DNA of 64,000 nucleotides from an uncultured Fibrobacter sp. (GCA_946414075.1 CAMKNA010000003.1:1-64000), one strand, 5' to 3'; positions 1 to 64,000 are shown, counted from the first letter of the stretch. Numbers and translations: made by a program. The notes: generated by a model not told the origin, from the sequence alone.

Positions 1-51
1 GATCGGGCCAGAACCGATGATAAGGACTTTGTCGATGCCTTCAATCTTCAT
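1..51 (-). CDS. carB: Carbamoyl-phosphate synthase large subunit, N-terminal fragment
   Basis: Only the first 17 codons are inside the window; the gene continues beyond base 1. They read MKIEGIDKVLIIGSGPI, which matches the start of CarB, where this glycine-rich strand opens the first carboxyphosphate domain. CarB makes carbamoyl phosphate from bicarbonate, ATP and glutamine-derived ammonia for pyrimidine and arginine synthesis. The start is supported by a GGAGA ribosome-binding site 5 bases upstream. Other nucleotide-binding enzymes can begin with a similar strand, so the call rests on a short stretch. Confidence 0.6.
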   Translation of the reverse strand, partial: MKIEGIDKVLIIGSGPI

Positions 52-72
52 TTTTGTCTCCGTAAAAAAAAT

Positions 73-92
73 GCTGAACTAAAAAGTTCAGC
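73..92 (-). terminator. Hairpin with T-run directly upstream of carB
   Basis: A perfect 8-bp stem (GCTGAACT / AGTTCAGC, 4-base loop) is followed on the minus strand by A and eight T, ending about 10 bases before the carB ribosome-binding site. It has the form of an intrinsic terminator placed inside the leader, so it could act as an attenuator. Confidence 0.5.
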
Positions 93-118
93 AAAATCAA
101 AATCACAAAAAGAAAAAA

Positions 119-152
119 CCTTGACTGCGTCGGAACGGTGTGTTCCGCAAGG
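119..152 (-). terminator. Second leader hairpin with T-run before carB
   Basis: On the minus strand CCTTG and CAAGG close a stem that holds an inner GGAAC/GTTCC hairpin, followed by TTTTTTCTTTTT. Together with the hairpin at 73-92 it gives two terminator-like structures in tandem between the likely promoter (TATATT at 225-230) and carB. Confidence 0.4.
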
Positions 153-224
153 TGCCTTTGCATCCATAATCTTCTGCAAAATCATCTTCTCCCAGCCAAA
201 ATTCGTTCAGTTCAAACTTGCGCA

Positions 225-230
225 AATATA
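225..230 (-). promoter_or_regulatory. carB: Candidate -10 box for carB leader transcript
   Basis: TATATT on the minus strand, the same hexamer seen ahead of several other genes in this window. It would start a leader of about 170 bases containing both hairpins. No convincing -35 box is seen. Confidence 0.3.
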
Positions 231-270
231 GACAAAAAATGTAAAACCTGCAATATGTTTTTACAAAAAA

Positions 271-296
271 AGTTTCTCCCTAGGAGAAACTTTTTA
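271..296. terminator. Bidirectional terminator
   Basis: Symmetric hairpin GTTTCTCC-cta-GGAGAAAC with A-run before and T-run after, so it can work on both strands. It follows the small lipoprotein gene at 338-523. Confidence 0.6.
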
Positions 297-337
297 ACGA
301 CTTGAATGACAAAGAGTTACGCTATTACCATTTTCTG

Positions 338-523
338 TCACTGCTCTTCCGGTTCAGTCTGTTGATTTTCTTCACTATTATCAGTCTGGCATTCCGGCAA
401 GCTCGGGTCTGCTGTACAGGGGTCATCTGCCACATCGCTACCCGAAGAACTACTACCGCATGCTCCGATAAACAGAGACAAAACCAGCAACCACCCCAAA
501 AACAACTTGCACATAAAAACCAT
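338..523 (-). CDS. Small Ser/acid-rich lipoprotein
   Basis: A 61-residue protein with a signal peptide ending in a lipobox (LFIGAC), then a Ser/Gly stretch and an acidic, Glu/Gln-rich tail with two cysteines. This is what is expected of a small lipoprotein anchored in a membrane by an N-terminal lipidated Cys; no catalytic motif is visible. The start could be the second ATG (base 514), which has AAGGA at better spacing than the first. It sits between the carB leader and the HU gene on the same strand and has its own terminator downstream. Function unknown. Confidence 0.6.
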   Translation of the reverse strand: MVFMCKLFLGWLLVLSLFIGACGSSSSGSDVADDPCTADPSLPECQTDNSEENQQTEPEEQ

Positions 524-551
524 CCTTGTTTTAATTCTCTCCCTAATATAA

Positions 552-584
552 AAAAAAAGCTACCCCGAAGGGCAGCCTTTTTTA
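552..584 (-). terminator. Terminator of HU gene
   Basis: GGCTGCCC-ttcg-GGGTAGCT stem with a stable TTCG loop followed by a long T-run on the minus strand, just after the HU stop codon. Confidence 0.75.
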
Positions 585-600
585 GACCTCAAAAGATCGA

Positions 601-900
601 TTACTTCTTGGCCTTGGACTTAGCAGCGTCAGCCTTGAGGGCAGCACCGGCCTTGAAGCCAACAGTCTTGGAAGCCTTGATCTTGATGGTAGCGCCAGTC
701 TGCGGATTGCGACCAGTGCGAGCAGCGCGGCTCTTCACAGCGAAGGTGCCGAAGCCGATCAGCTGGACGTTGCCGTCCTTCTTGATACCGGCGGCGATAC
801 CGTCGAGAACGGCATCAACAGCGCGGCCAGCGGCAGCCTTGGATTCAAAACCAGCTTCCTTGTTAGCGAGGATGGCTTCAATGAGATCTTGTTTGTTCAT
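601..900 (-). CDS. HU-family DNA-binding protein
   Basis: 99 residues, the usual size of HU/IHF. The N-terminal helices (MNKQDLIEAI..., about residues 1-40) are followed by the GFGTF strand and the arm region with RNPQTG and the invariant Pro that intercalates DNA (about residues 50-75). A Lys/Ala-rich C-terminal tail (AKSKAKK) adds positive charge. It bends and compacts DNA as a dimer. The start has a good AGGAG site 7 bases upstream, and TATAAT lies upstream near 945. Whether it corresponds to an HU alpha, beta or IHF subunit cannot be told from sequence alone. Confidence 0.95.
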   Translation of the reverse strand: MNKQDLIEAILANKEAGFESKAAAGRAVDAVLDGIAAGIKKDGNVQLIGFGTFAVKSRAARTGRNPQTGATIKIKASKTVGFKAGAALKADAAKSKAKK

Positions 901-1020
901 TTTTTAACTCCTGAGTTAGGTTTAAGAAAGTTATGCGTATATTATACCTTTTTTTTTGGCAAATGGGGAAATTTTTTCAAAAAAAAATTTTTTTTCTTGT
1001 TTTTCTCCAGCCCCCTAAAA

Positions 1021-2148
1021 TCAAGCCTCGGGGGGCGGTTCGGGCGAATCAAGGTCTTCGTCATACCTGTTCTTGGGGAGCTTCTGCAGGTACACCAAGC
1101 ACAGACAAGTGAACGGAATGGCTACAAGTAACCCTAAGAAGCCCAACAACTTACCCCATATCGATAAGGACAAAAGAATGCCCACGGGAGGCAGATTCAT
1201 GGAGCCTCCGACAATGTGAGGAACCAAGAAAAAGTCCTGTATGACCTGTACAACAAGGTAAATGGAGCAAATAATCAAGGCCACTTCCCAGAAGGGCATT
1301 CCCGTGTTCAAGGCGTGAACCACGGCCAAAACAAGGGCCAGCGGGATGGTGGTGAGCTGCAAATAGGGTATCATGTTGAGAGCGCCGGAAAAAAGCCCGA
1401 AGGCAACCCCCATAGGAAGCCCCATTATACCAAAACCGATAGCATAGAGGGTACCCACCGTCAAGGCCACCAGGGACTGGGCGCGAAAATAGGTTCCCAT
1501 GAAACGGTCTGTTTCTCTCGCAAAAGAAATAGCGTTGTCCTGAAACCGTTCGGGAACCAGACTGTACAAGCCCAGACGAAGCTTAGGCATATCCAGCATG
1601 ATAAACACCAGATACATGAATATCACTGCAGCACCGGAGAACCACAGAACGATTGTTCCCGTGTAAGAAAGAACACCCCAGGCTCCCGGAAGAACCTTGC
1701 CTGCCACATTCTGCACCTCTCTCCAAAAATCCAGGTGCTGCATAGAAGCGGACAACTGCTCCCAGGAAATCAAGGACTGGATGGTTTCGTACAATCCGCC
1801 GGGCATCAACTTTTCAATCCGTGCCGCCCATTCCGAATCGTTGAATACCTTCGCTATGAGGACGCCCAGATTCTGCACTTCACCAATCACCAAAGGGATA
1901 AACAGGCGAAGAGCGCCTGCAATGGCAAGCCCCGCCACCAATAAAACGATTATGACGGCGATAATCCGGTGCTTCACCTTCTTTTGCAAGCGGTTCACTA
2001 TGGGATCTACGATATAGGCGATGAGAAACGCCGCAAAGAAGGGAAACAGGACGCCTCTCAGGTAATAGATCAGCAACATCCCGACCGTAAACAGGACCAG
2101 GATCTTGAGAAAATGCATGACCTTGTCCAAGTTCCAATGCTTAATCAT
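1021..2148 (-). CDS. AI-2E family transporter (PerM-like membrane protein)
   Basis: 375 residues with the layout of the AI-2E/PerM family: two N-terminal hydrophobic helices with a YIVDPIVNRL segment (about residues 13-52), a long amphipathic middle, and a C-terminal block of hydrophobic helices (about 215-355) containing PVGILLSLSIWGKLLGFLGLLVAIP. Members export small molecules or work as sodium/proton antiporters; the substrate here is unknown. The start has GGAGG 5 bases upstream and overlaps the stop of the preceding gene by 8 bases, so it is the last gene of a four-gene operon. Confidence 0.85.
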   Translation of the reverse strand: MIKHWNLDKVMHFLKILVLFTVGMLLIYYLRGVLFPFFAAFLIAYIVDPIVNRLQKKVKHRIIAVIIVLLVAGLAIAGALRLFIPLVIGEVQNLGVLIAKVFNDSEWAARIEKLMPGGLYETIQSLISWEQLSASMQHLDFWREVQNVAGKVLPGAWGVLSYTGTIVLWFSGAAVIFMYLVFIMLDMPKLRLGLYSLVPERFQDNAISFARETDRFMGTYFRAQSLVALTVGTLYAIGFGIMGLPMGVAFGLFSGALNMIPYLQLTTIPLALVLAVVHALNTGMPFWEVALIICSIYLVVQVIQDFFLVPHIVGGSMNLPPVGILLSLSIWGKLLGFLGLLVAIPFTCLCLVYLQKLPKNRYDEDLDSPEPPPEA

Positions 2149-3049
2149 TTTTCCTCCTGTATTCCAGCGGCGAAAGCCTGTAGACCTTGCGGAATTTCCG
2201 TTCCAGGCAAGAGACCTTCTTCTCCCCCACTTCGATGGCGATTTCCGCCAGCGACTTATCCGTCGTCTTCAGGAGAGTGGCCACCTTTCCCATCTGCCGT
2301 TCCAGCGCGCCAAGGTTCTCCGGCTTACGAAAAGCCCTGTAGACAAAACATACAAAGAGAAGCACCAGAAATCCAAGGCCAAAGAACATTCCCTTCTTGA
2401 AATCGTGATTTTCTCCCCATAGGCGAACCGATTTCACCTGGATTGCATCTGGAATCCCGCGCAGGGTACCCTGGCCGTTATAAACCTCAAGAAGCATAGC
2501 CCTATATAAGTAGGTAAGGCCGTCATCTTTTTCTAGCCCCATGCCCGCAAGCCACCATTCCGCCGTCTTGAAATCAGCGATGGCGACCTTGGCCACCCCG
2601 AAGTTTCGACCGGCCGGAGCCTGGGTTTCCAGAGGGCGGTAACTCATGTACAGCCCCTTTTGCGAATACTGGGGATCATCCGTCAAGATACGCAACCCTA
2701 TGGAGTTCATCCGCACGGTGGAGACTTCCAGCTCCAGGGAATCAAACCTGGATAGGTCCATATAACCCGTGGGTCTCCCGTTTTGGGACATCAGGTTGAA
2801 GCCGAACCCGGCAAAGGGGAACGCCTTGCCGCTCCGGATATTCACCACCGCATCTACAAGGGTATCCGTCACCGTCACTTCGGAGGTGGAAAACCCGAGA
2901 GCCTCGTGGTCCGTAAGGGTGTAGATTTCAAAGGACTTGGCCGGGAAAAGTTCCAGGGCCACCCCCTTGAACATGGAAAAGAAAAGCCCCCACAGAGCGA
3001 AGGCTACAACGAAAAGCGAGAAACCTATTGCCTTATTTCTGGTCTCCAT
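2141..3049 (-). CDS. Membrane-anchored regulator with periplasmic domain and AraC-type helix-turn-helix
   Basis: 302 residues. A transmembrane helix (about 8-27) leads to a periplasmic beta-rich domain of about 190 residues, a second membrane helix (about 222-240), and a cytoplasmic tail ending in an AraC-type DNA-binding half (SLAEIAIEVG ... FRKVYRLSPLEYR). This suggests a one-component sensor that binds a ligand outside and DNA inside. Only one of the two helix-turn-helix units of AraC is clear. The gene overlaps the upstream paralogue by 17 bases and the transporter gene downstream by 8, so the three are co-translated. The ligand is unknown; the periplasmic part could bind a carbohydrate. 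Confidence 0.65.
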   Translation of the reverse strand: METRNKAIGFSLFVVAFALWGLFFSMFKGVALELFPAKSFEIYTLTDHEALGFSTSEVTVTDTLVDAVVNIRSGKAFPFAGFGFNLMSQNGRPTGYMDLSRFDSLELEVSTVRMNSIGLRILTDDPQYSQKGLYMSYRPLETQAPAGRNFGVAKVAIADFKTAEWWLAGMGLEKDDGLTYLYRAMLLEVYNGQGTLRGIPDAIQVKSVRLWGENHDFKKGMFFGLGFLVLLFVCFVYRAFRKPENLGALERQMGKVATLLKTTDKSLAEIAIEVGEKKVSCLERKFRKVYRLSPLEYRRKND

Positions 3050-3779
3050 CGTCTTTTTCCGAATCGTCCTTGAGCTGGTGGCGCCTACCTACGGCAACGA
3101 TGGTCAGCGCCACAAATATGAACAGCACTACGCCAAAACTGAAATTGCTGATACCGATGGCCTTGATGCTGCGAATTTTCAACGAGAAGGTCTTGCCGCG
3201 GGCCTGATTCCAACCCGGAGCGATTTCCAGCCTGGCGGCAGTCTCTAAATGGGTATGCCTATTACCGGATTCCGTCTTGACATCTTCGTACCAGAAATCC
3301 GGCGTGTAGAGCTGGTCCATGGGAATGGCCACGCGGTTGTGCCCCTTCTGCAGGGGCAGCTCCTTCATCAGCAGGCGGAAGGTCTTGGCTTTTCTGATGT
3401 CGGTGATGTCAGGATCGTAGGTCCAGAGCTTGACCAGCACTTCCTGCGTCCCCTGGACTTCCAAATCAAAAATCAGGGAATCTACGAGAGACCAGTTGCG
3501 ATAGAGCTTTGCACTGTCGGGATCAAAATTCCACAGAAGCCCGCACCAGGCGGCAAGGGTGGTATCCTCCCCCAGCGTACAGCGGAAAGAAAGAGCATCG
3601 GCATCCTTCCCGAATTCAATCCTGGACTTTCCGCCGTCCCCCTGATCATCGTAAGCAAGCAGGGATACGCCCTTTTCCGTAGGGAACACGGTCTCTTCGA
3701 AGGTGACCTTTGGCATCAGCAGATAGGCCAGCAGGACCACCACTGCAATTGCTGAAAGAATGATATAGGTCTTTTTCAT
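3033..3779 (-). CDS. Two-helix membrane protein with periplasmic domain, partner of the AraC-like sensor
   Basis: 248 residues built like its neighbour: membrane helix (about 5-22), a roughly 180-residue periplasmic domain, and a second helix (about 212-232), but with only a short charged cytoplasmic tail (QLKDDSEKDDGDQK) and no DNA-binding part. The periplasmic domains share patterns such as a conserved SLIFDLEV/SLELEVS strand, so the two look like diverged duplicates. It starts 3 bases after the stop of the zinc-finger gene and has no clear ribosome-binding site, implying translational coupling. Role inferred: co-sensor or heterodimer partner. Confidence 0.55.
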   Translation of the reverse strand: MKKTYIILSAIAVVVLLAYLLMPKVTFEETVFPTEKGVSLLAYDDQGDGGKSRIEFGKDADALSFRCTLGEDTTLAAWCGLLWNFDPDSAKLYRNWSLVDSLIFDLEVQGTQEVLVKLWTYDPDITDIRKAKTFRLLMKELPLQKGHNRVAIPMDQLYTPDFWYEDVKTESGNRHTHLETAARLEIAPGWNQARGKTFSLKIRSIKAIGISNFSFGVVLFIFVALTIVAVGRRHQLKDDSEKDDGDQK

Positions 3780-3782
3780 GCG

Positions 3783-4286
3783 TTATTCGAAGAATTTTTT
3801 CAGGTGGATCTCGTAGGGGATTGCATCCAGGGGGTCTTCATCGGGCTGTTTTTCACCGAACAATTTAGAAACAAGTGAATCGATGGCGCGGATAAAGAAG
3901 AAATGATGCTTGCCGCTAGACGCCGGTTTCTGGAACGGCGTGTCGATGGTCCGCTTCAAGATGCGAAGAACCATGGATGGCGGCAGATGAAACATCTTGC
4001 AGCAGGTGGCGACCTTGCCCTCGTAGCCGTAATCGGGAATCTTGCCATCTACCAGGGGTTCGCCATGGTCGATGCAGCAGGCGCCTGTCATGTCCGGGTC
4101 CGCCACGTTCTTTGCAAGCAGGGCATTGTACCAGAGCTCGCGGGACTTGTCCGGCAGGTCTCCTCGGAGAGCCGTGGTCTGGTCACAGGGGAAGAACGCC
4201 GAAAAGCATTTCGGGCAGATACGCAGGTCCAAGTGACCGATTCTCATCTGGGCCACTTCTGTTTTGCAGAACGGGCAGGTACTCAT
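3783..4286 (-). CDS. Zinc-finger protein of unknown function
   Basis: 167 residues beginning MSTCPFCKTEV. Two CPxC knuckles (CPFC at 4-7 and CPKC near 27) would bind one zinc ion, as in small zinc-ribbon proteins. Further cysteines follow (GACCIDHGE, ATCCKMFHLPP). The ATG at 4286 is preferred over upstream alternatives because the protein starts directly at the zinc finger and a TATATT box lies 7 bases upstream, giving an almost leaderless transcript. First gene of the operon running to the AI-2E transporter. No enzymatic function is recognised. Confidence 0.65.
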   Translation of the reverse strand: MSTCPFCKTEVAQMRIGHLDLRICPKCFSAFFPCDQTTALRGDLPDKSRELWYNALLAKNVADPDMTGACCIDHGEPLVDGKIPDYGYEGKVATCCKMFHLPPSMVLRILKRTIDTPFQKPASSGKHHFFFIRAIDSLVSKLFGEKQPDEDPLDAIPYEIHLKKFFE

Positions 4287-4319
4287 GGTCTTGAATATAG
4301 TTAATTCTATATTTATACC
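4287..4319. promoter_or_regulatory. Compact divergent promoter with two TATATT boxes
   Basis: Only 33 bases separate two divergent start codons. A minus-strand TATATT (4294-4299) ends 7 bases from the left ATG and a plus-strand TATATT (4308-4313) ends 6 bases from the right ATG. Neither gene has a ribosome-binding site, so both transcripts are probably leaderless or nearly so, and polymerase binding in the two directions should be mutually exclusive. Confidence 0.5.
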
Positions 4320-5144
4320 ATGGCTAAAGTTGTACAGATTACTAGCGAAAATTTTGAGACCGAGGTGGCACAGGCCTCCGAGACCCGTGCCGTGGCGGTG
4401 CTTTTCTCCTCGGCAGAATACCCCGACTGTGCCCCCTATTCCCAGCTGCTTGGGCAGCTTTCCACCAGCATGGACTTTACCCTGGGCGTGGTTAGCTGCG
4501 ACGAACGGGAAAACATGCAGCTCATCCAGGCGTTCCGGGTGCGGTCGGTACCCGAAGTCCACATCGTGGACAAAGGCCAGATTGCGGATGTAATCCAGGG
4601 AGTGCTCCCCGAAGCAGACCTGAAAAAGCGTCTTGAGAAATTTTTCGTGAGCGACGAGGCCAGGTTCCAGATGGCCCTGGAAGACGCCATCGCCCAGAAA
4701 AACTTCGACCAGGCCCTTCCCATGCTGGACGAGGCGCTGGCCAAGGCCCCCGACGACAAGAAATTGCAGCTCCTGTGGGCCAAGGCAAGCCTAGGGCTCG
4801 GCGATACCGAAAAGGCCAAGGAAGTCCTTTCCAAGTTCAACGAGGCCGACGACCAGTACCGCGAAGCCAAATCCCTGCTGGAACTGCTGGACTTTCATGC
4901 CGAAGCTGCCAAGAAGGATGTACAGGGCAAGGAAGCGGTGGTCTACCACGAAGCCTGCAAGCTGGCCTGCCAAGAAGACTTTGAAAGCGCCCTCCAGGCA
5001 TTCCTTAATTTGTTTGTAGAAGCCCCCGACTGGAACGACGGTGCCGCCAAGAAGGCCATGCTCACCCTGTTCGGAGTGCTGGGTCCCAAGCACGAACTCA
5101 CCTGGAAATACCGGGCTAAACTCAACACCATGATGTTTATTTAG
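4320..5144 (+). CDS. CnoX/YbbN-like thioredoxin-fold protein with TPR domain
   Basis: 274 residues. The N-terminal 110 residues have a thioredoxin fold (VAVLFSSAEYPDCAPY ... VRSVPEVHIVDKG, with the cis-Pro motif SVPE), but the CxxC pair is replaced by YPDC with one Cys, so it should not be a classical disulfide reductase. The rest is helical TPR sequence (FDQALPMLDEALAKAPDDKKLQLL...). E. coli CnoX has the same arrangement and acts as a redox-linked holdase with GroEL/DnaK. The transcript is probably near-leaderless. Length and domain order fit that family; chaperone function is inferred. Confidence 0.8.
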   Translation: MAKVVQITSENFETEVAQASETRAVAVLFSSAEYPDCAPYSQLLGQLSTSMDFTLGVVSCDERENMQLIQAFRVRSVPEVHIVDKGQIADVIQGVLPEADLKKRLEKFFVSDEARFQMALEDAIAQKNFDQALPMLDEALAKAPDDKKLQLLWAKASLGLGDTEKAKEVLSKFNEADDQYREAKSLLELLDFHAEAAKKDVQGKEAVVYHEACKLACQEDFESALQAFLNLFVEAPDWNDGAAKKAMLTLFGVLGPKHELTWKYRAKLNTMMFI

Positions 5145-5220
5145 TTTTTAATTATTTATATTTTCCCCGTATTTTTATTGTACAGTAAAAACCAGGGATT
5201 TATCCCATAGGAAGACACAA

Positions 5221-6798
5221 ATGAAAAAGATCAAGTTCCAGGACACCTCGTTCCGCGATGGTTTCCAATCTATTTTCGGTGCCCGTGTGTTCGCCAAGGA
5301 CTTTATGCCCGCGGTCGAAGCTGCCGTGAAGGCTGGCATCACCCACTTTGAAGCTGGTGGCGGCGCCCGTTTCCAGGCCCTGTACCAGAACTGCGGCGAA
5401 GACGCATTCGACATGATGGACGAATTCCGCCGCGTAGTGGGCCCGAACATCCGCCTGCAGACCCTCGCCCGCGGTATCAACGTGGTGGCCCTCGCCCCGC
5501 AGCCGCGCGACATGATCAAGCTCCATGCCGACATGTTCAAGAAGCACGGCATGACCCGTATCCGTAACTTCGACGCCTTGAACGACGTCAACAACCTCAT
5601 TTACTCCGGTAAGTGCATCACCGACGCCGGTCTGGAACACGAAGTCGTCGTGACCATGATGGAACTTCCTCCGGGATGCGACCTCAACGCCGCCCACAAC
5701 CCGGAATTCTACGAACGCATCCTCCGCAACATTTTGGACGCCGGTGTTCCGTTCGCTTCCGTCTGCTTCAAGGACGCTTCCGGTACGACGAACCCGACTA
5801 AGGTTTATGAAACATTCAAGCGCGCTCGCAAGCTCCTTGGTGACAAGGTCGAACTCCGCATCCACAGCCATGACACTTGCGGTACCGGTGTGGCCCAGTA
5901 CAAGGCCGCTATCGAAGGTGGCGCCGATGGTGTTGACCTCGGCCGCAAGCCGCTTTCTGGCGGTACGGCTCAGCCGGACCTCTTCTCCATGTTCCACGCC
6001 CTCAAGGGTACGGAATACAAGCTCGCCCTCGGTGAAGACAGCATCGTTGACGATCACATTCCGGAACTCATGGAAGCAAACAACGTCGCCGTTGAATGCC
6101 TCAAGGACTACAACTTCCCGCCTGAAGCACGCCAGATTACGACCGACGTTATCTTCAGCCCCATGCCGGGTGGCGCTCTCACGGCCAACACCCTCATGAT
6201 GCGCGAAACCAAGACCTTCCACCTCTTCCCGAAGGTTATCGAGAACATGAGTGAATGCGTCCGCCGCGGTGGCTTTGCTTCTTCCGTGACGCCGGTTTCT
6301 CAGTTCTACTTCCAGCAGGCTTACATGAACACCTTGAACCAAGCTGCCGGTCGCGGCACGTGGTTCAAGATGACCGAAGGCTACGGCAAGATGCTCCTCG
6401 GCTACCAGGGCAAGACCCCGTGCGAACCGGATCCGGAGCTCGTGAAGATTGCTGCCGACCAGTTCAACATGAAGCCGTTCAAGGAAGCCTATCCGGGCAT
6501 CCAGTGCGCCGAAGAAATTCTTCCGCCGGGCATCCCGGCTGCCAAGAAGCTCCTCGAAGAAAATGGTCTGCCGGTCAACGACGAGACCATCTTCATCACG
6601 GGCTGCCTCCAGACGAAGGCTGGCAACAAGGGTATCGAATTCCTCAAGGGCAACCGCCACATTGGCGTTCCCAAGAAGGACCCCAACGCTGCTCCTGCCG
6701 TGGACACCAAGAACATGAAGGCCGGTGCCGCAAGCACCTACCGCATAGCCCTTGGCAACCAGAGCTGGGATGTGCAGGTTCAGACCCTCAGCAAGTAA
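5221..6798 (+). CDS. Pyruvate/oxaloacetate carboxyltransferase (OadA/PycB type) without biotin domain
   Basis: 525 residues. The TIM-barrel carboxyltransferase signature is complete: QDTSFRDGFQS at the start (metal-binding Asp), the catalytic region around FKDASGTTNP, and metal ligands in HSHDTCGTG, followed by the PYC_OADA conserved domain. The protein ends about where a biotin carrier domain would begin, and no MKM biotinylation motif is present, so the biotin carrier must be another protein. It transfers carboxyl groups between biotin and pyruvate/oxaloacetate, as part of a decarboxylase pump or carboxylase feeding C4-acid formation. Strong codon bias and an AGGAAGA site suggest high expression. 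Single-gene transcript closed by a strong terminator. Confidence 0.88.
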   Translation: MKKIKFQDTSFRDGFQSIFGARVFAKDFMPAVEAAVKAGITHFEAGGGARFQALYQNCGEDAFDMMDEFRRVVGPNIRLQTLARGINVVALAPQPRDMIKLHADMFKKHGMTRIRNFDALNDVNNLIYSGKCITDAGLEHEVVVTMMELPPGCDLNAAHNPEFYERILRNILDAGVPFASVCFKDASGTTNPTKVYETFKRARKLLGDKVELRIHSHDTCGTGVAQYKAAIEGGADGVDLGRKPLSGGTAQPDLFSMFHALKGTEYKLALGEDSIVDDHIPELMEANNVAVECLKDYNFPPEARQITTDVIFSPMPGGALTANTLMMRETKTFHLFPKVIENMSECVRRGGFASSVTPVSQFYFQQAYMNTLNQAAGRGTWFKMTEGYGKMLLGYQGKTPCEPDPELVKIAADQFNMKPFKEAYPGIQCAEEILPPGIPAAKKLLEENGLPVNDETIFITGCLQTKAGNKGIEFLKGNRHIGVPKKDPNAAPAVDTKNMKAGAASTYRIALGNQSWDVQVQTLSK

Positions 6799-6833
6799 TT
6801 TTTCCGCGGTGAATGCCGCGAGCCCTAATTAGA

Positions 6834-6864
6834 AAAGTCCCGGAATTTCTTCCGGGACTTTTTT
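6834..6864. terminator. Bidirectional terminator between convergent genes
   Basis: 12-bp stem AAAGTCCCGGAA / TTCCGGGACTTT with T-run on the plus strand and A-run on the other side, placed between the convergent carboxyltransferase and lipoprotein genes. Confidence 0.8.
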
Positions 6865-6880
6865 GTACATGAACGAAAAA

Positions 6881-7654
6881 TTAGAAGCTGAAGCTCTTGC
6901 CCACCTGGAGCACGAATCCCATCTGCGCCGAGAAGGAGTACCCCCCATGAAATCCGCTAGGGTGGTAGTACAGCAGGCCTCCAGTCATGACGGCATCATC
7001 CGGTACATCGTCGGACACCGCCAAGACAACTTCGCTCTTGATGACCCCATACCGGGCATGATTTCCCAGATTGACGCCTATCCAGTAGCTAACCACAGGG
7101 TAGATTTCGTTTTTGCCGTTGGCATTGTCGGCAAGGTCCATCTTTTCCAGTTTCTCACGCTCCTTTTCGTACTGGCCATCCGCCTGAAAAAACTGTACGC
7201 CTGCGCCCAGGCCCAACTGGACAAGGTCTCCCAGCACGAAATCCGAACCAAGAAGGACTCGCTCCTGCAAGGTCCAGAAGGAGTACTTCTGATCGTGCTT
7301 GTCAATCCAGGTGCCATATTCCTCGGTGCAAGGAATGTCGGAGCAGCCGAACTTCAGGTCTCCCGCCGTCCCGGCAAAGGCCGCCTGCACGAACAGGGGA
7401 TTCCAGAAACGGTACATTACGGACAGGTCCCCTCCCAAGGAGAACACTTCCCTGACATTCAGACCTTCTCCGTAAGGGCCAACAAAGGCGTCGGCCGAAA
7501 CCACCCATTTCTTGTCCTGCTCGCCACTCCACCTGGGTTCATGGTAAACCGGCATGGGGCTGGTGCCCATGGACATGAGAATAGGCCTGTTACAACCTAC
7601 CAGCATACACAGAATCACAAGCAGAAACAAAAATACAGACAAATTACTCTTCAT
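6881..7654 (-). CDS. Outer-membrane-type lipoprotein
   Basis: 257 residues with a signal peptide ending in a lipobox (CMLVGC, Cys about 21). The rest alternates short beta strands rich in aromatics and Gly (SVMYRFWNPLFVQAAFAG ... GLGAGVQFFQADG), and ends with Phe (GKSFSF), as many outer-membrane beta-barrel proteins do. This suggests a lipidated protein of the outer membrane, with loops holding one Cys pair. GGAGAG precedes the ATG. No enzymatic motif is visible. It lies downstream of the secreted hydrolase pair on the same strand, with a 59-base gap that has no clear terminator. Confidence 0.65.
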   Translation of the reverse strand: MKSNLSVFLFLLVILCMLVGCNRPILMSMGTSPMPVYHEPRWSGEQDKKWVVSADAFVGPYGEGLNVREVFSLGGDLSVMYRFWNPLFVQAAFAGTAGDLKFGCSDIPCTEEYGTWIDKHDQKYSFWTLQERVLLGSDFVLGDLVQLGLGAGVQFFQADGQYEKEREKLEKMDLADNANGKNEIYPVVSYWIGVNLGNHARYGVIKSEVVLAVSDDVPDDAVMTGGLLYYHPSGFHGGYSFSAQMGFVLQVGKSFSF

Positions 7655-7713
7655 TTTCTCTCCATTCTAAGGCGACCGAAAGATATCATTTTATTCGGAT
7701 TGTTTCAACTGGA

Positions 7714-10230
7714 TTATTCCAGCGTTATGGAATGGACTATACACTTTTCGCCAGCCCGCATCGCCTGCAATCCCAGACGGGACGCGGAAAGGGAGCCTTT
7801 GGGTGTAATGTCCGTGTTTACCAAATCCGACAACGGTAATTTTTTACTAACAAATCCATTTTGCAAACTACCGTTACCTATAACCACATTTTTCTTGAAC
7901 TTTGCATCGAAGAAAATGGAAGTGCCCTGGCATGTTCCTGGCCAGTAGGAAACGACCAAATTCTTGTAGGTGTTCATGGAGTAGCTCTTTTTCAGGTCAA
8001 AATGGACACCGTCCATGTTGGACTTGAAATTGATGGACAAGCCAGAGCCAAGACCATCGGAATAGTCCTTGACCGTAACGGTATCGGACCAGGGAACCAC
8101 CTTGTAATTCGTATTCGGGTATATCTTTGCCGAAGGAATTGCCGGTGGAACTTCCTCAAAACTGTTAGCGTTGATAATAAGACGGGGCCGACGGAGCGTC
8201 ACAACGGCCCCGTCCGAATTCAACACCAGGCGGAACCAACGGAAGTTCTTCAAGGCCCCCGCAGTAGCGGGCATTTGCCAGCGAACCGCGTGGAACAAGC
8301 CATCCTGCGGCACTCCCTGCTCGGCAAACTGTACCTGGGGTCCCCCATTCTTGCGTCCCGTCAGCAAAAGTTCCGCCTTCATCCAGTTGCCCTTGGCTTT
8401 TTCTGCCTTCACTTCCACTTCAAAGATACTGGACGCTGGGACATCTTGACCATTGTCAACCGTCGCCACCTTCCGCCAACCTGCCGGGAGGTTAAAGGAG
8501 GCAGACTCGTTCTTCTCCGTCGCCGAGCTGTAATCGTAACGGACATACGCAAATGCCTTGCTCTGGAGCAGACCGCCGTTCTTGATAACGGCAGGCATCT
8601 TGCTCTGATCCATGCAGCTCGTATTCAGCGAGAAAAGTCCTCCCAATTTTGGATTGCGGAACCTTTTTGCGGCGGGATCGTAGTCCGACTTGGCCAGCTC
8701 ACAAAGCACCCGCCATACATCCACCTGCATGCCAGCCAGAACCTTCTTGTTGACGGAACTACTTTTATTAGTGGGCGTTTCGATATGTCGACCGCTCATG
8801 GACTCGGAATACCTGGGGTGGCTCGGGTCCACGGCGTAAATAGCCCTGGCCGTACTCCTTGTTTCAGGTTTTTCGAATGCGAGACCGGAGGAACCCTGGG
8901 TATGAGCACACTCCTTACGGATCGCCAAGTCCCCGCCACATTTCAAGTCCATGGCGCTTACTGTGGGAATAAAGGTGCTGCTGGCCTGATAAAGTGTATC
9001 GTCGTTCCAATAGGATTTCATGGGCAGGTTTGCAACGGTCACGCCAAACACCTTGACCTTCTTGCTCCAACTCCCCGGCATAGCATCTTTCATCCCATCT
9101 CTCAGCGATTCGTACAAAGTCTTGGCAAAGGGATAGGTACTCCCCTGCACAAAATCGTAATCCGTCACACCCTTTTTGGCAACTTCATCGACATCATTGT
9201 TGAATTCATACTTGCGGTTACGGGCGTATTCTCCCGATGTGGCCGTGGAGTAGGAAAGATTGCTCGTAGCACGCCCCATGACCTTTGAGAACAGCTCCGT
9301 TCGACGCTCCAGTTCATAGTACTTGTTCTTGTGAGACGGGTCCTTTCCCTTCAGCTGTCCCTGCGCAACAAGCACCACGGGAAACCCCTTGTATTCCGCA
9401 GCCTTCCGGTAATCGCCGAAAAGAAACCTGTCTGCACCGGTTTTGGGTTTATACGAGGTGTTTCCCGCTTCCGTATCGTAAATGAGCAGGTCCCTTGCCC
9501 CCGGAGAAGAAATCAAGTCGTAGAAGGCTTCCGCCGCCCCCACTTCTGCTTCGTTTGCCCAGAAATCGATGGACGCCACCAATCCACGGGGCATCACCGC
9601 CCCCTGATGGGGTGAATCCAGGGATGCAAAGAAACGGACCGGGGCGCTCCCATTCCTGTCCCGCTTACTATCGTAAAGATAGGACCCATAACGGCCAATA
9701 ATACCGCCCTGACTGATGCCCAGTATCACGAACCCATCCTGCATCTTGTTCGGAAAGGGCACGAGACCGTTGTCATCCAAATAATCCAAAAGATGCGAAA
9801 AAATCGAGGCGTTCTTTTGGAGCGATCTCGTCACCGTTTGAGAGAACTGCACCAAGACCGGCGTATAGCCCAACGACTTGAGCATTTCGGGAATGCCAAA
9901 TTCCTCCGTTTCATGCTGCAATTGTGAAAGGGTCCGTTTTTCATCGGTACTCAGGTGTATCCCGTCTATGATAAAGAAGGGGCGTTCCAGATAAAAGCCA
10001 TATTTCGACGACTGATGTTCCGGCGGATCGATAAAACGGAGACGAACTTGCGACATCGCGAAAGGGACTGATAATCCTATTCTCTTAAAACAGTCTCTCG
10101 ACAAGTATTCATTCTTGGAAAGGCAGGATTTACCGCCCATGTCGGTATAAAACAGGTCCACAGTCTTGGCAGAAACCGCCCCCACAAGGAAGGGCATCGC
10201 CATCAACAGCATTTTCAAGCAATTCATCAT
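7714..10230 (-). CDS. Large secreted alpha/beta-hydrolase (lipase/PGAP1-like)
   Basis: 838 residues with a Sec signal peptide (cut after AVSA, about residue 21). The first half looks like a lipase-type alpha/beta hydrolase: FFIIDGIH (about 85-92), the nucleophile elbow GISQGG with Ser173, then SLDSPHQGA (about 203-211), a pattern seen after the elbow in lipases and GPI-deacylase-like esterases. The second half (from about 560) is beta-rich with FRWFRLVLNS and VVSYWPG, like carbohydrate-binding or jelly-roll modules. Substrate unknown; an esterase acting on plant or microbial polymers is possible. Its ATG overlaps the stop of the upstream secreted protein (ATGA), so the two are co-translated. 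Confidence 0.65.
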   Translation of the reverse strand: MMNCLKMLLMAMPFLVGAVSAKTVDLFYTDMGGKSCLSKNEYLSRDCFKRIGLSVPFAMSQVRLRFIDPPEHQSSKYGFYLERPFFIIDGIHLSTDEKRTLSQLQHETEEFGIPEMLKSLGYTPVLVQFSQTVTRSLQKNASIFSHLLDYLDDNGLVPFPNKMQDGFVILGISQGGIIGRYGSYLYDSKRDRNGSAPVRFFASLDSPHQGAVMPRGLVASIDFWANEAEVGAAEAFYDLISSPGARDLLIYDTEAGNTSYKPKTGADRFLFGDYRKAAEYKGFPVVLVAQGQLKGKDPSHKNKYYELERRTELFSKVMGRATSNLSYSTATSGEYARNRKYEFNNDVDEVAKKGVTDYDFVQGSTYPFAKTLYESLRDGMKDAMPGSWSKKVKVFGVTVANLPMKSYWNDDTLYQASSTFIPTVSAMDLKCGGDLAIRKECAHTQGSSGLAFEKPETRSTARAIYAVDPSHPRYSESMSGRHIETPTNKSSSVNKKVLAGMQVDVWRVLCELAKSDYDPAAKRFRNPKLGGLFSLNTSCMDQSKMPAVIKNGGLLQSKAFAYVRYDYSSATEKNESASFNLPAGWRKVATVDNGQDVPASSIFEVEVKAEKAKGNWMKAELLLTGRKNGGPQVQFAEQGVPQDGLFHAVRWQMPATAGALKNFRWFRLVLNSDGAVVTLRRPRLIINANSFEEVPPAIPSAKIYPNTNYKVVPWSDTVTVKDYSDGLGSGLSINFKSNMDGVHFDLKKSYSMNTYKNLVVSYWPGTCQGTSIFFDAKFKKNVVIGNGSLQNGFVSKKLPLSDLVNTDITPKGSLSASRLGLQAMRAGEKCIVHSITLE

Positions 10231-11504
10231 TTCACCTCCACGAATAACTTCTGTTCAAAGGTCCGGTTTTCAGAATGGATTTTCACCTGGACCGTCTGAA
10301 GTCCAGCCGAATCGAATTCCAACACGCCTTCGGATTTTGGCGATAGACTCAGGCACCGGCCTCCCGTGCACAGTTCCAATTCCGGAAGTTTTCCATCAGG
10401 GGCAACGCTAAAATAGGGGTCATATACCACCCGGATCTTAGAAGATGAGACGCTGGGAGACGAAAGCCCCACCAGAATCAGGCGGTAATCTTCGATTTCC
10501 TGCTTAGCGCAAGCGCTGTCGCCACAGTAGGCAACACCATACTCCATGTCGGCCACGAGCAGGGGCAACACCGTATAGTCACTCATGGCGGCAAGCTCAA
10601 CCGCTTCGTCGAAAAGTCTCTTGGAATTGGGGATAACTCCGTCTGCAAGGCTCCCCCTTTCCACCAGGAACATGCTGTTGTACCAGCCACGCCACGATTT
10701 CTGGGGAGAGAGACTGTCGGCATCCTTGAAATCCAGGATTTGCAGGTGACTTTCCTCGGGAATCACGAAGCTTGCAGGTGTGGCCGCCTTCAGGGCCGCT
10801 CTTTCGTCGGCAGCATAGCGGGACTTTACCGGGCGTTCAAAGACATCCTCGAAGAGCCCTTCCCGCATGGGAGAAGCGGGGTCCACATCCACAAAGTCGT
10901 AGGCTCCAAGGTCTTCGGGAGTCTCCCCATCCTCCGTATCCGATGTCGAAGTCGAAGCGCCATCCTGGACACAAGTCAGGGCGATATCGTCCACGAACAG
11001 GGTGGTATACTGGTTTGCCGGGACGCCGAACAGGCCGACTCCCACCTTGTCCACCTCTACGGAAGCGCCATCCATCAGGCTCGAGACGGGAATTTCCAGG
11101 GCATGGGTGTTGCCAGCCTCCAGCGCGTGGAACGAGATTTTACCGTTTCCGCCGGGACCCGAAAGCCACACGCCAAAGTTTCCCGCCTGGGTAGAACGGA
11201 CCTTGAGCTTCAGGGAACCGCCCTGCACCGTAACGGGAAGCGCATCAAAGATCAGGGAGCCCGTCCAGTCGCCGCGGTAGTTGCGCACGCCGGAAAGGCG
11301 GATGTAGGGCGATTTCATGCCGTCGAAGTCGCCCCAGTTGGCGGACCACTCCGGAGCTTCGGGGAATGACCGGGTAGATTCTTCCATGCGGCCCTTGGAC
11401 TGGCCGTTTTCGTACAAGACAAGGTTCTTGCAGGTTCCTGCAAATGCAGTTGAGGAAAGCAAGGCTCCCCCAAGGGCCACAAGGCCCCATATCCTACTTT
11501 TCAT
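10227..11504 (-). CDS. Secreted beta-sandwich protein, partner of the hydrolase
   Basis: 425 residues with a signal peptide (ALLSSTAFA, cut near residue 22). Residues about 23-180 form a jelly-roll-like domain (SLKLKVRSTQAGNFGVWLSGPGG ... FVDDIALTC) typical of carbohydrate-binding or discoidin-like modules. An acidic Ser/Thr linker (STSTSDTEDGETPED) follows, then a C-terminal domain with a Cys pair (AYCGDSACAK) and a second pair (ELCTGGRCLS). No catalytic motif is recognised. First gene of the pair, with GGAGA 6 bases from the ATG; the overlap with the hydrolase gene suggests a shared extracellular task. Confidence 0.55.
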   Translation of the reverse strand: MKSRIWGLVALGGALLSSTAFAGTCKNLVLYENGQSKGRMEESTRSFPEAPEWSANWGDFDGMKSPYIRLSGVRNYRGDWTGSLIFDALPVTVQGGSLKLKVRSTQAGNFGVWLSGPGGNGKISFHALEAGNTHALEIPVSSLMDGASVEVDKVGVGLFGVPANQYTTLFVDDIALTCVQDGASTSTSDTEDGETPEDLGAYDFVDVDPASPMREGLFEDVFERPVKSRYAADERAALKAATPASFVIPEESHLQILDFKDADSLSPQKSWRGWYNSMFLVERGSLADGVIPNSKRLFDEAVELAAMSDYTVLPLLVADMEYGVAYCGDSACAKQEIEDYRLILVGLSSPSVSSSKIRVVYDPYFSVAPDGKLPELELCTGGRCLSLSPKSEGVLEFDSAGLQTVQVKIHSENRTFEQKLFVEVK

Positions 11505-11664
11505 AGGATTTCTCCAAAAGAAAATTTCATCTGGGAAAAAGCGGAAAGGGGCCCGCCACGAAGACTGTCAAACAGTACCTGTTCTTAAATCCAGGGCGAA
11601 AGATAAATAAAAAAGCCTGCCTGTAAAGAGCTCGCGCATGAAAAAATTTTTAACAAAATAATCC

Positions 11665-11700
11665 GGCAAGTTTCCCCTCAAAAAAACGTCTATACATGTA
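11665..11700 (+). promoter_or_regulatory. Rpn promoter block, copy 1
   Basis: A block starting GGCAAGTTTCCCCTC, then seven A, then ACGTC and TATACATGTAG. The same block recurs upstream of the third Rpn gene (38174-38211, opposite strand) with 26 identical bases followed by an almost identical TATACA box. The TATACA hexamer is the likely -10 element. The transcribed leader holds GC-rich hairpins (GATGGGG...CCCCGTC). Confidence 0.5.
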
Positions 11701-11757
11701 GATGGGGGCTGTTTCCCCGTCTGCTATCGCGGGGGCGTTCCCGACAATAAAGACACC

Positions 11758-12837
11758 ATGAGTAAAAACAAACAAAGAAAAACCAAACCCGTCCGCAAAA
11801 GGCCCATTCCCGAATCGCTTCAGGGTCAGGTCTATCTGGACCCCAAGTTTGACACGGGCTTCAAGGAACTCTTCGACAGCGAAGACGCCCTCAAGGATTT
11901 CTTGAACGGGATTTTGCAGCTAGAAGGTGACGACAAAATCAAGAATCTCTCCTTCACTTTCGACAAGACCATAACGATGCGCTCATCGCTGAGCAAGAAA
12001 GTCATCTTGGACATCTTCGCCACCACAGGAACGGGACGGTTCATTGACGTGGAAATGCAAAAGGCGGAACACGACTTCTTTATCGACAGGGCCGTGCTCT
12101 ACAAGGCCTTCCTGATCATCAAGGGCAAGCAAGCAATGGACCATTCCAAGGAATTTCTAGCCCTCTCCAAGGAGGAACGAGAGAGTAAACGCTATGAACT
12201 CCCTGAGGCCGTTTCCATCTGGATTTGCGATTTTAGTCTGCCCGACTCCAAGGAAGGAGAATACATAGACGAATGGGCACTCTATAGCCGCAATGCCATA
12301 AAATCGGGCACAACTGTCCCCATCTTCACGAAAAATAAGTATATTATGATCAGTCTGCCCCAGTTCAAGAAATCCGCTGGCGAGATCAAGGATTCTGTGG
12401 ACGCCTGGCTGTACCTGCTGAACCACGCCGGTGACGGCAAGGAACTGCCCGATTTCGGCAACAAAATCTTGGAAGAGGCGCTGGAGCGCATCAAGGTGGA
12501 CAACGCAGACGACGAACTCTTAACAAGGCAGGAAAAGGACATGGTTACGAAGGAAGAATTTTCGACGATTGTTGCCAGTAGAGTTCTCAAAGAGCTGGCC
12601 AAGGCCCGCACTGAGGCGCAGGCGGAGGGGCTCGCTGAAGGTCGTGCCGAGGGCCGTGCAGAGGGCCGTGCAGAGGGCCGTGCAGAGGGCCGTGCCGAAG
12701 GACGCGAGAAAGGCCTGGCAGAAGGACGCGCAGAAGGAATAGACATTCTAGAATCCCTTGGCGTGTCAAGCGATTTGATTGAAAAAGCCAGAAAAATCGC
12801 TGCAGAGAAAGCCAAGGAATCTCCTAGCAACCCATAG
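11758..12837 (+). CDS. Rpn-family PD-(D/E)XK nuclease / putative transposase (Rpn1)
   Basis: 359 residues. After a basic N-terminus comes the Rpn signature YLDPKFDTGFKELF (about 26-39) and a PD-(D/E)XK core with Asp85, Glu99 and Gln101 (D-x13-E-x-Q). Residues about 290-325 are a run of AEGR tetrapeptides, followed by a helical tail (ESLGVSSDLIEKARKIAAE). Rpn proteins in E. coli are DNA endonucleases that raise RecA-independent recombination and act in phage defence. The gene points at the 3' end of the first giant pilin gene. Its tail and terminator are nearly identical to those of the Rpn gene at 24110-25072, though the catalytic halves are distinct. An internal ATG at 12541 has AGGA 7 bases upstream and could give a short C-terminal product. 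Confidence 0.85.
   Translation: MSKNKQRKTKPVRKRPIPESLQGQVYLDPKFDTGFKELFDSEDALKDFLNGILQLEGDDKIKNLSFTFDKTITMRSSLSKKVILDIFATTGTGRFIDVEMQKAEHDFFIDRAVLYKAFLIIKGKQAMDHSKEFLALSKEERESKRYELPEAVSIWICDFSLPDSKEGEYIDEWALYSRNAIKSGTTVPIFTKNKYIMISLPQFKKSAGEIKDSVDAWLYLLNHAGDGKELPDFGNKILEEALERIKVDNADDELLTRQEKDMVTKEEFSTIVASRVLKELAKARTEAQAEGLAEGRAEGRAEGRAEGRAEGRAEGREKGLAEGRAEGIDILESLGVSSDLIEKARKIAAEKAKESPSNP
12632..12724 (+). repeat. 12-bp tandem repeat encoding AEGR
   Basis: Tandem copies of a 12-base unit (GAGGGCCGTGCA and variants), several of them identical, encode repeated Ala-Glu-Gly-Arg. The unit is a multiple of three, so copy-number change would alter the length of the helical linker without breaking the frame. 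Confidence 0.8.
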
Positions 12838-12893
12838 CAAGGCTCCCTAGCCAGACATTTACCCCCCCGTGGATGATTCCGCGGGGTGTTTTG
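12724..12893 (+). repeat. Rpn tail repeat, arm 1
   Basis: The last codons of Rpn1, its stop, the AGCAAGGCTCCCTAGC stretch and the terminator stem are repeated in inverted orientation at 24058-24225 behind Rpn2. Homology crosses the stop codon into non-coding DNA, which points to DNA-level exchange rather than protein-level selection alone. Confidence 0.75.
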
Positions 12894-12900
12894 TTTGCTG
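12866..12900 (+). terminator. Terminator of Rpn1
   Basis: Stem CCCCGTGGA / TTCCGCGGGG followed by TGTTTTGTTTG. The same stem, slightly changed, closes Rpn2. Confidence 0.7.
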
Positions 12901-12930
12901 GGCGTATTTGTTTGTGGTATGGGTAAAAGA

Positions 12931-12957
12931 AAGGCTCCCCTCAGTGGGGAGCCTTTG
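12931..12957. terminator. Bidirectional terminator of giant pilin gene 1
   Basis: AAAGGCTCCCC-tca-GTGGGGAGCCTTT, 11-bp stem. It lies between the convergent Rpn1 and giant pilin genes, 20 bases after the giant gene's stop. Confidence 0.7.
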
Positions 12958-12973
12958 TGCTTTCAAAGTAATG

Positions 12974-15900
12974 TTACCAGTTATTGAATTTCCACTTTAT
13001 CTTCTTTTCCGGCTGTAGATATACAGTACATGGGCCACCAACATCGACTCCCTTCCAATCAGTACAAGGATGGGAAATAGATGTCGTTGTTCCATCACAC
13101 TTCATAATATTGACCGTAACCGGAGTTTCCGGAGCCCACCAACATCCAATCTGAACGCTTGATGCACCATCCATTGTGTACTTGGTACACGAATTGGCGT
13201 TATCTTCACGTTCGGTCTCTTTCGCTATTGCGGTAGAGTTCCCTGCATTACAGGGGAAGCTAGAAGCTGCGGTAAACTTCACACTGCAGTCGTGTTCGGT
13301 GTATCCTACAGAATTCGTGAGTCGGACAGTATAGCTCTTGCTAGTACCATCTACAGAAACAGTCCCATCCGTGAATGCAGGAAGATTTCCAGAGGTATAC
13401 CCATTTCCAGATTGGCTGATACTCGATCCAGTGATGCTGTAGTAACAGTAGCTACCACCTTCATCGCAACCCGTAACATTCTGCAAACCAATCACCACAT
13501 TGCCTGTTTCGCCAATGGTCGCCTTCAGCCCCGTTTTGCAACTGAACGTCGGGGCAACCCGGTTTACGGTAACGGTCTTCGAGCATGAAGCCGTACCCAA
13601 GCTTCCGTTAGTTACGGAGAATGTGTATGTATATACTCCAGGAGCGGTAGGCGTCACATCATAGTAGCCAGCGCATTCACTGGGTGATGTCACTCCATGT
13701 CCAGATCCACCTGTTGCTGTGAATGTAGAATTCCAGCAGCTGCCAGGATATGTCTTGGTAAACCTGAATTTTTCGCCGAGAGCAATGCTAGACTTGTCCA
13801 CAGAACATCCTAGGGCATCTACCACCGTAATGGTATGACTACAGAGACTTTGCTCTCCGTATTTTACGGTGTAGGTATAAGGTCCACCCACAGAAAGCGT
13901 TCCTATCGAATAAAGATTGGACCAGTTAGAATTCGAATTCAATGTTGCAGACCCCAAAGATGAACCATCCTTGTATACAGACACCGAATAGGAATCATTG
14001 GTGTTGTTATTATTCTTTGCCATGAAGTACAAACTCTGCGAGGGGTAGAAGGCATCCTCTCCACTGATATCGTAATTATGGGTAGAAACTCCACAAGTTA
14101 CAGGAATATTCACCGCCGTCCAGGTTACAGAGCAGTTGTGAGTTGTAGTTCCTACAGAATTCGTCAAGCTTACAGCATATGATTGAGCACCTGAAGTCGA
14201 TGGTCCAGTGAAACTTGGCAGGGCCCCACTTGTATATCCGCTTCCCGTCACAGACGTCCCTGCAATGGTATAGCTACAACCATCGCCGCATCCAACCAGA
14301 TTCTGCGGAGTAAGCGCAATAGAAGTGTTTATCGGAGCAGACTTGTTCGTTTCGCAATCAAACGCCGGTGCCGACTGATTTATGGTCAATCCAGCGGTAC
14401 AGGAGCCAGAAACATTGTTATTGCAACTACAGCTGAATTGGAGCGTCTTGGAACCAGTTGTTGTCGCTGTTTTGGAACGAGATACAGTGCTCGAACCATT
14501 GAATTCAATGTTACTCTCAGTACCACTATCGTATGTATAGGAACATCCCCAACAATTAGCATGCCTTGTCGCAGTAAGCGTGTAACTGGCGTTCTGGTCA
14601 ACGGTCGAAGGGCTTACTGCACAATCCAACACAGGAGCAATCACAGCGGTACCAGAACAGCCTTCAACAGGAGCTCCGTTGTAAGACAGTGAATAAGAGT
14701 ACGTGCCCGCCGTCGTGGGAGCGGTAATCTCATTATTCCAACAATGGGTAGCATCACAGCTAATAGTCTTCGTGGAGCCATTGAAGGTCCATACCATCTC
14801 GACATTGCTGTTTATGTTGGTAATATTCGAAACATCTAATTGAATGTTCTGTCCCTGATACAAGCTTCCGCCCACGCTACACGTGGCTGTCACCTCGGTA
14901 GAGACCTTCTTATTCACCTTAAACGACACTTCACAGGGTGTGAACGGTTTGTCAGTACTGGTACTCCGCACCTCGTAAGAGTGGCTGCAGCCACCGTCAG
15001 TGGTACATTCTTCCGCATTTCCGCTCTTGGTTCTGGACAGAGACCCGCCACCCGTGCCGGAGCAGGCGCCTTCTGTACAGGCGTTATTTCCGCTAAGCGG
15101 GCTACCATCAAACCAGATTTCGTATTCGCAACTGTTCTGGGGGCAGTTGTTCAGCTTGAAGTTGAACGCTGGCCATGTCGCACCGCTCGCGATGTTGCTC
15201 GCGGAGTAATTGCTGCAGGAAATGCTCCCGATAGTCACGGCAGGCGTACAAGTTGTCGAGAAGGTTTCGCCACTGGCATTTGTAACAGACGCCGAGAAGT
15301 TGAAGGTACTGCCCTGGTAAGATTCATAAGGATTATGATCGATTTTCCAGGTCGCACGGTCACCGTTGGCTCCGCTGTTCCATTCCGTGGGGTCGGATGT
15401 AGACGTGACTACATCAGAGGAATTCACCTTGCCTGTCACAGCGTAAGACGACACCTTGCTCTTATTGCTCACGTCTGCAGAAACTTCCCATTTACCGGTC
15501 AGGTCATTATATGCCACTTCGCATTCCGAAATGCCCACGGCATTCTTACAGGTCGAAGAAACCGTTACATTGGATACGGCATTTTCGCCAAGGTTCTTGA
15601 CCACAACTTGTTTCACATTTTCGGGGTCAAATCCCTGGGCACCGTCAGCAAAGGCCTCCACCACATCAAAGCTTGCGGAATTTCCATTGAACCGCACTGC
15701 GCTACTGGCATAGTCATCGGCACCCCAGGTGTCATTTTCACTTAGGAGCCACACTTCTATTTCGCTGTTGTTCGAATTTTCGAGTGTGATGTTCAGCTTG
15801 GATCCTCGCAGGTTGATTGTACCTGTCAGGGTAATCGTACCTTCCATCCCGCCGGAACTGATTGAGGAAAGCGTACCGATATTAGCATGATTCGTACATT

Positions 15901-18900
15901 CCGTGAACTTACCTGTCCAGAACATGCCGCAATGGGCGCGCCGGTTTTCTGTGCCCGCAGACCAGGCGATAACCTGGTCGTCGGAACTGATACAACTCAA
16001 CCAGGCCTTGGCGGCCTTGACATCTACGCCGTTGTTGTCACGGTAGCCATGCTGGCCTGCACCACTCAAACTGAAGTTATAACCGGTATTCGGACAGGAC
16101 ACCTCGGCTCCGGCACTGCCACTACAGGCATCTGTTCCATTGTCGTAGTAGTACACGGGGGTACAACTCTTGGTATCGAACCAACCGGAGTGCCCTAGCC
16201 AGGGTTCCACATCGGTTTCGACGGGGATTACCCCGCTGGCCGCTACGGCAGAGAAGGAGCACTTGACCGTCGGATAAGTATCCCAGCACTCGTCAGCACC
16301 GTAGTCGCCGCTGCTCCAGCCAATGCCATAAATCTTGAAATTGGGGTCCGCCAAACCGAAGCCCACATATTCATGGTCACGGGAACCATAGCTGTTGGGG
16401 AGATTGTACAACTTAATGGAACTGGTATAGGTATCCGGGGTACCGTAGTAGTTCCCTGAGAATACTGTCAATTCCAGTGTATTGGTATCCGAAAGCGTAG
16501 CTTCCACCATCACCATGGAGGATGTCGACACAGATAGATCACTACCGTTCCTCTCGGGCGTCGTTGAGATGCAATTCTCAGTCCCCGCATCGGGACAGAG
16601 CCGTGCTTCTAACTTGCCCGCCGCGTTCACGAACACATTCAGCATCAAGAACTCAGTGCCTTCGGCGTTGGAGTGGAGCAGGAATCCAGATTTTGCGATG
16701 TTGGGAGACGTAACTCCAAAGCTGGAAGTCGCCTTGGGCAACTGGACCAACGCCTTAAGTGTTCCGCGGAGACCCGCCTGTACGGTGCTCATGACTTTGA
16801 CCGCCTCACGGTTGGAACGGTTGCTACTCCTGGAAGCAGCATTGTCTATAGACACGCTTTCGTAGGTGTCTTCAATGTTGTCCAGAGAGCCCTCCACCAA
16901 GTGCCACTTAGAATTGGTGAAAGATCCATTGGCGTCAACAGCGCCGACACATACAGAATTTGAGGCGTTTCCGCATTTATCAATACAGTATTCTTCGTTG
17001 ACATGCGTCTGACATTCAACGCCATTCTGTTTGAACTCGTCAAAGAAGCAGTGCTTGTCTACCTCGCCGAAGTGAGCGTATACAACGGCGTTGTTGTCCT
17101 TTATGGTGAAGCTCGTGTATTCAGCACTGGTAATCGGTTCTGTGGTGGGGCATGTGTTGCCGCCGTTGTTCTCGCATTTCCAGTAGTTGAAATTCGTGTT
17201 CTGGCCGTCGCTCTTTGCAATGGAGACACTCACAGTTTCGCCGCTGTACAGGTCCATGATACAAGTCTTGGATGTACTGTCTTTGACATCGTCATAGAAA
17301 CAGGTGGTGTCACGGGTATTCGCATCGATAATTATGCGGGGGTTTTTCCCGGTGCCCACATCTCCCTTGAAGCCCACTCTGATAGAACTCTTTCTCGCCT
17401 TTGCAATAGCCCTAAGTTTGTAGGTATGGTCTGCAACGATAGTATCGCGGCTGAGGGTGTTGTTTTCCATGGGTATAATAATCACGCAACTGCTGATGTT
17501 TTTCCCCTCCAAGTTGATAGTTCCAACTCCGCCTGCGGGGGCTGTCCAAACATTGTTCGTATCGATAACCTCTGCAGAGGGTACCGGTGCCACCCATTCC
17601 GTATCTAAGGGGCAGTTCGGCCATTCCGGAAGGGCGCGGTGCCCAGCCGCCGGGCAGTCTTCGGGATATATATCGCAATAGGCATCAATTTCTTCCTGTG
17701 TGGGGTCTTCTCGAACGATTGTCGCCAGGTTAGATACATGAAGCTCTGAAATGAAGGGGGCCGAAAGGGCATATCCTTCGCCGGGCAACAACTGGAATAC
17801 TACTGTTCCGTTGCTTGCGTTACTAGTGGTGACCTCAAACAGTTCCTGCTGGCTTGCTGCCCCAGGCTGGAACTCGAATACGCAAGTTCCGTTGACTATG
17901 TTTCCGCCACTCCTTAGCTGGTAATTCCAACCCGGAGGCATTGTAGCAGGGCACCCGACAAGCACCGTCAGGGCACTTCCACGAGCGGGGAGATTTATAT
18001 GCACATGGGCGGTACCCGTAGTTCCCATTTCCTGGACGCCTTCGACAAACGACACCTGCGGGGTTCCTCTCAATTCTCCGTTAACAGCGACCCAAAACGG
18101 AATGTCCGAGTAACCTGCCGCTTTCGCCACGCATGTGTAAACCTTTTTGTCTATGAGTGCTCCGTCGTACAAGTCGGTTTCTGTCCGAAGTCCGTTCGAG
18201 CACTGGACTGTAACATCTTCCGGGTCTAAGTCGGCACCGTTCAAGGGAACGATACTATAGTAGTCGGAAAGTTTGCCGTATGCATCTCTGGGCAGGTAAA
18301 TCACTCTGGGCAGCACGATAAACGACGGGTCCAAAGTCTCGGCGGCATTGTTGCCCACAGGCAGGCTTTCGCTACTTTCGGACTGGGATTCCAACCGTAC
18401 GGCCAATTGCGGGGCCATGGAGATGTAGTAAGAGTCCGGACCACCTTCGACAATTTCGACTTGCTGTTGGCCTTGTTCACCACCTTCACCTTCACCGCCA
18501 CCGTTACCGTTATTCGGGTCGGTACAATTGTTGATAACGCCAGCCGTGGTCAAGTCGTCGACAAGGGGTTTATCAAAAGTCAGCGTGGAACTCTGGAAAT
18601 TCACCGTAGCGCAAGACGCCGCGCGAGAATAGAGCGTTCCTGTCAATTTCAGGTTCGAAGATTCGATTTTCTGTGAGCTATTATTGATGTAGATGAAGTA
18701 ATGTTCCAGCTCTTTTTGAAGATAGCTGGCTCCGTTGTTGAGATACAAGAAGACTCTCGAGTCGCTTGTTGTCTTGGGTAGACCGTTCTGGCCTGGGCCG
18801 AGCTTGTTATCCACGATGATGATGAATCTTCCGTTCAGAGGATTATTTGCATCAGGAGTGTAGTTGCTGTTTGAACTGGATATGCGTACCACCAGATAAC

Positions 18901-21163
18901 CATTGTAGAGATTTACCTGCCTAAGGGAATCGCTTGCAGCGTTTGTCGCGTAACAACTGTTGAGGGCAGACTCGAAGCCAGACTGGCCCCAGGTAGTGAT
19001 GCTTGCGGCACAGCCCTTGGTGGCATAACTTGCATAGTCGTCAAAGGGCGTGCACACCGGGTCGTCGACCAGGAACTTGGATCCGTCGCAACCATGGTCG
19101 CTCGGTTCCCATATGCTATAACAGTCGGTCATTACGCCTTCGGCACAGTTGAACTCCCTTTCATAGGGTAAAGAACTAGATACCGTACCATTGGCCTTAA
19201 ACCAAGGAGTCACACCGCAAACAGGGCGGTAATCGTCACTTCCCTTCTTGCAATAGGGAGAACCTGTTGCAACATTTGCCGTCATATCGTAATTGTATCC
19301 ATTGTAGGTTCCGGCGCCCACATCATAGAAAACGTCGCCGCCTACATAATAGGCACCGACAGAAACAGGCGAACTGAATTTTCCACCCATCTGGTCGTTG
19401 GCGGGATCCGGTTTGAAAACATAATATCCTGACCCATGACATCCATTGCCACCATGGCTATTATCTGAACGGACACCGACCAATCGTATTTGCCGTTGCT
19501 GGTCGGTAACAGTGCTTTTCAGGACATACCAGTCCGATAGCTCGTAGAGGCCAAAATTCACATCTGTCGTGCCCCCCGTGTAGTAGATAGCGTATTTCTT
19601 TTCGGCGTCCGTAACGGCCGGATAGGGCTTATGAGAACCACCACCCCAGTTTTCCCAACCGCGTGAATACAGCACATAATATGCTGAAGGGCTCCAATCC
19701 TTCCAATGAGGGCTCCCCCAAGTTCCGCAGATATTCTTTTGTGACGATGGTATTGTATAGTTTTCTGGCTGGCCGTCCGCACAAGTGCCGGAGCCTTCGG
19801 CATATACCCCAATGCTCCACTCGTCATTAGAGGAAATTTTTTTACCGTCGGGGCAATACTTTTTATAATTGCTGTTCTCCGTGAAACTCTTACTCCTTAA
19901 GGTGCTGTTGTAGGTTGACAGGGATAAGGCACTCGAGATGAAAATCATATCGGAAGCCGAGTCACCAAGAATAATTTTGTCGTAGGAACTTTGGTTGTCG
20001 CTGGAGTTCGTCAGTCGCGAACCTGCGCAGCTGGTGAGAACCCCTTTTTCTGGATAGTTGTTCCAATTCCCTGTACAGGATTCTGTCCGAAGTAGTTGCC
20101 CATTCGTTTCCCAATAGGTTGAGTACACATTGCACATGCAGCCAAACTTTTCCACCGAACCGTACCACAGGTTCTGGGGGCCGGGCATCCACACATTTCC
20201 ATTTACCAAAAACAAATCCGAGGTACCCTTGGAGACGATGGCTCCGGAATCAGAGACGCAAAGATTGCCTCCGATTCTTGTCGCACGGTCACTAGCGTTC
20301 TGGGCCGTCTGGTAAAAACCGTTCACGGTCATGTTTCCGTCAATAATCATGGAACCCGTACCGGTGTGTTTTCCATCCCCGTTGAAATAGACGCTACCAT
20401 TGGCCCGTTTGATAAGCCCGTCAAATTCGCCACCTACATAAAGGTCGGTCGTGGTTATACCGTTGTTCTCTATTGAGGCATTTCCGCCGATACAGGCGGT
20501 CTGCCCCACCGTCAGGTCATTTCCAGATAGGGTTGCATTTCCTGTCACAATCCAGTTTTTCTCTACGACAGGCGGGTTTCCGCTCCAGTTTCCGTTCACC
20601 ACGCCCGAAGTCATTGTCACCTGTCCTGCAGAGGTATAGGAGCCGCCATAATAGGCAAAGTCGAAGTCAATGGTATGGTGGAACTGCATCTGTGGCACCG
20701 TAACACGGTACAGCCCGTCCACATTGAGAATGGCAACTTCGTTGTGGCGCGATCCGTTGCGGGCTTCTCCGCTAGACAAAATTTTCAGCTTGTATGTAGA
20801 ACTTTCGGTGTTCACACCGGTGAGCCATACATGGTAGTTTTGTCCTTGACGCTGAAGGGCGCGGAGCCTTCCGTCTAAATTTATGGGAATGCGGGGGTTA
20901 TTGTTCAAGTACTGGCGAACAAGAGCACCCACATCGTTGGCATGGAATGTCATCCAGGCGCGGGTATTCTCAATACCGGCAATGGAACTCTGGTAGGCTT
21001 CGCGCTGCAGCATGCGGCTCGCGCTGGATCGGCCTTCACTGGTAATCCACTTGTAGGTGGCCGTGGCAGCGATGGTGGCCACCAGCATGAACAGCATCAC
21101 GGTGATTAAGGACACACCGGATTTTCTCATTGCGCACTTCTCGTTTTTCATTCCAAACTTCAT
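12974..21163 (-). CDS. Giant PilX-like tip pilin-adhesin 1
   Basis: 2729 residues. A prepilin-like N-terminus (MRKSG then VSLITVMLFMLVATIAATATYKW) without the usual Glu5 resembles PilX/GspK, the pilus-tip pilin. Residues about 190-330 hold repeated VGGNASI/IDGNMTVNG strands like a beta-helix. Cys-rich domains follow, with an InlB-B-like repeat (NYWKCENNGG ... YAHFGEVD) and a lectin-like sandwich (GFLLHSNAEGTEFLMLNVF). From about 1990 on, Ig-like modules repeat (APTFSCKTGLKATIGE ... HDCSVKFTAAS). The last 94 residues (2636-2729, ending KWKFNNW) are a distinct tail starting right after the shared FTAxSS junction. It probably caps a type IV pilus and binds a surface. AGGAGGG precedes the ATG; last gene of a four-gene operon. 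Confidence 0.8.
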   Translation of the reverse strand: MKFGMKNEKCAMRKSGVSLITVMLFMLVATIAATATYKWITSEGRSSASRMLQREAYQSSIAGIENTRAWMTFHANDVGALVRQYLNNNPRIPINLDGRLRALQRQGQNYHVWLTGVNTESSTYKLKILSSGEARNGSRHNEVAILNVDGLYRVTVPQMQFHHTIDFDFAYYGGSYTSAGQVTMTSGVVNGNWSGNPPVVEKNWIVTGNATLSGNDLTVGQTACIGGNASIENNGITTTDLYVGGEFDGLIKRANGSVYFNGDGKHTGTGSMIIDGNMTVNGFYQTAQNASDRATRIGGNLCVSDSGAIVSKGTSDLFLVNGNVWMPGPQNLWYGSVEKFGCMCNVYSTYWETNGQLLRTESCTGNWNNYPEKGVLTSCAGSRLTNSSDNQSSYDKIILGDSASDMIFISSALSLSTYNSTLRSKSFTENSNYKKYCPDGKKISSNDEWSIGVYAEGSGTCADGQPENYTIPSSQKNICGTWGSPHWKDWSPSAYYVLYSRGWENWGGGSHKPYPAVTDAEKKYAIYYTGGTTDVNFGLYELSDWYVLKSTVTDQQRQIRLVGVRSDNSHGGNGCHGSGYYVFKPDPANDQMGGKFSSPVSVGAYYVGGDVFYDVGAGTYNGYNYDMTANVATGSPYCKKGSDDYRPVCGVTPWFKANGTVSSSLPYEREFNCAEGVMTDCYSIWEPSDHGCDGSKFLVDDPVCTPFDDYASYATKGCAASITTWGQSGFESALNSCYATNAASDSLRQVNLYNGYLVVRISSSNSNYTPDANNPLNGRFIIIVDNKLGPGQNGLPKTTSDSRVFLYLNNGASYLQKELEHYFIYINNSSQKIESSNLKLTGTLYSRAASCATVNFQSSTLTFDKPLVDDLTTAGVINNCTDPNNGNGGGEGEGGEQGQQQVEIVEGGPDSYYISMAPQLAVRLESQSESSESLPVGNNAAETLDPSFIVLPRVIYLPRDAYGKLSDYYSIVPLNGADLDPEDVTVQCSNGLRTETDLYDGALIDKKVYTCVAKAAGYSDIPFWVAVNGELRGTPQVSFVEGVQEMGTTGTAHVHINLPARGSALTVLVGCPATMPPGWNYQLRSGGNIVNGTCVFEFQPGAASQQELFEVTTSNASNGTVVFQLLPGEGYALSAPFISELHVSNLATIVREDPTQEEIDAYCDIYPEDCPAAGHRALPEWPNCPLDTEWVAPVPSAEVIDTNNVWTAPAGGVGTINLEGKNISSCVIIIPMENNTLSRDTIVADHTYKLRAIAKARKSSIRVGFKGDVGTGKNPRIIIDANTRDTTCFYDDVKDSTSKTCIMDLYSGETVSVSIAKSDGQNTNFNYWKCENNGGNTCPTTEPITSAEYTSFTIKDNNAVVYAHFGEVDKHCFFDEFKQNGVECQTHVNEEYCIDKCGNASNSVCVGAVDANGSFTNSKWHLVEGSLDNIEDTYESVSIDNAASRSSNRSNREAVKVMSTVQAGLRGTLKALVQLPKATSSFGVTSPNIAKSGFLLHSNAEGTEFLMLNVFVNAAGKLEARLCPDAGTENCISTTPERNGSDLSVSTSSMVMVEATLSDTNTLELTVFSGNYYGTPDTYTSSIKLYNLPNSYGSRDHEYVGFGLADPNFKIYGIGWSSGDYGADECWDTYPTVKCSFSAVAASGVIPVETDVEPWLGHSGWFDTKSCTPVYYYDNGTDACSGSAGAEVSCPNTGYNFSLSGAGQHGYRDNNGVDVKAAKAWLSCISSDDQVIAWSAGTENRRAHCGMFWTGKFTECTNHANIGTLSSISSGGMEGTITLTGTINLRGSKLNITLENSNNSEIEVWLLSENDTWGADDYASSAVRFNGNSASFDVVEAFADGAQGFDPENVKQVVVKNLGENAVSNVTVSSTCKNAVGISECEVAYNDLTGKWEVSADVSNKSKVSSYAVTGKVNSSDVVTSTSDPTEWNSGANGDRATWKIDHNPYESYQGSTFNFSASVTNASGETFSTTCTPAVTIGSISCSNYSASNIASGATWPAFNFKLNNCPQNSCEYEIWFDGSPLSGNNACTEGACSGTGGGSLSRTKSGNAEECTTDGGCSHSYEVRSTSTDKPFTPCEVSFKVNKKVSTEVTATCSVGGSLYQGQNIQLDVSNITNINSNVEMVWTFNGSTKTISCDATHCWNNEITAPTTAGTYSYSLSYNGAPVEGCSGTAVIAPVLDCAVSPSTVDQNASYTLTATRHANCWGCSYTYDSGTESNIEFNGSSTVSRSKTATTTGSKTLQFSCSCNNNVSGSCTAGLTINQSAPAFDCETNKSAPINTSIALTPQNLVGCGDGCSYTIAGTSVTGSGYTSGALPSFTGPSTSGAQSYAVSLTNSVGTTTHNCSVTWTAVNIPVTCGVSTHNYDISGEDAFYPSQSLYFMAKNNNNTNDSYSVSVYKDGSSLGSATLNSNSNWSNLYSIGTLSVGGPYTYTVKYGEQSLCSHTITVVDALGCSVDKSSIALGEKFRFTKTYPGSCWNSTFTATGGSGHGVTSPSECAGYYDVTPTAPGVYTYTFSVTNGSLGTASCSKTVTVNRVAPTFSCKTGLKATIGETGNVVIGLQNVTGCDEGGSYCYYSITGSSISQSGNGYTSGNLPAFTDGTVSVDGTSKSYTVRLTNSVGYTEHDCSVKFTAASSFPCNAGNSTAIAKETEREDNANSCTKYTMDGASSVQIGCWWAPETPVTVNIMKCDGTTTSISHPCTDWKGVDVGGPCTVYLQPEKKIKWKFNNW
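13259..13276 (-). repeat. Tail-junction site in giant gene 1
   Basis: TTTACCGCAGCTTCTAGC on the minus strand, encoding FTAASS. It matches the site in giant gene 2 (36281-36298) at 16 of 18 positions. The 7-base core TACCGCA is flanked by weak inverted arms (GAAGT / GCTTC). Similarity to giant 2 is strong before this point and lost after it. Confidence 0.6.
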
Positions 21164-21172
21164 GTTTCCCTC

Positions 21173-22612
21173 CTAGTCGCTGGGACCATTGCTGGGGGTG
21201 GGGATGACTAAATCAATCGTATTCGTTTCGCCCTTTTCGTTGTTCTTACCGCCACGGGCGACTTCCAGGAACAATCTCATTGCCTTGACATTTTTCTTTT
21301 CTTTAATGGGGACTCCCCCAAGCGAACCATCGGCCATTAAGTACGGCAACTTTTTAAGCCGCAGATCCTTGATGGTAATGGCTCCCTGCGATGCCAGGGG
21401 CGAATAGAAAGCGAAGGTAAAGGTGATACACGCATTGTCAACAGTGTCCGGAACGGTGAACCGCATAACCCTATCCCCATCGCCATTTTTTGCATCTAGT
21501 GGCGGGAAGAACATAAAGTCGTCTATCAACACCAGTCCATTTTTTTTTGGTTTCCCCCCGGTTTCAAAGTTCCGGAAACCTACGGACATGTGGTCCCTTC
21601 CAGGAATGAACAGAAGGCTCCTGTCAGAAGCGCTGGGCGGCAACGTCATGCTGAAAGAAAGTTCGTATTCAACATTGCGCACCAATCGCAGATGCCCCCC
21701 TTGGGTTTCGCAATAAGAGCTCCACGAAGCTACGGGGTTATTGACGGGGTTTGTGGCCACGAGTTGGTTTATCTTACGATCAACTTCGGGCAACAGGTGG
21801 TCGTTGGCTGGTCCAGGTTCGTTGGTCCAGTTCGAGAAGAACGGTCCATTGGGGCCGCCTATCTTCTGTTCTGCGCCGCTGGCTCCAATTTCGCCCAATC
21901 CGTTTGCCACGCTCACATTTTCGTAGCCTGCTTCTTTCCGGGGAATAAGGCTGAAGGTTTCGCCGTCAGAAGAAGGAAATAGCTGTTCCATGTTGCCCGG
22001 CTTGACCGGGTCCAACTTGAATGTTGTCACTCCAGACGCGATTTCTACCGCATGAGCCTTGGCATCCTCTCTCGATTCGTCCGTGGAACCGCATTCGGAG
22101 GCTCCTGCAATCGTTCGACAAGTACGCTTCAAAATGTTGTTTTCCACATACCAGTGGGCCTCTTCCACCGCCTGGTAGCGCCCATCGTCGTCGAATCGAA
22201 CATACCGGATGAAAACGGAATCAAAGGCTGCGTATTTCGTAGGGCAGTTTGCGTCATCTTTAGAACATATTTCAAAAGACGAGTAATCCTTCTTGTCGGC
22301 GTCGGCATTGGCAGGATCCATGTACACTTCAGAGCGAAGGGTACCAAACTTGTCGCCCCTTTTTTCGCCATTTGCAGCTTGTGCATCTCCGGATTCTTTC
22401 GAATTTTTCGAGCCAATCTGCGAGATATCCGACTTCAACAGCATGGCCACATTCTCCGACTCCTGGTTGGCGCGGAGTATGTTTTGCGTACGCACCCGGA
22501 ACTTGGTGGAGTCAGAGAACGCACGGCCTGCGATAATGACGATAGAGGCCAAAAGGCCCATGTAGACCAAGAGTTCCATGAGGGTGAAACCCGCTTTCTG
22601 CCGCCTATTCAT
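21173..22612 (-). CDS. PilW-like minor pilin, operon 1
   Basis: 479 residues with a class III prepilin leader (MNRRQKAG cut before FTLMELLVYMGLLASIVIIAG, Glu5 present), typical of PilW/GspJ, the third subunit of the pilus-tip complex. It is about twice the usual length: after the pilin part comes a C-terminal beta domain (YELSFSMTLPPSASDRSLLFIPGRDHMSVGF ... CITFTFAFYSPLASQG). The ATG overlaps the preceding stop as ATGA, and the giant gene follows 9 bases later. A close homologue of the same layout is at 27620-29044. It would sit between PilV- and PilX-like subunits in the tip. Confidence 0.8.
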   Translation of the reverse strand: MNRRQKAGFTLMELLVYMGLLASIVIIAGRAFSDSTKFRVRTQNILRANQESENVAMLLKSDISQIGSKNSKESGDAQAANGEKRGDKFGTLRSEVYMDPANADADKKDYSSFEICSKDDANCPTKYAAFDSVFIRYVRFDDDGRYQAVEEAHWYVENNILKRTCRTIAGASECGSTDESREDAKAHAVEIASGVTTFKLDPVKPGNMEQLFPSSDGETFSLIPRKEAGYENVSVANGLGEIGASGAEQKIGGPNGPFFSNWTNEPGPANDHLLPEVDRKINQLVATNPVNNPVASWSSYCETQGGHLRLVRNVEYELSFSMTLPPSASDRSLLFIPGRDHMSVGFRNFETGGKPKKNGLVLIDDFMFFPPLDAKNGDGDRVMRFTVPDTVDNACITFTFAFYSPLASQGAITIKDLRLKKLPYLMADGSLGGVPIKEKKNVKAMRLFLEVARGGKNNEKGETNTIDLVIPTPSNGPSD

Positions 22613-23208
22613 CGTATCACCCCCGAAACCGATATGGACTGATTGGGTATTGGGTTACCTTCAGCATCATTCTTGCATTTGAAGCACCAGCTAACAATCA
22701 CCTCAACCTGCTTTGCAAACACATGAGAGACACATTTGTTGCCCGCCGCGTTACAATCTTCTCCTAAGAGTTTGCTGCCAGTCTTAACCATGTAGTCGTC
22801 ATCACCAGAAAACTTCGATTCTACAGTGTAGGTGATAGTCATCTCGTTTTGCACTATACCGGGCTGAGCCTCCCATGTCTTTGTGATGCTCCGTTGTTCT
22901 GCATGCAAGTTGCCGGATTCATCTTTGGTAGCGAAACTCCAGGTTCCGTCACCGTTGTCTATCATGTGAGCATCCGCGAAAGAGGCAAGCCCGTTTGCAT
23001 CATATTCGGCAATTATATCTTGCGCAACCATGGTAGCGCCATCGCGCCCGCGAATGCGCAACAGGGCCTCGCGGTTACCCTTCTGCAGGTTGGATACAGC
23101 CACATACAGAATACCCAGCACCATGGACGCAACTACAATCTCCATAATGCCGATGCCGCGCTTGCGACGGTATCGGATGTTGCCTTCAGGTGTGCATTGT
23201 GCGAACAT
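22609..23208 (-). CDS. PilV/GspI-like minor pilin, operon 1
   Basis: 199 residues. Basic leader RYRRKRGIG, cut before IMEIVVASMVLGILYVAVSNLQKGNREALLRIRGRDGA, resembles PilV/GspI. The rest is a beta-rich pilin head with one Cys pair (CNAAGNKC) and a second (WCFKC). It likely joins the initiating tip complex with the GspH- and PilW-like partners. The start lies 9 bases after the previous stop with GGGGG upstream, and the stop overlaps the next ATG. The N-terminal half is almost identical at DNA level to the gene at 27102-27623, while the heads differ. Confidence 0.8.
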   Translation of the reverse strand: MFAQCTPEGNIRYRRKRGIGIMEIVVASMVLGILYVAVSNLQKGNREALLRIRGRDGATMVAQDIIAEYDANGLASFADAHMIDNGDGTWSFATKDESGNLHAEQRSITKTWEAQPGIVQNEMTITYTVESKFSGDDDYMVKTGSKLLGEDCNAAGNKCVSHVFAKQVEVIVSWCFKCKNDAEGNPIPNQSISVSGVIR

Positions 23209-23217
23209 CGCAACCCC

Positions 23218-23793
23218 CTATATCCCTGTCCAGAGACAGTCTTCAAAACTCATGAGCGGCGAAAAGTTGTTTTGATTGCTGGCTTTGGCGGCAGCCCCGC
23301 GAATTTCGCGGTTCCCATACTGCACGGCGAAGAACCCCTCGGTAGGCGCAGCCGAAAGCCCTTGCTTGGGAATGAATTCCGCGCCGTTGGTCGCAAAGTT
23401 TGTGTTTCCGATGGCTTCGGCATGGCAAGTCGCACCGGATATGACTCTGCAAGCGCCCTCCAGTATAAGGGTGTCAATCGCACCGGTCGTGTTGGAACAC
23501 GAACCGTTATAGGCAATGAGCAATTTGGCGTTGTTCGGGTCCACCTTTACGCACAGTGTCGCGCTCAGACGGCGGGATTCGTTGGCGGTCCACTCCATGA
23601 AGGAGGCTATGTTGTAGGCGGCGTCCTTGGTACGGGCGTTGGCGATGGCGCTCTGGAACCCCGAGACGCCCATGCCCGAGAGAATGCCCATGATGGCGAT
23701 AACCAGCACCACTTCCGAGAGCGTCATGCCGGCCTTGCCATGCACATCCCGCATAAAACGGCAGTTCTTTAACATGTTCAAAATTCTATTCAT
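23218..23793 (-). CDS. GspH/FimT-like minor pilin, operon 1
   Basis: 191 residues from the ATG at 23793. The prepilin site is KAG before MTLSEVVLVIAIMGILSGMGVSGFQSAIANARTKDAA, like GspH/FimT pilins that start tip assembly. The head has two Cys pairs. The start is uncertain: the ATG at 23754 would give a shorter leader (MRDVHGKAG), but the DNA upstream is conserved with operon 2 at codon level, and none of the candidates has a strong ribosome-binding site. First gene of operon 1, with a structured leader. Confidence 0.78.
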   Translation of the reverse strand: MNRILNMLKNCRFMRDVHGKAGMTLSEVVLVIAIMGILSGMGVSGFQSAIANARTKDAAYNIASFMEWTANESRRLSATLCVKVDPNNAKLLIAYNGSCSNTTGAIDTLILEGACRVISGATCHAEAIGNTNFATNGAEFIPKQGLSAAPTEGFFAVQYGNREIRGAAAKASNQNNFSPLMSFEDCLWTGI

Positions 23794-23881
23794 AAGCAAA
23801 AAACACCCTACGACCAAAAACTGGGTGGGCACACCTCCCTAAGCCCGGAAACCCTGTTTCCCGTCCGGTCTAAAATAGCTT
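23640..23881 (-). repeat. Inverted repeat arm, pilin promoter and start, left copy
   Basis: Promoter region, leader and the first codons of the GspH-like pilin are repeated in opposite orientation at 26416-26660 with only scattered differences. The pair brackets the Rpn2-recombinase segment and makes a long inverted repeat on which inversion or gene conversion could act. Confidence 0.8.
23794..23881 (-). promoter_or_regulatory. Pilin operon 1 promoter and structured leader
   Basis: On the minus strand GCTATTTTA (likely -10 region) is followed by GGACGG, the hairpin GGAAAC-agg-GTTTCC, and a G-rich stretch ending GTAGGGTGTTTTTTGC just before the ATG. The copy at operon 2 keeps the hairpin stem and the flanking bases but changes the loop and the middle section, as expected of a functional RNA or operator. 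Confidence 0.45.
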
Positions 23882-23997
23882 TTTTTTTCAAAAAAAGTTC
23901 AAAATATTTTACAATGGGGCCGAAAACGGCGTAATTTTACAATTTAGGGCAAAAATGTGTGACTGGAGGGCGGAAATACGCTTATGGACAAGGAAAC

Positions 23998-24020
23998 GGG
24001 GTACTGCGGGCGGGTACCCC
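23998..24020. other. Hairpin in the gap between Rpn2 and pilin operon 1
   Basis: GGGGTAC / GTACCCC stem with a 9-base loop. The rest of 23882-24057 is AT-rich and then GC-rich non-coding DNA in which no further feature was recognised. Confidence 0.3.
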
Positions 24021-24057
24021 GCCGTTTTCTACGCGAGTGGTGCGTTAAATAACGATG

Positions 24058-24084
24058 CCCCCGCGGATTCACTTTCCACGGGGG
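24058..24084 (-). terminator. Terminator of Rpn2
   Basis: On the minus strand CCCCCGTGGA / TCCGCGGGGG stem with a 7-base loop; only a weak T-run follows (ATCGTTATTT). Confidence 0.55.
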
Positions 24085-24225
24085 TTGAATACCTCGCTAG
24101 GGAGCCTTGCTACACTTTGCTAGGAGATTCCCTGGCTTTCTCTGCAGCGATCTTCCGGGCTTTCTCGATCAGGTCGCTTGACACGCCAAGGGACTCCAGA
24201 ATACCAATCCCTTCAGCGCGACCTT
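24058..24225 (-). repeat. Rpn tail repeat, arm 2
   Basis: Inverted copy of 12724-12893: same CTTGGCGTGTCAAGCGA coding stretch, same AGGAATCTCCTAGCAA before the stop, same AGCAAGGCTCCCTAGC after it, and a related terminator stem. The two arms bracket pilin operon 1. Confidence 0.75.
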
Positions 24226-25072
24226 CAGCGCGTCCTTCAGCGCGTCCTTCTGCACGACCTTCTTCAAGACCTTCGGCACGGGCGTGCTTCTTCTCGACAT
24301 AGAGCTCGTAGTTGTGGTCGCTCATTCTCATAGCCTCGCTTACAAGGAATTCCTCTGTAAAAATACTCAATTTCGCCTTTTCTTGCAAGAGCGCAAACAG
24401 GGAATCCTCCGGAACGGGTACGGGACACTCGTTGTTCAACCCGTCGAACAAGCGAAGCCACTGAGCAAGCCGGCTGTTGTCGTTGCCATATTTGCCCTTC
24501 AGGAACTTGGGGATTTCCACCAGGGTGACAGTTTGTTTTTTGTAAAATTCCTCGTTTTCCTGATTTTTTAGGCGAATGCAGTGCCTATAGTTCTTCGACT
24601 CGGGGAACGCATCGAACATTTGGAGACTTATGAGATTGATCTCGCGGAGACTGTATTTTTCGCCCCTGACCCGGCTCGATACCGTGTGATTCGCCACATA
24701 GAGCACTAGGCGATCCTTAAACGAGGGGTCGTCTATGTGTTGCACTTCGAGAACTATGCGGTTGCGAACCTGGTCCTCGGCCACGATGTCCGAGATGATG
24801 TTCTTGCTGAAGGGGGCTATCACGGATGGATTCACGAAGGTGACTTTTTCGATGCAGTCTCCTCCGTCTAACTTTAGGACGGCGTTCAGGAAGTCTACGG
24901 TGATTTTCTCGTTCTCGGGATTCCCGAAAAGTAACTTGAAAATGACATCGTTATAGATATACATGTATTTATGGCGGGCTCGGTATTTTGCAATGCATGC
25001 GTGCACATCACCGCCGTTCTTGTGTGTTTCGCCAATGTCTTTGAGCATGGCTGCGTACTGATCTCTGTTCAT
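24110..25072 (-). CDS. Rpn-family PD-(D/E)XK nuclease / putative transposase (Rpn2)
   Basis: 320 residues from the ATG at 25072, chosen for its GGAGGAAACA ribosome-binding site; longer upstream readings have no such signal. The core has the Rpn start (YNDVIFKLLFG, about 40-50) and the catalytic set Asp95, Glu109, Gln111. It belongs to a different Rpn subgroup from Rpn1 and Rpn3. The C-terminus carries AEGR repeats and a tail (ESLGVSSDLIEKARKIAAE) almost identical to Rpn1. It is divergent from the recombinase gene and lies downstream of the pilin operon 1 promoter region. Likely a DNA endonuclease involved in recombination or phage defence. Confidence 0.82.
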   Translation of the reverse strand: MNRDQYAAMLKDIGETHKNGGDVHACIAKYRARHKYMYIYNDVIFKLLFGNPENEKITVDFLNAVLKLDGGDCIEKVTFVNPSVIAPFSKNIISDIVAEDQVRNRIVLEVQHIDDPSFKDRLVLYVANHTVSSRVRGEKYSLREINLISLQMFDAFPESKNYRHCIRLKNQENEEFYKKQTVTLVEIPKFLKGKYGNDNSRLAQWLRLFDGLNNECPVPVPEDSLFALLQEKAKLSIFTEEFLVSEAMRMSDHNYELYVEKKHARAEGLEEGRAEGRAEGRAEGRAEGIGILESLGVSSDLIEKARKIAAEKARESPSKV

Positions 25073-25117
25073 TGTTTCCTCCGATAGGATGCGGGCAGAG
25101 TTTGCCCAATGTGAAAA

Positions 25118-25140
25118 AAACACCCTTTTTGAGGGTGTTT
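25118..25140 (-). terminator. Hairpin with T-run in the Rpn2 leader
   Basis: AAACACCC / GGGTGTTT stem followed by further T on the minus strand, 46 bases upstream of the Rpn2 ATG. No minus-strand gene ends just upstream of it, so it may act as an attenuator of Rpn2. A second small stem (GGGCA / TGCCC) lies between it and the start codon. Confidence 0.4.
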
Positions 25141-25363
25141 CGGAGGTATTCTGAACGCTCGGGTAGAAGATAGAATAGTCGTGGATTTTGGCAAGATGAG
25201 AATTGTAAAAGATTTGTAAAAGAATCATGGGACGACAGTTGTGACACGCTATGCACACATAAATGAAGATTGAACTCACTTGCATTAGGACAAAATCAAT
25301 CCACGCGTGTATCTTAGTAGCGCCATTCCCGTGAGTGCGGATAATTTGTTTAGGAGGTGATTT

Positions 25364-26344
25364 ATGGAATGGAAGCGTTTGTCGGTGGTACAGCGGCACA
25401 AAAGTCGCGGGATAAAAACCTGGTATCTCCGGGAAAACTCCGGCGGGGTGATTTCGTACAGGTCGCTGGGGACAATTTGCAAGAAGGTGGCCGAGGAATG
25501 CCTGCAGAGACTTCTGGTGCTTCGCTTTGCCATGCCCGGAGAGGTGCTGGAGAGGGTGCCCATGGAAGGGGCTGTGCGGGAGTTTCTGGAACGGCCAAAC
25601 CTGAAAATGGGCAGCGTGGAACAGTACAGACGGATTCTGGAGCATTTTTCGAGATGGTGCAGATCCCAGCAGGTGGGAGACCTGCTTGCCATTGACGAGC
25701 GGTTGGCGCGGAAATACTACGCGTCGCTCCGGGGAAAGTCGGCGTGGCACTGTTGCCGCGTATGCGGGTGCTTTTTGAACTGGGTATATCGGGAGCACAG
25801 GGTGGAGCGCGTTCAGCCATTCAAGTTCGTGGACTTTAGGCGAGTAGCCAAGGTGGGGAGGGATTCCTGGAGCGTGAAGGAGGTGGACCGCATCGTGGCG
25901 GCGGCGCCCACGCGAGAGATGCGGATGCTCTGGGCGCTAATGGCCTATGCGGGGCTCCGGATTCACGAGGCGGCGGGGTTGCGGCAGTCCGATATTCTGG
26001 GAGACAAATTCCAGGTTATCGGAAAGGGCGACAAGTTCGCTGTGCTTCCCATAAGTGGGCGGCTGAAACGGGAACTGGCAAGGTTCGGAGGCCTAGGGGA
26101 CGGACTGAAAATCGACAAGCAGAAGTCCATACGGGAATTGAAGAAGGTTTGCCTGAAGCTCGGGATTACGGGCTGGGCGGCAAATCATAAGTTCCGGCAT
26201 AGCTTTGCAACAAATCTCGCGGCGGCAGGGTGCCCGGTAGCTATCGCCATGCGGCTTTTGCGACACAGTTCCAGCGCCATGACGCTGGATGTCTATACCC
26301 ATATCATGCCTGCTGACATGAGGGAGTGGGCGGAGAAGGTCTAA
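25364..26344 (+). CDS. Tyrosine recombinase (phage-integrase/XerC-Rci type)
   Basis: 326 residues. Core-binding domain at about 55-160 and catalytic domain at about 170-326 with all expected residues: Arg199 (AGLRIHEAAGL), Lys near 221-224, His275 and Arg278 (HKFRHSFATNL), His301 (LLRHSS) and nucleophile Tyr311 (YTHI). The first 35 residues resemble short Arm-type sequences (TWYLRENSGGVISYRSLG). GGAGGTGATTT gives an ideal ribosome-binding site. It stands between two inverted pilin operons, a setting like the Rci recombinase of plasmid shufflons. Codon use is more GC-rich (GCG, CGG) than in the pilin genes, which suggests separate origin. Recombination between the sites at 13259, 36281 and 36981 is inferred, not shown. 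Confidence 0.85.
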   Translation: MEWKRLSVVQRHKSRGIKTWYLRENSGGVISYRSLGTICKKVAEECLQRLLVLRFAMPGEVLERVPMEGAVREFLERPNLKMGSVEQYRRILEHFSRWCRSQQVGDLLAIDERLARKYYASLRGKSAWHCCRVCGCFLNWVYREHRVERVQPFKFVDFRRVAKVGRDSWSVKEVDRIVAAAPTREMRMLWALMAYAGLRIHEAAGLRQSDILGDKFQVIGKGDKFAVLPISGRLKRELARFGGLGDGLKIDKQKSIRELKKVCLKLGITGWAANHKFRHSFATNLAAAGCPVAIAMRLLRHSSSAMTLDVYTHIMPADMREWAEKV

Positions 26345-26415
26345 CCGAGCAAAAAACATGCCCAAATAATGCACACAATGCGCTGATTCCTTCATTCTAA
26401 AGGGAAAATACATAC

Positions 26416-26503
26416 AAGCTATTTTAAATCGGACGGGAAACTGGGTTTCCGGGTTTAGGGAGATGTACACGCCCCATTTCTCGTCGTAGGGTGTTTTTTG
26501 CTT
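26416..26503 (+). promoter_or_regulatory. Pilin operon 2 promoter and structured leader
   Basis: Same layout as at operon 1: AGCTATTTTAAAT, then GGACGG, hairpin GGAAAC-tgg-GTTTCC and GTAGGGTGTTTTTTGC before the ATG. The middle section differs (GAGATGTACACGCCCC here), while the borders are kept. Confidence 0.45.
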
Positions 26504-26660
26504 ATGAATAGAATTTTGAACATGTTAAAGAACTGCCGTTTTATGCGGGATGTGCATGGCAAGGCCGGCATGACGCTCACGGAGGTAGTGCTGGTCGTCG
26601 CCATCATGGGCATTCTCTCGGGCATGGGCGTCTCGAGTTTCCAGAGCGCCATCGCCAACG
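26416..26660 (+). repeat. Inverted repeat arm, pilin promoter and start, right copy
   Basis: Opposite-strand counterpart of 23640-23881; shares the promoter, the hairpin leader, the TTTTTTGCTTATGAATAG start region and the pilin N-terminal codons. Similarity fades upstream of the promoter, next to the recombinase stop. Confidence 0.8.
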
Positions 26661-27091
26661 CCCGTACCAAGGATGCCGCCTACAATGTGACCGCCTTCAT
26701 GGAAAAAACGGCGAACGAAGCACGCCGGTTGAGCACCACGCTGTGCGTGCAAGTGGCTTCGGGCAACACAAGAAAATTGTTGACCTTCAGGTCCTCCTGC
26801 CCTGCGAATGCCGGACAGGATACAAGAATTGACAGTCTCGTGTTGGAAGGCGCGAGCAGAATCATTAACAGCGATGTTCCCAGTGCTTCGCTCATTGGTA
26901 GCGTCAATTTCGCCTCTACCGGTGCCGAGTTCACCCCCAGGCAGGGCCTTTCTGCGGCACCCAACAAGGGATTTTTTGTGATTCGGTATGGCAATAGTGA
27001 TGTCTATGGAGCTGCGTCCAAGCAGGACAAGCAGAACTCGTTCGTGCCCTTATTGAAGGTCTCGACCGACACTGATTGGGCCGGGATCTAG
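26504..27091 (+). CDS. GspH/FimT-like minor pilin, operon 2
   Basis: 195 residues, homologue of the operon 1 gene at 23218-23793. The leader and helix (KAG before MTLTEVVLVVAIMGILSGMGVSSFQSAIANARTKDAA) are nearly identical; the globular head keeps the pattern (EGASRIINSD, FASTGAEFTPRQGLSAAPNKGFFVIRYGN) but has changed in many positions. It should start tip assembly of a second pilus version. The start codon is equally uncertain as in operon 1. Next gene 10 bases downstream. Confidence 0.78.
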   Translation: MNRILNMLKNCRFMRDVHGKAGMTLTEVVLVVAIMGILSGMGVSSFQSAIANARTKDAAYNVTAFMEKTANEARRLSTTLCVQVASGNTRKLLTFRSSCPANAGQDTRIDSLVLEGASRIINSDVPSASLIGSVNFASTGAEFTPRQGLSAAPNKGFFVIRYGNSDVYGAASKQDKQNSFVPLLKVSTDTDWAGI

Positions 27092-27101
27092 GAGAGGGAC
27101 G

Positions 27102-27623
27102 ATGCACACAGAATGCGTAAACCCAACAGCAAAGCGATTCCGCCGCAAACGCGGGATCGGCATTATGGAAATCGTGATCGCGACAATGGTGCTCGGGATT
27201 CTCTATATGGCGGTGTCCAACCTACAGAAGGGTAACCGCGAAGCCCTGTTGCGCATTCGTGGGCGCGACGGAGCCATCACCGTGGCCCAAAACATCATTG
27301 ACAGCCTGGGAACGCTCGGAGTTTCGCATTTTTCGGACATTGCTCTTCCTAAGGACGAATTTGGAAACTTGCTACCCCTGGACACCATTAAGGTGGATAG
27401 GATTTGGCTTGCACAGGCTGGCCTGGGTCAGGATAGCATCGTCGTTCCGTACACAGCCCTGGTCACAGTGTCTCCCGACAATACCTATAGGGCGGCTACT
27501 ACATCCATGCTTCTGGGCGAAGACAGCCTACTCCATGTGTTTGCTAAGCAGGTGAATGTGACCGTCAAATGGCCTTTCAAGGGCGACACCATGTCCATCA
27601 CCGTCTCGGGGGTAATCAGATGA
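27102..27623 (+). CDS. PilV/GspI-like minor pilin, operon 2
   Basis: 173 residues; basic leader RFRRKRGIG cut before IMEIVIATMVLGILYMAVSNLQKGNREALLRIRGRDGA, the same as the operon 1 partner. The head (about 55-173) is shorter and lacks the Cys pairs of the operon 1 copy. It ends with a similar strand (VNVTVKWPFKGDTMSITVSGVIR). AGGAGAGGGACG gives a strong ribosome-binding site, and the stop overlaps the next ATG (ATGA). Confidence 0.8.
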   Translation: MHTECVNPTAKRFRRKRGIGIMEIVIATMVLGILYMAVSNLQKGNREALLRIRGRDGAITVAQNIIDSLGTLGVSHFSDIALPKDEFGNLLPLDTIKVDRIWLAQAGLGQDSIVVPYTALVTVSPDNTYRAATTSMLLGEDSLLHVFAKQVNVTVKWPFKGDTMSITVSGVIR

Positions 27624-29044
27624 TTAGGCAAAAGAGCGGTTTCACCTTGATGGAGCTCCTGGTCTACATGTCCTTGTTGAGCGCCATCGTTTTGATTGCG
27701 GGGCGGGCGTTCTCCGACTCTACCAAGTTCCGCGTGCGCACACAGAACATGCTCCGAGCCACACAGGAGGCAGAGAATGTGGCTGTGCTTCTCAAGTCTG
27801 ACATCTCCCAAATGGGCGCGAAAAGTTCGGTGAATGCAGGAGCTCCCGCAGGTGGCGTCTCGGTTGGCGACAACTTTAGCCTTATCTACGATTCCGTGTA
27901 CATTGCGCCGGCGGCCGCAACAAAGGATTCTTCTTCTTTCCTGTTGATTTCTACGGAGAATTCGGATTTTGACAGCCTGTTCATCCGCTATGTACGCTAC
28001 GACAACCAGGGACACTTCGTCGCAGTGGAGGAAGCCCACTGGTATGTAGAAGCCAATGTCCTGAAACGGGCCTGCCGTACACTCGCGGGAGAACCCGACA
28101 CGGCCATGTGCAAGAAAGAGACTCGAGCCAGCGCCAAGGACCATGCGGTGACTGTCGCTTCGGGAGTGAGACAATTCAAGGTACTTCCGGCTAGACCAAG
28201 CGCGCTTGTGGGCGAAGAACAGCTGTTCCCGCCGTCTGGCGGGGACGAATTCAGGCTTGTCCCTAGGAAAAATGACGAAGGGTATGCGAATCTGTATGTG
28301 GCAAACGAGTCTGGCATAGCCAACAGCGGAGGCACAGGACAGAGATTAGGCGGATCCTCCGGACCGTTTTTTTCAAATTACGATAATGCGAACCAGCAGA
28401 TTCTGACCACTGGGCAAAAGGTGAACGAGCTTATTGCCATCGATAACGACAATAGCGATTCCCCGTGGCGCAGTCTCTGTGCGGTTCGGGGTGGCAACTA
28501 CAACGGACGCATCCGCCTGTTGCCGAAAACGGAGTACGAGCTTTCCTTCAATATGCCGCTACCTTCAAGCAACACGGATAGGAGCCTCCTTTTCGTACCA
28601 GGAAAAGATCACATGTCAGTTGGGTTCCGGAGCTATGAAACCGGAGAGCCCCCCAAGAAAGGCGAAGGTACGAACACGGTGCAGCTGATTGACGACTTTA
28701 TGTTCTTCCCGCCACTAGATGCCAACAGGGGTGACGGAAGGCGAGTCATGCGCTTTACTGTTCCAGACACCATAGACAAGGTGTGCATCTCCTTTACCTT
28801 TGCATGCTATTCGCCTCTGGTGTCGCAGGGGTCATTGACCATCGAAAAGCTGAAGCTTCGTAAGGTGCCGACCGCGAACTACGATTTCCAGGAAGGTTAT
28901 ACTCCGAACGATGTGGACAAAAAGAATATCAAGGCAATGAAGGTGTTCTTGCAGGTTGCCCGTGGCGGAAAGAACGGACACAAGGGCGAAGCGGACTCTC
29001 TCATTGTAGTGGTTCCCACCCCAAGCAATGGACCACGCGACTAG
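27620..29044 (+). CDS. PilW-like minor pilin, operon 2
   Basis: 474 residues; leader MIRQKSG before FTLMELLVYMSLLSAIVLIAGRAFSDSTKF, Glu5 present. The start at 27620 is taken because of the ATGA overlap and the canonical leader. The C-terminal extension (ELSFNMPLPSSNTDRSLLFVPGKDHMSVGFRSYETG ... CISFTFACYSPLVSQG) matches the operon 1 homologue and is likely a carbohydrate-binding-like sandwich added to PilW. It is followed 9 bases later by giant gene 2 with AGGAGGG. Confidence 0.8.
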   Translation: MIRQKSGFTLMELLVYMSLLSAIVLIAGRAFSDSTKFRVRTQNMLRATQEAENVAVLLKSDISQMGAKSSVNAGAPAGGVSVGDNFSLIYDSVYIAPAAATKDSSSFLLISTENSDFDSLFIRYVRYDNQGHFVAVEEAHWYVEANVLKRACRTLAGEPDTAMCKKETRASAKDHAVTVASGVRQFKVLPARPSALVGEEQLFPPSGGDEFRLVPRKNDEGYANLYVANESGIANSGGTGQRLGGSSGPFFSNYDNANQQILTTGQKVNELIAIDNDNSDSPWRSLCAVRGGNYNGRIRLLPKTEYELSFNMPLPSSNTDRSLLFVPGKDHMSVGFRSYETGEPPKKGEGTNTVQLIDDFMFFPPLDANRGDGRRVMRFTVPDTIDKVCISFTFACYSPLVSQGSLTIEKLKLRKVPTANYDFQEGYTPNDVDKKNIKAMKVFLQVARGGKNGHKGEADSLIVVVPTPSNGPRD

Positions 29045-29053
29045 GAGGGAAAC

Positions 29054-32000
29054 ATGAAGTTTGGAATGAAAAACGAGAAACACGCAATGAGAAAATCCGG
29101 TGTATCCATAATCACCGTGCTACTGTTCATGTTGGTGGCCACCATCGCTGCCACGGCCACCTACAAGTGGATTACCAGTGAAGGCCGTTCTAGCGCAAGC
29201 CGCCTGCGGCAGAGCGAAGCCTACCAGAGTGCCATTGCGGGTATCGAGAATACCCGAGCCTGGATGACATTCCACGCCAACGATGTGGGCGCGCTTGTCC
29301 GTCAGTATTTGGTGCAGTCTACGCCGCGCAAGCCCATAAATCTGGACAGCCGTCTCCGTTCTTTTCAGCGGGCGGGCCAGGACTACCATGTTTGGCTTAC
29401 AGGCGTGAATGTCGAGAATTCCTCTTTTAAGTTGAAAATTCTTTCTAGTGGTGAATCCCCCAATGGGTCACGCCACAACGAAAGCGCCATCTTGAATGTG
29501 GACGGGCTTTACCAGGTCACGATTCCACAGATACAGCACCATTCAACCATCAAATTCAACTACGCTTATTACGGCGGCTCCTATAAATCCCGTGGAGCAG
29601 TTACAATGACATCTGGGGTAGTAAACGGGAACTGGGAAGGAAACCCGCCAACCACAGAAAGAAACTGGGTTGTGACGGGAAATGTTACACTATCCGGAAA
29701 TGACCTGACAGTGGGACAGACAGCCTGTATTGGTGGAAACGCATCCATTCAGAACGCGGGTATCACGACGACGGACCTCTATGTAGGGGGGGATTTTAGT
29801 GGAGTTATCAAGAAAGCTTCTGGCAATGTTTACTTTAACGGGGATGTCAAGCAAGAACAAACGGGAAAAATGAATATTGATGGGAGCGTCACCCTAAACG
29901 GTTTTTACGAGTCGCTCCAAGACAACGATAGCCATGGTTCCTTGATAAAAGGGAACCTTTGTGTCGATACTGCAGGAGCGGTCGTTGCTAGCGGGATTGC
30001 AAATGGTGTTGGGGGTACATTCCAGGTGAACGGGAATGTGTGGATGCCAGGTTCCCAGAATGTGTGGTATGGTTCGATAGATAGGTCTGGTTGCATGTGC
30101 AACATATATTCGAAAGCATATCCCACTGAAGGTCAGCTGCTTCGGACTGAGTCCTGTACAGGAAGTTGGGATCAATATCCAGAAAAGGGGGTGCTCATTG
30201 GCTGCGCGAGTAAACGACTGACCGCATCCAGTGACGACATAAGCTCTATTGAGTCTTCCTATGGCAAGATTATTCTCGGTGATTCATCATCGAAAGTCTA
30301 TATCCGCGGTGCCATACGGTCTTCAGCATACAACAGCAACTATGCTAATAGCAACGGCACCAATCGAAAAATCACTGAAAACAGCAACTACAAGAAAAAC
30401 TGCTCAGCGAAAATTTCCTCGAAAGATTATTGGAAAAAAGCGGTGTATCCTGAAGTGGGAGAAAAAAGATTTCCATCTGATGAAAAAGACATTTGTGGAA
30501 GTTGGAGCGAACTTGACTGGCCTCTTGGAGCTAGTGCCTATCAGTCGGTGTATACAGATGGCTGGGGTCCATGGGGTGGAAATTCCTACTGGCCTTACAA
30601 ACCAGCGGTCACAGAAGCCAGCGACAAGTATTCAATATTTTCCAGTGGTTCGGATGTAGTAACCTTTGGCCTATACAACCTACAGAATTGGAAACAGTTT
30701 TCTGGAGATTATACTTATGGGAGAAGAACAATCCATTTGGAGTGTACAGACTATTGCAAACCAGGTCCTGGAGAATGGTATAACTTCGGTTCCGGCGATG
30801 TTCACTCAAGGGATTTTTCCCTTGTCCAAAATGAAATAAACAACAGGTTTGTTTCGCCGACACAGATTGGGGCCTACATGGTGGGAGGAGACATTTTCTA
30901 CAATCCGATTACCGGCGCCTACAACGGCTATAATTACGACATGGACGCTGGAAAGGCGACTGGGTCCCCATACTGCAAGAAAAACAGTAGCGATACATAT
31001 CGCCCGACTTGCGGCACGACTCCATGGTTCAAGTCCAGTGGCACAGTGTCAAGTTCTACGGATCTCGAAAGGGAATTCACTTGTGCCGAAAATGTGGAAA
31101 GCGACTGTCACGAGATTTGGGGGGACCCTGCCGATGGTTGTGACGATTCTCATTATTTTGTTGCCGACCCCCTGATTACAGCCTACAACGACTACGAGCC
31201 CTATTCAAGGAATGGTTGCGCCAACAGCATCCACAATTGGAACAAAGACACCTTTGACAGCCTTCTCAACTGGTGTTGGGATAAGAACATCAAGGACACT
31301 TCTCTTCGTAAAACGAATCTTTACAACGACTACCTGGTGGTGCACATTACAGGAAGCGCCCCTGGAGACAACTACGACGCAAATTCACGAGAGGGCCTTA
31401 AAGGCAAGTTCATCATCATCGTAGACAATATTTTGAAGGCAAATGCAATACCCACCACAGCCGACGCAGATTCAAGGATTTTCCTTTTACTTGAAAAAGG
31501 TGCCGTAAATTTGCAAGGTGATGCGAACCATGTCTTTATTTACCATAAAGAAAGCAATGGCCGATCTAACAGCATCGACCTAACGGGAACGCTATACTCG
31601 CCGGCGGCAGCCTGTGCTACAAATGATTTTAACGGCGGAAAACTGACCTACGATTCGCTCTTGATCCAAGACTTGACCGATGCAGGTATCATCTGTCAGA
31701 GCGACGGTAACGGAGGATGCGCCCCTGCTGACACCTCAGAAGGCGAAGGCGGCAGTGGTCCTACAACTGCAGCCGTCGTCGACGGCGGCAAGGATGGCTA
31801 CTACATCTCTATGGCCCCGCAATTGAGCGTATCTGTAGAGACCCAGTACGAAGCCAAAGAATCTGTACCCGCAGGCGGCAATACCGTAGCTGCCCTAAAC
31901 CCTTCGTTTATTGTATTGCCCAGAGTCATCCACTTACCGAGAGACCCCTATGGTACACTTTCTGATTATTACAATGTTATTCCTTTGAATGGTTCCACTC

Positions 32001-35000
32001 TTAAACAGGAAGATGTCTCGGTTCAGTGCCAAACTGGACTTCCCACATCGGGCAATCTCTACAGCGAAGGCGTTCTATTGGACGAAAAGGTCTACAAGTG
32101 TGAAGCCAGCGCAACCAACTACGCCAAGGTCCCGTTCTGGGTCGCCGTCAGCAAGACCCTGAGAGGAACTCCGCAGGTTTCGTTCGTTGAAGTCGTGCAG
32201 GAAATGTCCCCCACGGGACACGCCGAGATACACGCAAACATTCCTGCTCTCACCAGCGGTACAAAGGTCCTTATCGCGTGCCCCGATATGCCTGAAGGCT
32301 GGAGCTATACGATGAACGAGGATTACGACCCCCATATCACAAGCAACGGAACTTGCTCATTCGATTTCGGCGGAGCAAGCGGAGAGTTGAAACTATTTGA
32401 CATCAACACCAATGCGGCGAGCAACGGGACCGTCGTATTCCAGCTGATGCCCAGTGAGGGGTACGCCATATCGAGCCCCTTCACCTCGGAACTCCATGTG
32501 GCAAACCTGGCCTATGTCAGCCGTGTGGCTCCTTCAGCAGAAGATATCGACGCCTATTGTGAAACGTACCCCGAGGACTGCCCTGAAGCAGGCCACCGTG
32601 GTGATGATGAATGGCCGAACTGCATAAGGTCTGGTACGCCGGACACCATCAGCTGGGTAAAGCCTTCGGCAGGTCTTGTCGCTACTGTCGACACCAACGA
32701 TTCATGGAGCGTCTCCGCAGGAGGCGCCGGGCTACTGACTCTCATCGAGGACAACCCCATTGAGGGCTGCGTGGTTATCATCCCAATGGATTCCAATACT
32801 CTTAGCCGAGACACCATCAGGGCAGAGCGCACCTATACGCTCAGGGCTATCGCCAAGGCGAAAAAGAGCTCTATCAAGGTGGGCTTTACAGGCGAGGTAG
32901 GGGCAGGAAAGAATCCATATGTAGTCATCAACACGGACACCCACAGCAAAACTTGCTACTACGACGATTACAAGGACAGTATCCCCAAAGCATGTACCAT
33001 GGACCTGTACAACGGCGAGACTGTAAATGTCTTTATTGAGAAAAGTAGTGGCGAAAACAAGAACTTCAACTATTGGAAATGCGAAAACAACGGGGGCAAT
33101 ACATGCCCCACAACAGAGCCCATCACCAGCGGTGAGTACCCGGACTTTACCATAAAGGACAACAATGCCATTATATACGCTCACTTCGGCGAGGTGGATG
33201 AGCACTGCTTCTTTGACGAATTCAAGCAGGGCAGCGTGGAATGCGGTGGAGAGAACACGAAATATTGCATCGACAAGTGTGGCAATGGGGCAAACGATGT
33301 ATGCGTGAGCGCCATCACTGGAGGAAGCTACGCTAACTCCAGGTGGCACCTGGTTGAAGGCTCTCTAAATGACATCGAAGATTCCTACGAATGCATATCC
33401 ATAGACAACGCGGTCTCCAGAAGCAGCAACCGTTCGAATCGCGGTGCCGTCAAGGTCATGAGTACCACGAGGCCGGGTCTCCGCGGAACCCTCAAAGCCC
33501 TGGTGCAGCTGCCCATGGCCACATCGAGTTATGGGAAAACTTCCGCGAACATCGCAAAATCCGGATTCCTGCTCCACTCCAATGCCGCCGGGACTGAATT
33601 CCTGATGTTGAATGTGTTCGCCAATTCCTCGGGCTACTTGGAGGCAAATCTTTGTCCCAATGGCGGGAGCGAAAACTGCATCTCTACGACACCCAAAAGA
33701 AACGGTTCCGAACTTTCAGTGTCGCCTTCCTCCATGGTGATGGTGGAGGCCACGCTTTCAGACTCCAACACGCTGGAATTGACCGTGTTCTCCGGCAATT
33801 ACTATGGAAAGCCGAACACATACACCAGTTCGATTAAGCTGAGCGATCTTCCCAGCGCTCTCAGAGACCGTGCCCACGAATACATCGGATTCAGCATGGC
33901 CGACCCGAACTTCAAGATTTACGGTATCGGCTGGAGCAGTAACGATTACGGCGCCGACAAGTGCTGGGATACCTATCCGACGGTCAAGTGCTCCTTCGCT
34001 GCCGTGGCAAGTGGCGGAGTTGTCCCCACCGGGACCAATGTGGAACCCTGGCTTGGACATTCCGGGTGGTTCGACAGCAAGAGCTGCACACCTGAGTATT
34101 ACTACTACAATGGCACGGATGCGTGCGGTGGGCAGGCAGGTACGGAAAGTGAGTGCCCGAGCACTGGGTACTACTTTAGCAATGATGGTGCCGGGCAGCA
34201 TGGCTACCGCGACATCAACGGGGTGGATGTCAAGGCGGCCAGGGCCTGGTTAAGCTGCCTTAATGCCGACGAGCAGGCGGTAGCCTGGTCTGCGGGTACA
34301 GAAACGCTCCGGGCCCATTGTGGCTTGTTCTGGACAGGTTCGCTCACGGAATGCGTGAACCATACTGACTTTGGAACACTCGCCACCGTCGGCACCGGGT
34401 TGGATGGGACTCTCACCCTAGTTGGCTCGGCTAACCTGCGCGGCTCCAAGCTGAACATCTCTCTCGAAAATCCGAACAGCAACGAAGTAGAAGTGTGGCT
34501 CATTAGCGCAAACGCCACCTGGGGCGCAGACGACTTCGCAAGCACCCCGGTACGGTTCACCGGTACCAGCGCAAGCTTTGATGTAGTGGAAGCTTTCGCC
34601 ACAGGCGCTCAGGGCTTTGACCCTGAGCATGTGAAGCAAGTAGTGGTCAGGAACCATGGCGACTACAGCGTGACCAATGTCTTGGTCTCCGCCGCTTGTA
34701 AGAACGCCGTGGGCATTTCAAACTGCTCAGTTTCGTACAACGCCGTGGCGGGCAAGTGGGAGGTCTCAGCTGATGTGAGCAACAGCAGTAAAGTTTCCTC
34801 CTATAAGGTGGAAGGTGAAGTAAACTCCACAGCCGTGGTTTCCGCGACCTCCCCCTCGGAGTGGGCAGCAGATCGGGCAACCTGGAAAATAACGGATAAT
34901 CCATATGGCTCTTACCAGGGCGCAACATTTGAATTTACAGCGTCCGTCACCAACACGAACAACCAAACCTTCTCGACAGGTTGCGGTAGCGTGACCATTG

Positions 35001-36565
35001 GAACGACTACCTGTAGCCACCTTTCAGCAAGCAATATCGCAAGCGGCGCTGATTGGCCAGCATTCAACTTCGAGCTGAACGAGTGCCCGCAAGGCAGTTG
35101 CGATTACGAGATCTTTTTTGGTGAAGGGACAAGTCTAAGCCTACTTGGGCCTAGCGACTGTACCACGGCGACATGCTCCGGCTCTGGCTCAGGGTCCCAG
35201 ACAAGGACCAAGAGCGGGAAAGCCGGGGAATGCACAACCAGTGGAGGCTGTAGCTACTCTTACATGGTGCGTAGTTCCAACGACGACAAACCGTTTGCTC
35301 CTTGCACTACCTCGTTTGTCGTGAGACCGCTGTTAAGCAGCTCCAGCGTGGTAAGCAGCAGCAGCGCACCGCCAAGTAGTAGCTCCGCACCTCCGAGCAG
35401 TAGTAGTGCGGCAGGAATAACGGCCACATGTAAGATATTCGACAATAATGGCTCTAGCACATCATCTGCCTTTACGGAAACAGGTAACATGAAATTGAAG
35501 GTTACCCATAACGCAACGACAAATACGGAGGCACGATTTGCGGGAACTGTGGCGGACTGGAACGGAAGTGCAAATGTCGATGTTGTAAAAACTAATGAGA
35601 GTTTCTGGCTAAATGCGAATCAGGTCATGGAAAGAGGGTTTACAGCTCCTGTAACTGCGGGTACATATACCTACACAATATCTTTGGGCGGCAATACCCT
35701 TTGTTCAGCTACCTTGACTACTTCTCAAGCATTGACCTGTAGTGCTCCCGCACAGGTCCCATTGGGAGACTCATTCACGTTGACTGGAACTTACAGTGGA
35801 ACAAGTTGTTCAAAGGGATATACACGCAACATGTCAGGAACTGGAACTGAATATCCTGGCGATTTGGCTTGCAATAATTTATCACAATCGTTCACCGTGA
35901 CATCAACGACTCCAGGTAATTATAATTACTTGATTGGTGTTGACGGTTCTCCGAATGCAACGTGTACAAAAACCGTTCAGGTTGTGCGAACGAAACCTAC
36001 TTTTGAATGTAAAACGGGTTTAAAAGCAACCATTGGTGAATCAAATAACGTTATCATCACATTAAAGAACATAACGCAATGCGGTGGTGAAACTAGTAAT
36101 TGGTGTCACTCCAGCATTACGGGGGACGATATCAGCGTGCAAAATGGGATTAATGTAGGCGATGGTACGGTGAATCTTGGTGCCTTCACAGATACAGGAA
36201 CTGATGGGGTAAGCAAGAGTTACACCGTCACTCTTGAAAATTCAATCGGTGTGAGCGATGCACAGACCTGTAGTGTGGAGTTTACCGCAGGTTCCAGCAA
36301 CACAATGGTTGATTTTGTCTATAACGGAGATCATTATGATTTTAGTGAAGGAACGACATATGAAATCCAATCATGTACGGGAAGTACGAATATGACTTGT
36401 GCTGCCGCAGGAGGAGGAAAGAAACTATTTGTCGATAACGTGGAAAAATATGAGACTCCTGACTGGATGACAATTGGTCAATATCAAAACATGAATTGGC
36501 AATGTTCTGTTGGTCAAATCGTAACCGTCACAGGTGGAACCATGCGTTGTAAAATGCAATGGTAG
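29054..36565 (+). CDS. Giant PilX-like tip pilin-adhesin 2
   Basis: 2503 residues, homologue of giant 1. The N-terminal part is nearly identical (MRKSG then VSIITVLLFMLVATIAATATYKW), then a beta-helix-like region (VGGNASI ... IDGSVTLNG), the InlB-B-like repeat (NYWKCENNGG ... YAHFGEVD) and the lectin-like sandwich follow in the same order. A Ser/Pro linker (VVSSSSAPPSSSSAPP, about 2100) typical of secreted Fibrobacter-type proteins is present here but not in giant 1. The last module before the switch (PTFECKTGLKATIGE ... CSVEFTAGSS) matches giant 1; the final 88 residues (2416-2503, ending CKMQW) do not. Base composition becomes more AT-rich towards the 3' end. The tail would be exchanged by inversion of 36283-36996. 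Confidence 0.8.
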   Translation: MKFGMKNEKHAMRKSGVSIITVLLFMLVATIAATATYKWITSEGRSSASRLRQSEAYQSAIAGIENTRAWMTFHANDVGALVRQYLVQSTPRKPINLDSRLRSFQRAGQDYHVWLTGVNVENSSFKLKILSSGESPNGSRHNESAILNVDGLYQVTIPQIQHHSTIKFNYAYYGGSYKSRGAVTMTSGVVNGNWEGNPPTTERNWVVTGNVTLSGNDLTVGQTACIGGNASIQNAGITTTDLYVGGDFSGVIKKASGNVYFNGDVKQEQTGKMNIDGSVTLNGFYESLQDNDSHGSLIKGNLCVDTAGAVVASGIANGVGGTFQVNGNVWMPGSQNVWYGSIDRSGCMCNIYSKAYPTEGQLLRTESCTGSWDQYPEKGVLIGCASKRLTASSDDISSIESSYGKIILGDSSSKVYIRGAIRSSAYNSNYANSNGTNRKITENSNYKKNCSAKISSKDYWKKAVYPEVGEKRFPSDEKDICGSWSELDWPLGASAYQSVYTDGWGPWGGNSYWPYKPAVTEASDKYSIFSSGSDVVTFGLYNLQNWKQFSGDYTYGRRTIHLECTDYCKPGPGEWYNFGSGDVHSRDFSLVQNEINNRFVSPTQIGAYMVGGDIFYNPITGAYNGYNYDMDAGKATGSPYCKKNSSDTYRPTCGTTPWFKSSGTVSSSTDLEREFTCAENVESDCHEIWGDPADGCDDSHYFVADPLITAYNDYEPYSRNGCANSIHNWNKDTFDSLLNWCWDKNIKDTSLRKTNLYNDYLVVHITGSAPGDNYDANSREGLKGKFIIIVDNILKANAIPTTADADSRIFLLLEKGAVNLQGDANHVFIYHKESNGRSNSIDLTGTLYSPAAACATNDFNGGKLTYDSLLIQDLTDAGIICQSDGNGGCAPADTSEGEGGSGPTTAAVVDGGKDGYYISMAPQLSVSVETQYEAKESVPAGGNTVAALNPSFIVLPRVIHLPRDPYGTLSDYYNVIPLNGSTLKQEDVSVQCQTGLPTSGNLYSEGVLLDEKVYKCEASATNYAKVPFWVAVSKTLRGTPQVSFVEVVQEMSPTGHAEIHANIPALTSGTKVLIACPDMPEGWSYTMNEDYDPHITSNGTCSFDFGGASGELKLFDINTNAASNGTVVFQLMPSEGYAISSPFTSELHVANLAYVSRVAPSAEDIDAYCETYPEDCPEAGHRGDDEWPNCIRSGTPDTISWVKPSAGLVATVDTNDSWSVSAGGAGLLTLIEDNPIEGCVVIIPMDSNTLSRDTIRAERTYTLRAIAKAKKSSIKVGFTGEVGAGKNPYVVINTDTHSKTCYYDDYKDSIPKACTMDLYNGETVNVFIEKSSGENKNFNYWKCENNGGNTCPTTEPITSGEYPDFTIKDNNAIIYAHFGEVDEHCFFDEFKQGSVECGGENTKYCIDKCGNGANDVCVSAITGGSYANSRWHLVEGSLNDIEDSYECISIDNAVSRSSNRSNRGAVKVMSTTRPGLRGTLKALVQLPMATSSYGKTSANIAKSGFLLHSNAAGTEFLMLNVFANSSGYLEANLCPNGGSENCISTTPKRNGSELSVSPSSMVMVEATLSDSNTLELTVFSGNYYGKPNTYTSSIKLSDLPSALRDRAHEYIGFSMADPNFKIYGIGWSSNDYGADKCWDTYPTVKCSFAAVASGGVVPTGTNVEPWLGHSGWFDSKSCTPEYYYYNGTDACGGQAGTESECPSTGYYFSNDGAGQHGYRDINGVDVKAARAWLSCLNADEQAVAWSAGTETLRAHCGLFWTGSLTECVNHTDFGTLATVGTGLDGTLTLVGSANLRGSKLNISLENPNSNEVEVWLISANATWGADDFASTPVRFTGTSASFDVVEAFATGAQGFDPEHVKQVVVRNHGDYSVTNVLVSAACKNAVGISNCSVSYNAVAGKWEVSADVSNSSKVSSYKVEGEVNSTAVVSATSPSEWAADRATWKITDNPYGSYQGATFEFTASVTNTNNQTFSTGCGSVTIGTTTCSHLSASNIASGADWPAFNFELNECPQGSCDYEIFFGEGTSLSLLGPSDCTTATCSGSGSGSQTRTKSGKAGECTTSGGCSYSYMVRSSNDDKPFAPCTTSFVVRPLLSSSSVVSSSSAPPSSSSAPPSSSSAAGITATCKIFDNNGSSTSSAFTETGNMKLKVTHNATTNTEARFAGTVADWNGSANVDVVKTNESFWLNANQVMERGFTAPVTAGTYTYTISLGGNTLCSATLTTSQALTCSAPAQVPLGDSFTLTGTYSGTSCSKGYTRNMSGTGTEYPGDLACNNLSQSFTVTSTTPGNYNYLIGVDGSPNATCTKTVQVVRTKPTFECKTGLKATIGESNNVIITLKNITQCGGETSNWCHSSITGDDISVQNGINVGDGTVNLGAFTDTGTDGVSKSYTVTLENSIGVSDAQTCSVEFTAGSSNTMVDFVYNGDHYDFSEGTTYEIQSCTGSTNMTCAAAGGGKKLFVDNVEKYETPDWMTIGQYQNMNWQCSVGQIVTVTGGTMRCKMQW
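36281..36298 (+). repeat. Tail-junction site in giant gene 2
   Basis: TTTACCGCAGGTTCCAGC (FTAGSS). Core TACCGCA (36283-36289) with arms GGAGTT and GGTTCC, partly inverted. The last 16 bases are identical to the inverted copy at 36981-36996. Confidence 0.7.
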
Positions 36566-36622
36566 TAGGTTTAAGAAAATAATCGTCTAACATTATATAT
36601 TCTTTCCCTTACTAATCAAAAA

Positions 36623-36646
36623 GACTCCCCTTTGAGTGGGGAGTCT
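36623..36646. terminator. Shared bidirectional terminator between convergent tails
   Basis: GACTCCCC-tttga-GTGGGGAGTC hairpin, A-rich on the left and TTTTT nearby on the right. It follows giant gene 2 and also the minus-strand tail, so it would serve the expressed gene in either orientation of the segment. It resembles the terminator of giant gene 1. Confidence 0.65.
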
Positions 36647-36695
36647 AGGTTTTTGAGTATTGTGTTATGGTCAATAGTTCTCTATTTTAAATGAA

Positions 36696-36996
36696 TTACC
36701 ATCCAAAGTAACATTTTACATCGCCACCATCTCTTCGAGATGCAGTGTGGCATCCTGTGTACTTTTTATTTCCATCCAAATCAACTGTAATTTCTACAGT
36801 TCCCCACCCATGCGAGGCTTCTGTTCCATCTAAAGTAACATGACCATTCGCATTATTGCCTGATTCACATCTGATATGGGCTTGTGATTGCCAATCATTT
36901 TGAACGGGGTGTTCATCAAAACAAAATTCCGTGCCACTGGGATTAGTGAATTCCCAAACATCACTTGCGATTGTCGTTCCGCTGGAACCTGCGGTA
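36696..36996 (-). other. Silent alternative C-terminal tail of the giant adhesin
   Basis: A 94-codon coding stretch follows the exact junction motif (TAGSS) and ends GGDVKCYFGW-stop. It has no own start, promoter or pilin part; upstream of the motif the reading runs into the Rpn3 terminator region. Length equals that of the giant 1 tail (94 codons). It has Cys near positions 20, 38, 77 and 90 and aromatic residues like the other tails (final GGTMRCKMQW in giant 2). It could be a silent shufflon-type cassette or, less likely, the relic of a deleted third giant gene. Confidence 0.65.
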
Positions 36997-37002
36997 GGTT
37001 CC
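36981..37002 (-). repeat. Tail-junction site of the silent cassette, with perfect dyad
   Basis: On the minus strand GGAACC-TACCGCA-GGTTCC: two 6-base inverted arms around a 7-base core, the form of a tyrosine recombinase core site. The bases TACCGCAGGTTCCAGC are identical to giant gene 2. Confidence 0.65.
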
Positions 37003-37013
37003 TGTGGAAAATC

Positions 37014-37046
37014 AAAGCCCCAGGACACACCGTCCGGGGCTTTTTT
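37014..37046. terminator. Hairpin terminator between Rpn3 and the cassette
   Basis: AAAGCCCC...GGGGCTTT stem with inner GGAC/GTCC, followed by TTTTTT on the plus strand. On the minus strand it follows Rpn3. It also isolates the silent cassette from Rpn3 transcription. Confidence 0.6.
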
Positions 37047-37118
37047 GTAAATCAATGAAAGCGAATCCCCACCTTGGTGGCCATGCGCACTAAGCACTAA
37101 AGTGCCAAGTGCTGTCCA

Positions 37119-37139
37119 CCCGACCAAGTCGGGGATGAC
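37119..37139 (+). repeat. REP-like palindrome, copy 1
   Basis: CCCGACCAAGTCGGGGATGAC, a short GC-rich hairpin followed by ATGAC. A related copy lies on the other side of Rpn3 at 38253-38280. Confidence 0.4.
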
Positions 37140-37158
37140 GAGGATAGGGTTTGGGGAT

Positions 37159-38127
37159 TTATTTACCCAATGCCGCCAATTTTGCCTTGAATTCGGAAAT
37201 CTGTTCGGGTGACAGGTCCATGCCCTGCAGCACGGCGATGGCATCGCTGTGCCCCTTAGATTCGCCCTCCCTGCGGGCACGCACCTTCATCGCGGCCAAG
37301 TGGTCCAGTTCTTCTTCCGTGAAAACCATATCTCGTGCCTGTTCCTTGATAAGCTTGTCCGACGCGTTTTCTACCAAGATGCGCTTGATTGCCTGCGAAA
37401 TCACGTCGTCGCCGAAATCCGGAAGGTCGTCGGCCCTGCCCGCATGCTTGAGCAGGTACAGCCAGCGGTCTTCGGTGGTCCGGACGGAATCGAGCGTCTT
37501 GTTGAACCGCGTCAGGTCATACAAAATATACTTCACCTTGTCGGTAATTGTCAACCCCTTCTCGTTACGGATGGCCCAGGTGCCGCGGTAGCTGTCCTGT
37601 TGTTCAACTGCAAAGTCGCATATCCAGATAGCGTAGGTGGGCGGGATTTCGTAGCGACGTTCTTCGCGACGGGCGCGCTCTTCGTCGGTAAGGTCCTTTT
37701 GCGGGTCCTTGAAAAACTCGTGATTCCACTCGTACTTGCTCTGGAGCAAGAAAGCGCTGTGTTGCAGCAGAATGCGGTCGATGAATCGACTGTGCTTTGC
37801 CTTTTGCATCTCGATGTTCACGCTTAGCCCGTTGGAAGTGGTGGCACGGATATCGAGCCTAAAGGATTTTACCTGCGGGAAGATGATGTTCACCTCGGTG
37901 TTCTTGACGGTGACAGAAGTAATCCGGTTGTCCCCTTCCAGATGAAACACCCCGTTCAGAAAACTCACAAGCGCCTGTTCATCGCTCAGGAACGCCTTAA
38001 ATCCGGTGTCGTAGAGCGGGTCGATGTAGGTCCGCTTTTTGATTTCTTCGTAGGTCCTCTGCACCCAGAATTCCTGCGAGGTAGCGATGGTGAACTCGGG
38101 GCTGATTTCGTTGTTTGTATTATCCAT
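37159..38127 (-). CDS. Rpn-family PD-(D/E)XK nuclease / putative transposase (Rpn3)
   Basis: 322 residues, same subgroup as Rpn1 (TYIDPLYDTGFKAFLSDEQALVSFLNGVFHLEGD against the matching Rpn1 stretch). Catalytic set Asp92, Glu106, Gln108. The C-terminal tail (LQGMDLSPEQISEFKAKLAALGK) lacks AEGR repeats and differs from Rpn1/Rpn2. Its promoter block is almost identical to that of Rpn1. A conserved internal Met (DMVFTEEEL) aligns with the internal start candidate of Rpn1. The start has no obvious ribosome-binding site. Convergent with giant gene 2, as Rpn1 is with giant gene 1, and flanked by REP-like palindromes. Confidence 0.85.
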   Translation of the reverse strand: MDNTNNEISPEFTIATSQEFWVQRTYEEIKKRTYIDPLYDTGFKAFLSDEQALVSFLNGVFHLEGDNRITSVTVKNTEVNIIFPQVKSFRLDIRATTSNGLSVNIEMQKAKHSRFIDRILLQHSAFLLQSKYEWNHEFFKDPQKDLTDEERARREERRYEIPPTYAIWICDFAVEQQDSYRGTWAIRNEKGLTITDKVKYILYDLTRFNKTLDSVRTTEDRWLYLLKHAGRADDLPDFGDDVISQAIKRILVENASDKLIKEQARDMVFTEEELDHLAAMKVRARREGESKGHSDAIAVLQGMDLSPEQISEFKAKLAALGK

Positions 38128-38173
38128 ATCTATGATCGGGTGCGTCCCGTTAAACGGCAGGGTGGAAAGGCCC

Positions 38174-38211
38174 TACATTGTATAAGACGTTTTTTTGAGG
38201 GGAAACTTGCC
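38174..38211 (-). promoter_or_regulatory. Rpn promoter block, copy 2
   Basis: Minus-strand counterpart of 11665-11700: GGCAAGTTTCCCCTC, seven A, ACGTCT, TATACAATGTAG. Conservation of 26 bases in a row while the genes themselves have diverged implies a functional or recently exchanged promoter or operator. Confidence 0.5.
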
Positions 38212-38252
38212 CGAAAATTTTGTTTACAGTGCGGATTTTACAGATGAAAGGA

Positions 38253-38280
38253 GATGCCCGGTCAAGCCGGGCATGACAAT
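38253..38280 (+). repeat. REP-like palindrome, copy 2
   Basis: ATGCCCGGTCAAGCCGGGCAT stem-loop followed by GAC, then two degenerate GCCGGGATGACAA pieces (up to about 38323). Same orientation as the copy at 37119. Confidence 0.45.
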
Positions 38281-38332
38281 GGAGGGGTGGCCGGGATGAC
38301 AAAAGAAGTGGGGCCGGGATGACAACCCGTCT

Positions 38333-40243
38333 CTATTTCGCGGGCTTCTCTTCGATCTTCACGATGGGTTCGTCCATCATCTTCTCGGCGATGACCTCGG
38401 GAGTCTCTTCAGCGATAGCAGCGTTGGACTCCTCGGGCATCCAAGGCTTATCCAGGCTCTTTTCCCAGGATACCGTAGGCGCCTGGACCATCTCGTGAGA
38501 TGTATCCACCACGGGGAGCCCTAAGATTTCGCGGGCGCGGTTCAGGGCAGCATCGATGTTACCCAGGGCATTCTCTTCGCCAAGCTGCTTCAAAACCCCG
38601 GCACGGGTCAGGGCCACCACAGGCTGGGCATGCACGCCGCTCAGGAGCAGCTGAGTGCCTTCGCTCTTGCAGCGGCTCAGTAGGTCCTCGATCATCTGGA
38701 TACCGGCGGCATCGATGCTGGACACGCTGCGCATACGCAAGATTAGAATCTTAGGCTTGTCGGAGATGCGGGCCATGGTATCCTTGAACTTGTCCACAGC
38801 CCCGAAGAACAGGGAACCGGCCAGTTCGTAAACCGCCACGCCCTTGGGCACCTGGCGGGAAAGTTCGTTGTGGGAGGCCTCTTCGTCGTCTTCCCTGAGG
38901 GCTTCAGTCACCGTCTCCATCTCGGACACATCGCTCATGCGCTTGATGAACAGCACCGCAGCCAAAAGTACACCCACCTCGATAGCCACTGTCAGGTCGA
39001 TAACCACCGTCAAGAAGAAGGCCACCAGCATCACGATGATGTCACTCTTGGGAGCCTTGAACATCTTGATAAAGCTCCGGTAGCCGCACATGTTGAAAGC
39101 CACCTGGAAAAGCACGGCGGCCAGCGCCGCCATGGGAATCATCTCGGCATACTTACCGAGCACCAGCATAATGAGCAGCAGCACCACCGCATGCACCAGG
39201 CCCGAAACCGGGCTCACGGCACCGTTACGGATGTTGGTGGCCGTACGGGCAATGGCGCCCGTGGCGGGAATGCCGCCAAACACGGGGGACAAGATGTTGG
39301 CGATACCCTGGCCAAAAAGTTCGGTATTGGAACGGTGCTTGGTACTGGTCATACCGTCGGCCACCACGGCGCTAAGCAGGGACTCGATGGCGCCCAGCAT
39401 GGCGATGGTAAGGGCCGGCTGGAACACCTTCTGCATCATCTCAAGACTAATATTGGGCAGGTGGGGCACCGGGAAGCCGCTGGGGATATGGTTCTTCATG
39501 CCGATGGTCACCACGCCATGACCGCTCACCGGGTCGTCCCAGCCCAGCACCTTCACAAGAACCGTCGCCACCACGATGGCCACCAGGGAACCCGGGACCT
39601 TCGTGGTCACCTTCGGCCACAGAATGCACACCGCCAGGGCCACGAGCCCCACGATGACGGCATATATATTTACAGTGTCAAAAGAGGATGCGTAAAGTTT
39701 GATCTTGCCCACCGCATCGGCCGGGTCCTTGGCCAAAAAACGCAGCCCAAAGAAATTGGGCACCTGACCCAGCGCAATGATGATGGCAATACCCGCCGTA
39801 AAGCCCACCGTCACGGGGTACGGTATGAACTTAATGATGGCACCGAACTTCGCAAGTCCAAAAATCACCAAAAAGATACCGGCGAGCAGGGTAGCGGAAG
39901 CAAGGCCGTCGTAACCATACTGCGAAACGATGCCGTAGACAATCACGATGAAGGCGCCGGTGGGGCCACCGATCTGGAAACGGGAGCCCCCCAACAGGGA
40001 AATGGTAAAGCCCGCGATAATGGCCGTGTAAAGGCCCTGCTCAGGACCTACGCCCGAAGCGATGGCAAAGGCGATAGCCAGGGGGAGCGCCAAAATGCCC
40101 ACAATAAGCCCACTCATCAGGTCGCGGGTCAGGTCCTTGCGGGTATAACCCCTCTTTATAATGCGGGCAAATTCGGGAGTAATAGTCGCCACGACACCGT
40201 TCAGATAGTTCTTGACGGAATTCTTGGCATCAATAGTCTGCAT
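38333..40243 (-). CDS. SulP-family anion transporter with STAS domain
   Basis: 636 residues from the ATG at 40243 (AGGAGAG upstream). The SulP signature (SGLIVGILALPLAIAFAIASGVGPEQGLYTAIIAGF, about 45-80) opens a transmembrane block with about a dozen hydrophobic helices, and a cytoplasmic STAS domain follows (about 480-580; ILRMRSVSSIDAAGIQMIEDL). The last 60 residues are an acidic, low-complexity tail. SulP proteins move sulfate, bicarbonate or dicarboxylates; which one cannot be said here. Bicarbonate uptake would fit a CO2-fixing succinate producer but that is speculation. Single gene. Confidence 0.9.
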   Translation of the reverse strand: MQTIDAKNSVKNYLNGVVATITPEFARIIKRGYTRKDLTRDLMSGLIVGILALPLAIAFAIASGVGPEQGLYTAIIAGFTISLLGGSRFQIGGPTGAFIVIVYGIVSQYGYDGLASATLLAGIFLVIFGLAKFGAIIKFIPYPVTVGFTAGIAIIIALGQVPNFFGLRFLAKDPADAVGKIKLYASSFDTVNIYAVIVGLVALAVCILWPKVTTKVPGSLVAIVVATVLVKVLGWDDPVSGHGVVTIGMKNHIPSGFPVPHLPNISLEMMQKVFQPALTIAMLGAIESLLSAVVADGMTSTKHRSNTELFGQGIANILSPVFGGIPATGAIARTATNIRNGAVSPVSGLVHAVVLLLIMLVLGKYAEMIPMAALAAVLFQVAFNMCGYRSFIKMFKAPKSDIIVMLVAFFLTVVIDLTVAIEVGVLLAAVLFIKRMSDVSEMETVTEALREDDEEASHNELSRQVPKGVAVYELAGSLFFGAVDKFKDTMARISDKPKILILRMRSVSSIDAAGIQMIEDLLSRCKSEGTQLLLSGVHAQPVVALTRAGVLKQLGEENALGNIDAALNRAREILGLPVVDTSHEMVQAPTVSWEKSLDKPWMPEESNAAIAEETPEVIAEKMMDEPIVKIEEKPAK

Positions 40244-40322
40244 CTGGGCTCTCCTAGGTAAAGGCGGGCCCAAACTTAGAAAACTTTACATTGTTCGTTA
40301 AGGGCGATAAGAAAAAAGAATG

Positions 40323-40655
40323 CTACAGTAGGCCCTTCTTAGCAGAGCGCATCAGGTTCTTGACCTGCTTGTTGGTGAGCTGGGGCACATCCGCATCCCG
40401 TTCCCTGCGGGACTTGGGAGCGCACTCCTCGCAAAGGAGCCTGGTTACCGTGCCAAAGCTTGCGGCACCGTCCCCCATGTCGGCCTGGCGAGAGCGATAG
40501 GGCCTTACCAAGGCTTCCCGGTGGCACTTGTCACATACGCCCATCTTGGGAGGAGCGGGTTCCTTCTTCTCTTTCTTTTTCTTTTCCTCGTCCATGGCCC
40601 ATGCCCTACTCTGGGCGGCGTTCTTTGCGGCAAAATGATCATCAAAAAGACTCAT
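40323..40655 (-). CDS. Small zinc-ribbon protein
   Basis: 110 residues. A Lys/Glu-rich segment (EEKKKKEKKEPAPP) precedes a zinc ribbon with CDKC (about 41-44) and CEEC (about 75-78) pairs, then a basic tail. AAAGGAG gives a good ribosome-binding site 10 bases after the upstream stop, so it is the last gene of a three-gene operon. Nucleic-acid binding is possible from the zinc ribbon and charge; function unknown. Confidence 0.6.
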   Translation of the reverse strand: MSLFDDHFAAKNAAQSRAWAMDEEKKKKEKKEPAPPKMGVCDKCHREALVRPYRSRQADMGDGAASFGTVTRLLCEECAPKSRRERDADVPQLTNKQVKNLMRSAKKGLL

Positions 40656-40665
40656 GGTAACTCCT

Positions 40666-41250
40666 TTACTTCAACTTCTTCAATATACAATCTTCCAGGA
40701 ACATGGACAGAAGCGTTATGCACAAAGAGGTGGGTTTAGAGGCCTCCGAGAAAAGGCTCCGCCCGAACTTACCCCGTTCTTCTTGCTTGGCCTGGAACTT
40801 TCGCACATGGGCTTCCCAGTCAAAGACCCCCACACGGTCAGGCGCCATGTCCACAAAGCCACGAATGGCCTGGTTCAGCACATCCACCTGGTCGCACCCT
40901 TCCGGAAGCATTTCGGTAGGAATAGTCAGCAGGTCCAAATCGGACTGGGTCTTTTTCAAAAGCTCATCCAGCAAGGTACGGTAATGATCCGCCACCACCG
41001 CGCCCTGCACCCGCTCCCGCTTCAGGTCACCAACGCCCAGCGCCAGCACGATACGGCCGGCCTTCTTGCCGATGATGTCGGAAGAGGCCCGCGCGAAAAG
41101 CTGCGGGATGGACAGCAGCATGGGCGCGTTGATGGAAAACTGCATGGGCCGGTTGGGTTCCGCGCACAAAAGCATCTCGGAACAACGGAAGGCGGCTTCG
41201 CCCTCACTTCCGAGCAGTTCATCACCGATTATCAGAATCCGGTTTTCCAC
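40666..41250 (-). CDS. Hypothetical protein with flavodoxin/SGNH-like N-terminus
   Basis: 194 residues starting with GTG (41250); the overlapping ATG is out of frame. The N-terminus ENRILIIGDELLGSEGEAAF has a beta strand-loop like SGNH hydrolases, with GDE in place of GDS, so catalytic activity is doubtful. The middle has VLALGVGDLKRE and repeated helices. It starts 9 bases after the TusA-domain gene. Not assigned to a known family with confidence. Confidence 0.5.
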   Translation of the reverse strand: MENRILIIGDELLGSEGEAAFRCSEMLLCAEPNRPMQFSINAPMLLSIPQLFARASSDIIGKKAGRIVLALGVGDLKRERVQGAVVADHYRTLLDELLKKTQSDLDLLTIPTEMLPEGCDQVDVLNQAIRGFVDMAPDRVGVFDWEAHVRKFQAKQEERGKFGRSLFSEASKPTSLCITLLSMFLEDCILKKLK

Positions 41251-41259
41251 ATCCCTAAT

Positions 41260-41781
41260 CTACACATTATCGGCGGGCTTGACCACCGTCAAGGTCCAAT
41301 AATTTCCTGTTTTCTTTCGGGATAGCACCTTTATCCCATCGGCCACCAGGGACCCCGGGACATTTTCGATAGGAGAGCCGTCATCCAGGTAAATTTCAAG
41401 CGGACGCCCGGCGGGAAAACCGGCCATTACCAAACGGGACCGGACCGAATTGCCAGGACAGGCCACGCCCCGCAAGTCCAGAACCTTCGGGAAATCCATC
41501 TTCAAGGCTTCGGGAATGGGAGCCGTCTTGGACGCCTCGCAAAACTTCACGATGTCTTCGGCATGGCTTTCAGGATTCTGGACCCACTCCCCCACAGGAA
41601 AATCGGAGGGAGCCTTGGCCAAAAACCAGGATAGACCATCGGTGCCGGTAAGACTTACAGAACACTCCCTGCGAATCCAGTCTGTGCAGGCATATGTCAG
41701 GAGTTGCACCAGAGAATTGCCAAAACCCTCTTTTTTTCGATTGTTCTCAACCCAAACTAGCAGTGGATTTTTACCCATCAT
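41260..41781 (-). CDS. TusA/SirA-like domain protein
   Basis: 173 residues. The C-terminal 75 residues have the TusA fold signature VLDLRGVACPGNSVRSRL with the conserved Cys in a CPG motif (CPxP in classical TusA), followed by a strand pattern (LEIYLDDGSPIENVPGSL). The N-terminal 100 residues are an unassigned alpha/beta region with a Trp-rich segment. TusA proteins carry sulfur as persulfide for tRNA or cofactor synthesis. First gene of the operon; divergent from the GT2 gene. No clear ribosome-binding site. Two direct TCGGAAAAAA copies lie just upstream. Confidence 0.6.
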   Translation of the reverse strand: MMGKNPLLVWVENNRKKEGFGNSLVQLLTYACTDWIRRECSVSLTGTDGLSWFLAKAPSDFPVGEWVQNPESHAEDIVKFCEASKTAPIPEALKMDFPKVLDLRGVACPGNSVRSRLVMAGFPAGRPLEIYLDDGSPIENVPGSLVADGIKVLSRKKTGNYWTLTVVKPADNV

Positions 41782-41837
41782 CGGAAAAAATTACCAATTA
41801 ATCGGAAAAAAACGTAGAAAAGATTTCTTAACATTTC

Positions 41838-41843
41838 TATATT
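41838..41843 (+). promoter_or_regulatory. Candidate -10 box for the GT2 synthase
   Basis: TATATT on the plus strand, 39 bases before the ATG at 41883. The direct repeat of TCGGAAAAAA at about 41781-41812 lies between this box and the divergent TusA-type gene and could be an operator. Confidence 0.35.
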
Positions 41844-41882
41844 CTGCCCCAAGCATTCAAGTATGCAAAGGTTTTTGGAATT

Positions 41883-43415
41883 ATGATAAACAGTGTCCTA
41901 CTCTATGCGATGTTCGTGGTGTACGTCATCGCAGGCGTTGGCTTGGTCATTTACGGTTTTAGTTGCTATTACAGTATTTACCTGTTCCTGAAGAATAGCC
42001 GAAAGACCCGTCTTACCGACCGCAAGAACATTCTCCAGTTTTACCGCGAACATTCCATGGCGGACCTGCCCCAGGTCACCACCCAGCTCCCCGTGTTCAA
42101 CGAGGCCAACTGCGTGGAACGACTGCTGGAGGCGGTCTGCGCTATCGACTACCCCAAGGACAAGCACGAAATCCAGGTCCTGGACGACTCCACCGACGAA
42201 TGCTACGAAGTGGCCAAGAAGAAGGTGGAAGAACTTGCCGCCAAGGGCTACGACATCAAGCTTATCCACCGTGAAAACCGTTCCGAATACAAGGCTGGCG
42301 CACTCAAGGAAGCTATGAAAGTGGCCAAGGGCGACTTCCTGGCCATCTTCGATGCCGACTTCGTCCCCGAGAAGGACTTCCTCCTGAAGACCATCCCCTA
42401 CCTGGTGATGGACGAAAAGATTGGTCTTGTACAAGGCCGCTGGGGCCACCTGAACCGTACCGAATCCGGTCTTACCCTGGCCCAGTCCATCGGCATCGAC
42501 GGACACTTCGTGGTGGAGCAGTCCGCCCGTAGCTGGGGCAAGCTGTTCATGAACTTCAACGGCACCGCCGGCGTGTGGCGCAAGCAGGCCATCTATGGCG
42601 GTGGCGGCTGGGAAGGCGACACCCTGACCGAAGACATGGACCTCTCCTACCGTAGCCAGCTGGCCGGTTGGAAAATGAAGTTCGTGTTCGATGTGATCGT
42701 GCCTGCTGAACTCCCCAACGACATCAACGCCTTCAAGGCGCAGCAGTTCCGCTGGGCCAAGGGCTCCATCCAGACAGCCATCAAGATCCTGCCCCGGGTG
42801 CTCAAGTCCAAGGTTCCCTTCCGCGTGAAGATTGGCGCCATCCTACACACGACCCACTACTCGATCCACCCCTGCATGCTGTTTACCGCGCTCTGCGCGT
42901 GGCCCCTGCTGGCCTTCTTCGAGCCGGTAGCCCACCTGCCGGGTTGGGCCTACACCGTCGGTTTCAGCTTTATCTTCCTTGCCGCTATCGCTCCTTCTGT
43001 ACTTTATTTTGTGGCCCAGCGTTGTTCCGGATACACCGGCTGGAAGATCCGCCTGCTCAGCCTGCCTATCCTGATGGCCCTTGGCGTGGGCATCGCCGTG
43101 AGCAACTCCCGTGCCGTGTTCTCCGCCGTCATCGGAAGCAAGGGAAGCTTTGTCCGCACCCCCAAGAGCGGCGGCTCCAAGAAGAAGGCCAAGAGCCACT
43201 ACGCCCAGAAGTTCCCCTGGCAAGCTGTTATCGAACTGATCGTGGGCGTCTACTGCATCTTCGGTCTTCTGGAATACATTGGAGCCCAGAAGTTCATCAT
43301 CGGGCCCTTCCTTGCCCTCTACTCCGTCGGCTTCCTTTCCGTAAGCGTGCTCTCCTTCATGCACTATATCGGTAACATCATCGAGATGCACCGGGCCAAG
43401 AAAGACGAGAAATAA
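41883..43415 (+). CDS. Processive GT2 glycosyltransferase (CESA/CSLA-like)
   Basis: 510 residues. One N-terminal membrane helix (about 5-33), then a cytoplasmic GT-A domain with all processive-synthase motifs: DDST (about 100), DAD in IFDADFVP, TEDMDLSYR, and QQFRW (about 288). Then come four or more hydrophobic helices. These are the marks of beta-glycan synthases such as cellulose or mannan synthases; there is no PilZ domain. It would polymerise a sugar from a nucleotide-sugar donor and export the chain. A basic stretch (SGGSKKKAKSHYAQK, about 425) separates helices. Product unknown. Confidence 0.85.
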   Translation: MINSVLLYAMFVVYVIAGVGLVIYGFSCYYSIYLFLKNSRKTRLTDRKNILQFYREHSMADLPQVTTQLPVFNEANCVERLLEAVCAIDYPKDKHEIQVLDDSTDECYEVAKKKVEELAAKGYDIKLIHRENRSEYKAGALKEAMKVAKGDFLAIFDADFVPEKDFLLKTIPYLVMDEKIGLVQGRWGHLNRTESGLTLAQSIGIDGHFVVEQSARSWGKLFMNFNGTAGVWRKQAIYGGGGWEGDTLTEDMDLSYRSQLAGWKMKFVFDVIVPAELPNDINAFKAQQFRWAKGSIQTAIKILPRVLKSKVPFRVKIGAILHTTHYSIHPCMLFTALCAWPLLAFFEPVAHLPGWAYTVGFSFIFLAAIAPSVLYFVAQRCSGYTGWKIRLLSLPILMALGVGIAVSNSRAVFSAVIGSKGSFVRTPKSGGSKKKAKSHYAQKFPWQAVIELIVGVYCIFGLLEYIGAQKFIIGPFLALYSVGFLSVSVLSFMHYIGNIIEMHRAKKDEK

Positions 43416-43428
43416 CAGACATTAGAAA

Positions 43429-43653
43429 TCAATAGCGATTTGTGATTGTATTCGGATCGGGGTGAACCACGATCCGATTTTTAGTTTGTATTAAATTCTG
43501 CAACAGCTGCCCGGAACTGGTCTGGTAGTCCTTCTGTAGGCGTACATAATCCCCATGCATTCCTTTCCACACGCCAAAGGCAACCAGCGCAACGATTCCC
43601 GCACAGGCCATGGTCACCACCAGTTCCATCAATGTGAATCCGTCTCTACGCAT
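43429..43653 (-). CDS. Short prepilin-like protein (PilW/GspJ type)
   Basis: 74 residues: MRRDG before FTLMELVVTMACAGIVALVAF, a canonical class III leader with Glu5, then only about 45 residues of helix continuation ending NTITNRY. The usual globular head is missing. It could be a truncated gene, but the ribosome-binding site (AAGGG) and overlap with the upstream pilin gene are intact. Last gene of the pilus operon. No continuation in another frame was recognised downstream. Confidence 0.65.
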   Translation of the reverse strand: MRRDGFTLMELVVTMACAGIVALVAFGVWKGMHGDYVRLQKDYQTSSGQLLQNLIQTKNRIVVHPDPNTITNRY

Positions 43654-44015
43654 CTTACAACCCTTCTCAAGCTCAAATCATTCCAGTAACCCGAAGTCTC
43701 GTGGACGGTAACCCACTGAAGGGCCACGCCGCCGGGCAACCGTTCGAGGGTCAGGGAAAAATCCACACCTTGTCGCGATACCGGGACCACAACCAACGCC
43801 GTATCGTTCACATCTTTCTTGGGCGCCACGCAGGGCCCCGGCGAAGACACCTGCTCTTCCACCAGCGCCACCGCTTCTAACAAGGCCAGTCCTTTCTTCG
43901 TCTCCCGATCCTTCATATGCACAAATCCGACGATAGTTTGTCCAATACCGGCCGCCCCAATGGAGAGAACAACCACGGCCACCATCACTTCCATCAGGGT
44001 GAACCCGCGTCTCAT
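43629..44015 (-). CDS. PilV/GspI-like minor pilin, third cluster
   Basis: 128 residues: MRRG before FTLMEVMVAVVVLSIGAAGIGQTIVGF, then a beta-rich head with a Cys pair. Start at 44015 because its ATG overlaps the upstream stop as ATGA and has GGGGGCG ahead. This cluster differs from the duplicated operons at 12-36 kb: smaller subunits, and located with secretin and PilT, so it probably supplies the basic tip-priming pilins of the core machine. Confidence 0.75.
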   Translation of the reverse strand: MRRGFTLMEVMVAVVVLSIGAAGIGQTIVGFVHMKDRETKKGLALLEAVALVEEQVSSPGPCVAPKKDVNDTALVVVPVSRQGVDFSLTLERLPGGVALQWVTVHETSGYWNDLSLRRVVRCVETDSH

Positions 44016-44917
44016 AGCCGCCCCCATATCTTACGATGCCCATCCACGAAGGCGGGGAGCATGGTCCGTTTGACATCCGCTGAACTTTCCACATTCAGAA
44101 AACCGCCCGGCGTTTCCGCCACGCCATCTACCGACGCGTTCCCAAGGATCTCGCCCCAGGGGACATTAATACCGAACACTACCTGACCGAAAGCCACCAC
44201 CGCCGTCGGGTACAACCCCCGTACCCGATCACGCACTTGGAAATTGGAAGCAAGCACCATTCCCCGAAAACGGACATCCCCTTCAGCGCGAAAGCTCCCT
44301 TGCGAAAAGAGTTCCAAGTAATCGACGGATACTTCTCCCTGCATAGACACATCCCCTAACGCGAACAGGCGAAGCGTATCGAAATGGGCGTTGCCCCGGA
44401 AAAGCGCCGTTCCTTCCACCCAAAAATTGGCAGACCTGACACTATCAGAAAAGTTCATCTCCAGGTCGCCATGATGGACCGCGCCAGACATAAGCGGCTC
44501 CCCCTGGAAATAGCGGCGGTTTCCGTACATGGAACTGTCCGAAACTCTTTCCTGGATTCGTCTCTCCAAATCGGCCCTGTAGCTGGACATCCCGCTGGAC
44601 CAGTCCCAGTAGGATACGCCGTGGGGCGAGACGCCCGACATGAAGCAAATGTCCTCTGTACAGATTTTTTCCCAGGGGCCGAAAGGCTCCACCTGCACCC
44701 GGGGCAGTTCCGGATAGTAGTCCGCCGGAAACCCATGCAAGTGCAAAAGCACGGCGGATTCCGCCCTGTAAAATTGTTCAAAGTCCGACTTGTAGCGGGC
44801 CAGTACAGGATTCAGCCTACCCGTCGATTTCAAGAGCGTGGTAAAAAGCAGGGTCAAGGATAGCAGCAAGATCGCCACCAGGGGGAGCACAAATCCACGG
44901 GAACTAGGGGGCACCAT
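44012..44917 (-). CDS. PilX/GspK-like pilin of normal size, third cluster
   Basis: 301 residues from the ATG at 44917 (GGAGG upstream). The N-terminus PPSSRG before FVLPLVAILLLSLTLLFTTLL lacks Glu5, as in PilX/GspK. The C-terminal half has repeating strands (GDVSMQGEVSVDYLELFSQGSFRAEGDVRFRG), the same beta-helix style as in the giant proteins, so it can be seen as the short ancestor type of those giants. It overlaps its neighbours on both sides (14 and 4 bases), in an operon with secretin. Confidence 0.7.
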   Translation of the reverse strand: MVPPSSRGFVLPLVAILLLSLTLLFTTLLKSTGRLNPVLARYKSDFEQFYRAESAVLLHLHGFPADYYPELPRVQVEPFGPWEKICTEDICFMSGVSPHGVSYWDWSSGMSSYRADLERRIQERVSDSSMYGNRRYFQGEPLMSGAVHHGDLEMNFSDSVRSANFWVEGTALFRGNAHFDTLRLFALGDVSMQGEVSVDYLELFSQGSFRAEGDVRFRGMVLASNFQVRDRVRGLYPTAVVAFGQVVFGINVPWGEILGNASVDGVAETPGGFLNVESSADVKRTMLPAFVDGHRKIWGRL

Positions 44918-45938
44918 TGACCACCTCCCATTCCCTGTCACCACATTCCAGCACCACACGGTCCCGGAGCACGGATTTTACCCTGTATAAATCCAGGGAA
45001 TCGCCCGTCTTTTTCATGACCGGCTGTCCATCGAGCAGCCCCGAGAACAACCGGCGTTCCACAATCCCATGAATCTCCAGGGCGGGTTTGGTGCATTCGG
45101 GAGCAGGAGCTGCATTTTTGGGGCGATACAATTTCACAACATCGCCAAATCTGGGTTCATTTGATATTGGCCCTGTCGCGGGTGGAGTAAGCGTGGGGGC
45201 GTCCGGACCAGGCATCACCCCGCATCCGGCATCCAAACGCATCCACACAAAAGCTCCAGCCACCATCATCATCAATAATAGAATTATAAACAAGGTGGTC
45301 CTATCCGCCCATCTTTCCTGTTCAAGATGCAGGCCCTTCCAAAAAGGGTCCACGGCCGCCTGCCGGAACGGCGCAAGCCACTCCCCCACCGGATTGTCAA
45401 AATCCACCGCCGGCGTATCCAGGATCTCACACCGGAAAGATTCCGCCTTCGAGAACAACGGGTCGTGCTTCAAAAACTCGTCCATATTCTCAAGACGCTT
45501 CAACGCAAGTGCCTTTCCGCCAGGCCCGCCATAGCCACGCTCCTCGGACCAGTGGCAGAGTCTACCCTCGTAAAAGACCAGCACATGGAGCGTTCCGTCC
45601 ACAATGGCGGCATAGCGAAAATTTTCGTACCGTTCCCAGGAACGCATCTGTTCGTCAGCTCGAGCGTACAGGAACAGGGACCTAGGCAAGACACGGCGCC
45701 CACACAATAGGCGTCCGCCGGGCAACTCTTCCTGGTCCGCAAGAATCGCCAAGTAACGGTGGCGGCGTCCTTCCGACGAATTGAAGGATACCATCTTCCA
45801 GAATTTGGGAAGGCGCCCCATCTCCGGAAAATCCCTACGGAAGCACTCCGCCAGTTCATCCACCGTGGGATTCTGGCCGAATCCCGTCACCAGCTCCCAG
45901 GTACAGATACGGGCCGGAACCTCCTGAAGCCTGGCCAT
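44904..45938 (-). CDS. Inner-membrane pilus/secretion protein with GspC/PilP-like domain
   Basis: 344 residues. Residues 1-215 are cytoplasmic, with an alpha/beta pattern (LFLYARADEQMRSW ... YAAIVDGTLHVLVFYEGRLCHW) reminiscent of GspL/PilM-type domains. A membrane helix (about 220-238) and Pro-rich linker lead to a small periplasmic domain (LEIHGIVERRLFSGLLDGQPVMKKTGDSLDLYRVKSVLRDRVVLECGDREWEV, about 285-340) that matches the GspC HR/PilP layout which binds secretin. A fusion of two normally separate roles is possible. The ATG overlaps the secretin stop by one base. Confidence 0.6.
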   Translation of the reverse strand: MARLQEVPARICTWELVTGFGQNPTVDELAECFRRDFPEMGRLPKFWKMVSFNSSEGRRHRYLAILADQEELPGGRLLCGRRVLPRSLFLYARADEQMRSWERYENFRYAAIVDGTLHVLVFYEGRLCHWSEERGYGGPGGKALALKRLENMDEFLKHDPLFSKAESFRCEILDTPAVDFDNPVGEWLAPFRQAAVDPFWKGLHLEQERWADRTTLFIILLLMMMVAGAFVWMRLDAGCGVMPGPDAPTLTPPATGPISNEPRFGDVVKLYRPKNAAPAPECTKPALEIHGIVERRLFSGLLDGQPVMKKTGDSLDLYRVKSVLRDRVVLECGDREWEVVNGAP

Positions 45939-47683
45939 CAAAACTTCACCTCCGGCGTAATGAAGATGGCAAGCTCGCTTTCCTCTTCTTCCTCGCTTTC
46001 GTAACCAAAAAGCCTGCCGATGAACGGGATGCTCCCCAAGAACGGCACAGCTGTGCGGACTTCGGTACGGTTCTTGCGCACAAGCCCGCCCAGACAGAGC
46101 GTCTCGCCATTCTTCAGCAGTACAACCGTCTTCAGGTTCCGGGTACTGATATCCCGAGGGCCGTCGCCAGAGCTGCGGCCCGCCGTCTTGATTTCGGGGG
46201 CCACATCCAGAGTGACGACGCCCTCCCGCGTCACCGACGGCGTGAGCTCTAGGGAAATTCCGTCGTTGAAGGAACGGTAGTCCGTAATGGGGTAACCTTC
46301 GGCACTGACCTGGCTTACCAAGTAGTAGACCGTGTTGGTCACATTCAGTTCAGCCTTGTTTCCGTTCAGCGTAGTCAGCCTTGGCCGGGCAAGGACCTTC
46401 GCCAAGTTGCTCTCCTCCATAGAAGCAAGTTCCATCTCGAAACGGTCCGGCAATATGCCTATTTTTCCAACAGCCCCCTTACCAGAGGCATCCTTCCCCA
46501 AAAATTCCAGGAAACCCTTCAATCCAAGGTCGCCATCCTTGGTACGCCTACCGGACCCACCCCGCACCCCGATTTCAAAGGCCTTGCCCTTACGGAACTC
46601 CACGATAACACAGGAAAGGGTCACCTGTATCAGGGGAACATCAATCTTTTGCAACAGGGACACGGCCGCATGAATCCGGTCAGCAGGCCCCGAAAGCAAA
46701 ACAGCATTCTGCTCCTTCACTTCGGAGACGGTCAACTCACCGCCAGAGAACATCTTGCCCAACTGCAGGAGGGCCTTTTCACACGGAACATGCTTCAGCG
46801 GGTATAGCCTGGTCTCCGAAAGGGGCGTTTTCACTCCCCCCTCCGATACGGACAATGTGTTGGAATCCAGCCGGAACACATGGCGGCTCCCGAAGAACAG
46901 GGCATCCAAAAAATCCTGAAGGTTCACTCCAGAAAAATCCAGCCTAACCTTTTCGTCCAGGTTTCCGTATAGAACAACATTCAGGCCTGCGAGCGTCGCC
47001 AGTTCCTTCAGGGCGTCTCCCATAGAGACTCCGTCCAGATGGGCTCCGTACAGTTCGCCGTCCTTCCAGATTTTAGGAGACGGAAACCCCAACTCGCGGG
47101 CGTCGCCTCCGCCTGCCTTCGCCGCAAGTTCCCTGACCGTCAGACAACCGTTCCGGCCTTCCACCAAGAATCCATTGGCCTCCATCAAGGAACGGAAGGC
47201 CTTTTCTGGAGACAAGTCTCGAATACTTCCAGAAACCCGTCCCTGGATGTCGGAATTCCACAAGACATTCAATCCCGTGGTAGCGCTGTATTCTTCCAAA
47301 AATTCCAGGACATCCTTTTCCCGAACCAGCACAGAAACCAGAGAATCCTGAAACTGGATTTCGCTTTTGCCACGGTGCCTGCGGGGTCGGATTAAAAGCA
47401 GGTTCTCCTTCTGGACCAGTTCCAGCCCATTGGACTCACACAGAGCGGACAGGCCCTCCAGCAGGGAAACTCCATCCAGGTGGAAGGTCACCCGCCGGTC
47501 CACGGCGGCGTCCACCATGATGGGGGCGTCATAGGCCAGCGACAGGGAACGGGCCACTTCCTGCACGGGAGTGTCCACAAAATCAAGGGTCAATCCGCCC
47601 AGGGAATCCGGAACAGCCCCATAGGCGACTCCGGGAGCGAAAGTGTAAAGAAGGCAAATGGCAAGGGTGGCAAGGGTACGCAC
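45938..47683 (-). CDS. Secretin (PilQ/GspD family)
   Basis: 581 residues from a GTG at 47683 that has GGAG upstream and is followed directly by a signal peptide (RTLATLAICLLYTFAPGVAYGA); a longer reading to 47761 lacks both. N-terminal STN/N-type domains (LDFVDTPVQEVARSLSLAYDAPIMVD ... VNLQDFLDALFFGS) precede the secretin core with VTLSCVIVEF, LARPRLTTLNGNKAEL, ISLELTPSV and the closing LCLGGLVRKNRTEVRTAVPFLGSIPFIGRLFG. It forms the outer-membrane channel for the pilus. Its operon includes the GspC-like protein and three pilins; PilT lies just upstream on the same strand. Confidence 0.9.
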   Translation of the reverse strand: MRTLATLAICLLYTFAPGVAYGAVPDSLGGLTLDFVDTPVQEVARSLSLAYDAPIMVDAAVDRRVTFHLDGVSLLEGLSALCESNGLELVQKENLLLIRPRRHRGKSEIQFQDSLVSVLVREKDVLEFLEEYSATTGLNVLWNSDIQGRVSGSIRDLSPEKAFRSLMEANGFLVEGRNGCLTVRELAAKAGGGDARELGFPSPKIWKDGELYGAHLDGVSMGDALKELATLAGLNVVLYGNLDEKVRLDFSGVNLQDFLDALFFGSRHVFRLDSNTLSVSEGGVKTPLSETRLYPLKHVPCEKALLQLGKMFSGGELTVSEVKEQNAVLLSGPADRIHAAVSLLQKIDVPLIQVTLSCVIVEFRKGKAFEIGVRGGSGRRTKDGDLGLKGFLEFLGKDASGKGAVGKIGILPDRFEMELASMEESNLAKVLARPRLTTLNGNKAELNVTNTVYYLVSQVSAEGYPITDYRSFNDGISLELTPSVTREGVVTLDVAPEIKTAGRSSGDGPRDISTRNLKTVVLLKNGETLCLGGLVRKNRTEVRTAVPFLGSIPFIGRLFGYESEEEEESELAIFITPEVKF

Positions 47684-47759
47684 CGCAGGATCTCCATGAA
47701 AGACATATCCAAAAGAGATTCCTGCGGAATCCACCAAAGAACGCCCACAGGCATTCCGC

Positions 47760-47765
47760 AATATA
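47760..47765 (-). promoter_or_regulatory. Candidate -10 box for the secretin operon
   Basis: Minus-strand TATATT preceded by TTTTTTTGTAGTT, 76 bases upstream of the GTG start, in the gap after pilT. Confidence 0.35.
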
Positions 47766-47794
47766 AACTACAAAAAAAGACTATCCGGAGACAA

Positions 47795-48895
47795 CTACAT
47801 CCAGCCGCGTTCCGAAGTTCCGGTAATGCCACGGATCTTCAGTTCGAAGTCATCCCTGTTGGTGGCCGCATTCAGGGCCACATCCAGGGAAATCTTGTCC
47901 TGGTTGTAGAGTTCCAGCAGGGCCTGGTCGAATGTCTGGCTATGGTACTGCATGTGGCCTTCGGCGATAGCCGATTCCACCATGGCAAGCTTATCCTTGT
48001 CCTTGATGTATTCCTTGATGGCCGCCGTATTCACAAGAATTTCGGCCGCAGGCACACGGCCCTTGCCATCCTTGGTGGGCAACAGTCGAAGCGAGATGAT
48101 GCCCGCCAACACTTCGCCGAGCAGCAAGCGGATTTCGTCGTGCTGGTGGGGCGGGTACATGGAAAGTACGCGCTGGATTGTTTCGGTGGCGTTGGTGGTA
48201 TGGATTGTGGCGAACACCATGTGGCCCGTGTCTGCGGCGGTAAGCGCAATAGCCATGGTCTCCAGGTCACGAATTTCACCCACCAGCAACACATCCGGGT
48301 CCTGACGAAGGGCGGCACGGAGAGCGTTGGCATAGGACAGGGTGTCCACCCCGAGTTCACGCTGGGAGATAATAGCCTTGTTGTCGTTGTACAGGTATTC
48401 GATAGGGTCTTCAACCGTAATGATGTTGACCGACTCGTTCTGGTTGATATAATCCAGCATGGAAGCCAAGGTGGTGGACTTACCGGAACCCGTAGTACCC
48501 GTCACCAGAATAAGTCCGCGGCGAGTCAGAGCCAAATCCTTGACCACATCAGGGAGACCCAGCTCTTCGAAAGGAGGAATCTTGGCCTTGATGTGGCGGA
48601 TCACCACGGCGATGGTGCCGCGCTGGCGGAACACATTCACACGGAATCGGCCCATGTCGCGGGCGCCCACGGCAAAGTCGCATTCCTTGTTCTTTTCAAA
48701 GCGTTGCTTCTGATCCCGGTTCATGATGTCGTCCAAGAAGGAATCCATCATAGCGGGGTCCACACGAGTATCAAAAATCTTTACCAGCGATCCATTGATG
48801 CGAAAAATCGGAGGAGTTCCCACGCGAATATGCAAGTCAGAAGCCTTGCTCTTTACCATTTCGCGAAGAAGCTGCTCTATTTTTAAATCAGCCAT
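47795..48895 (-). CDS. pilT: Type IV pilus retraction ATPase PilT
   Basis: 366 residues, the usual PilT length. N-terminal PAS-like region with ASDLHIRVGTPP (about 18-29), Walker A GTTGSGKST (133-141), Asp box and Walker B (DVLLVGEIRDLET), His box (FATIHTTNA). The C-terminal region carries PilT-like AEILVN and AIAEG motifs; the AIRNLIRE retraction motif is not evident. PilT depolymerises pili to generate twitching motion and surface pulling. GGAG lies upstream of the ATG, 4 bases after the stop of the acidic repeat protein gene. A PilT/PilU distinction is not possible with certainty. Confidence 0.93.
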   Translation of the reverse strand: MADLKIEQLLREMVKSKASDLHIRVGTPPIFRINGSLVKIFDTRVDPAMMDSFLDDIMNRDQKQRFEKNKECDFAVGARDMGRFRVNVFRQRGTIAVVIRHIKAKIPPFEELGLPDVVKDLALTRRGLILVTGTTGSGKSTTLASMLDYINQNESVNIITVEDPIEYLYNDNKAIISQRELGVDTLSYANALRAALRQDPDVLLVGEIRDLETMAIALTAADTGHMVFATIHTTNATETIQRVLSMYPPHQHDEIRLLLGEVLAGIISLRLLPTKDGKGRVPAAEILVNTAAIKEYIKDKDKLAMVESAIAEGHMQYHSQTFDQALLELYNQDKISLDVALNAATNRDDFELKIRGITGTSERGWM

Positions 48896-48898
48896 CTA

Positions 48899-51304
48899 TC
48901 ATTCTCCAAACTTTTCGTTATAAAGTTTCTGCACATGGTTCAGGCGTTCCTGGATTTCAGCGTTATCGGGCGCTCTCTTCGCCAGATCCTGGTATATCTC
49001 CAGGGCTTCCTTATACTGGCCCTGCTCCAGGAAAATTTCCGCCAGAGTCCGCGTCTTGGAGCCTTCGTCCAAATTAACCGACATGTTTTCCAAAGTCGAG
49101 GACGGATCCTTAATAAGGCCCGCAGAGACTTCGTCGTCGGAGTCGCCCGACATCAGGAAATCTACGCCCTTGTTGGACGGCTTCTCTTCGGGAAGGTCGT
49201 CATCGTCACTTTCAAAGAGCCCCTTGAAGGCGCCGGAAAATTCCTCTTCCAGATTATCAAAGTCCGTCTTTGATGCAGGCTGTTCCTCCGACGGGGTTGC
49301 CGATTCGGGCTTGGCAGAATCATCCTCTCCGAACAAATTATCAAAGGACTTACCCAAGTCTTCTTCCAGGGATTCCGCCGGAATACTCTTTTCTTCTACT
49401 GCGGCGCCGGTATTCTCTTCATCGCTGCCAAACAGGCTGTCGAAGGCCCCGCCCATTTCCTTTTCGAAATCTCCCGCACTTTCCGAGAAGGCTTCCGCGC
49501 TATCGGCGGGTTTTTCAGCAGGAGCTTCGGCAACAGGCTCGGCAGCCGCTTCCGCGGTTTCTCCACCGAGATCAAGGTTCTCTTGCGGCAGGTCATCATC
49601 GTCACCGAAAATAGAACTGAAGGCGTTATCCACGCTGCTGTCCACTTCAGCCGCAGGTTTCTCAGGAGAAGCCTGCTCAACGGGTTCGGCGACATCCTTC
49701 TTTTCCTCGGCCAGAGTTTCAGTCTCGGGCAGGTCGTCCGCTTCGCCAAAGATGGAATCGAAGGCTCCGCTCACGCTGTCAGAAGATTCTGCGGGAGTCT
49801 CGGTTGCTGAATCGGCCTGTACCGTGTCCTGCTGAGGCAATGTATCAACCTCAGCAGATTTCTGGAACGGCGACCAGTCTCCAGCGTCAGCGGCTTCGAG
49901 CTCGTCCGCAGCAGGCTCGGCCGCAGCAGGCTCAACCGTCTCGGCCGGAGCATCCACTTCGGCAGACTTCTGGAACGCGGGTTCTTCGGGAAGTTCATCC
50001 TCGCCGAAGATGGAACCAAAGGCATCGTCCACGCTCTGAGGTTTGTCTTCGGCCGCAGGGGCGGGCTCGCTTTCCGCAGACTTCTGGAAGGCTGCAGGTT
50101 CTTCGGGAAGCTCGTCTTCGCCGAAGATGGAACCGAAGGCGTCGTCCACGCTCTGAGGCTTGTCCTCCTCTGCAGGTGCAGCCGGAGCGGACTCCGCCGA
50201 TTTCTGGAAGGCGGCGGGTTCTTCGGGAAGTTCATCCTCGCCAAAGATGGAACCGAAAGCGTCGTCCACACTCTGGGGCTTGTCTTCTTCTGCCGGAGCG
50301 CTGAACACCTTGCTCGCATTTTCCGTGGCGGCAGGCTCGTCGTCAATACCAGCAGAAAGATTCAGGTTGGAGAACGGCGATGCCGGCGCAGCAGGCTCTT
50401 CGGGTTCCAAATCGTCGTCCACACCGAAGAAGTTGGACATGGCAGAATTCACATCGCCACCAGAAATGTCGTCATCGGCAGGGAACACCTCCGGAGCCGA
50501 CGGTTCTTCCGCGTTGATGGACTCCATAGCAGAATCCAGGGAAGCCTGCAAGCTGTCCATGGCGGCTTCATCGCCGGCGTCGGAATCGGGGATCAAGGCG
50601 GAAAGGGCCGCAAACGGATCGTCGGCATTGCCGGCCTCGGCAGCCAGGGATTCAAAAGCCGTAGTCTCGGGTGCACCGGAAGACGCCGTCTCCGCAGAAG
50701 GCGCCGGTTCTTCGTTCACATACTCAAAGCCACTGCCAAACTTGGGACCCTTTTCTTCAGGCTGGCCCGCATCCTCGGGAGATTTCTCAAGGAAGGGCGC
50801 TTCTTCACCCATGGAGAAGTTAAGTGACGAATCGGCGTCCTCAGTCCCCAGTCCGGGCATGGACAAATCCATTTCACCCAATGCAGCAGCATCTGCGACG
50901 GCAGCAGCGGCGGCCACCACATCGTACTCGTCCTTCCAGAACTGGTCCAGGGGATCCATGTCGTGGACCTTGCGGTAGCATTGGTTACGCTCGTTTATCT
51001 TTTCAACCTTGTCGTATGCGTCGCCCATGCGTTTCTGGGCAGACAGGCAGAAGGGGTCCATTTTGAGAACCTTGGCGCATTCTTCGATACAGCCTTCAAA
51101 GTCACCCCTTTCGAACAAAATCTTGGTGCGAACAAGATGGGCAGCCAAATCCCCAGGATACAGGGTTAGGCCCCCGTCAATGCGCTGCAAGGAAGTATCC
51201 AGGTCACCGGCACCCCTCTCGAAATCGGCCAACCAAGCAAAAGCCTGGGTGTTCACCTTCTTTTTACCGATGGTCTTTCTCAAAGATTCCAGCGTTACCG
51301 TCAT
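48899..51304 (-). CDS. Acidic repeat protein with TPR ends
   Basis: 801 residues. TPR-like helices at the N-terminus (about 20-125: GDLDTSLQRIDGGLTLYPGDLAAHLVRTKILFERGD) and C-terminus (about 755-795: YKEALEIYQDLAKRAPDNAEIQERL). The central 550 residues are disordered, Glu/Asp/Ala/Pro-rich, with about ten copies of a short motif of the type AFGSIFGEDELPEEP; three copies of a longer unit at 49930-50290 are nearly identical in DNA. The layout recalls FimV-type pilus regulators but without LysM or a membrane helix. It is co-transcribed with trm112-like and pilT genes. Likely a cytoplasmic scaffold; binding partner unknown. Confidence 0.7.
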   Translation of the reverse strand: MTVTLESLRKTIGKKKVNTQAFAWLADFERGAGDLDTSLQRIDGGLTLYPGDLAAHLVRTKILFERGDFEGCIEECAKVLKMDPFCLSAQKRMGDAYDKVEKINERNQCYRKVHDMDPLDQFWKDEYDVVAAAAAVADAAALGEMDLSMPGLGTEDADSSLNFSMGEEAPFLEKSPEDAGQPEEKGPKFGSGFEYVNEEPAPSAETASSGAPETTAFESLAAEAGNADDPFAALSALIPDSDAGDEAAMDSLQASLDSAMESINAEEPSAPEVFPADDDISGGDVNSAMSNFFGVDDDLEPEEPAAPASPFSNLNLSAGIDDEPAATENASKVFSAPAEEDKPQSVDDAFGSIFGEDELPEEPAAFQKSAESAPAAPAEEDKPQSVDDAFGSIFGEDELPEEPAAFQKSAESEPAPAAEDKPQSVDDAFGSIFGEDELPEEPAFQKSAEVDAPAETVEPAAAEPAADELEAADAGDWSPFQKSAEVDTLPQQDTVQADSATETPAESSDSVSGAFDSIFGEADDLPETETLAEEKKDVAEPVEQASPEKPAAEVDSSVDNAFSSIFGDDDDLPQENLDLGGETAEAAAEPVAEAPAEKPADSAEAFSESAGDFEKEMGGAFDSLFGSDEENTGAAVEEKSIPAESLEEDLGKSFDNLFGEDDSAKPESATPSEEQPASKTDFDNLEEEFSGAFKGLFESDDDDLPEEKPSNKGVDFLMSGDSDDEVSAGLIKDPSSTLENMSVNLDEGSKTRTLAEIFLEQGQYKEALEIYQDLAKRAPDNAEIQERLNHVQKLYNEKFGE
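49930..50290 (-). repeat. Near-identical DNA repeats inside the acidic protein gene
   Basis: Three consecutive units of about 100-125 bases encode DKPQSVDDAFGSIFGEDELP plus EEPAAFQKSAES with very few differences, implying recent tandem duplication and a capacity for length change. Confidence 0.7.
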
Positions 51305-51561
51305 TTCTCCTCCAATGAGAGCAAGATTGCCTCGTCGGCCAATAAAACAGGAATACCTTCGCGAACTGGGTACACCCTCTTTCCGTCCGCAGTAACTAAA
51401 GCTTCCGTCAGGGGTTCAGCCACCGTCTCACCGCCTACATTTTTTACGGAACCTGCAGAAATGGATCCGTTCAGCATCGAGAGAAGGCTTTCATCCGCCA
51501 TCTTAAGTTTACCCCTAGTCTCGGGGCAACAAAGAATATCTAAAAGGGCTTGATCAAACAT
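51301..51561 (-). CDS. Trm112-family protein
   Basis: 86 residues: FDQALLDILCCPETRGKL at the start and YPVREGIPVLLADEAI at the end are the hallmarks of Trm112/YcaR proteins. The family acts as activating partner of methyltransferases or is linked to lipid A genes in bacteria. The zinc site is reduced (CC and no second pair). AAGGTG precedes the ATG, and the stop overlaps the start of the acidic repeat gene (ATGA). Confidence 0.8.
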   Translation of the reverse strand: MFDQALLDILCCPETRGKLKMADESLLSMLNGSISAGSVKNVGGETVAEPLTEALVTADGKRVYPVREGIPVLLADEAILLSLEEK

Positions 51562-51638
51562 AACACCTTAAAAATCAACAACTTACACAACATCAAAAAT
51601 AACTCTATTTTGACAAAAACGCAAAAAAGCGAGCTATT

Positions 51639-53207
51639 TTAGTGCAAATTTTTAAGGTTTATTAGGGCAAAATCCCCGTTTTGGGGCTTCCCGATGAGCA
51701 GAAACACCTTCATGCCCAGCTTTTCCAACCAACTCTGGTCAAAAATCTCCCTGGATCCCGAAAAATTGGAAACAACCAGCAATTCCCGGCAACCCGTACG
51801 ATTGCAGATAGATTCCATATCTCCCAGGGTGCCCAGAAGGTGCAAACGATTCTGTTCGGTGACCATGGCAGGCGTCCCGCTAACACAACCTAGGATTTCC
51901 ATACCAGGAATCACATTGTGGCTATCGAACCAGGGCTGAAGGGAGTCTTCGCCACCCCCTAACAAAATGGAGCGGTGGCGCTTTTTAGCAAAAATCCGGT
52001 AAAAATAGTTTATCCAAAATGCAACCCGGCGCCAGGCCAAAAAGGCAAACGGGACAAGAATCGCCAACACGCACAATTCATAGCCATAGCGAGCAAGCCC
52101 ATGAGACTCGCCAACCGCACCACAAAACACGGCACCCAAAGTCAGCACGACATTCAAGGGTACGAGATACTTAACAACCCCTTTCCCCTTTAGGCTCGAA
52201 CTAGAATATTCCCCTAGCAGGGTAAGAGACAGCAGGTTCGCCAAACCAAGAATGAGTGACAACATCCATGGGCTGCCATCCACACCCCTACAGACATGGA
52301 ACAACTGCACCCCCATCACGACAACGGCGGCATCCAAGAAGATTTTCCAGAACTGGGGAACCAGGCGGGAGAAAACACCGACGCAAGCGGCAATGACAAT
52401 TCCTATGAAAATGAGAAACCTGGGCACCATATAATAGGACTTGTGCTTTTTCACAAAAATCCACATCGCCCTATAAAAGTCGATGTAGGACTTTACACGG
52501 CGAGTCCGGCTACTCTGCCCCCTAAAATGGAGCACATTGGTCACCGGCGTATAGTAGTTCTTGAATCCCGCCACCTTGGCTTTAAAACACAGATCCAAGT
52601 CTTCGCCATACATAAAGAAATCTTCATCGAAACCATGGAGCTGCTCATAAAGATCCCGGCGGATACAGAAAAAAGAGCCGCTGATGGCATCCACTTCCGT
52701 CACTTCGTCGGGATTGGCGTAGGTCATGTTGTACGAAGAAAGGACTTTGCTCTTAGGGAACAAGTTCGTAAGGCCCAGGGTTTTCGATATAGCGGAAATT
52801 TCCGTCGGGAACGAGCGGCGGCAGGACCACTGCATGCTTCCGTCCTCGTTCAAGATCTTGCAACCTACGGAACCTGCATCAGGGTGTTCCTCCATGAACC
52901 GGAGGACTTCGAGAAAAGCATCCGATGAAACAACGGTGTCGGGATTGATGAAAAACAGGTAGGGATTGGCCGCCCTTTTTTCGGCCAAGTTACAGCCCTT
53001 GCCAAAACCTAGATTTATGGGGGAATCAATCCACTCCACCTGCGGGAAATTCGCTTTGATTTCGGGGGTAATCGGTTCCCTGGATCCGTTATCCAAAACA
53101 ATCACCTGTACATCCAACCCCTGGGACGCATCCTGGACAGACTTCAGGCACGCCGGCAAAAAATCACAGGAATTGTAGGCAATGATGATTACGGAACAGG
53201 AAGGCAT
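51639..53207 (-). CDS. GT2 glycosyltransferase with membrane segment and nucleotide-binding-like tail
   Basis: 522 residues. Residues 1-250 are a rhamnosyltransferase-type GT2 (CSVIIIAYNSCDFLP, VLDNGS, FINPDTVV, GSFFCIRRDLYEQLHGFDEDFFMYGEDLDLC). Four to five hydrophobic helices follow (about 265-400). The last 110 residues (RHRSILLGGGEDSLQPWFDSH ... LLGTLGDMESICNRTGCRELLVVSN) look like the CoA/NAD-binding-like domain found in WbaP/EpsL-type polyprenyl glycosylphosphotransferases. That fusion is unusual for a GT2. It is translated after the mannose-phosphate synthase gene with a 7-base gap. Confidence 0.75.
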   Translation of the reverse strand: MPSCSVIIIAYNSCDFLPACLKSVQDASQGLDVQVIVLDNGSREPITPEIKANFPQVEWIDSPINLGFGKGCNLAEKRAANPYLFFINPDTVVSSDAFLEVLRFMEEHPDAGSVGCKILNEDGSMQWSCRRSFPTEISAISKTLGLTNLFPKSKVLSSYNMTYANPDEVTEVDAISGSFFCIRRDLYEQLHGFDEDFFMYGEDLDLCFKAKVAGFKNYYTPVTNVLHFRGQSSRTRRVKSYIDFYRAMWIFVKKHKSYYMVPRFLIFIGIVIAACVGVFSRLVPQFWKIFLDAAVVVMGVQLFHVCRGVDGSPWMLSLILGLANLLSLTLLGEYSSSSLKGKGVVKYLVPLNVVLTLGAVFCGAVGESHGLARYGYELCVLAILVPFAFLAWRRVAFWINYFYRIFAKKRHRSILLGGGEDSLQPWFDSHNVIPGMEILGCVSGTPAMVTEQNRLHLLGTLGDMESICNRTGCRELLVVSNFSGSREIFDQSWLEKLGMKVFLLIGKPQNGDFALINLKNLH

Positions 53208-53214
53208 GGGAATA

Positions 53215-53928
53215 CTACGCTAATCCAAGCCTAAGTTTCAACACCAGGAAGAACGCCTCGGAAATAATGCCGCCGCTCATCTTGGATGTGCCGCGGGTAC
53301 GGTCGGTAAACACGATGGGAATTTCCTTAACCCGGAGTCCCTTCTTCCAAATCTTGAAGGTGGTCTCAATCTGGAAACAGTAACCGTCGCTCTTCATCTT
53401 GTCGAGATTCAGGGCCTGCAACGCCTCACGGCGGAAGCACTTGAAGCCACCGGTAGCATCGCTTACCGGAAGCCTTGTCACAAGACGGGTATAGACATTG
53501 GCACCGTAGCTCAGAATCAGGCGACGCAAATCCCAATTCACCACGCTAATCCGGCGGTCCTGATATCGGCTACCCAGAACCAGGTCGGCATCTTCGGCCG
53601 TTTCCAAAAAGCGATTCAGGTCCGTAGGGGAATGACTGAAGTCCGCGTCCATCTCGAAAACACGCTCATAATCCCGTTCCAGGGCCCACTTGAACCCAGT
53701 CACATATGCAGAACCCAGGCCCATCTTGCCCTTGCGGCGGATCAGGTGGATTCTCGGATTCTTTTCCGATTCCGCCTGCACCAAATCTCCCGTGCCATCG
53801 GGGGAACCATCATCCACCACCAGGATTTCCAGGCACTGATTCTGTTCCAGAATGGCCGGCATAATGAGAAGGATATTCTCCTTCTCATTATAGGTGGGAA
53901 TGATTACCAGGCTCTTCGGATAAGACAT
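53215..53928 (-). CDS. Polyprenyl-phosphate mannose synthase (Dpm1-like GT2)
   Basis: 237 residues, the length of single-domain Dpm1. Motifs: IIPTYNEKENI, VVDDGSPDGTGD, MDADFSHSP, GSRY and SDATGGFKCFRREAL; no membrane anchor. The family transfers mannose from GDP-mannose to polyprenyl phosphate on the inner face of the membrane; the lipid-linked mannose is then used by transferases on the outer face. Such an acceptor enzyme is encoded two genes upstream (DUF2723). AGAGGA precedes the ATG. Mannose as the sugar is inferred from family resemblance. Confidence 0.82.
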   Translation of the reverse strand: MSYPKSLVIIPTYNEKENILLIMPAILEQNQCLEILVVDDGSPDGTGDLVQAESEKNPRIHLIRRKGKMGLGSAYVTGFKWALERDYERVFEMDADFSHSPTDLNRFLETAEDADLVLGSRYQDRRISVVNWDLRRLILSYGANVYTRLVTRLPVSDATGGFKCFRREALQALNLDKMKSDGYCFQIETTFKIWKKGLRVKEIPIVFTDRTRGTSKMSGGIISEAFFLVLKLRLGLA

Positions 53929-53962
53929 ATAATTCCTCTACATTCACTAACAATCTACAAAA

Positions 53963-54886
53963 TCATTCTTCGCCAAGAGTATCGGCAATGGGAAAATTCT
54001 GCTTACGGTGGCCGTTCACCATCTCACCCAGAAGCCCCAGGGAGAAGAACTGGACGCTCATCACCAGGGCAAAAAGGCCCGCCAGAAGCAAGGGGCGGAC
54101 ATGGAGAGCCCCCGTCTGGAGCCACTCGTAGCCAAAGTAGCCACAAACACCAAGTCCCACCAGCATGAACAGGAGCCCCACCAGGCCAAAGAAATGGAGC
54201 GGCTTGGTAGAGAAGCTTTTCATGAACATAAGGGACACCAGGTCCAAAAAACCAGAAACCAGGCGGGAAATGCCGTACTTGGAAACACCATGGACACGGG
54301 CCCTATGGGCAACAGGCATTTCAGTAATGCGAAAGCCCTGCCACTTGGCCATGACGGGGATAAAACGGTGGTAGTCGCCATACAGTTCGATATAGCGCAC
54401 CACGGAGCGACGGTAAGCCTTGATGCCACAGTTGAAATCGTGCAGGCGCTTGCCGCAGACCAAAGAGACGGTCAAGTTGAAAAGCTTGGAAGGCCATGTC
54501 TTGTGCCAGGGGTCCAAGCGGCGGATTTTCCAGCCGGAAACCAGGTCGTAACCCTCATCCAAGATCTTGAGCATCTTAGGAATTTCCTGGGGATCGTCCT
54601 GCAGGTCACCATCCAGGGTAGCCACAAAATTGCCCTTGGCCTTGGAAAAGCCTAGCGCCAAGGCATCGGCCTTGCCGCAGTTGAACTGGAAGCGGAAACC
54701 CCGGATAAAGGGATATTCCTTGGAAAGGCCTTCCACCACATCCCAGGTATTGTCCCTGCTACCGTCATCGATAATGATGACTTCGTAGCTAAAACCCGTA
54801 GGCTCTATGGCCGCTACGATTTCCTTGAGCAGTTCCGGAAGGTTCTCGCTTTCTTCCTTGACCGGGATGACCATCGATAAATCCAT
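53963..54886 (-). CDS. Membrane GT2 (ArnC/DPMS-like)
   Basis: 307 residues from the ATG at 54886 (GAGGTG upstream). GT2 domain with SMVIPVKEESENL, IIDDGSRDNTWD, LDGDLQDDP and NCGIKAYRR, then two C-terminal membrane helices (about 233-260 and 265-290). This is the DPMS/ArnC/GtrB type, which loads sugars onto undecaprenyl phosphate. Together with the Dpm1-like enzyme it gives the locus two lipid-sugar donors. It starts about 12 bases after the stop of the DUF2723 gene. Confidence 0.85.
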   Translation of the reverse strand: MDLSMVIPVKEESENLPELLKEIVAAIEPTGFSYEVIIIDDGSRDNTWDVVEGLSKEYPFIRGFRFQFNCGKADALALGFSKAKGNFVATLDGDLQDDPQEIPKMLKILDEGYDLVSGWKIRRLDPWHKTWPSKLFNLTVSLVCGKRLHDFNCGIKAYRRSVVRYIELYGDYHRFIPVMAKWQGFRITEMPVAHRARVHGVSKYGISRLVSGFLDLVSLMFMKSFSTKPLHFFGLVGLLFMLVGLGVCGYFGYEWLQTGALHVRPLLLAGLFALVMSVQFFSLGLLGEMVNGHRKQNFPIADTLGEE

Positions 54887-54898
54887 CTTCACCTCGAA

Positions 54899-57800
54899 TT
54901 ACTCCGCCAGCGCTACCGTGGGGGTAGAATCGGTTGTTTCAACGGTAGAGTCTGTCGCTTCTACTGCAGAATCCTGCTCGGGCAGGGGTTCTTCCACCTG
55001 CAACGGCTCATCCGGCATATGCTCAATCTGCTGCATGCTCATGGCGAGCCTTGCCTTGCCACCTTCTTCGTAATCGGGCACAGCAACCAGGCCTCTGCTC
55101 AAGACATTCAGGGCTTCACGCTTCATGCCAGCGGCCTCAAACACAAATGCCGACGCCCAGTAGCAGCGCCACTCCTTGGGGAACTGGCGCATGCCCAATT
55201 CCAGGTACTTGGTCGCCTGCAACGCAAGGCTGTCCACGGCAGCCTTCTTGTCAGCCGTGAAGGGATGATCCTGCCGAAGTGCCGAAATCTTGTCGCGGAT
55301 ATCGAAAGAAATCTGCAAGTACAGGGAGACATAGCTGGAGAGAAGACGCTCCGTCTCGGAGTTGATAAATGCCGTTCCATCGCCCAGGCCGCGGAACTTA
55401 TAGACTGTGTCGATAAGGGCTTCCGTATAAGCGGCATCAAAGGCATTGCGCTTGGGTTCCAAGTCACCCTTCACAAAATTGTAGACCATGCCTTCCTGGA
55501 CCATGTACTTTTCCAGGCCCATGAAGTTGGAAGTTCCCACCGTAGTGGAAATTTCGATGGGTTTGTCCATGTTCTGCAGGGCAAGGTCTATCACCAGCTT
55601 GTGCTGGGTCAGCATCATACCGCTGCGGGTACGGTTCGCCCAATCCACAAAGGCATCCCAAACCTGGTAGTGCACCTTGAACTGCAAAAGTTTCGCAGAA
55701 TCCGCAGGAGACAGTTCCTGACCTTCCATCTGGTCGATACGGGCCTTGAGCTGGGGCATCAGTCGGTTCGCGTTCTTGACCCAGGTAGAAACCTGATGGT
55801 TCGGGTTAGAAGCGGAACTGTTGTCCAGCACCATGTCGCGGTCGATGGCCGCCTTGTCGTAGCTGAGCTTCAGCACGGGTTCGTTGTCCAGCATCTGCTT
55901 GATGTACCAGTCCGTATTGCCCAGCGAAAGGTTCACCACGCGAACATCCTTGCGGACGCCCGCCACTTCCTGTGCAAACCACAGGGGGAAGGTATCGTTG
56001 TCTCCGTTGGTAAAGAGGATGGCATTGGGCCTACAGCTGTTCAGCAGGTTGTAGGCGTAGTCCCAGGGAACCCAAAGACCAGAACGGTCGTGTTCCCTGT
56101 AGTTGGAAATGCAGGGAACCAGGAAGGAAACCAGAACCAGCACGGCAGCAACAGGGCTTGCAAAGGTAGCATAGGCGCCTGTTGCGCAGGTCAGTACCAG
56201 GATTCCCGCGCCAATACCGAGAATCATGCTCATGAAGATAAATGCCGGCGTGTAGAAGTAGTCACGCTCGCGGACTTCCATGTGGACGGCATCCGGGAAG
56301 GGCGCACGGCTCCCCACCTGGGCAAAGCCATTCTCGATTTTCTGCCAACTCTGCCATGCGGGAGAATTCTGCAGGGCCGTCAGTTGCTTTTCCAAGTCCG
56401 CGATTTTCTGGGCCGGGGCATTTTTCTGACGAAGCGCTTCCATGCGAATCTTGGTACGCTCGATATCCTGACGCAAGTCTATCAGTTCGTTAGGATCGGG
56501 AACCATGGGTATGGCGGCACCGCGGGCATTCAAGTCCTGTACATTCCGGGTCATGACGCTCACCCAGTAGTCCCGCTCCCGCTGTTCCATGCGGGTGCCG
56601 TCGGCAAAGTTGATATAGAACAAGAGCCCAAGACTGCACAAGGCGTAAAGCACCGACACATACAGGCCCAGACGACGGTTGCGTTTCCAAATGAACACGC
56701 AGACCATCACAATAAGGCCGTTCATCAGCACAAAGATCAGGAACTGCGGAAGCACAGCATCGCCCATAAAGCTCATCTGGGTGGGGAACTTGATGCCGAA
56801 CCGTTCAAGGGGCTCGTTCTCGGAAGCGTCAAAGGTATAGACCCCGTTGGCATAGTTCACGCCGCCCACCTTGTAGGGCAGGTACTGGGCCATCTGGTAG
56901 CCACCGTAGCTCATGCTGGGAAAAGAGAACAGCTGGTGGGCCACGCGGGAACGGCGGTAGAAGGCACGACTAATCATGCTTTCAGAGCCGTACTGCTTAC
57001 GTTCCACGAAGTTGTTGAAGGCTTCCCAGTTTTCGCTCTTGAACAGGTTGCCCAGTTGCAAGTTACCCTGCTCGTCGCGAATGTTAATTTCAGGATCGTT
57101 CTCGTCGATGATGGGGTTCAATTCCGAGCGAATAGGAACATACAGGTGGGTGCTGTAGCCAATAAGCGCAAAGAAGGCAAAGGCGAGAGAAAGGCGGACC
57201 GCCTTGTTCACATTGGGGGCAAAAGGCTTTGCCACGGAAAGGACAGCAAGGACAATCAGGCACACCAGAGAAATTTCGATGAAGGCCGACACCATGTATA
57301 TCACGGAGCAGAGAAGCGTGCCCGTAATCCAGATGGGGATCCGTTCCACAATCTTCTTGGGTTCAGCGGCAAGCAAAAGGGCAAATACCGCCGGCACCGT
57401 AAGCATGGTGTAGAGGTGGGCTCCAATACCAAGGAACGCAATGTAGCAGATGAAAATCAGAATCTTGTCACTGCCTTCTTCGTCCTTCTTGTTGTACCAA
57501 ACCAGGCCAAGGTAGGACACCAGCATCAGGATGAACATGGCCACACCATAGACTTCGGCTTCTACGGCATTGAACCAGAAGGTGTCGGAGAAAGTCAGCA
57601 GGAAACCGGCCACCAGGGCAGCGGTGGCGAGCACCATCGTACGAACCTTGCCAGAAATCTTTTCGGCCAAGGCGTCCGTCTTAAGGACGGTGGCCAAAAG
57701 GTCCCAGGCAAAAAGGGCCGTCACATAGACCGTCGCCGCGGAGCTCACCACGGAGATGTAGTTCACCCTTTTCGCAATCTCTTCCACGAAGGGCAGCAGC

Positions 57801-57997
57801 ACGATAACCGCACGGGCAAAGAACACGAAGAACGGGGTTCCAGGGGGGTGAGGAATACCCAAGGTGTTCGCACAGGCGACAAATTCACCGCAGTCCCAGA
57901 AGGAGACCGTTGGAGCCATAGTCATGGCATAGACCACCAGGGCCACAAGGCAGGTAATTCCTGCAAAAATATGCTTCATCCACTTCTCTTTAATCAC
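54899..57997 (-). CDS. DUF2723/TMEM260-like membrane glycosyltransferase
   Basis: 1032 residues. The N-terminus has the family signature PTVSFWDCGEFVACANTLGIPHPPGTPFF (about 28-56, with the conserved Asp-Cys-Gly-Glu and HPPGTP), then around a dozen hydrophobic helices up to about 660. A periplasmic C-terminal region follows (NAILFTNGDNDTFPLWFAQEVAGVRKDVRVVNLSL and TPR-like helices). The animal homologue TMEM260 is a protein O-mannosyltransferase; the bacterial ones are proposed to glycosylate exported proteins. Start either the GTG at 57997, 2 bases after nusB, or the ATG at 57979 with AGAGAAG. Its neighbours make polyprenyl-linked sugars. Confidence 0.85.
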   Translation of the reverse strand: MIKEKWMKHIFAGITCLVALVVYAMTMAPTVSFWDCGEFVACANTLGIPHPPGTPFFVFFARAVIVLLPFVEEIAKRVNYISVVSSAATVYVTALFAWDLLATVLKTDALAEKISGKVRTMVLATAALVAGFLLTFSDTFWFNAVEAEVYGVAMFILMLVSYLGLVWYNKKDEEGSDKILIFICYIAFLGIGAHLYTMLTVPAVFALLLAAEPKKIVERIPIWITGTLLCSVIYMVSAFIEISLVCLIVLAVLSVAKPFAPNVNKAVRLSLAFAFFALIGYSTHLYVPIRSELNPIIDENDPEINIRDEQGNLQLGNLFKSENWEAFNNFVERKQYGSESMISRAFYRRSRVAHQLFSFPSMSYGGYQMAQYLPYKVGGVNYANGVYTFDASENEPLERFGIKFPTQMSFMGDAVLPQFLIFVLMNGLIVMVCVFIWKRNRRLGLYVSVLYALCSLGLLFYINFADGTRMEQRERDYWVSVMTRNVQDLNARGAAIPMVPDPNELIDLRQDIERTKIRMEALRQKNAPAQKIADLEKQLTALQNSPAWQSWQKIENGFAQVGSRAPFPDAVHMEVRERDYFYTPAFIFMSMILGIGAGILVLTCATGAYATFASPVAAVLVLVSFLVPCISNYREHDRSGLWVPWDYAYNLLNSCRPNAILFTNGDNDTFPLWFAQEVAGVRKDVRVVNLSLGNTDWYIKQMLDNEPVLKLSYDKAAIDRDMVLDNSSASNPNHQVSTWVKNANRLMPQLKARIDQMEGQELSPADSAKLLQFKVHYQVWDAFVDWANRTRSGMMLTQHKLVIDLALQNMDKPIEISTTVGTSNFMGLEKYMVQEGMVYNFVKGDLEPKRNAFDAAYTEALIDTVYKFRGLGDGTAFINSETERLLSSYVSLYLQISFDIRDKISALRQDHPFTADKKAAVDSLALQATKYLELGMRQFPKEWRCYWASAFVFEAAGMKREALNVLSRGLVAVPDYEEGGKARLAMSMQQIEHMPDEPLQVEEPLPEQDSAVEATDSTVETTDSTPTVALAE

Positions 57998-57999
57998 GA

Positions 58000-58440
58000 C
58001 TACTTATCCTTTTTGTTTTGAATACCTACGCTAATGCCGCGCTTGTTCATGAACCCCGAAAGAAGCCCGTTCACAAAGGCTCCCGACGAATCGGTACTGT
58101 ACTTGGCGCCAATCTGCACCGCCTCGGACAGGGCCACCTTCACGGGGATATCCGGAACGAACAGCAATTCCACCATGGCGATGCGGACCACGATGCGGTC
58201 AATCTTTGCAATGCGGTCAATTTCCCAATGGACGGAACACGCTTTGATGTCCTCGTCCAATTCTTCGCGATGGGCCTGCACCAGGTCCACCAGCTTCATC
58301 CCGTACTTCTTCTGGTCATCTTGCAGGGGCTGGGATTCCAGGACACCCGGAAGGGCCTCCCCCGCTGTGGCACCCGTAATCTCCATGGCATACAGGAGCT
58401 GCATGGCAAAAACACGGGCGGGTCGGTAACTTTTATTCAT
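58000..58440 (-). CDS. nusB: Transcription antitermination factor NusB
   Basis: 146 residues, all-helical, with the family pattern RPARVFAMQLLYAMEIT at the start and IDRIVVRIAMVELLFVPDIPVKVALSEAVQIGAKYSTDSSGAFVNGLLSG at the end. NusB with NusE binds boxA RNA and supports rRNA antitermination. The adjacency to ribH is common in bacteria. The ATG at 58440 fits the domain start; no strong ribosome-binding site is present and a hairpin-rich repeat lies upstream. Confidence 0.92.
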   Translation of the reverse strand: MNKSYRPARVFAMQLLYAMEITGATAGEALPGVLESQPLQDDQKKYGMKLVDLVQAHREELDEDIKACSVHWEIDRIAKIDRIVVRIAMVELLFVPDIPVKVALSEAVQIGAKYSTDSSGAFVNGLLSGFMNKRGISVGIQNKKDK

Positions 58441-58454
58441 AAGCAAGTCTCAAG

Positions 58455-58530
58455 ATTCAAGTGTGGGGTGTGGAGTGTGAGATGTGAGATTATTCATTAC
58501 ACACTACACATTCCACATTACACATTATTT
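58455..58530. repeat. GTGTG/CACAC palindromic repeat, copy 1
   Basis: GTGTGGAGTGTGAGATGTGAG, ATTATTCA, then TTACACACTACACATTCCACATTACACA: a long imperfect stem-loop of low-complexity arms between ribH and nusB. A related element with the same ATTATTCA centre is at 62128-62178. Confidence 0.6.
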
Positions 58531-58542
58531 ATCGTTCCTACC

Positions 58543-59007
58543 TTATATCACTTTGTACAGATTTGCCATTTCCACGGCGGTGGCGGCCCAGTTAGAGCCA
58601 AGGTTTCCAGCCTTGAGGCCTGCGCGGTTCATGGCCTGGTCCACGGTATCGGTAGTAAGGATCCCGAGAATCACCGGGAGCTTGCCCTCGGCGGCAATGC
58701 TTGCCACACCGCCGGTAGAAGCGTTCACCACCACATCGTAGTGGCTGGTCTCGCCGCGAATCACCGCACCGATGGCCATGACGGCATTGTACTTACCGCT
58801 ATCGGCGAGCCTGCGGCACACGCCTGGAAGCTCGAAGGCGCCCGGCACATGCACCACGGTGATGTCCTTGTCGGCAACGCCCAGCAGTTCCAGTTCACGC
58901 ACGGCCCCTTCCAGGAGCTTGTCCGTGACCACCTCGTTAAAGCGGGCGACGGCAATCGCCACCTTCAGGCCCGCTCCGTTCAGGGAATTCTTGATTTCTT
59001 TAACCAT
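58543..59007 (-). CDS. ribH: 6,7-dimethyl-8-ribityllumazine synthase
   Basis: 154 residues from the ATG at 59007 (GAGGG upstream). Motifs: VAIAVARFNEVVTDKLLEGA, HVPGAFELP, GAVIRGETSHYDVV and GILTTDT. It joins ribityl-uracil with dihydroxybutanone phosphate to give the riboflavin precursor, normally as a 60-mer or pentamer. Fourth gene of the riboflavin cluster, 16 bases after ribBA. Confidence 0.95.
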   Translation of the reverse strand: MVKEIKNSLNGAGLKVAIAVARFNEVVTDKLLEGAVRELELLGVADKDITVVHVPGAFELPGVCRRLADSGKYNAVMAIGAVIRGETSHYDVVVNASTGGVASIAAEGKLPVILGILTTDTVDQAMNRAGLKAGNLGSNWAATAVEMANLYKVI

Positions 59008-59023
59008 TGACTTACCCTCTTTT

Positions 59024-60259
59024 TTAAATCTTTTCGTTAGACGCCAATGCGTCGCTGTCCACATGTAACTGGTGACCCATCTTCTTCTGCTTGGTGAGCA
59101 GGTAGAACCTGTTCTTGTCGTTGGGCTTGATCTCTATGGGTACCCGCTCCACAATCTTGAGTCCGTAGGCCGAAATGCCAGAGATCTTGCTGGGGTTGTT
59201 GGTCAGCAGGCGCATCTCCCGCACACCCAGGTCCGCAAGGATCTGGGCCCCCGTGCCGTACTGGCGCAAATCGGACTTGAACCCCAGGTGAAGGTTCGCT
59301 TCCACCGTGTCCATGCCCTTTTCTTGCAGTTCGTAGGCCCGGAGCTTGTTGCAAAGACCAATGCCCCGGCCCTCTTGACCACGCAAGTACAGAAGCACGC
59401 CACCGTGTTCGCCAATGAACTTCATGGCAGAAGCCAGCTGCTCGCCACAATCGCAGCGGAGACTCCCGAAAATATCGCCCGTAAGGCATTCGCTATGGAC
59501 GCGCACATAAACAGGCTTGCTGAAGTCAGGATTCCCGGCCACCCAGGCCACATGCTCCACGCCGTCGGTCTTGCTCCTGTAGGCGTAGGCGGTAAAGTCA
59601 CCGTACTTGGTTGACACATGGGGGGCCGCCACACGCTGTACCAGCTTCTCGTTACGCAGGCGGTAGTCGATCAGGTCCCGGATGGAGATAATCTTCAAGT
59701 CAAACTTCTTGGCCACTTTCTCCAGCTGGGGCATGCGGGCCATAGTGCCGTCTTCATTCATAATCTCGATGAGGGCGGCAGCAGGGCGAAGTCCCGCCAA
59801 CTTTGCCAAGTCCACGGCGGCTTCGGTATGGCCAGCCCTGCGGAGTACGCCCTCTTCCTGGGCGTACAGGGGCGAGATGTGTCCCGGGCGTCCAAAGTCG
59901 CTGGGCTTGGAATTCGGGTCAGCCAGAGCCTGGATGGTGGCGGCACGGTCATGGGCAGAAACACCCGTGGTGCAGCCTTCAATCTTATCTACCATGATGG
60001 TAAAAGGCGTGCCCAACATGGAGGTATTCTCCGCCGTCTGGCGGGTCAGATTCAGTTCGTGGCAGCGGGAGATTGGCAACGGCGCGCACAGCACTCCCCT
60101 ACCCTCGTGAAGCATAAAATTCACCTTTTCGGGCGTAATCTTCTCGGCGGCGATAACAAAATCGCCCTCATTCTCGCGGTCTTCGTCGTCCACCACGATA
60201 AGGAACTTGCCGTTCCTAAAATCCTCTATGGCCTCTTCAATGGTGTTAAGCAAGGTCAC
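59024..60259 (-). CDS. ribBA: Bifunctional DHBP synthase / GTP cyclohydrolase II
   Basis: 411 residues. N-terminal RibB domain (about 1-205: [45 protein letters not shown]) makes dihydroxybutanone phosphate from ribulose 5-phosphate. The C-terminal RibA domain (about 210-400) has the zinc site [18 protein letters not shown] and the [10 protein letters not shown] loop, and opens GTP. The start is a GTG that overlaps the end of ribE by 14 bases; AAGGA lies close upstream. Catalytic residues appear complete in both halves. Confidence 0.95.
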
Positions 60260-60845
60260 GTTCCTTCAGATAATTCTCAATATACTTGCCCAGCATATCC
60301 ACTTCTACATTCACCACGGTTCCTGCCACCCAGTTGCGGAGGTTTGTGCGGGCAAGGGTCTCCGGAATAATGCACACCCGAATGGAATCCTCGAACTTTT
60401 CGGCCACCGTAAGGCTGATGCCATTCAGGGAAATGGAGCCTCGGCGGATAATGTAGCGCTTGAGGTCCGCAGGCATCTTCAGGTCCACCTCTACGCCGGT
60501 CTCCCGGGGCACCACCTGGATAACCTCGGTAATGCAGTCCACATGGCCCATCACAAAATGCCCGCCCATAAAGCTATCCGCCCTGCAGGGCAGTTCCAGG
60601 TTCACCAGCTTGCCGGGGGCCGCCTGCTTGAAGGCGGTATTTTCCACCGTCTGGTGCATCAGGCAGAAGGTAGCCTCGTCTGCGGTGCAGGATTCCACCG
60701 AAAGGCACACGCCATCGTTTGCCACGCTGTCGCCCAGCTTGCAGTTCTTGAAAAAGCCAGGGGCCCGGAGCACCATGGAAAGGGCGTCTCCGCGGGGCAC
60801 AAGGGAAACAATCTCACCCGTCGCTTGAATGATACCTGTAAACAT
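60246..60845 (-). CDS. ribE: Riboflavin synthase alpha subunit
   Basis: 199 residues made of two lumazine-binding repeats: [12 protein letters not shown] at the start, [13 protein letters not shown] in repeat 1 and [11 protein letters not shown] in repeat 2, with [14 protein letters not shown] between. It dismutates two dimethyl-ribityllumazine molecules to riboflavin. The start lies 9 bases after a TATATT box, so the transcript would be nearly leaderless and independent of ribD, although read-through from ribD is also likely. Confidence 0.95.
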
Positions 60846-60854
60846 ACGGGGGCA

Positions 60855-60860
60855 AATATA
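60855..60860 (-). promoter_or_regulatory. ribE: Candidate -10 box for ribE
   Basis: Minus-strand TATATT in TTTTCTATATTTGCC, 9 bases before the ATG. The whole ribD-ribE gap is 27 bases, too short for an FMN riboswitch. Confidence 0.4.
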
Positions 60861-60872
60861 GAAAATCCCAGT

Positions 60873-62096
60873 TTATCCCGGGTAATACACCGTCAACACA
60901 TCGGGGCCAAGCATGGCCGATTCCTTGGCGACGGCGGAATCAGGCAAGCCGGGGAATAGCAGACTCTCGCGGCCTTCCTGGGCAACAGGCCTTTCTACGG
61001 AAGGATCGGTGGATTTCCACAGGTCCAGGCGGTTCCACAAGGGCGAGGCTTTTTCACCTTGAGCAGTCGAACCGCTGTAAATCTTTTCAGACAAATGCGC
61101 ACCAGGTTCCACCATCAGGCGATGCATACCCCGGCGGGAAAGTTCTTCTAGCATGTGCGTCCAGTTTTCTTCAAAGGTATTGCCACTTAAAAGGATTGTT
61201 TCACTTTTGATAGCAGGCTGTTCAACGCAAGTGAACACAAGAGAAGCGGCGTTCTCTTTGTCGGCTCCATTTCCACACGAAAAGAACTTCAATCCTGAAA
61301 TTTCCGATTCCGTAAATTTGCGATGTCCAGCCCACAAAACCTTCACAGGGCTGTTGCCGTGAGCATATCGAACATCCAGAGAAGGGTTATCGGCAAGGAG
61401 CGTTCCCGCCCCCACCAGAATGGCGTCGCTCATGGCCCGCAGTTCATGGTTCCAGCAGGCGGCTCCCTGCCCTGTAATGCGCAAGGGGGCGGGAACACCC
61501 CGGTTATCCAGCATTCCCATGAAACCGTTTTCAGAGACGGCAACCTTCACTTCCACAAATGTTCTCTTATTGCATACAAAATAATCGTAGGCTTCAAAGA
61601 ACCTTTCTATTTCAGCAAAGACTACAGAGCCGTCGTTTTCCGATTCATCTGGAGCGAGAGTCATGCAACCTTCGGCAGAACAGCTGTCGCTCCAGCCGCT
61701 TTCGGCATGGGCCCGCAGACAGGCGTCCTTGCCCTCGTACACCTTGACGCCAGCGGCTTCTAGAATGCCACGGCTTTTCCCACGGACCTGTGGATTCGGG
61801 TCTGCATGGGCGTAATAGACTTCGGAGATTCCTGTCTCAATGATGGCCTTTGTGCAGGGGGGCGTGCGACCGTAGTGGCAGCAGGGCTCCAGCGTCACGA
61901 ACAAGGCCGCGCCGCGGGCCAGTTCGCCCGCGTCACGCAGAGCCATGACTTCGGCATGGGCGTTCCCGGGGCTCTGCGTACGCCCCCTGCCCACTACCAA
62001 GCCATCCTTCACCACAACGGCACCTACCGCCGGGTTCGGGCGGCTAATGCCTACTGCGAAGAATGACTCTTCGAGTGCGAGCTGCAGGTAATTCAT
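60873..62096 (-). CDS. ribD: Riboflavin deaminase/reductase RibD
   Basis: 407 residues, longer than the usual 360-370. The N-terminal deaminase (about 1-145) has the zinc motif HAEVMAL ... EPCCHYGRTPPC. The C-terminal reductase (from about 175) starts with FVEVKVAVSENGFM and includes GAGTLLADNPSLDVRY and HRLMVEPGAHLSEK. An acidic Cys-containing insert (SDSCSAEGCMTLAPDESENDG, about 136-156) and a divergent C-terminus account for the extra length. It performs the second and third steps of riboflavin synthesis. First gene of the cluster; no clear ribosome-binding site. Confidence 0.92.
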   Translation of the reverse strand: MNYLQLALEESFFAVGISRPNPAVGAVVVKDGLVVGRGRTQSPGNAHAEVMALRDAGELARGAALFVTLEPCCHYGRTPPCTKAIIETGISEVYYAHADPNPQVRGKSRGILEAAGVKVYEGKDACLRAHAESGWSDSCSAEGCMTLAPDESENDGSVVFAEIERFFEAYDYFVCNKRTFVEVKVAVSENGFMGMLDNRGVPAPLRITGQGAACWNHELRAMSDAILVGAGTLLADNPSLDVRYAHGNSPVKVLWAGHRKFTESEISGLKFFSCGNGADKENAASLVFTCVEQPAIKSETILLSGNTFEENWTHMLEELSRRGMHRLMVEPGAHLSEKIYSGSTAQGEKASPLWNRLDLWKSTDPSVERPVAQEGRESLLFPGLPDSAVAKESAMLGPDVLTVYYPG

Positions 62097-62127
62097 GAAG
62101 CCTGGTTGTTTACTGCAAAAAAGTGAC

Positions 62128-62178
62128 TATTGTGTGGTGTGAAATTATTCACCCCACACTTCACACGCCACACTACAA
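62128..62178. repeat. GTGTG/CACAC palindromic repeat, copy 2
   Basis: GTGTGGTGTGAA-ATTATTCACCCCAC-ACTTCACACGCCACAC, a stem-loop between the rhodanese gene and ribD, related to 58455-58530. Confidence 0.6.
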
Positions 62179-62179
62179 A

Positions 62180-62677
62180 CTATTTCGCCGGGAAGGCCAG
62201 GAATCCACCCACCACATTGAACACCTTCTCGTAACCATGTTCAATCAAGAAATTGGAAGCGGCCATGCTGCGCTTTCCGCTACGGCAGTAAATCAGCAGG
62301 TCCTTATCCTTGGGAAATTCCGAAAGACGCTGCTCCATTTCTTGCAGCGGAATGTTAATGGCGCCAGGAGCCATACCTTCCGCCACTTCGGCAGGAGTGC
62401 GCACATCGATCAACACGGCACCCGCCTTGCTCATTTCCAGAGCCTTGTTCCAGTCAATGTCCGTAATAGTCGCCTCAGGCGACGTCGCCTTAGCCACCTC
62501 TGCAGCGGGCGCCTCTGCTGCAGGAGCAGCCTCAGCAGCCGGGGCCGGATCTGCAGGAGCAACAGCCGCTACCGTTGCGGGAGCCTTCTGTTCCGCAACA
62601 GCCTCTTGCTTAGGAGTTTCGTTACAGCCCATCACAACCAGAGCCATACCGAACACAAGTCCAAACATTTTCTTCAT
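62180..62677 (-). CDS. Rhodanese-domain lipoprotein
   Basis: 165 residues. Lipoprotein signal (ALVVMGC, Cys18), an Ala/Pro/Glu linker of about 45 residues, then a rhodanese domain (about 70-165) with LIDVRTPAEVAEG and the active-site loop CRSGKRS (Cys131). It would handle sulfur (sulfane transfer) in the periplasm, attached to a membrane. AGAGGT precedes the ATG, one base after the PAS gene stop, so the two are co-transcribed. Confidence 0.85.
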   Translation of the reverse strand: MKKMFGLVFGMALVVMGCNETPKQEAVAEQKAPATVAAVAPADPAPAAEAAPAAEAPAAEVAKATSPEATITDIDWNKALEMSKAGAVLIDVRTPAEVAEGMAPGAINIPLQEMEQRLSEFPKDKDLLIYCRSGKRSMAASNFLIEHGYEKVFNVVGGFLAFPAK

Positions 62678-62678
62678 C

Positions 62679-63941
62679 TTATACCTCTTTGTTTTTAGGA
62701 ACGATTCTTATATAAGCACACAGGGCCTGCTGAACAACGCCCATTTCCACCTTCAGGGGAACCACATTGAAAATCATGGGTTCATCCAACTTGTCACCTT
62801 CCGACTTCCAGGACATACGGCGCCCCGTTTCGAATACTTCCGACAGGACCCTGTTGAAGTACAGCAAGGGTTTGGAATCCACCACATCACCCAGCGCCTT
62901 GCCCTGAATTGAGGACAAATCCCTAATTCTGCAAGCATTGGCAAAGCACTGGTTCGCACCCAGAATTTTAAAGTCCCTATCTACCCAGAAAACCCGCAGG
63001 TCTGGCAGGGACATGGCCGCCGAGAACAAGGCATTCTCGTTCTGTTCCGGGTCAAAGATAAAGTTATCCAGCATCAAATCCAGACGGTTTGCCACCCCCT
63101 GGAATACCAGATTTCCTTCTTCGTCATAACCAAGCAGGCCGCGCAGATTGAACCATAACATGCTCCCGTTCTTGCTAAACAGGCGGATTCTCACCGGCGG
63201 ATACAATTTATGCTTTTCAACGACACTCTTATCGGCCCTATATTCCCGAATATAGCGGTTCATCAATTTTTCTAAGAGTTCCACATCTTCTTCGGGCATA
63301 AGGCTTGATAATTCTATGCCACCAGCAGACTGAGGAAGCACCTGGAAGTCTTCATCCATTATGGGCGTCAAGAATTTCACCAACCTTTTCTCGACATCAA
63401 TGCTCCACAAAAAAGCTCCTGTAGTCTTAATCATCAAGTCCAGGTTGTCCTGCAAAGCCTTTCGTTCCCTTCGACTTTCCTGTTCCCTGGAAATGTTCTT
63501 GAGAAAACACACATAATGGAATTCCGACATGGAGACCCGGTGGATAAAGCACCGCAGTTCGTACCACAGGATATTCTGACCATCCAACTTTATGGAAAAA
63601 AGGAAAGGGATATCCCTATGCTTTTCTGTTTCCATAAAGAAAAGACGCATGCGGCCCCAATCCTTGGGGTCCAGTAGTTCCTGGAAGCCCTGTCCCTGGA
63701 CCAGCATTTCCAAAAGGGGATCCTCTGCAAAAAGGGGCAGACTGTACAGGTATTCCAGGCGCTGGGACAATACTACAAGTCCCTCACCCACATTCTTGCC
63801 AAAGTGCTTGTAAAATTTCTGCTTCTTACGGCCATCCCTAAGCAACATGACGCACACCACGCAGACAACCACCAGCAAAACTGCAATAGCCGCAGAGGCC
63901 AAGGCCCAGTCAATACTTCCGATTTTTGGAATCGCTGTCAT
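62679..63941 (-). CDS. Membrane-anchored PAS-domain protein
   Basis: 420 residues. One N-terminal membrane helix (about 12-36), then three PAS-like units (about 50-155, 170-300, 310-415): FSIKLDGQNILWYELRCFIHRV, IRLFSKNGSMLWFNLRGLLGYDEEGNLVFQGVANRL, and FWVDRDFKILGANQCFANACRIRDLSSIQGKALGDVV. No output domain (kinase, GGDEF, HTH) follows, so it probably senses a ligand or redox state and signals through a partner. It starts near the window edge without a clear ribosome-binding site. Confidence 0.65.
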   Translation of the reverse strand: MTAIPKIGSIDWALASAAIAVLLVVVCVVCVMLLRDGRKKQKFYKHFGKNVGEGLVVLSQRLEYLYSLPLFAEDPLLEMLVQGQGFQELLDPKDWGRMRLFFMETEKHRDIPFLFSIKLDGQNILWYELRCFIHRVSMSEFHYVCFLKNISREQESRRERKALQDNLDLMIKTTGAFLWSIDVEKRLVKFLTPIMDEDFQVLPQSAGGIELSSLMPEEDVELLEKLMNRYIREYRADKSVVEKHKLYPPVRIRLFSKNGSMLWFNLRGLLGYDEEGNLVFQGVANRLDLMLDNFIFDPEQNENALFSAAMSLPDLRVFWVDRDFKILGANQCFANACRIRDLSSIQGKALGDVVDSKPLLYFNRVLSEVFETGRRMSWKSEGDKLDEPMIFNVVPLKVEMGVVQQALCAYIRIVPKNKEV

Positions 63942-64000
63942 GTTTTTGAAGATACAATTTTTTTCGAACCCACAACCCGTTCCACCCTAGATTTCCATTG

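Follow-up and report, generated by a model that had tools for sequence, protein, structure and literature searches.

We found that the 3′ end of a giant minor-pilin gene of an uncultured Fibrobacter sp. is probably an invertible cassette with two states, nested within a larger pilus locus that is probably phase-variable as well. The DNA analysed (the window) is a stretch of 64,000 nt from a Fibrobacter-genus metagenome-assembled genome (G000) of 2.31 Mb and 82% completeness. An invertible tail cassette is the best reading of the comparative sequence data, and we infer live inversion of the window's own tail. The recombining sites, the silent tail and its relatives in other species are described first, then a second invertible segment that lies between two giant-pilin operons.

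The gene in question, giant gene 2 (29054-36565, plus strand), encodes 2503 amino acids as presently oriented; sequences related to the giant N-terminus are present in 76 of 80 Fibrobacter genomes, including all 40 of high quality. Near its 3′ end is the 16-bp sequence TACCGCAGGTTCCAGC (36283-36298, plus strand), for which the first-pass annotation had reported an inverted copy at 36981-36996 (minus strand); the two are indeed complementary at 16 of 16 positions, with 682 nt between them. The 2.31-Mb assembly holds no other copy within one mismatch, and its remaining similar sequences differ at two positions. The left, in-line site is followed by tail A (88 residues; 36299-36565, plus strand) and the right, inverted site by the silent tail B (94 residues and a stop; 36696-36980, minus strand). 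Both tails are read from the motif as TAGSS in one frame and both finish with tryptophan and a stop. That they converge on one terminator was also correctly seen: both face a bidirectional terminator-like hairpin (36622-36646) that scores on both strands. Inversion in silico keeps the frame and turns the 2503-residue product into one of 2509 residues that ends ...CSVEFTAGSSGTTIASD...KCYFGW and a stop, so the expected exchange of an 88-residue for a 94-residue tail holds. The minus-strand frame of tail B has no stop just upstream of the motif and stays open up to a GTG at 37280, but "start-less tail" is the right term for it, because its natural context in a related genome (G026) is the 3′ end of a giant gene. 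A perfect dyad, GGAACCT-N5-AGGTTCC, covers the right site (36984-37002), and recurs in G099 and nearly so in G062. No contig with this tail in the opposite orientation was found in the window's own assembly, a point against the invertible reading.

Judged by sequence, the silent tail B is a C-terminus in use elsewhere. In G026 the same body runs directly into tail B, the junction lying precisely on the motif (GAGTTT(A/G)CCGCAGGTTCCAGC/GGAACG). The two copies of tail B differ at four positions in the 294-nt coding part (three changes nonsynonymous and one synonymous, too few to demonstrate that selection acts on the silent tail), and the similarity breaks down just a few bases past the stop. 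At the protein level, tail B has 97% identity with the G026 giant's in-line C-terminus and 82% with that of G035; relatives of tail A are found at giant C-termini of several species. About 130 bp of body upstream of the motif are likewise near-identical between the window and G026, whereas the last 699 body residues as a whole are 37% identical. Since tail B and this body block are both near-identical, the window's proposed inversion splits a stretch that is contiguous in G026, a genome that has the tail site and lacks tail A, a second site and an orthologue of the locus recombinase. The simplest account would be recent transfer, in either direction, at a time when tail B was joined to the body, with the inversion in the window lineage coming afterwards; independent transfers of the body block and of the tail B block are possible.

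Transfer bears also on a different explanation, in which tails are replaced over evolutionary time, arriving by horizontal transfer and recombining at a conserved linker; one such event would then have left the inverted tail B as a displaced remnant. Transfer does occur, as species whose proteins are otherwise about 37% identical have almost identical tails and an almost identical adjoining body block, and 73 of the 76 giant-bearing genomes yielded no silent tail. We nevertheless think this explanation unlikely: RecA is not expected to recombine on 16 bp, the breakpoint coincides with the motif on either side, the stretch that is contiguous in G026 is split across the window inversion, and in two more species this position likewise holds an inverted C-terminus, in one of them with a perfect 61-bp in-frame repeat.

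These and other relatives support the invertible cassette. In G067 the same motif is fused to another tail. Contig C57 of G099 has, at the same right-hand site, an inverted tail (tail C) that resembles neither A nor B, and its right flank matches the window's over 66 identical bp, motif included; the in-line partner of tail C lies in an assembly gap, where a search found no body on the P side (the flanks P and Q are described below). The G067 and G099 junctions show that the motif is the exact point from which tails diverge, in the in-line as well as the inverted position, and with G026 these genomes bear out the expectation that relatives would swap tails at precisely this point. The orthologous locus of G062 (UBA4223) has the perfect 61-bp in-frame inverted repeat, one copy in the giant itself, at codon 1975, the other 1.8 kb past its stop, bounding a 3.8-kb segment (locus L164, G062:C1, 8711-12531) with alternative C-termini of about 670 vs about 495 residues. 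This repeat and the window's right site have CAGGAACCT-N7-GTTCCAGCG in common, the seven central bases differing. In a scan of 109 distinct giants, the window and G062 alone had complete cassettes, with a partial one in G099, and so low a number counts against the invertible reading; the other 13-16-bp repeats look like chance, and no silent tail arrays were found in the other giants.

Chance might equally be suspected in the window, where the repeat is just 16 bp long and comes from a single assembled metagenome genome. That an inverted repeat arose fortuitously beside an open frame unrelated to it, or that the assembly is at fault, is however extremely improbable, given the protein identity of tail B to the in-line G026 C-terminus and the same architecture in the independent assemblies of G062 and G099. 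Markov-1 simulations (last 700 nt of the gene vs the following 1000 nt) produced a 16-bp inverted repeat in 2 of 3000 trials; on these and the comparative data the chance repeat was rejected.

The second switch is an inner segment (23871-26426) that lies between two divergent giant-pilin operons, carries a recombinase gene and is bounded by inverted copies of the 11-bp AAGCTATTTTA, one at its X end, toward operon 1 (23871-23881, minus strand), and one at its Y end, toward operon 2 (26416-26426, plus strand). Both ends are strongly conserved between species. The two kinds of flank, P and Q, have in common only the 11 bp and a few adjacent bases, and the operons travel with their flanks, so it is the segment itself that is inverted at AAGCTATTTTA. 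X is joined to P and Y to Q in G017, G062 and G085 (the last as two contigs overlapping at their ends), and G099 has the opposite arrangement, X with Q and Y with P. In UBA4223 one contig joins X to P and another opens with 13 nt of Y on the same P flank (228 bp identical), so that sample has both inner orientations, in one strain or two. Like an invertible promoter, then, the segment is found inverted at inverted repeats between species and in both orientations within one assembly.

Both flanks are P-type in the window genome and in G067. The window has here a 282-bp inverted repeat (23600-23881 and 26416-26697, 91% complementary) that extends over the 5′ ends of both operons and is absent in G017; it looks like recent gene conversion between the operons. 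With so long an inverted repeat at the P-type flanks of the window genome, homologous recombination could also invert the segment. By eye, a conserved GAACT-N~19-TATTTTA at the X end, its -10 inside the repeat, suggests a candidate outward promoter. Since a generic sigma-70 scan called no outward promoter at X, we infer rather than assert operon choice as the most likely function of the segment.

The first-pass annotation likened the tail segment to plasmid shufflons, which a tyrosine recombinase inverts, and overlooked that such an enzyme is encoded in the locus, within the inner segment (25364-26344, plus strand). This 326-residue Xer-like protein matches PF00589 at 56.5 bits (curated cut-off 27.1, E 4e-15) and has the catalytic motifs of tyrosine recombinases (AGLR, HKFRH, LLRH and YTH). 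It ends 15 residues past the catalytic tyrosine, without the C-terminal extension of Rci, and no close Rci or plasmid relative of it was found. Its orthologues (87-92%) are confined to G017, G067, G085, G099 and G062, in each case beside giant-pilin operons. Three further tyrosine-recombinase genes lie elsewhere in the window's genome, among them a second non-Xer one on contig C10; no serine recombinase was found in the genome. Among more distant proteins, G011 encodes a tyrosine recombinase (about 34%) between two divergent giant-pilin genes (G011:C2 51991-52590; about 1992-2612, minus strand, in L051), possibly an independent switch, and a viral contig from IMG/VR encodes a 34% relative of the locus recombinase (L235, 28-996), as does, likewise at 34%, Fibrobacter sp. 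UBA1765 (L218). No tail junction was found in viral contigs.

The presence of the enzyme in the locus thus stands, its action on the tail sites being putative. In sequence the tail sites TACCGCAGGTTCCAGC bear no relation to the inner sites, with no obvious common core, and for this reason the recombinase of the locus may be confined to the inner switch. A variant compatible with the cassette, to which we give a little less than an even chance, has it flipping the inner segment alone, the tails being inverted by XerC/D, the C10 non-Xer recombinase or an Rpn nuclease. Besides the unrelated sites, this variant draws on the further tyrosine recombinases of the genome, on the Rpn genes that flank the tails, and on G026, where a tail site occurs without an orthologous recombinase. 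Against it, cassettes (counting the partial one of G099) were found only alongside orthologous recombinases, in 3 of the 6 genomes that have one vs 0 of the 70 other giant-bearing genomes, an association with a hypergeometric probability of about 3e-4 by a hand calculation that ignores relatedness; the six genomes may be related, which would confound and weaken it.

The surroundings are those of a type IV pilin operon. Upstream of giant gene 2, operon 2 has three minor-pilin-like genes (26498-27091, 27102-27623 and 27569-29044; together 26498-29044, plus strand), and the N-terminal methylation motif (N_methyl) is matched above the cut-off of 21.2 by 27569-29044 (23.0) and slightly below it by 26498-27091 (20.3). 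Operon 1 is built similarly, with a pilin-like gene (21173-22612, minus strand) upstream of the paralogous giant gene 1 (12974-21163, minus strand; 2729 aa). At the homologous tail junction giant gene 1 has a degenerate tail site with two mismatches, encoding TAASS (13259-13274, minus strand), and after it its own, other tail. The first-pass annotation had called the adhesin PilX-type; giant gene 1 reaches 16.8 bits for PilX_N against a Pfam cut-off of 25.5 and giant gene 2 has no match, so the term can denote likeness and not membership.

Genes for Rpn/PDDEXK_2 nucleases adjoin the tail cassette (37159-38127, minus strand) and the tail of giant gene 1 (11758-12837, plus strand), at the outer ends of the locus, and a third such recombination-promoting-nuclease-like gene (24110-25072) lies inside the inner segment. 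Further out, an inverted repeat of about 52 bp (11652-11701 and 38173-38224; 90% over 52 nt) brackets the whole 26-kb pilus locus, and in G017 the locus is inverted relative to the side with a SulP-type gene.

Structure models of tails A and B are all-beta and confident (pLDDT 92 and 82). Fold searches with both tails gave no match at E < 1e-3 and no confident ligand-binding homologue; tail B has a TIG match that is weak, yet above cut-off. The pilin context, together with work on pilins and fibre attachment in Fibrobacter (PMC4668043), would be consistent with an adhesin role for the giant protein and with altered binding upon exchange of its tail.

The cassette invites comparison with the PilV shufflon (R64/IncI, Rci), which works by a swap of alternative C-termini (PMC11852207, PMC5430464). 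As there, alternative start-less C-termini in an inverted segment are bounded by inverted repeats and lie in frame with the constant body of a type IV pilus minor component. R64 shufflon sites have a 7-bp core and a conserved 12-bp right arm with a variable left arm (PMC11852207); the window's two tail copies have 16 conserved bp and left sides that differ from one another, an arrangement that may or may not correspond, the recombinase acting on them being putative. Unlike the shufflon, the Fibrobacter locus is chromosomal and has at the gene a single two-state segment with two full sites, rather than several segments, in a protein of about 2500 residues and with one common bidirectional terminator. 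Its recombinase lies upstream of the operon and not beside the segment, and is Xer-like, with neither the extra C-terminal domain of the Rci family nor a close plasmid relative. Of the shufflon likeness first proposed, then, in-frame exchange of tails at the motif was upheld, and neither multiple segments nor an Rci-family enzyme was found; in its working the cassette resembles a minimal PilV shufflon on a chromosome, without belonging to the Rci family.

The nearest chromosomal precedent is in Moraxella, whose enzyme, Piv, is of the IS110/IS492 type and not a tyrosine recombinase. Two type IV pilin genes there undergo phase variation through a chromosomal site-specific inversion system (PMC4073114, citing Marrs 1988, 1990). 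It is the major pilin that switches in Moraxella, in contrast to the C-terminus of a giant minor-pilin-like protein and a separate, proposed operon-choice switch in Fibrobacter. The inner segment resembles Salmonella hin and the invertible promoters of Bacteroidales in the proposed flipping of a promoter between flanking operons, and hin also in having the recombinase inside the segment; it differs from these systems in that the enzyme is a tyrosine and not a serine recombinase, and in that the proposed choice, by a putative promoter, is between two paralogous giant-pilin operons.

In the mechanism that we propose for the nested cassette, a site-specific recombinase would invert the 714-bp segment between both 16-bp sites, fusing the constant body of 2415 residues (ending ...VEFTAGSS) to tail A or tail B, and either reading would terminate at the common bidirectional terminator. 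Inversion of the inner segment at AAGCTATTTTA would turn the candidate outward promoter between the operons, and the two inversions combined would yield a clonal population showing alternative pilus adhesin tips. A broader scheme, which we regard as rather doubtful, is a combinatorial tip-diversification locus in which a single Xer-like recombinase, or a few enzymes, would be responsible for inversions nested at three scales (operon choice, exchange of C-termini of about 90 to about 670 residues, and flipping of the entire 26-kb locus) and tails would also spread between species. An enzyme that acted on both unrelated types of site would be an invertase of a new kind, with dual specificity.

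In the herbivore gut, Fibrobacter ranks among the leading degraders of fibre. Pilins are believed to take part in its attachment to this substrate (PMC4668043). Our literature search found no paper joining Fibrobacter with phase variation and invertible DNA, and the system offers clear, testable sites. The arrangement described here suggests that cells diversify the protein tip that they present to their surroundings; if true, the cells of a clonal population would differ in surface specificity, with several kinds on display, whether for attachment or to escape phages or hosts.
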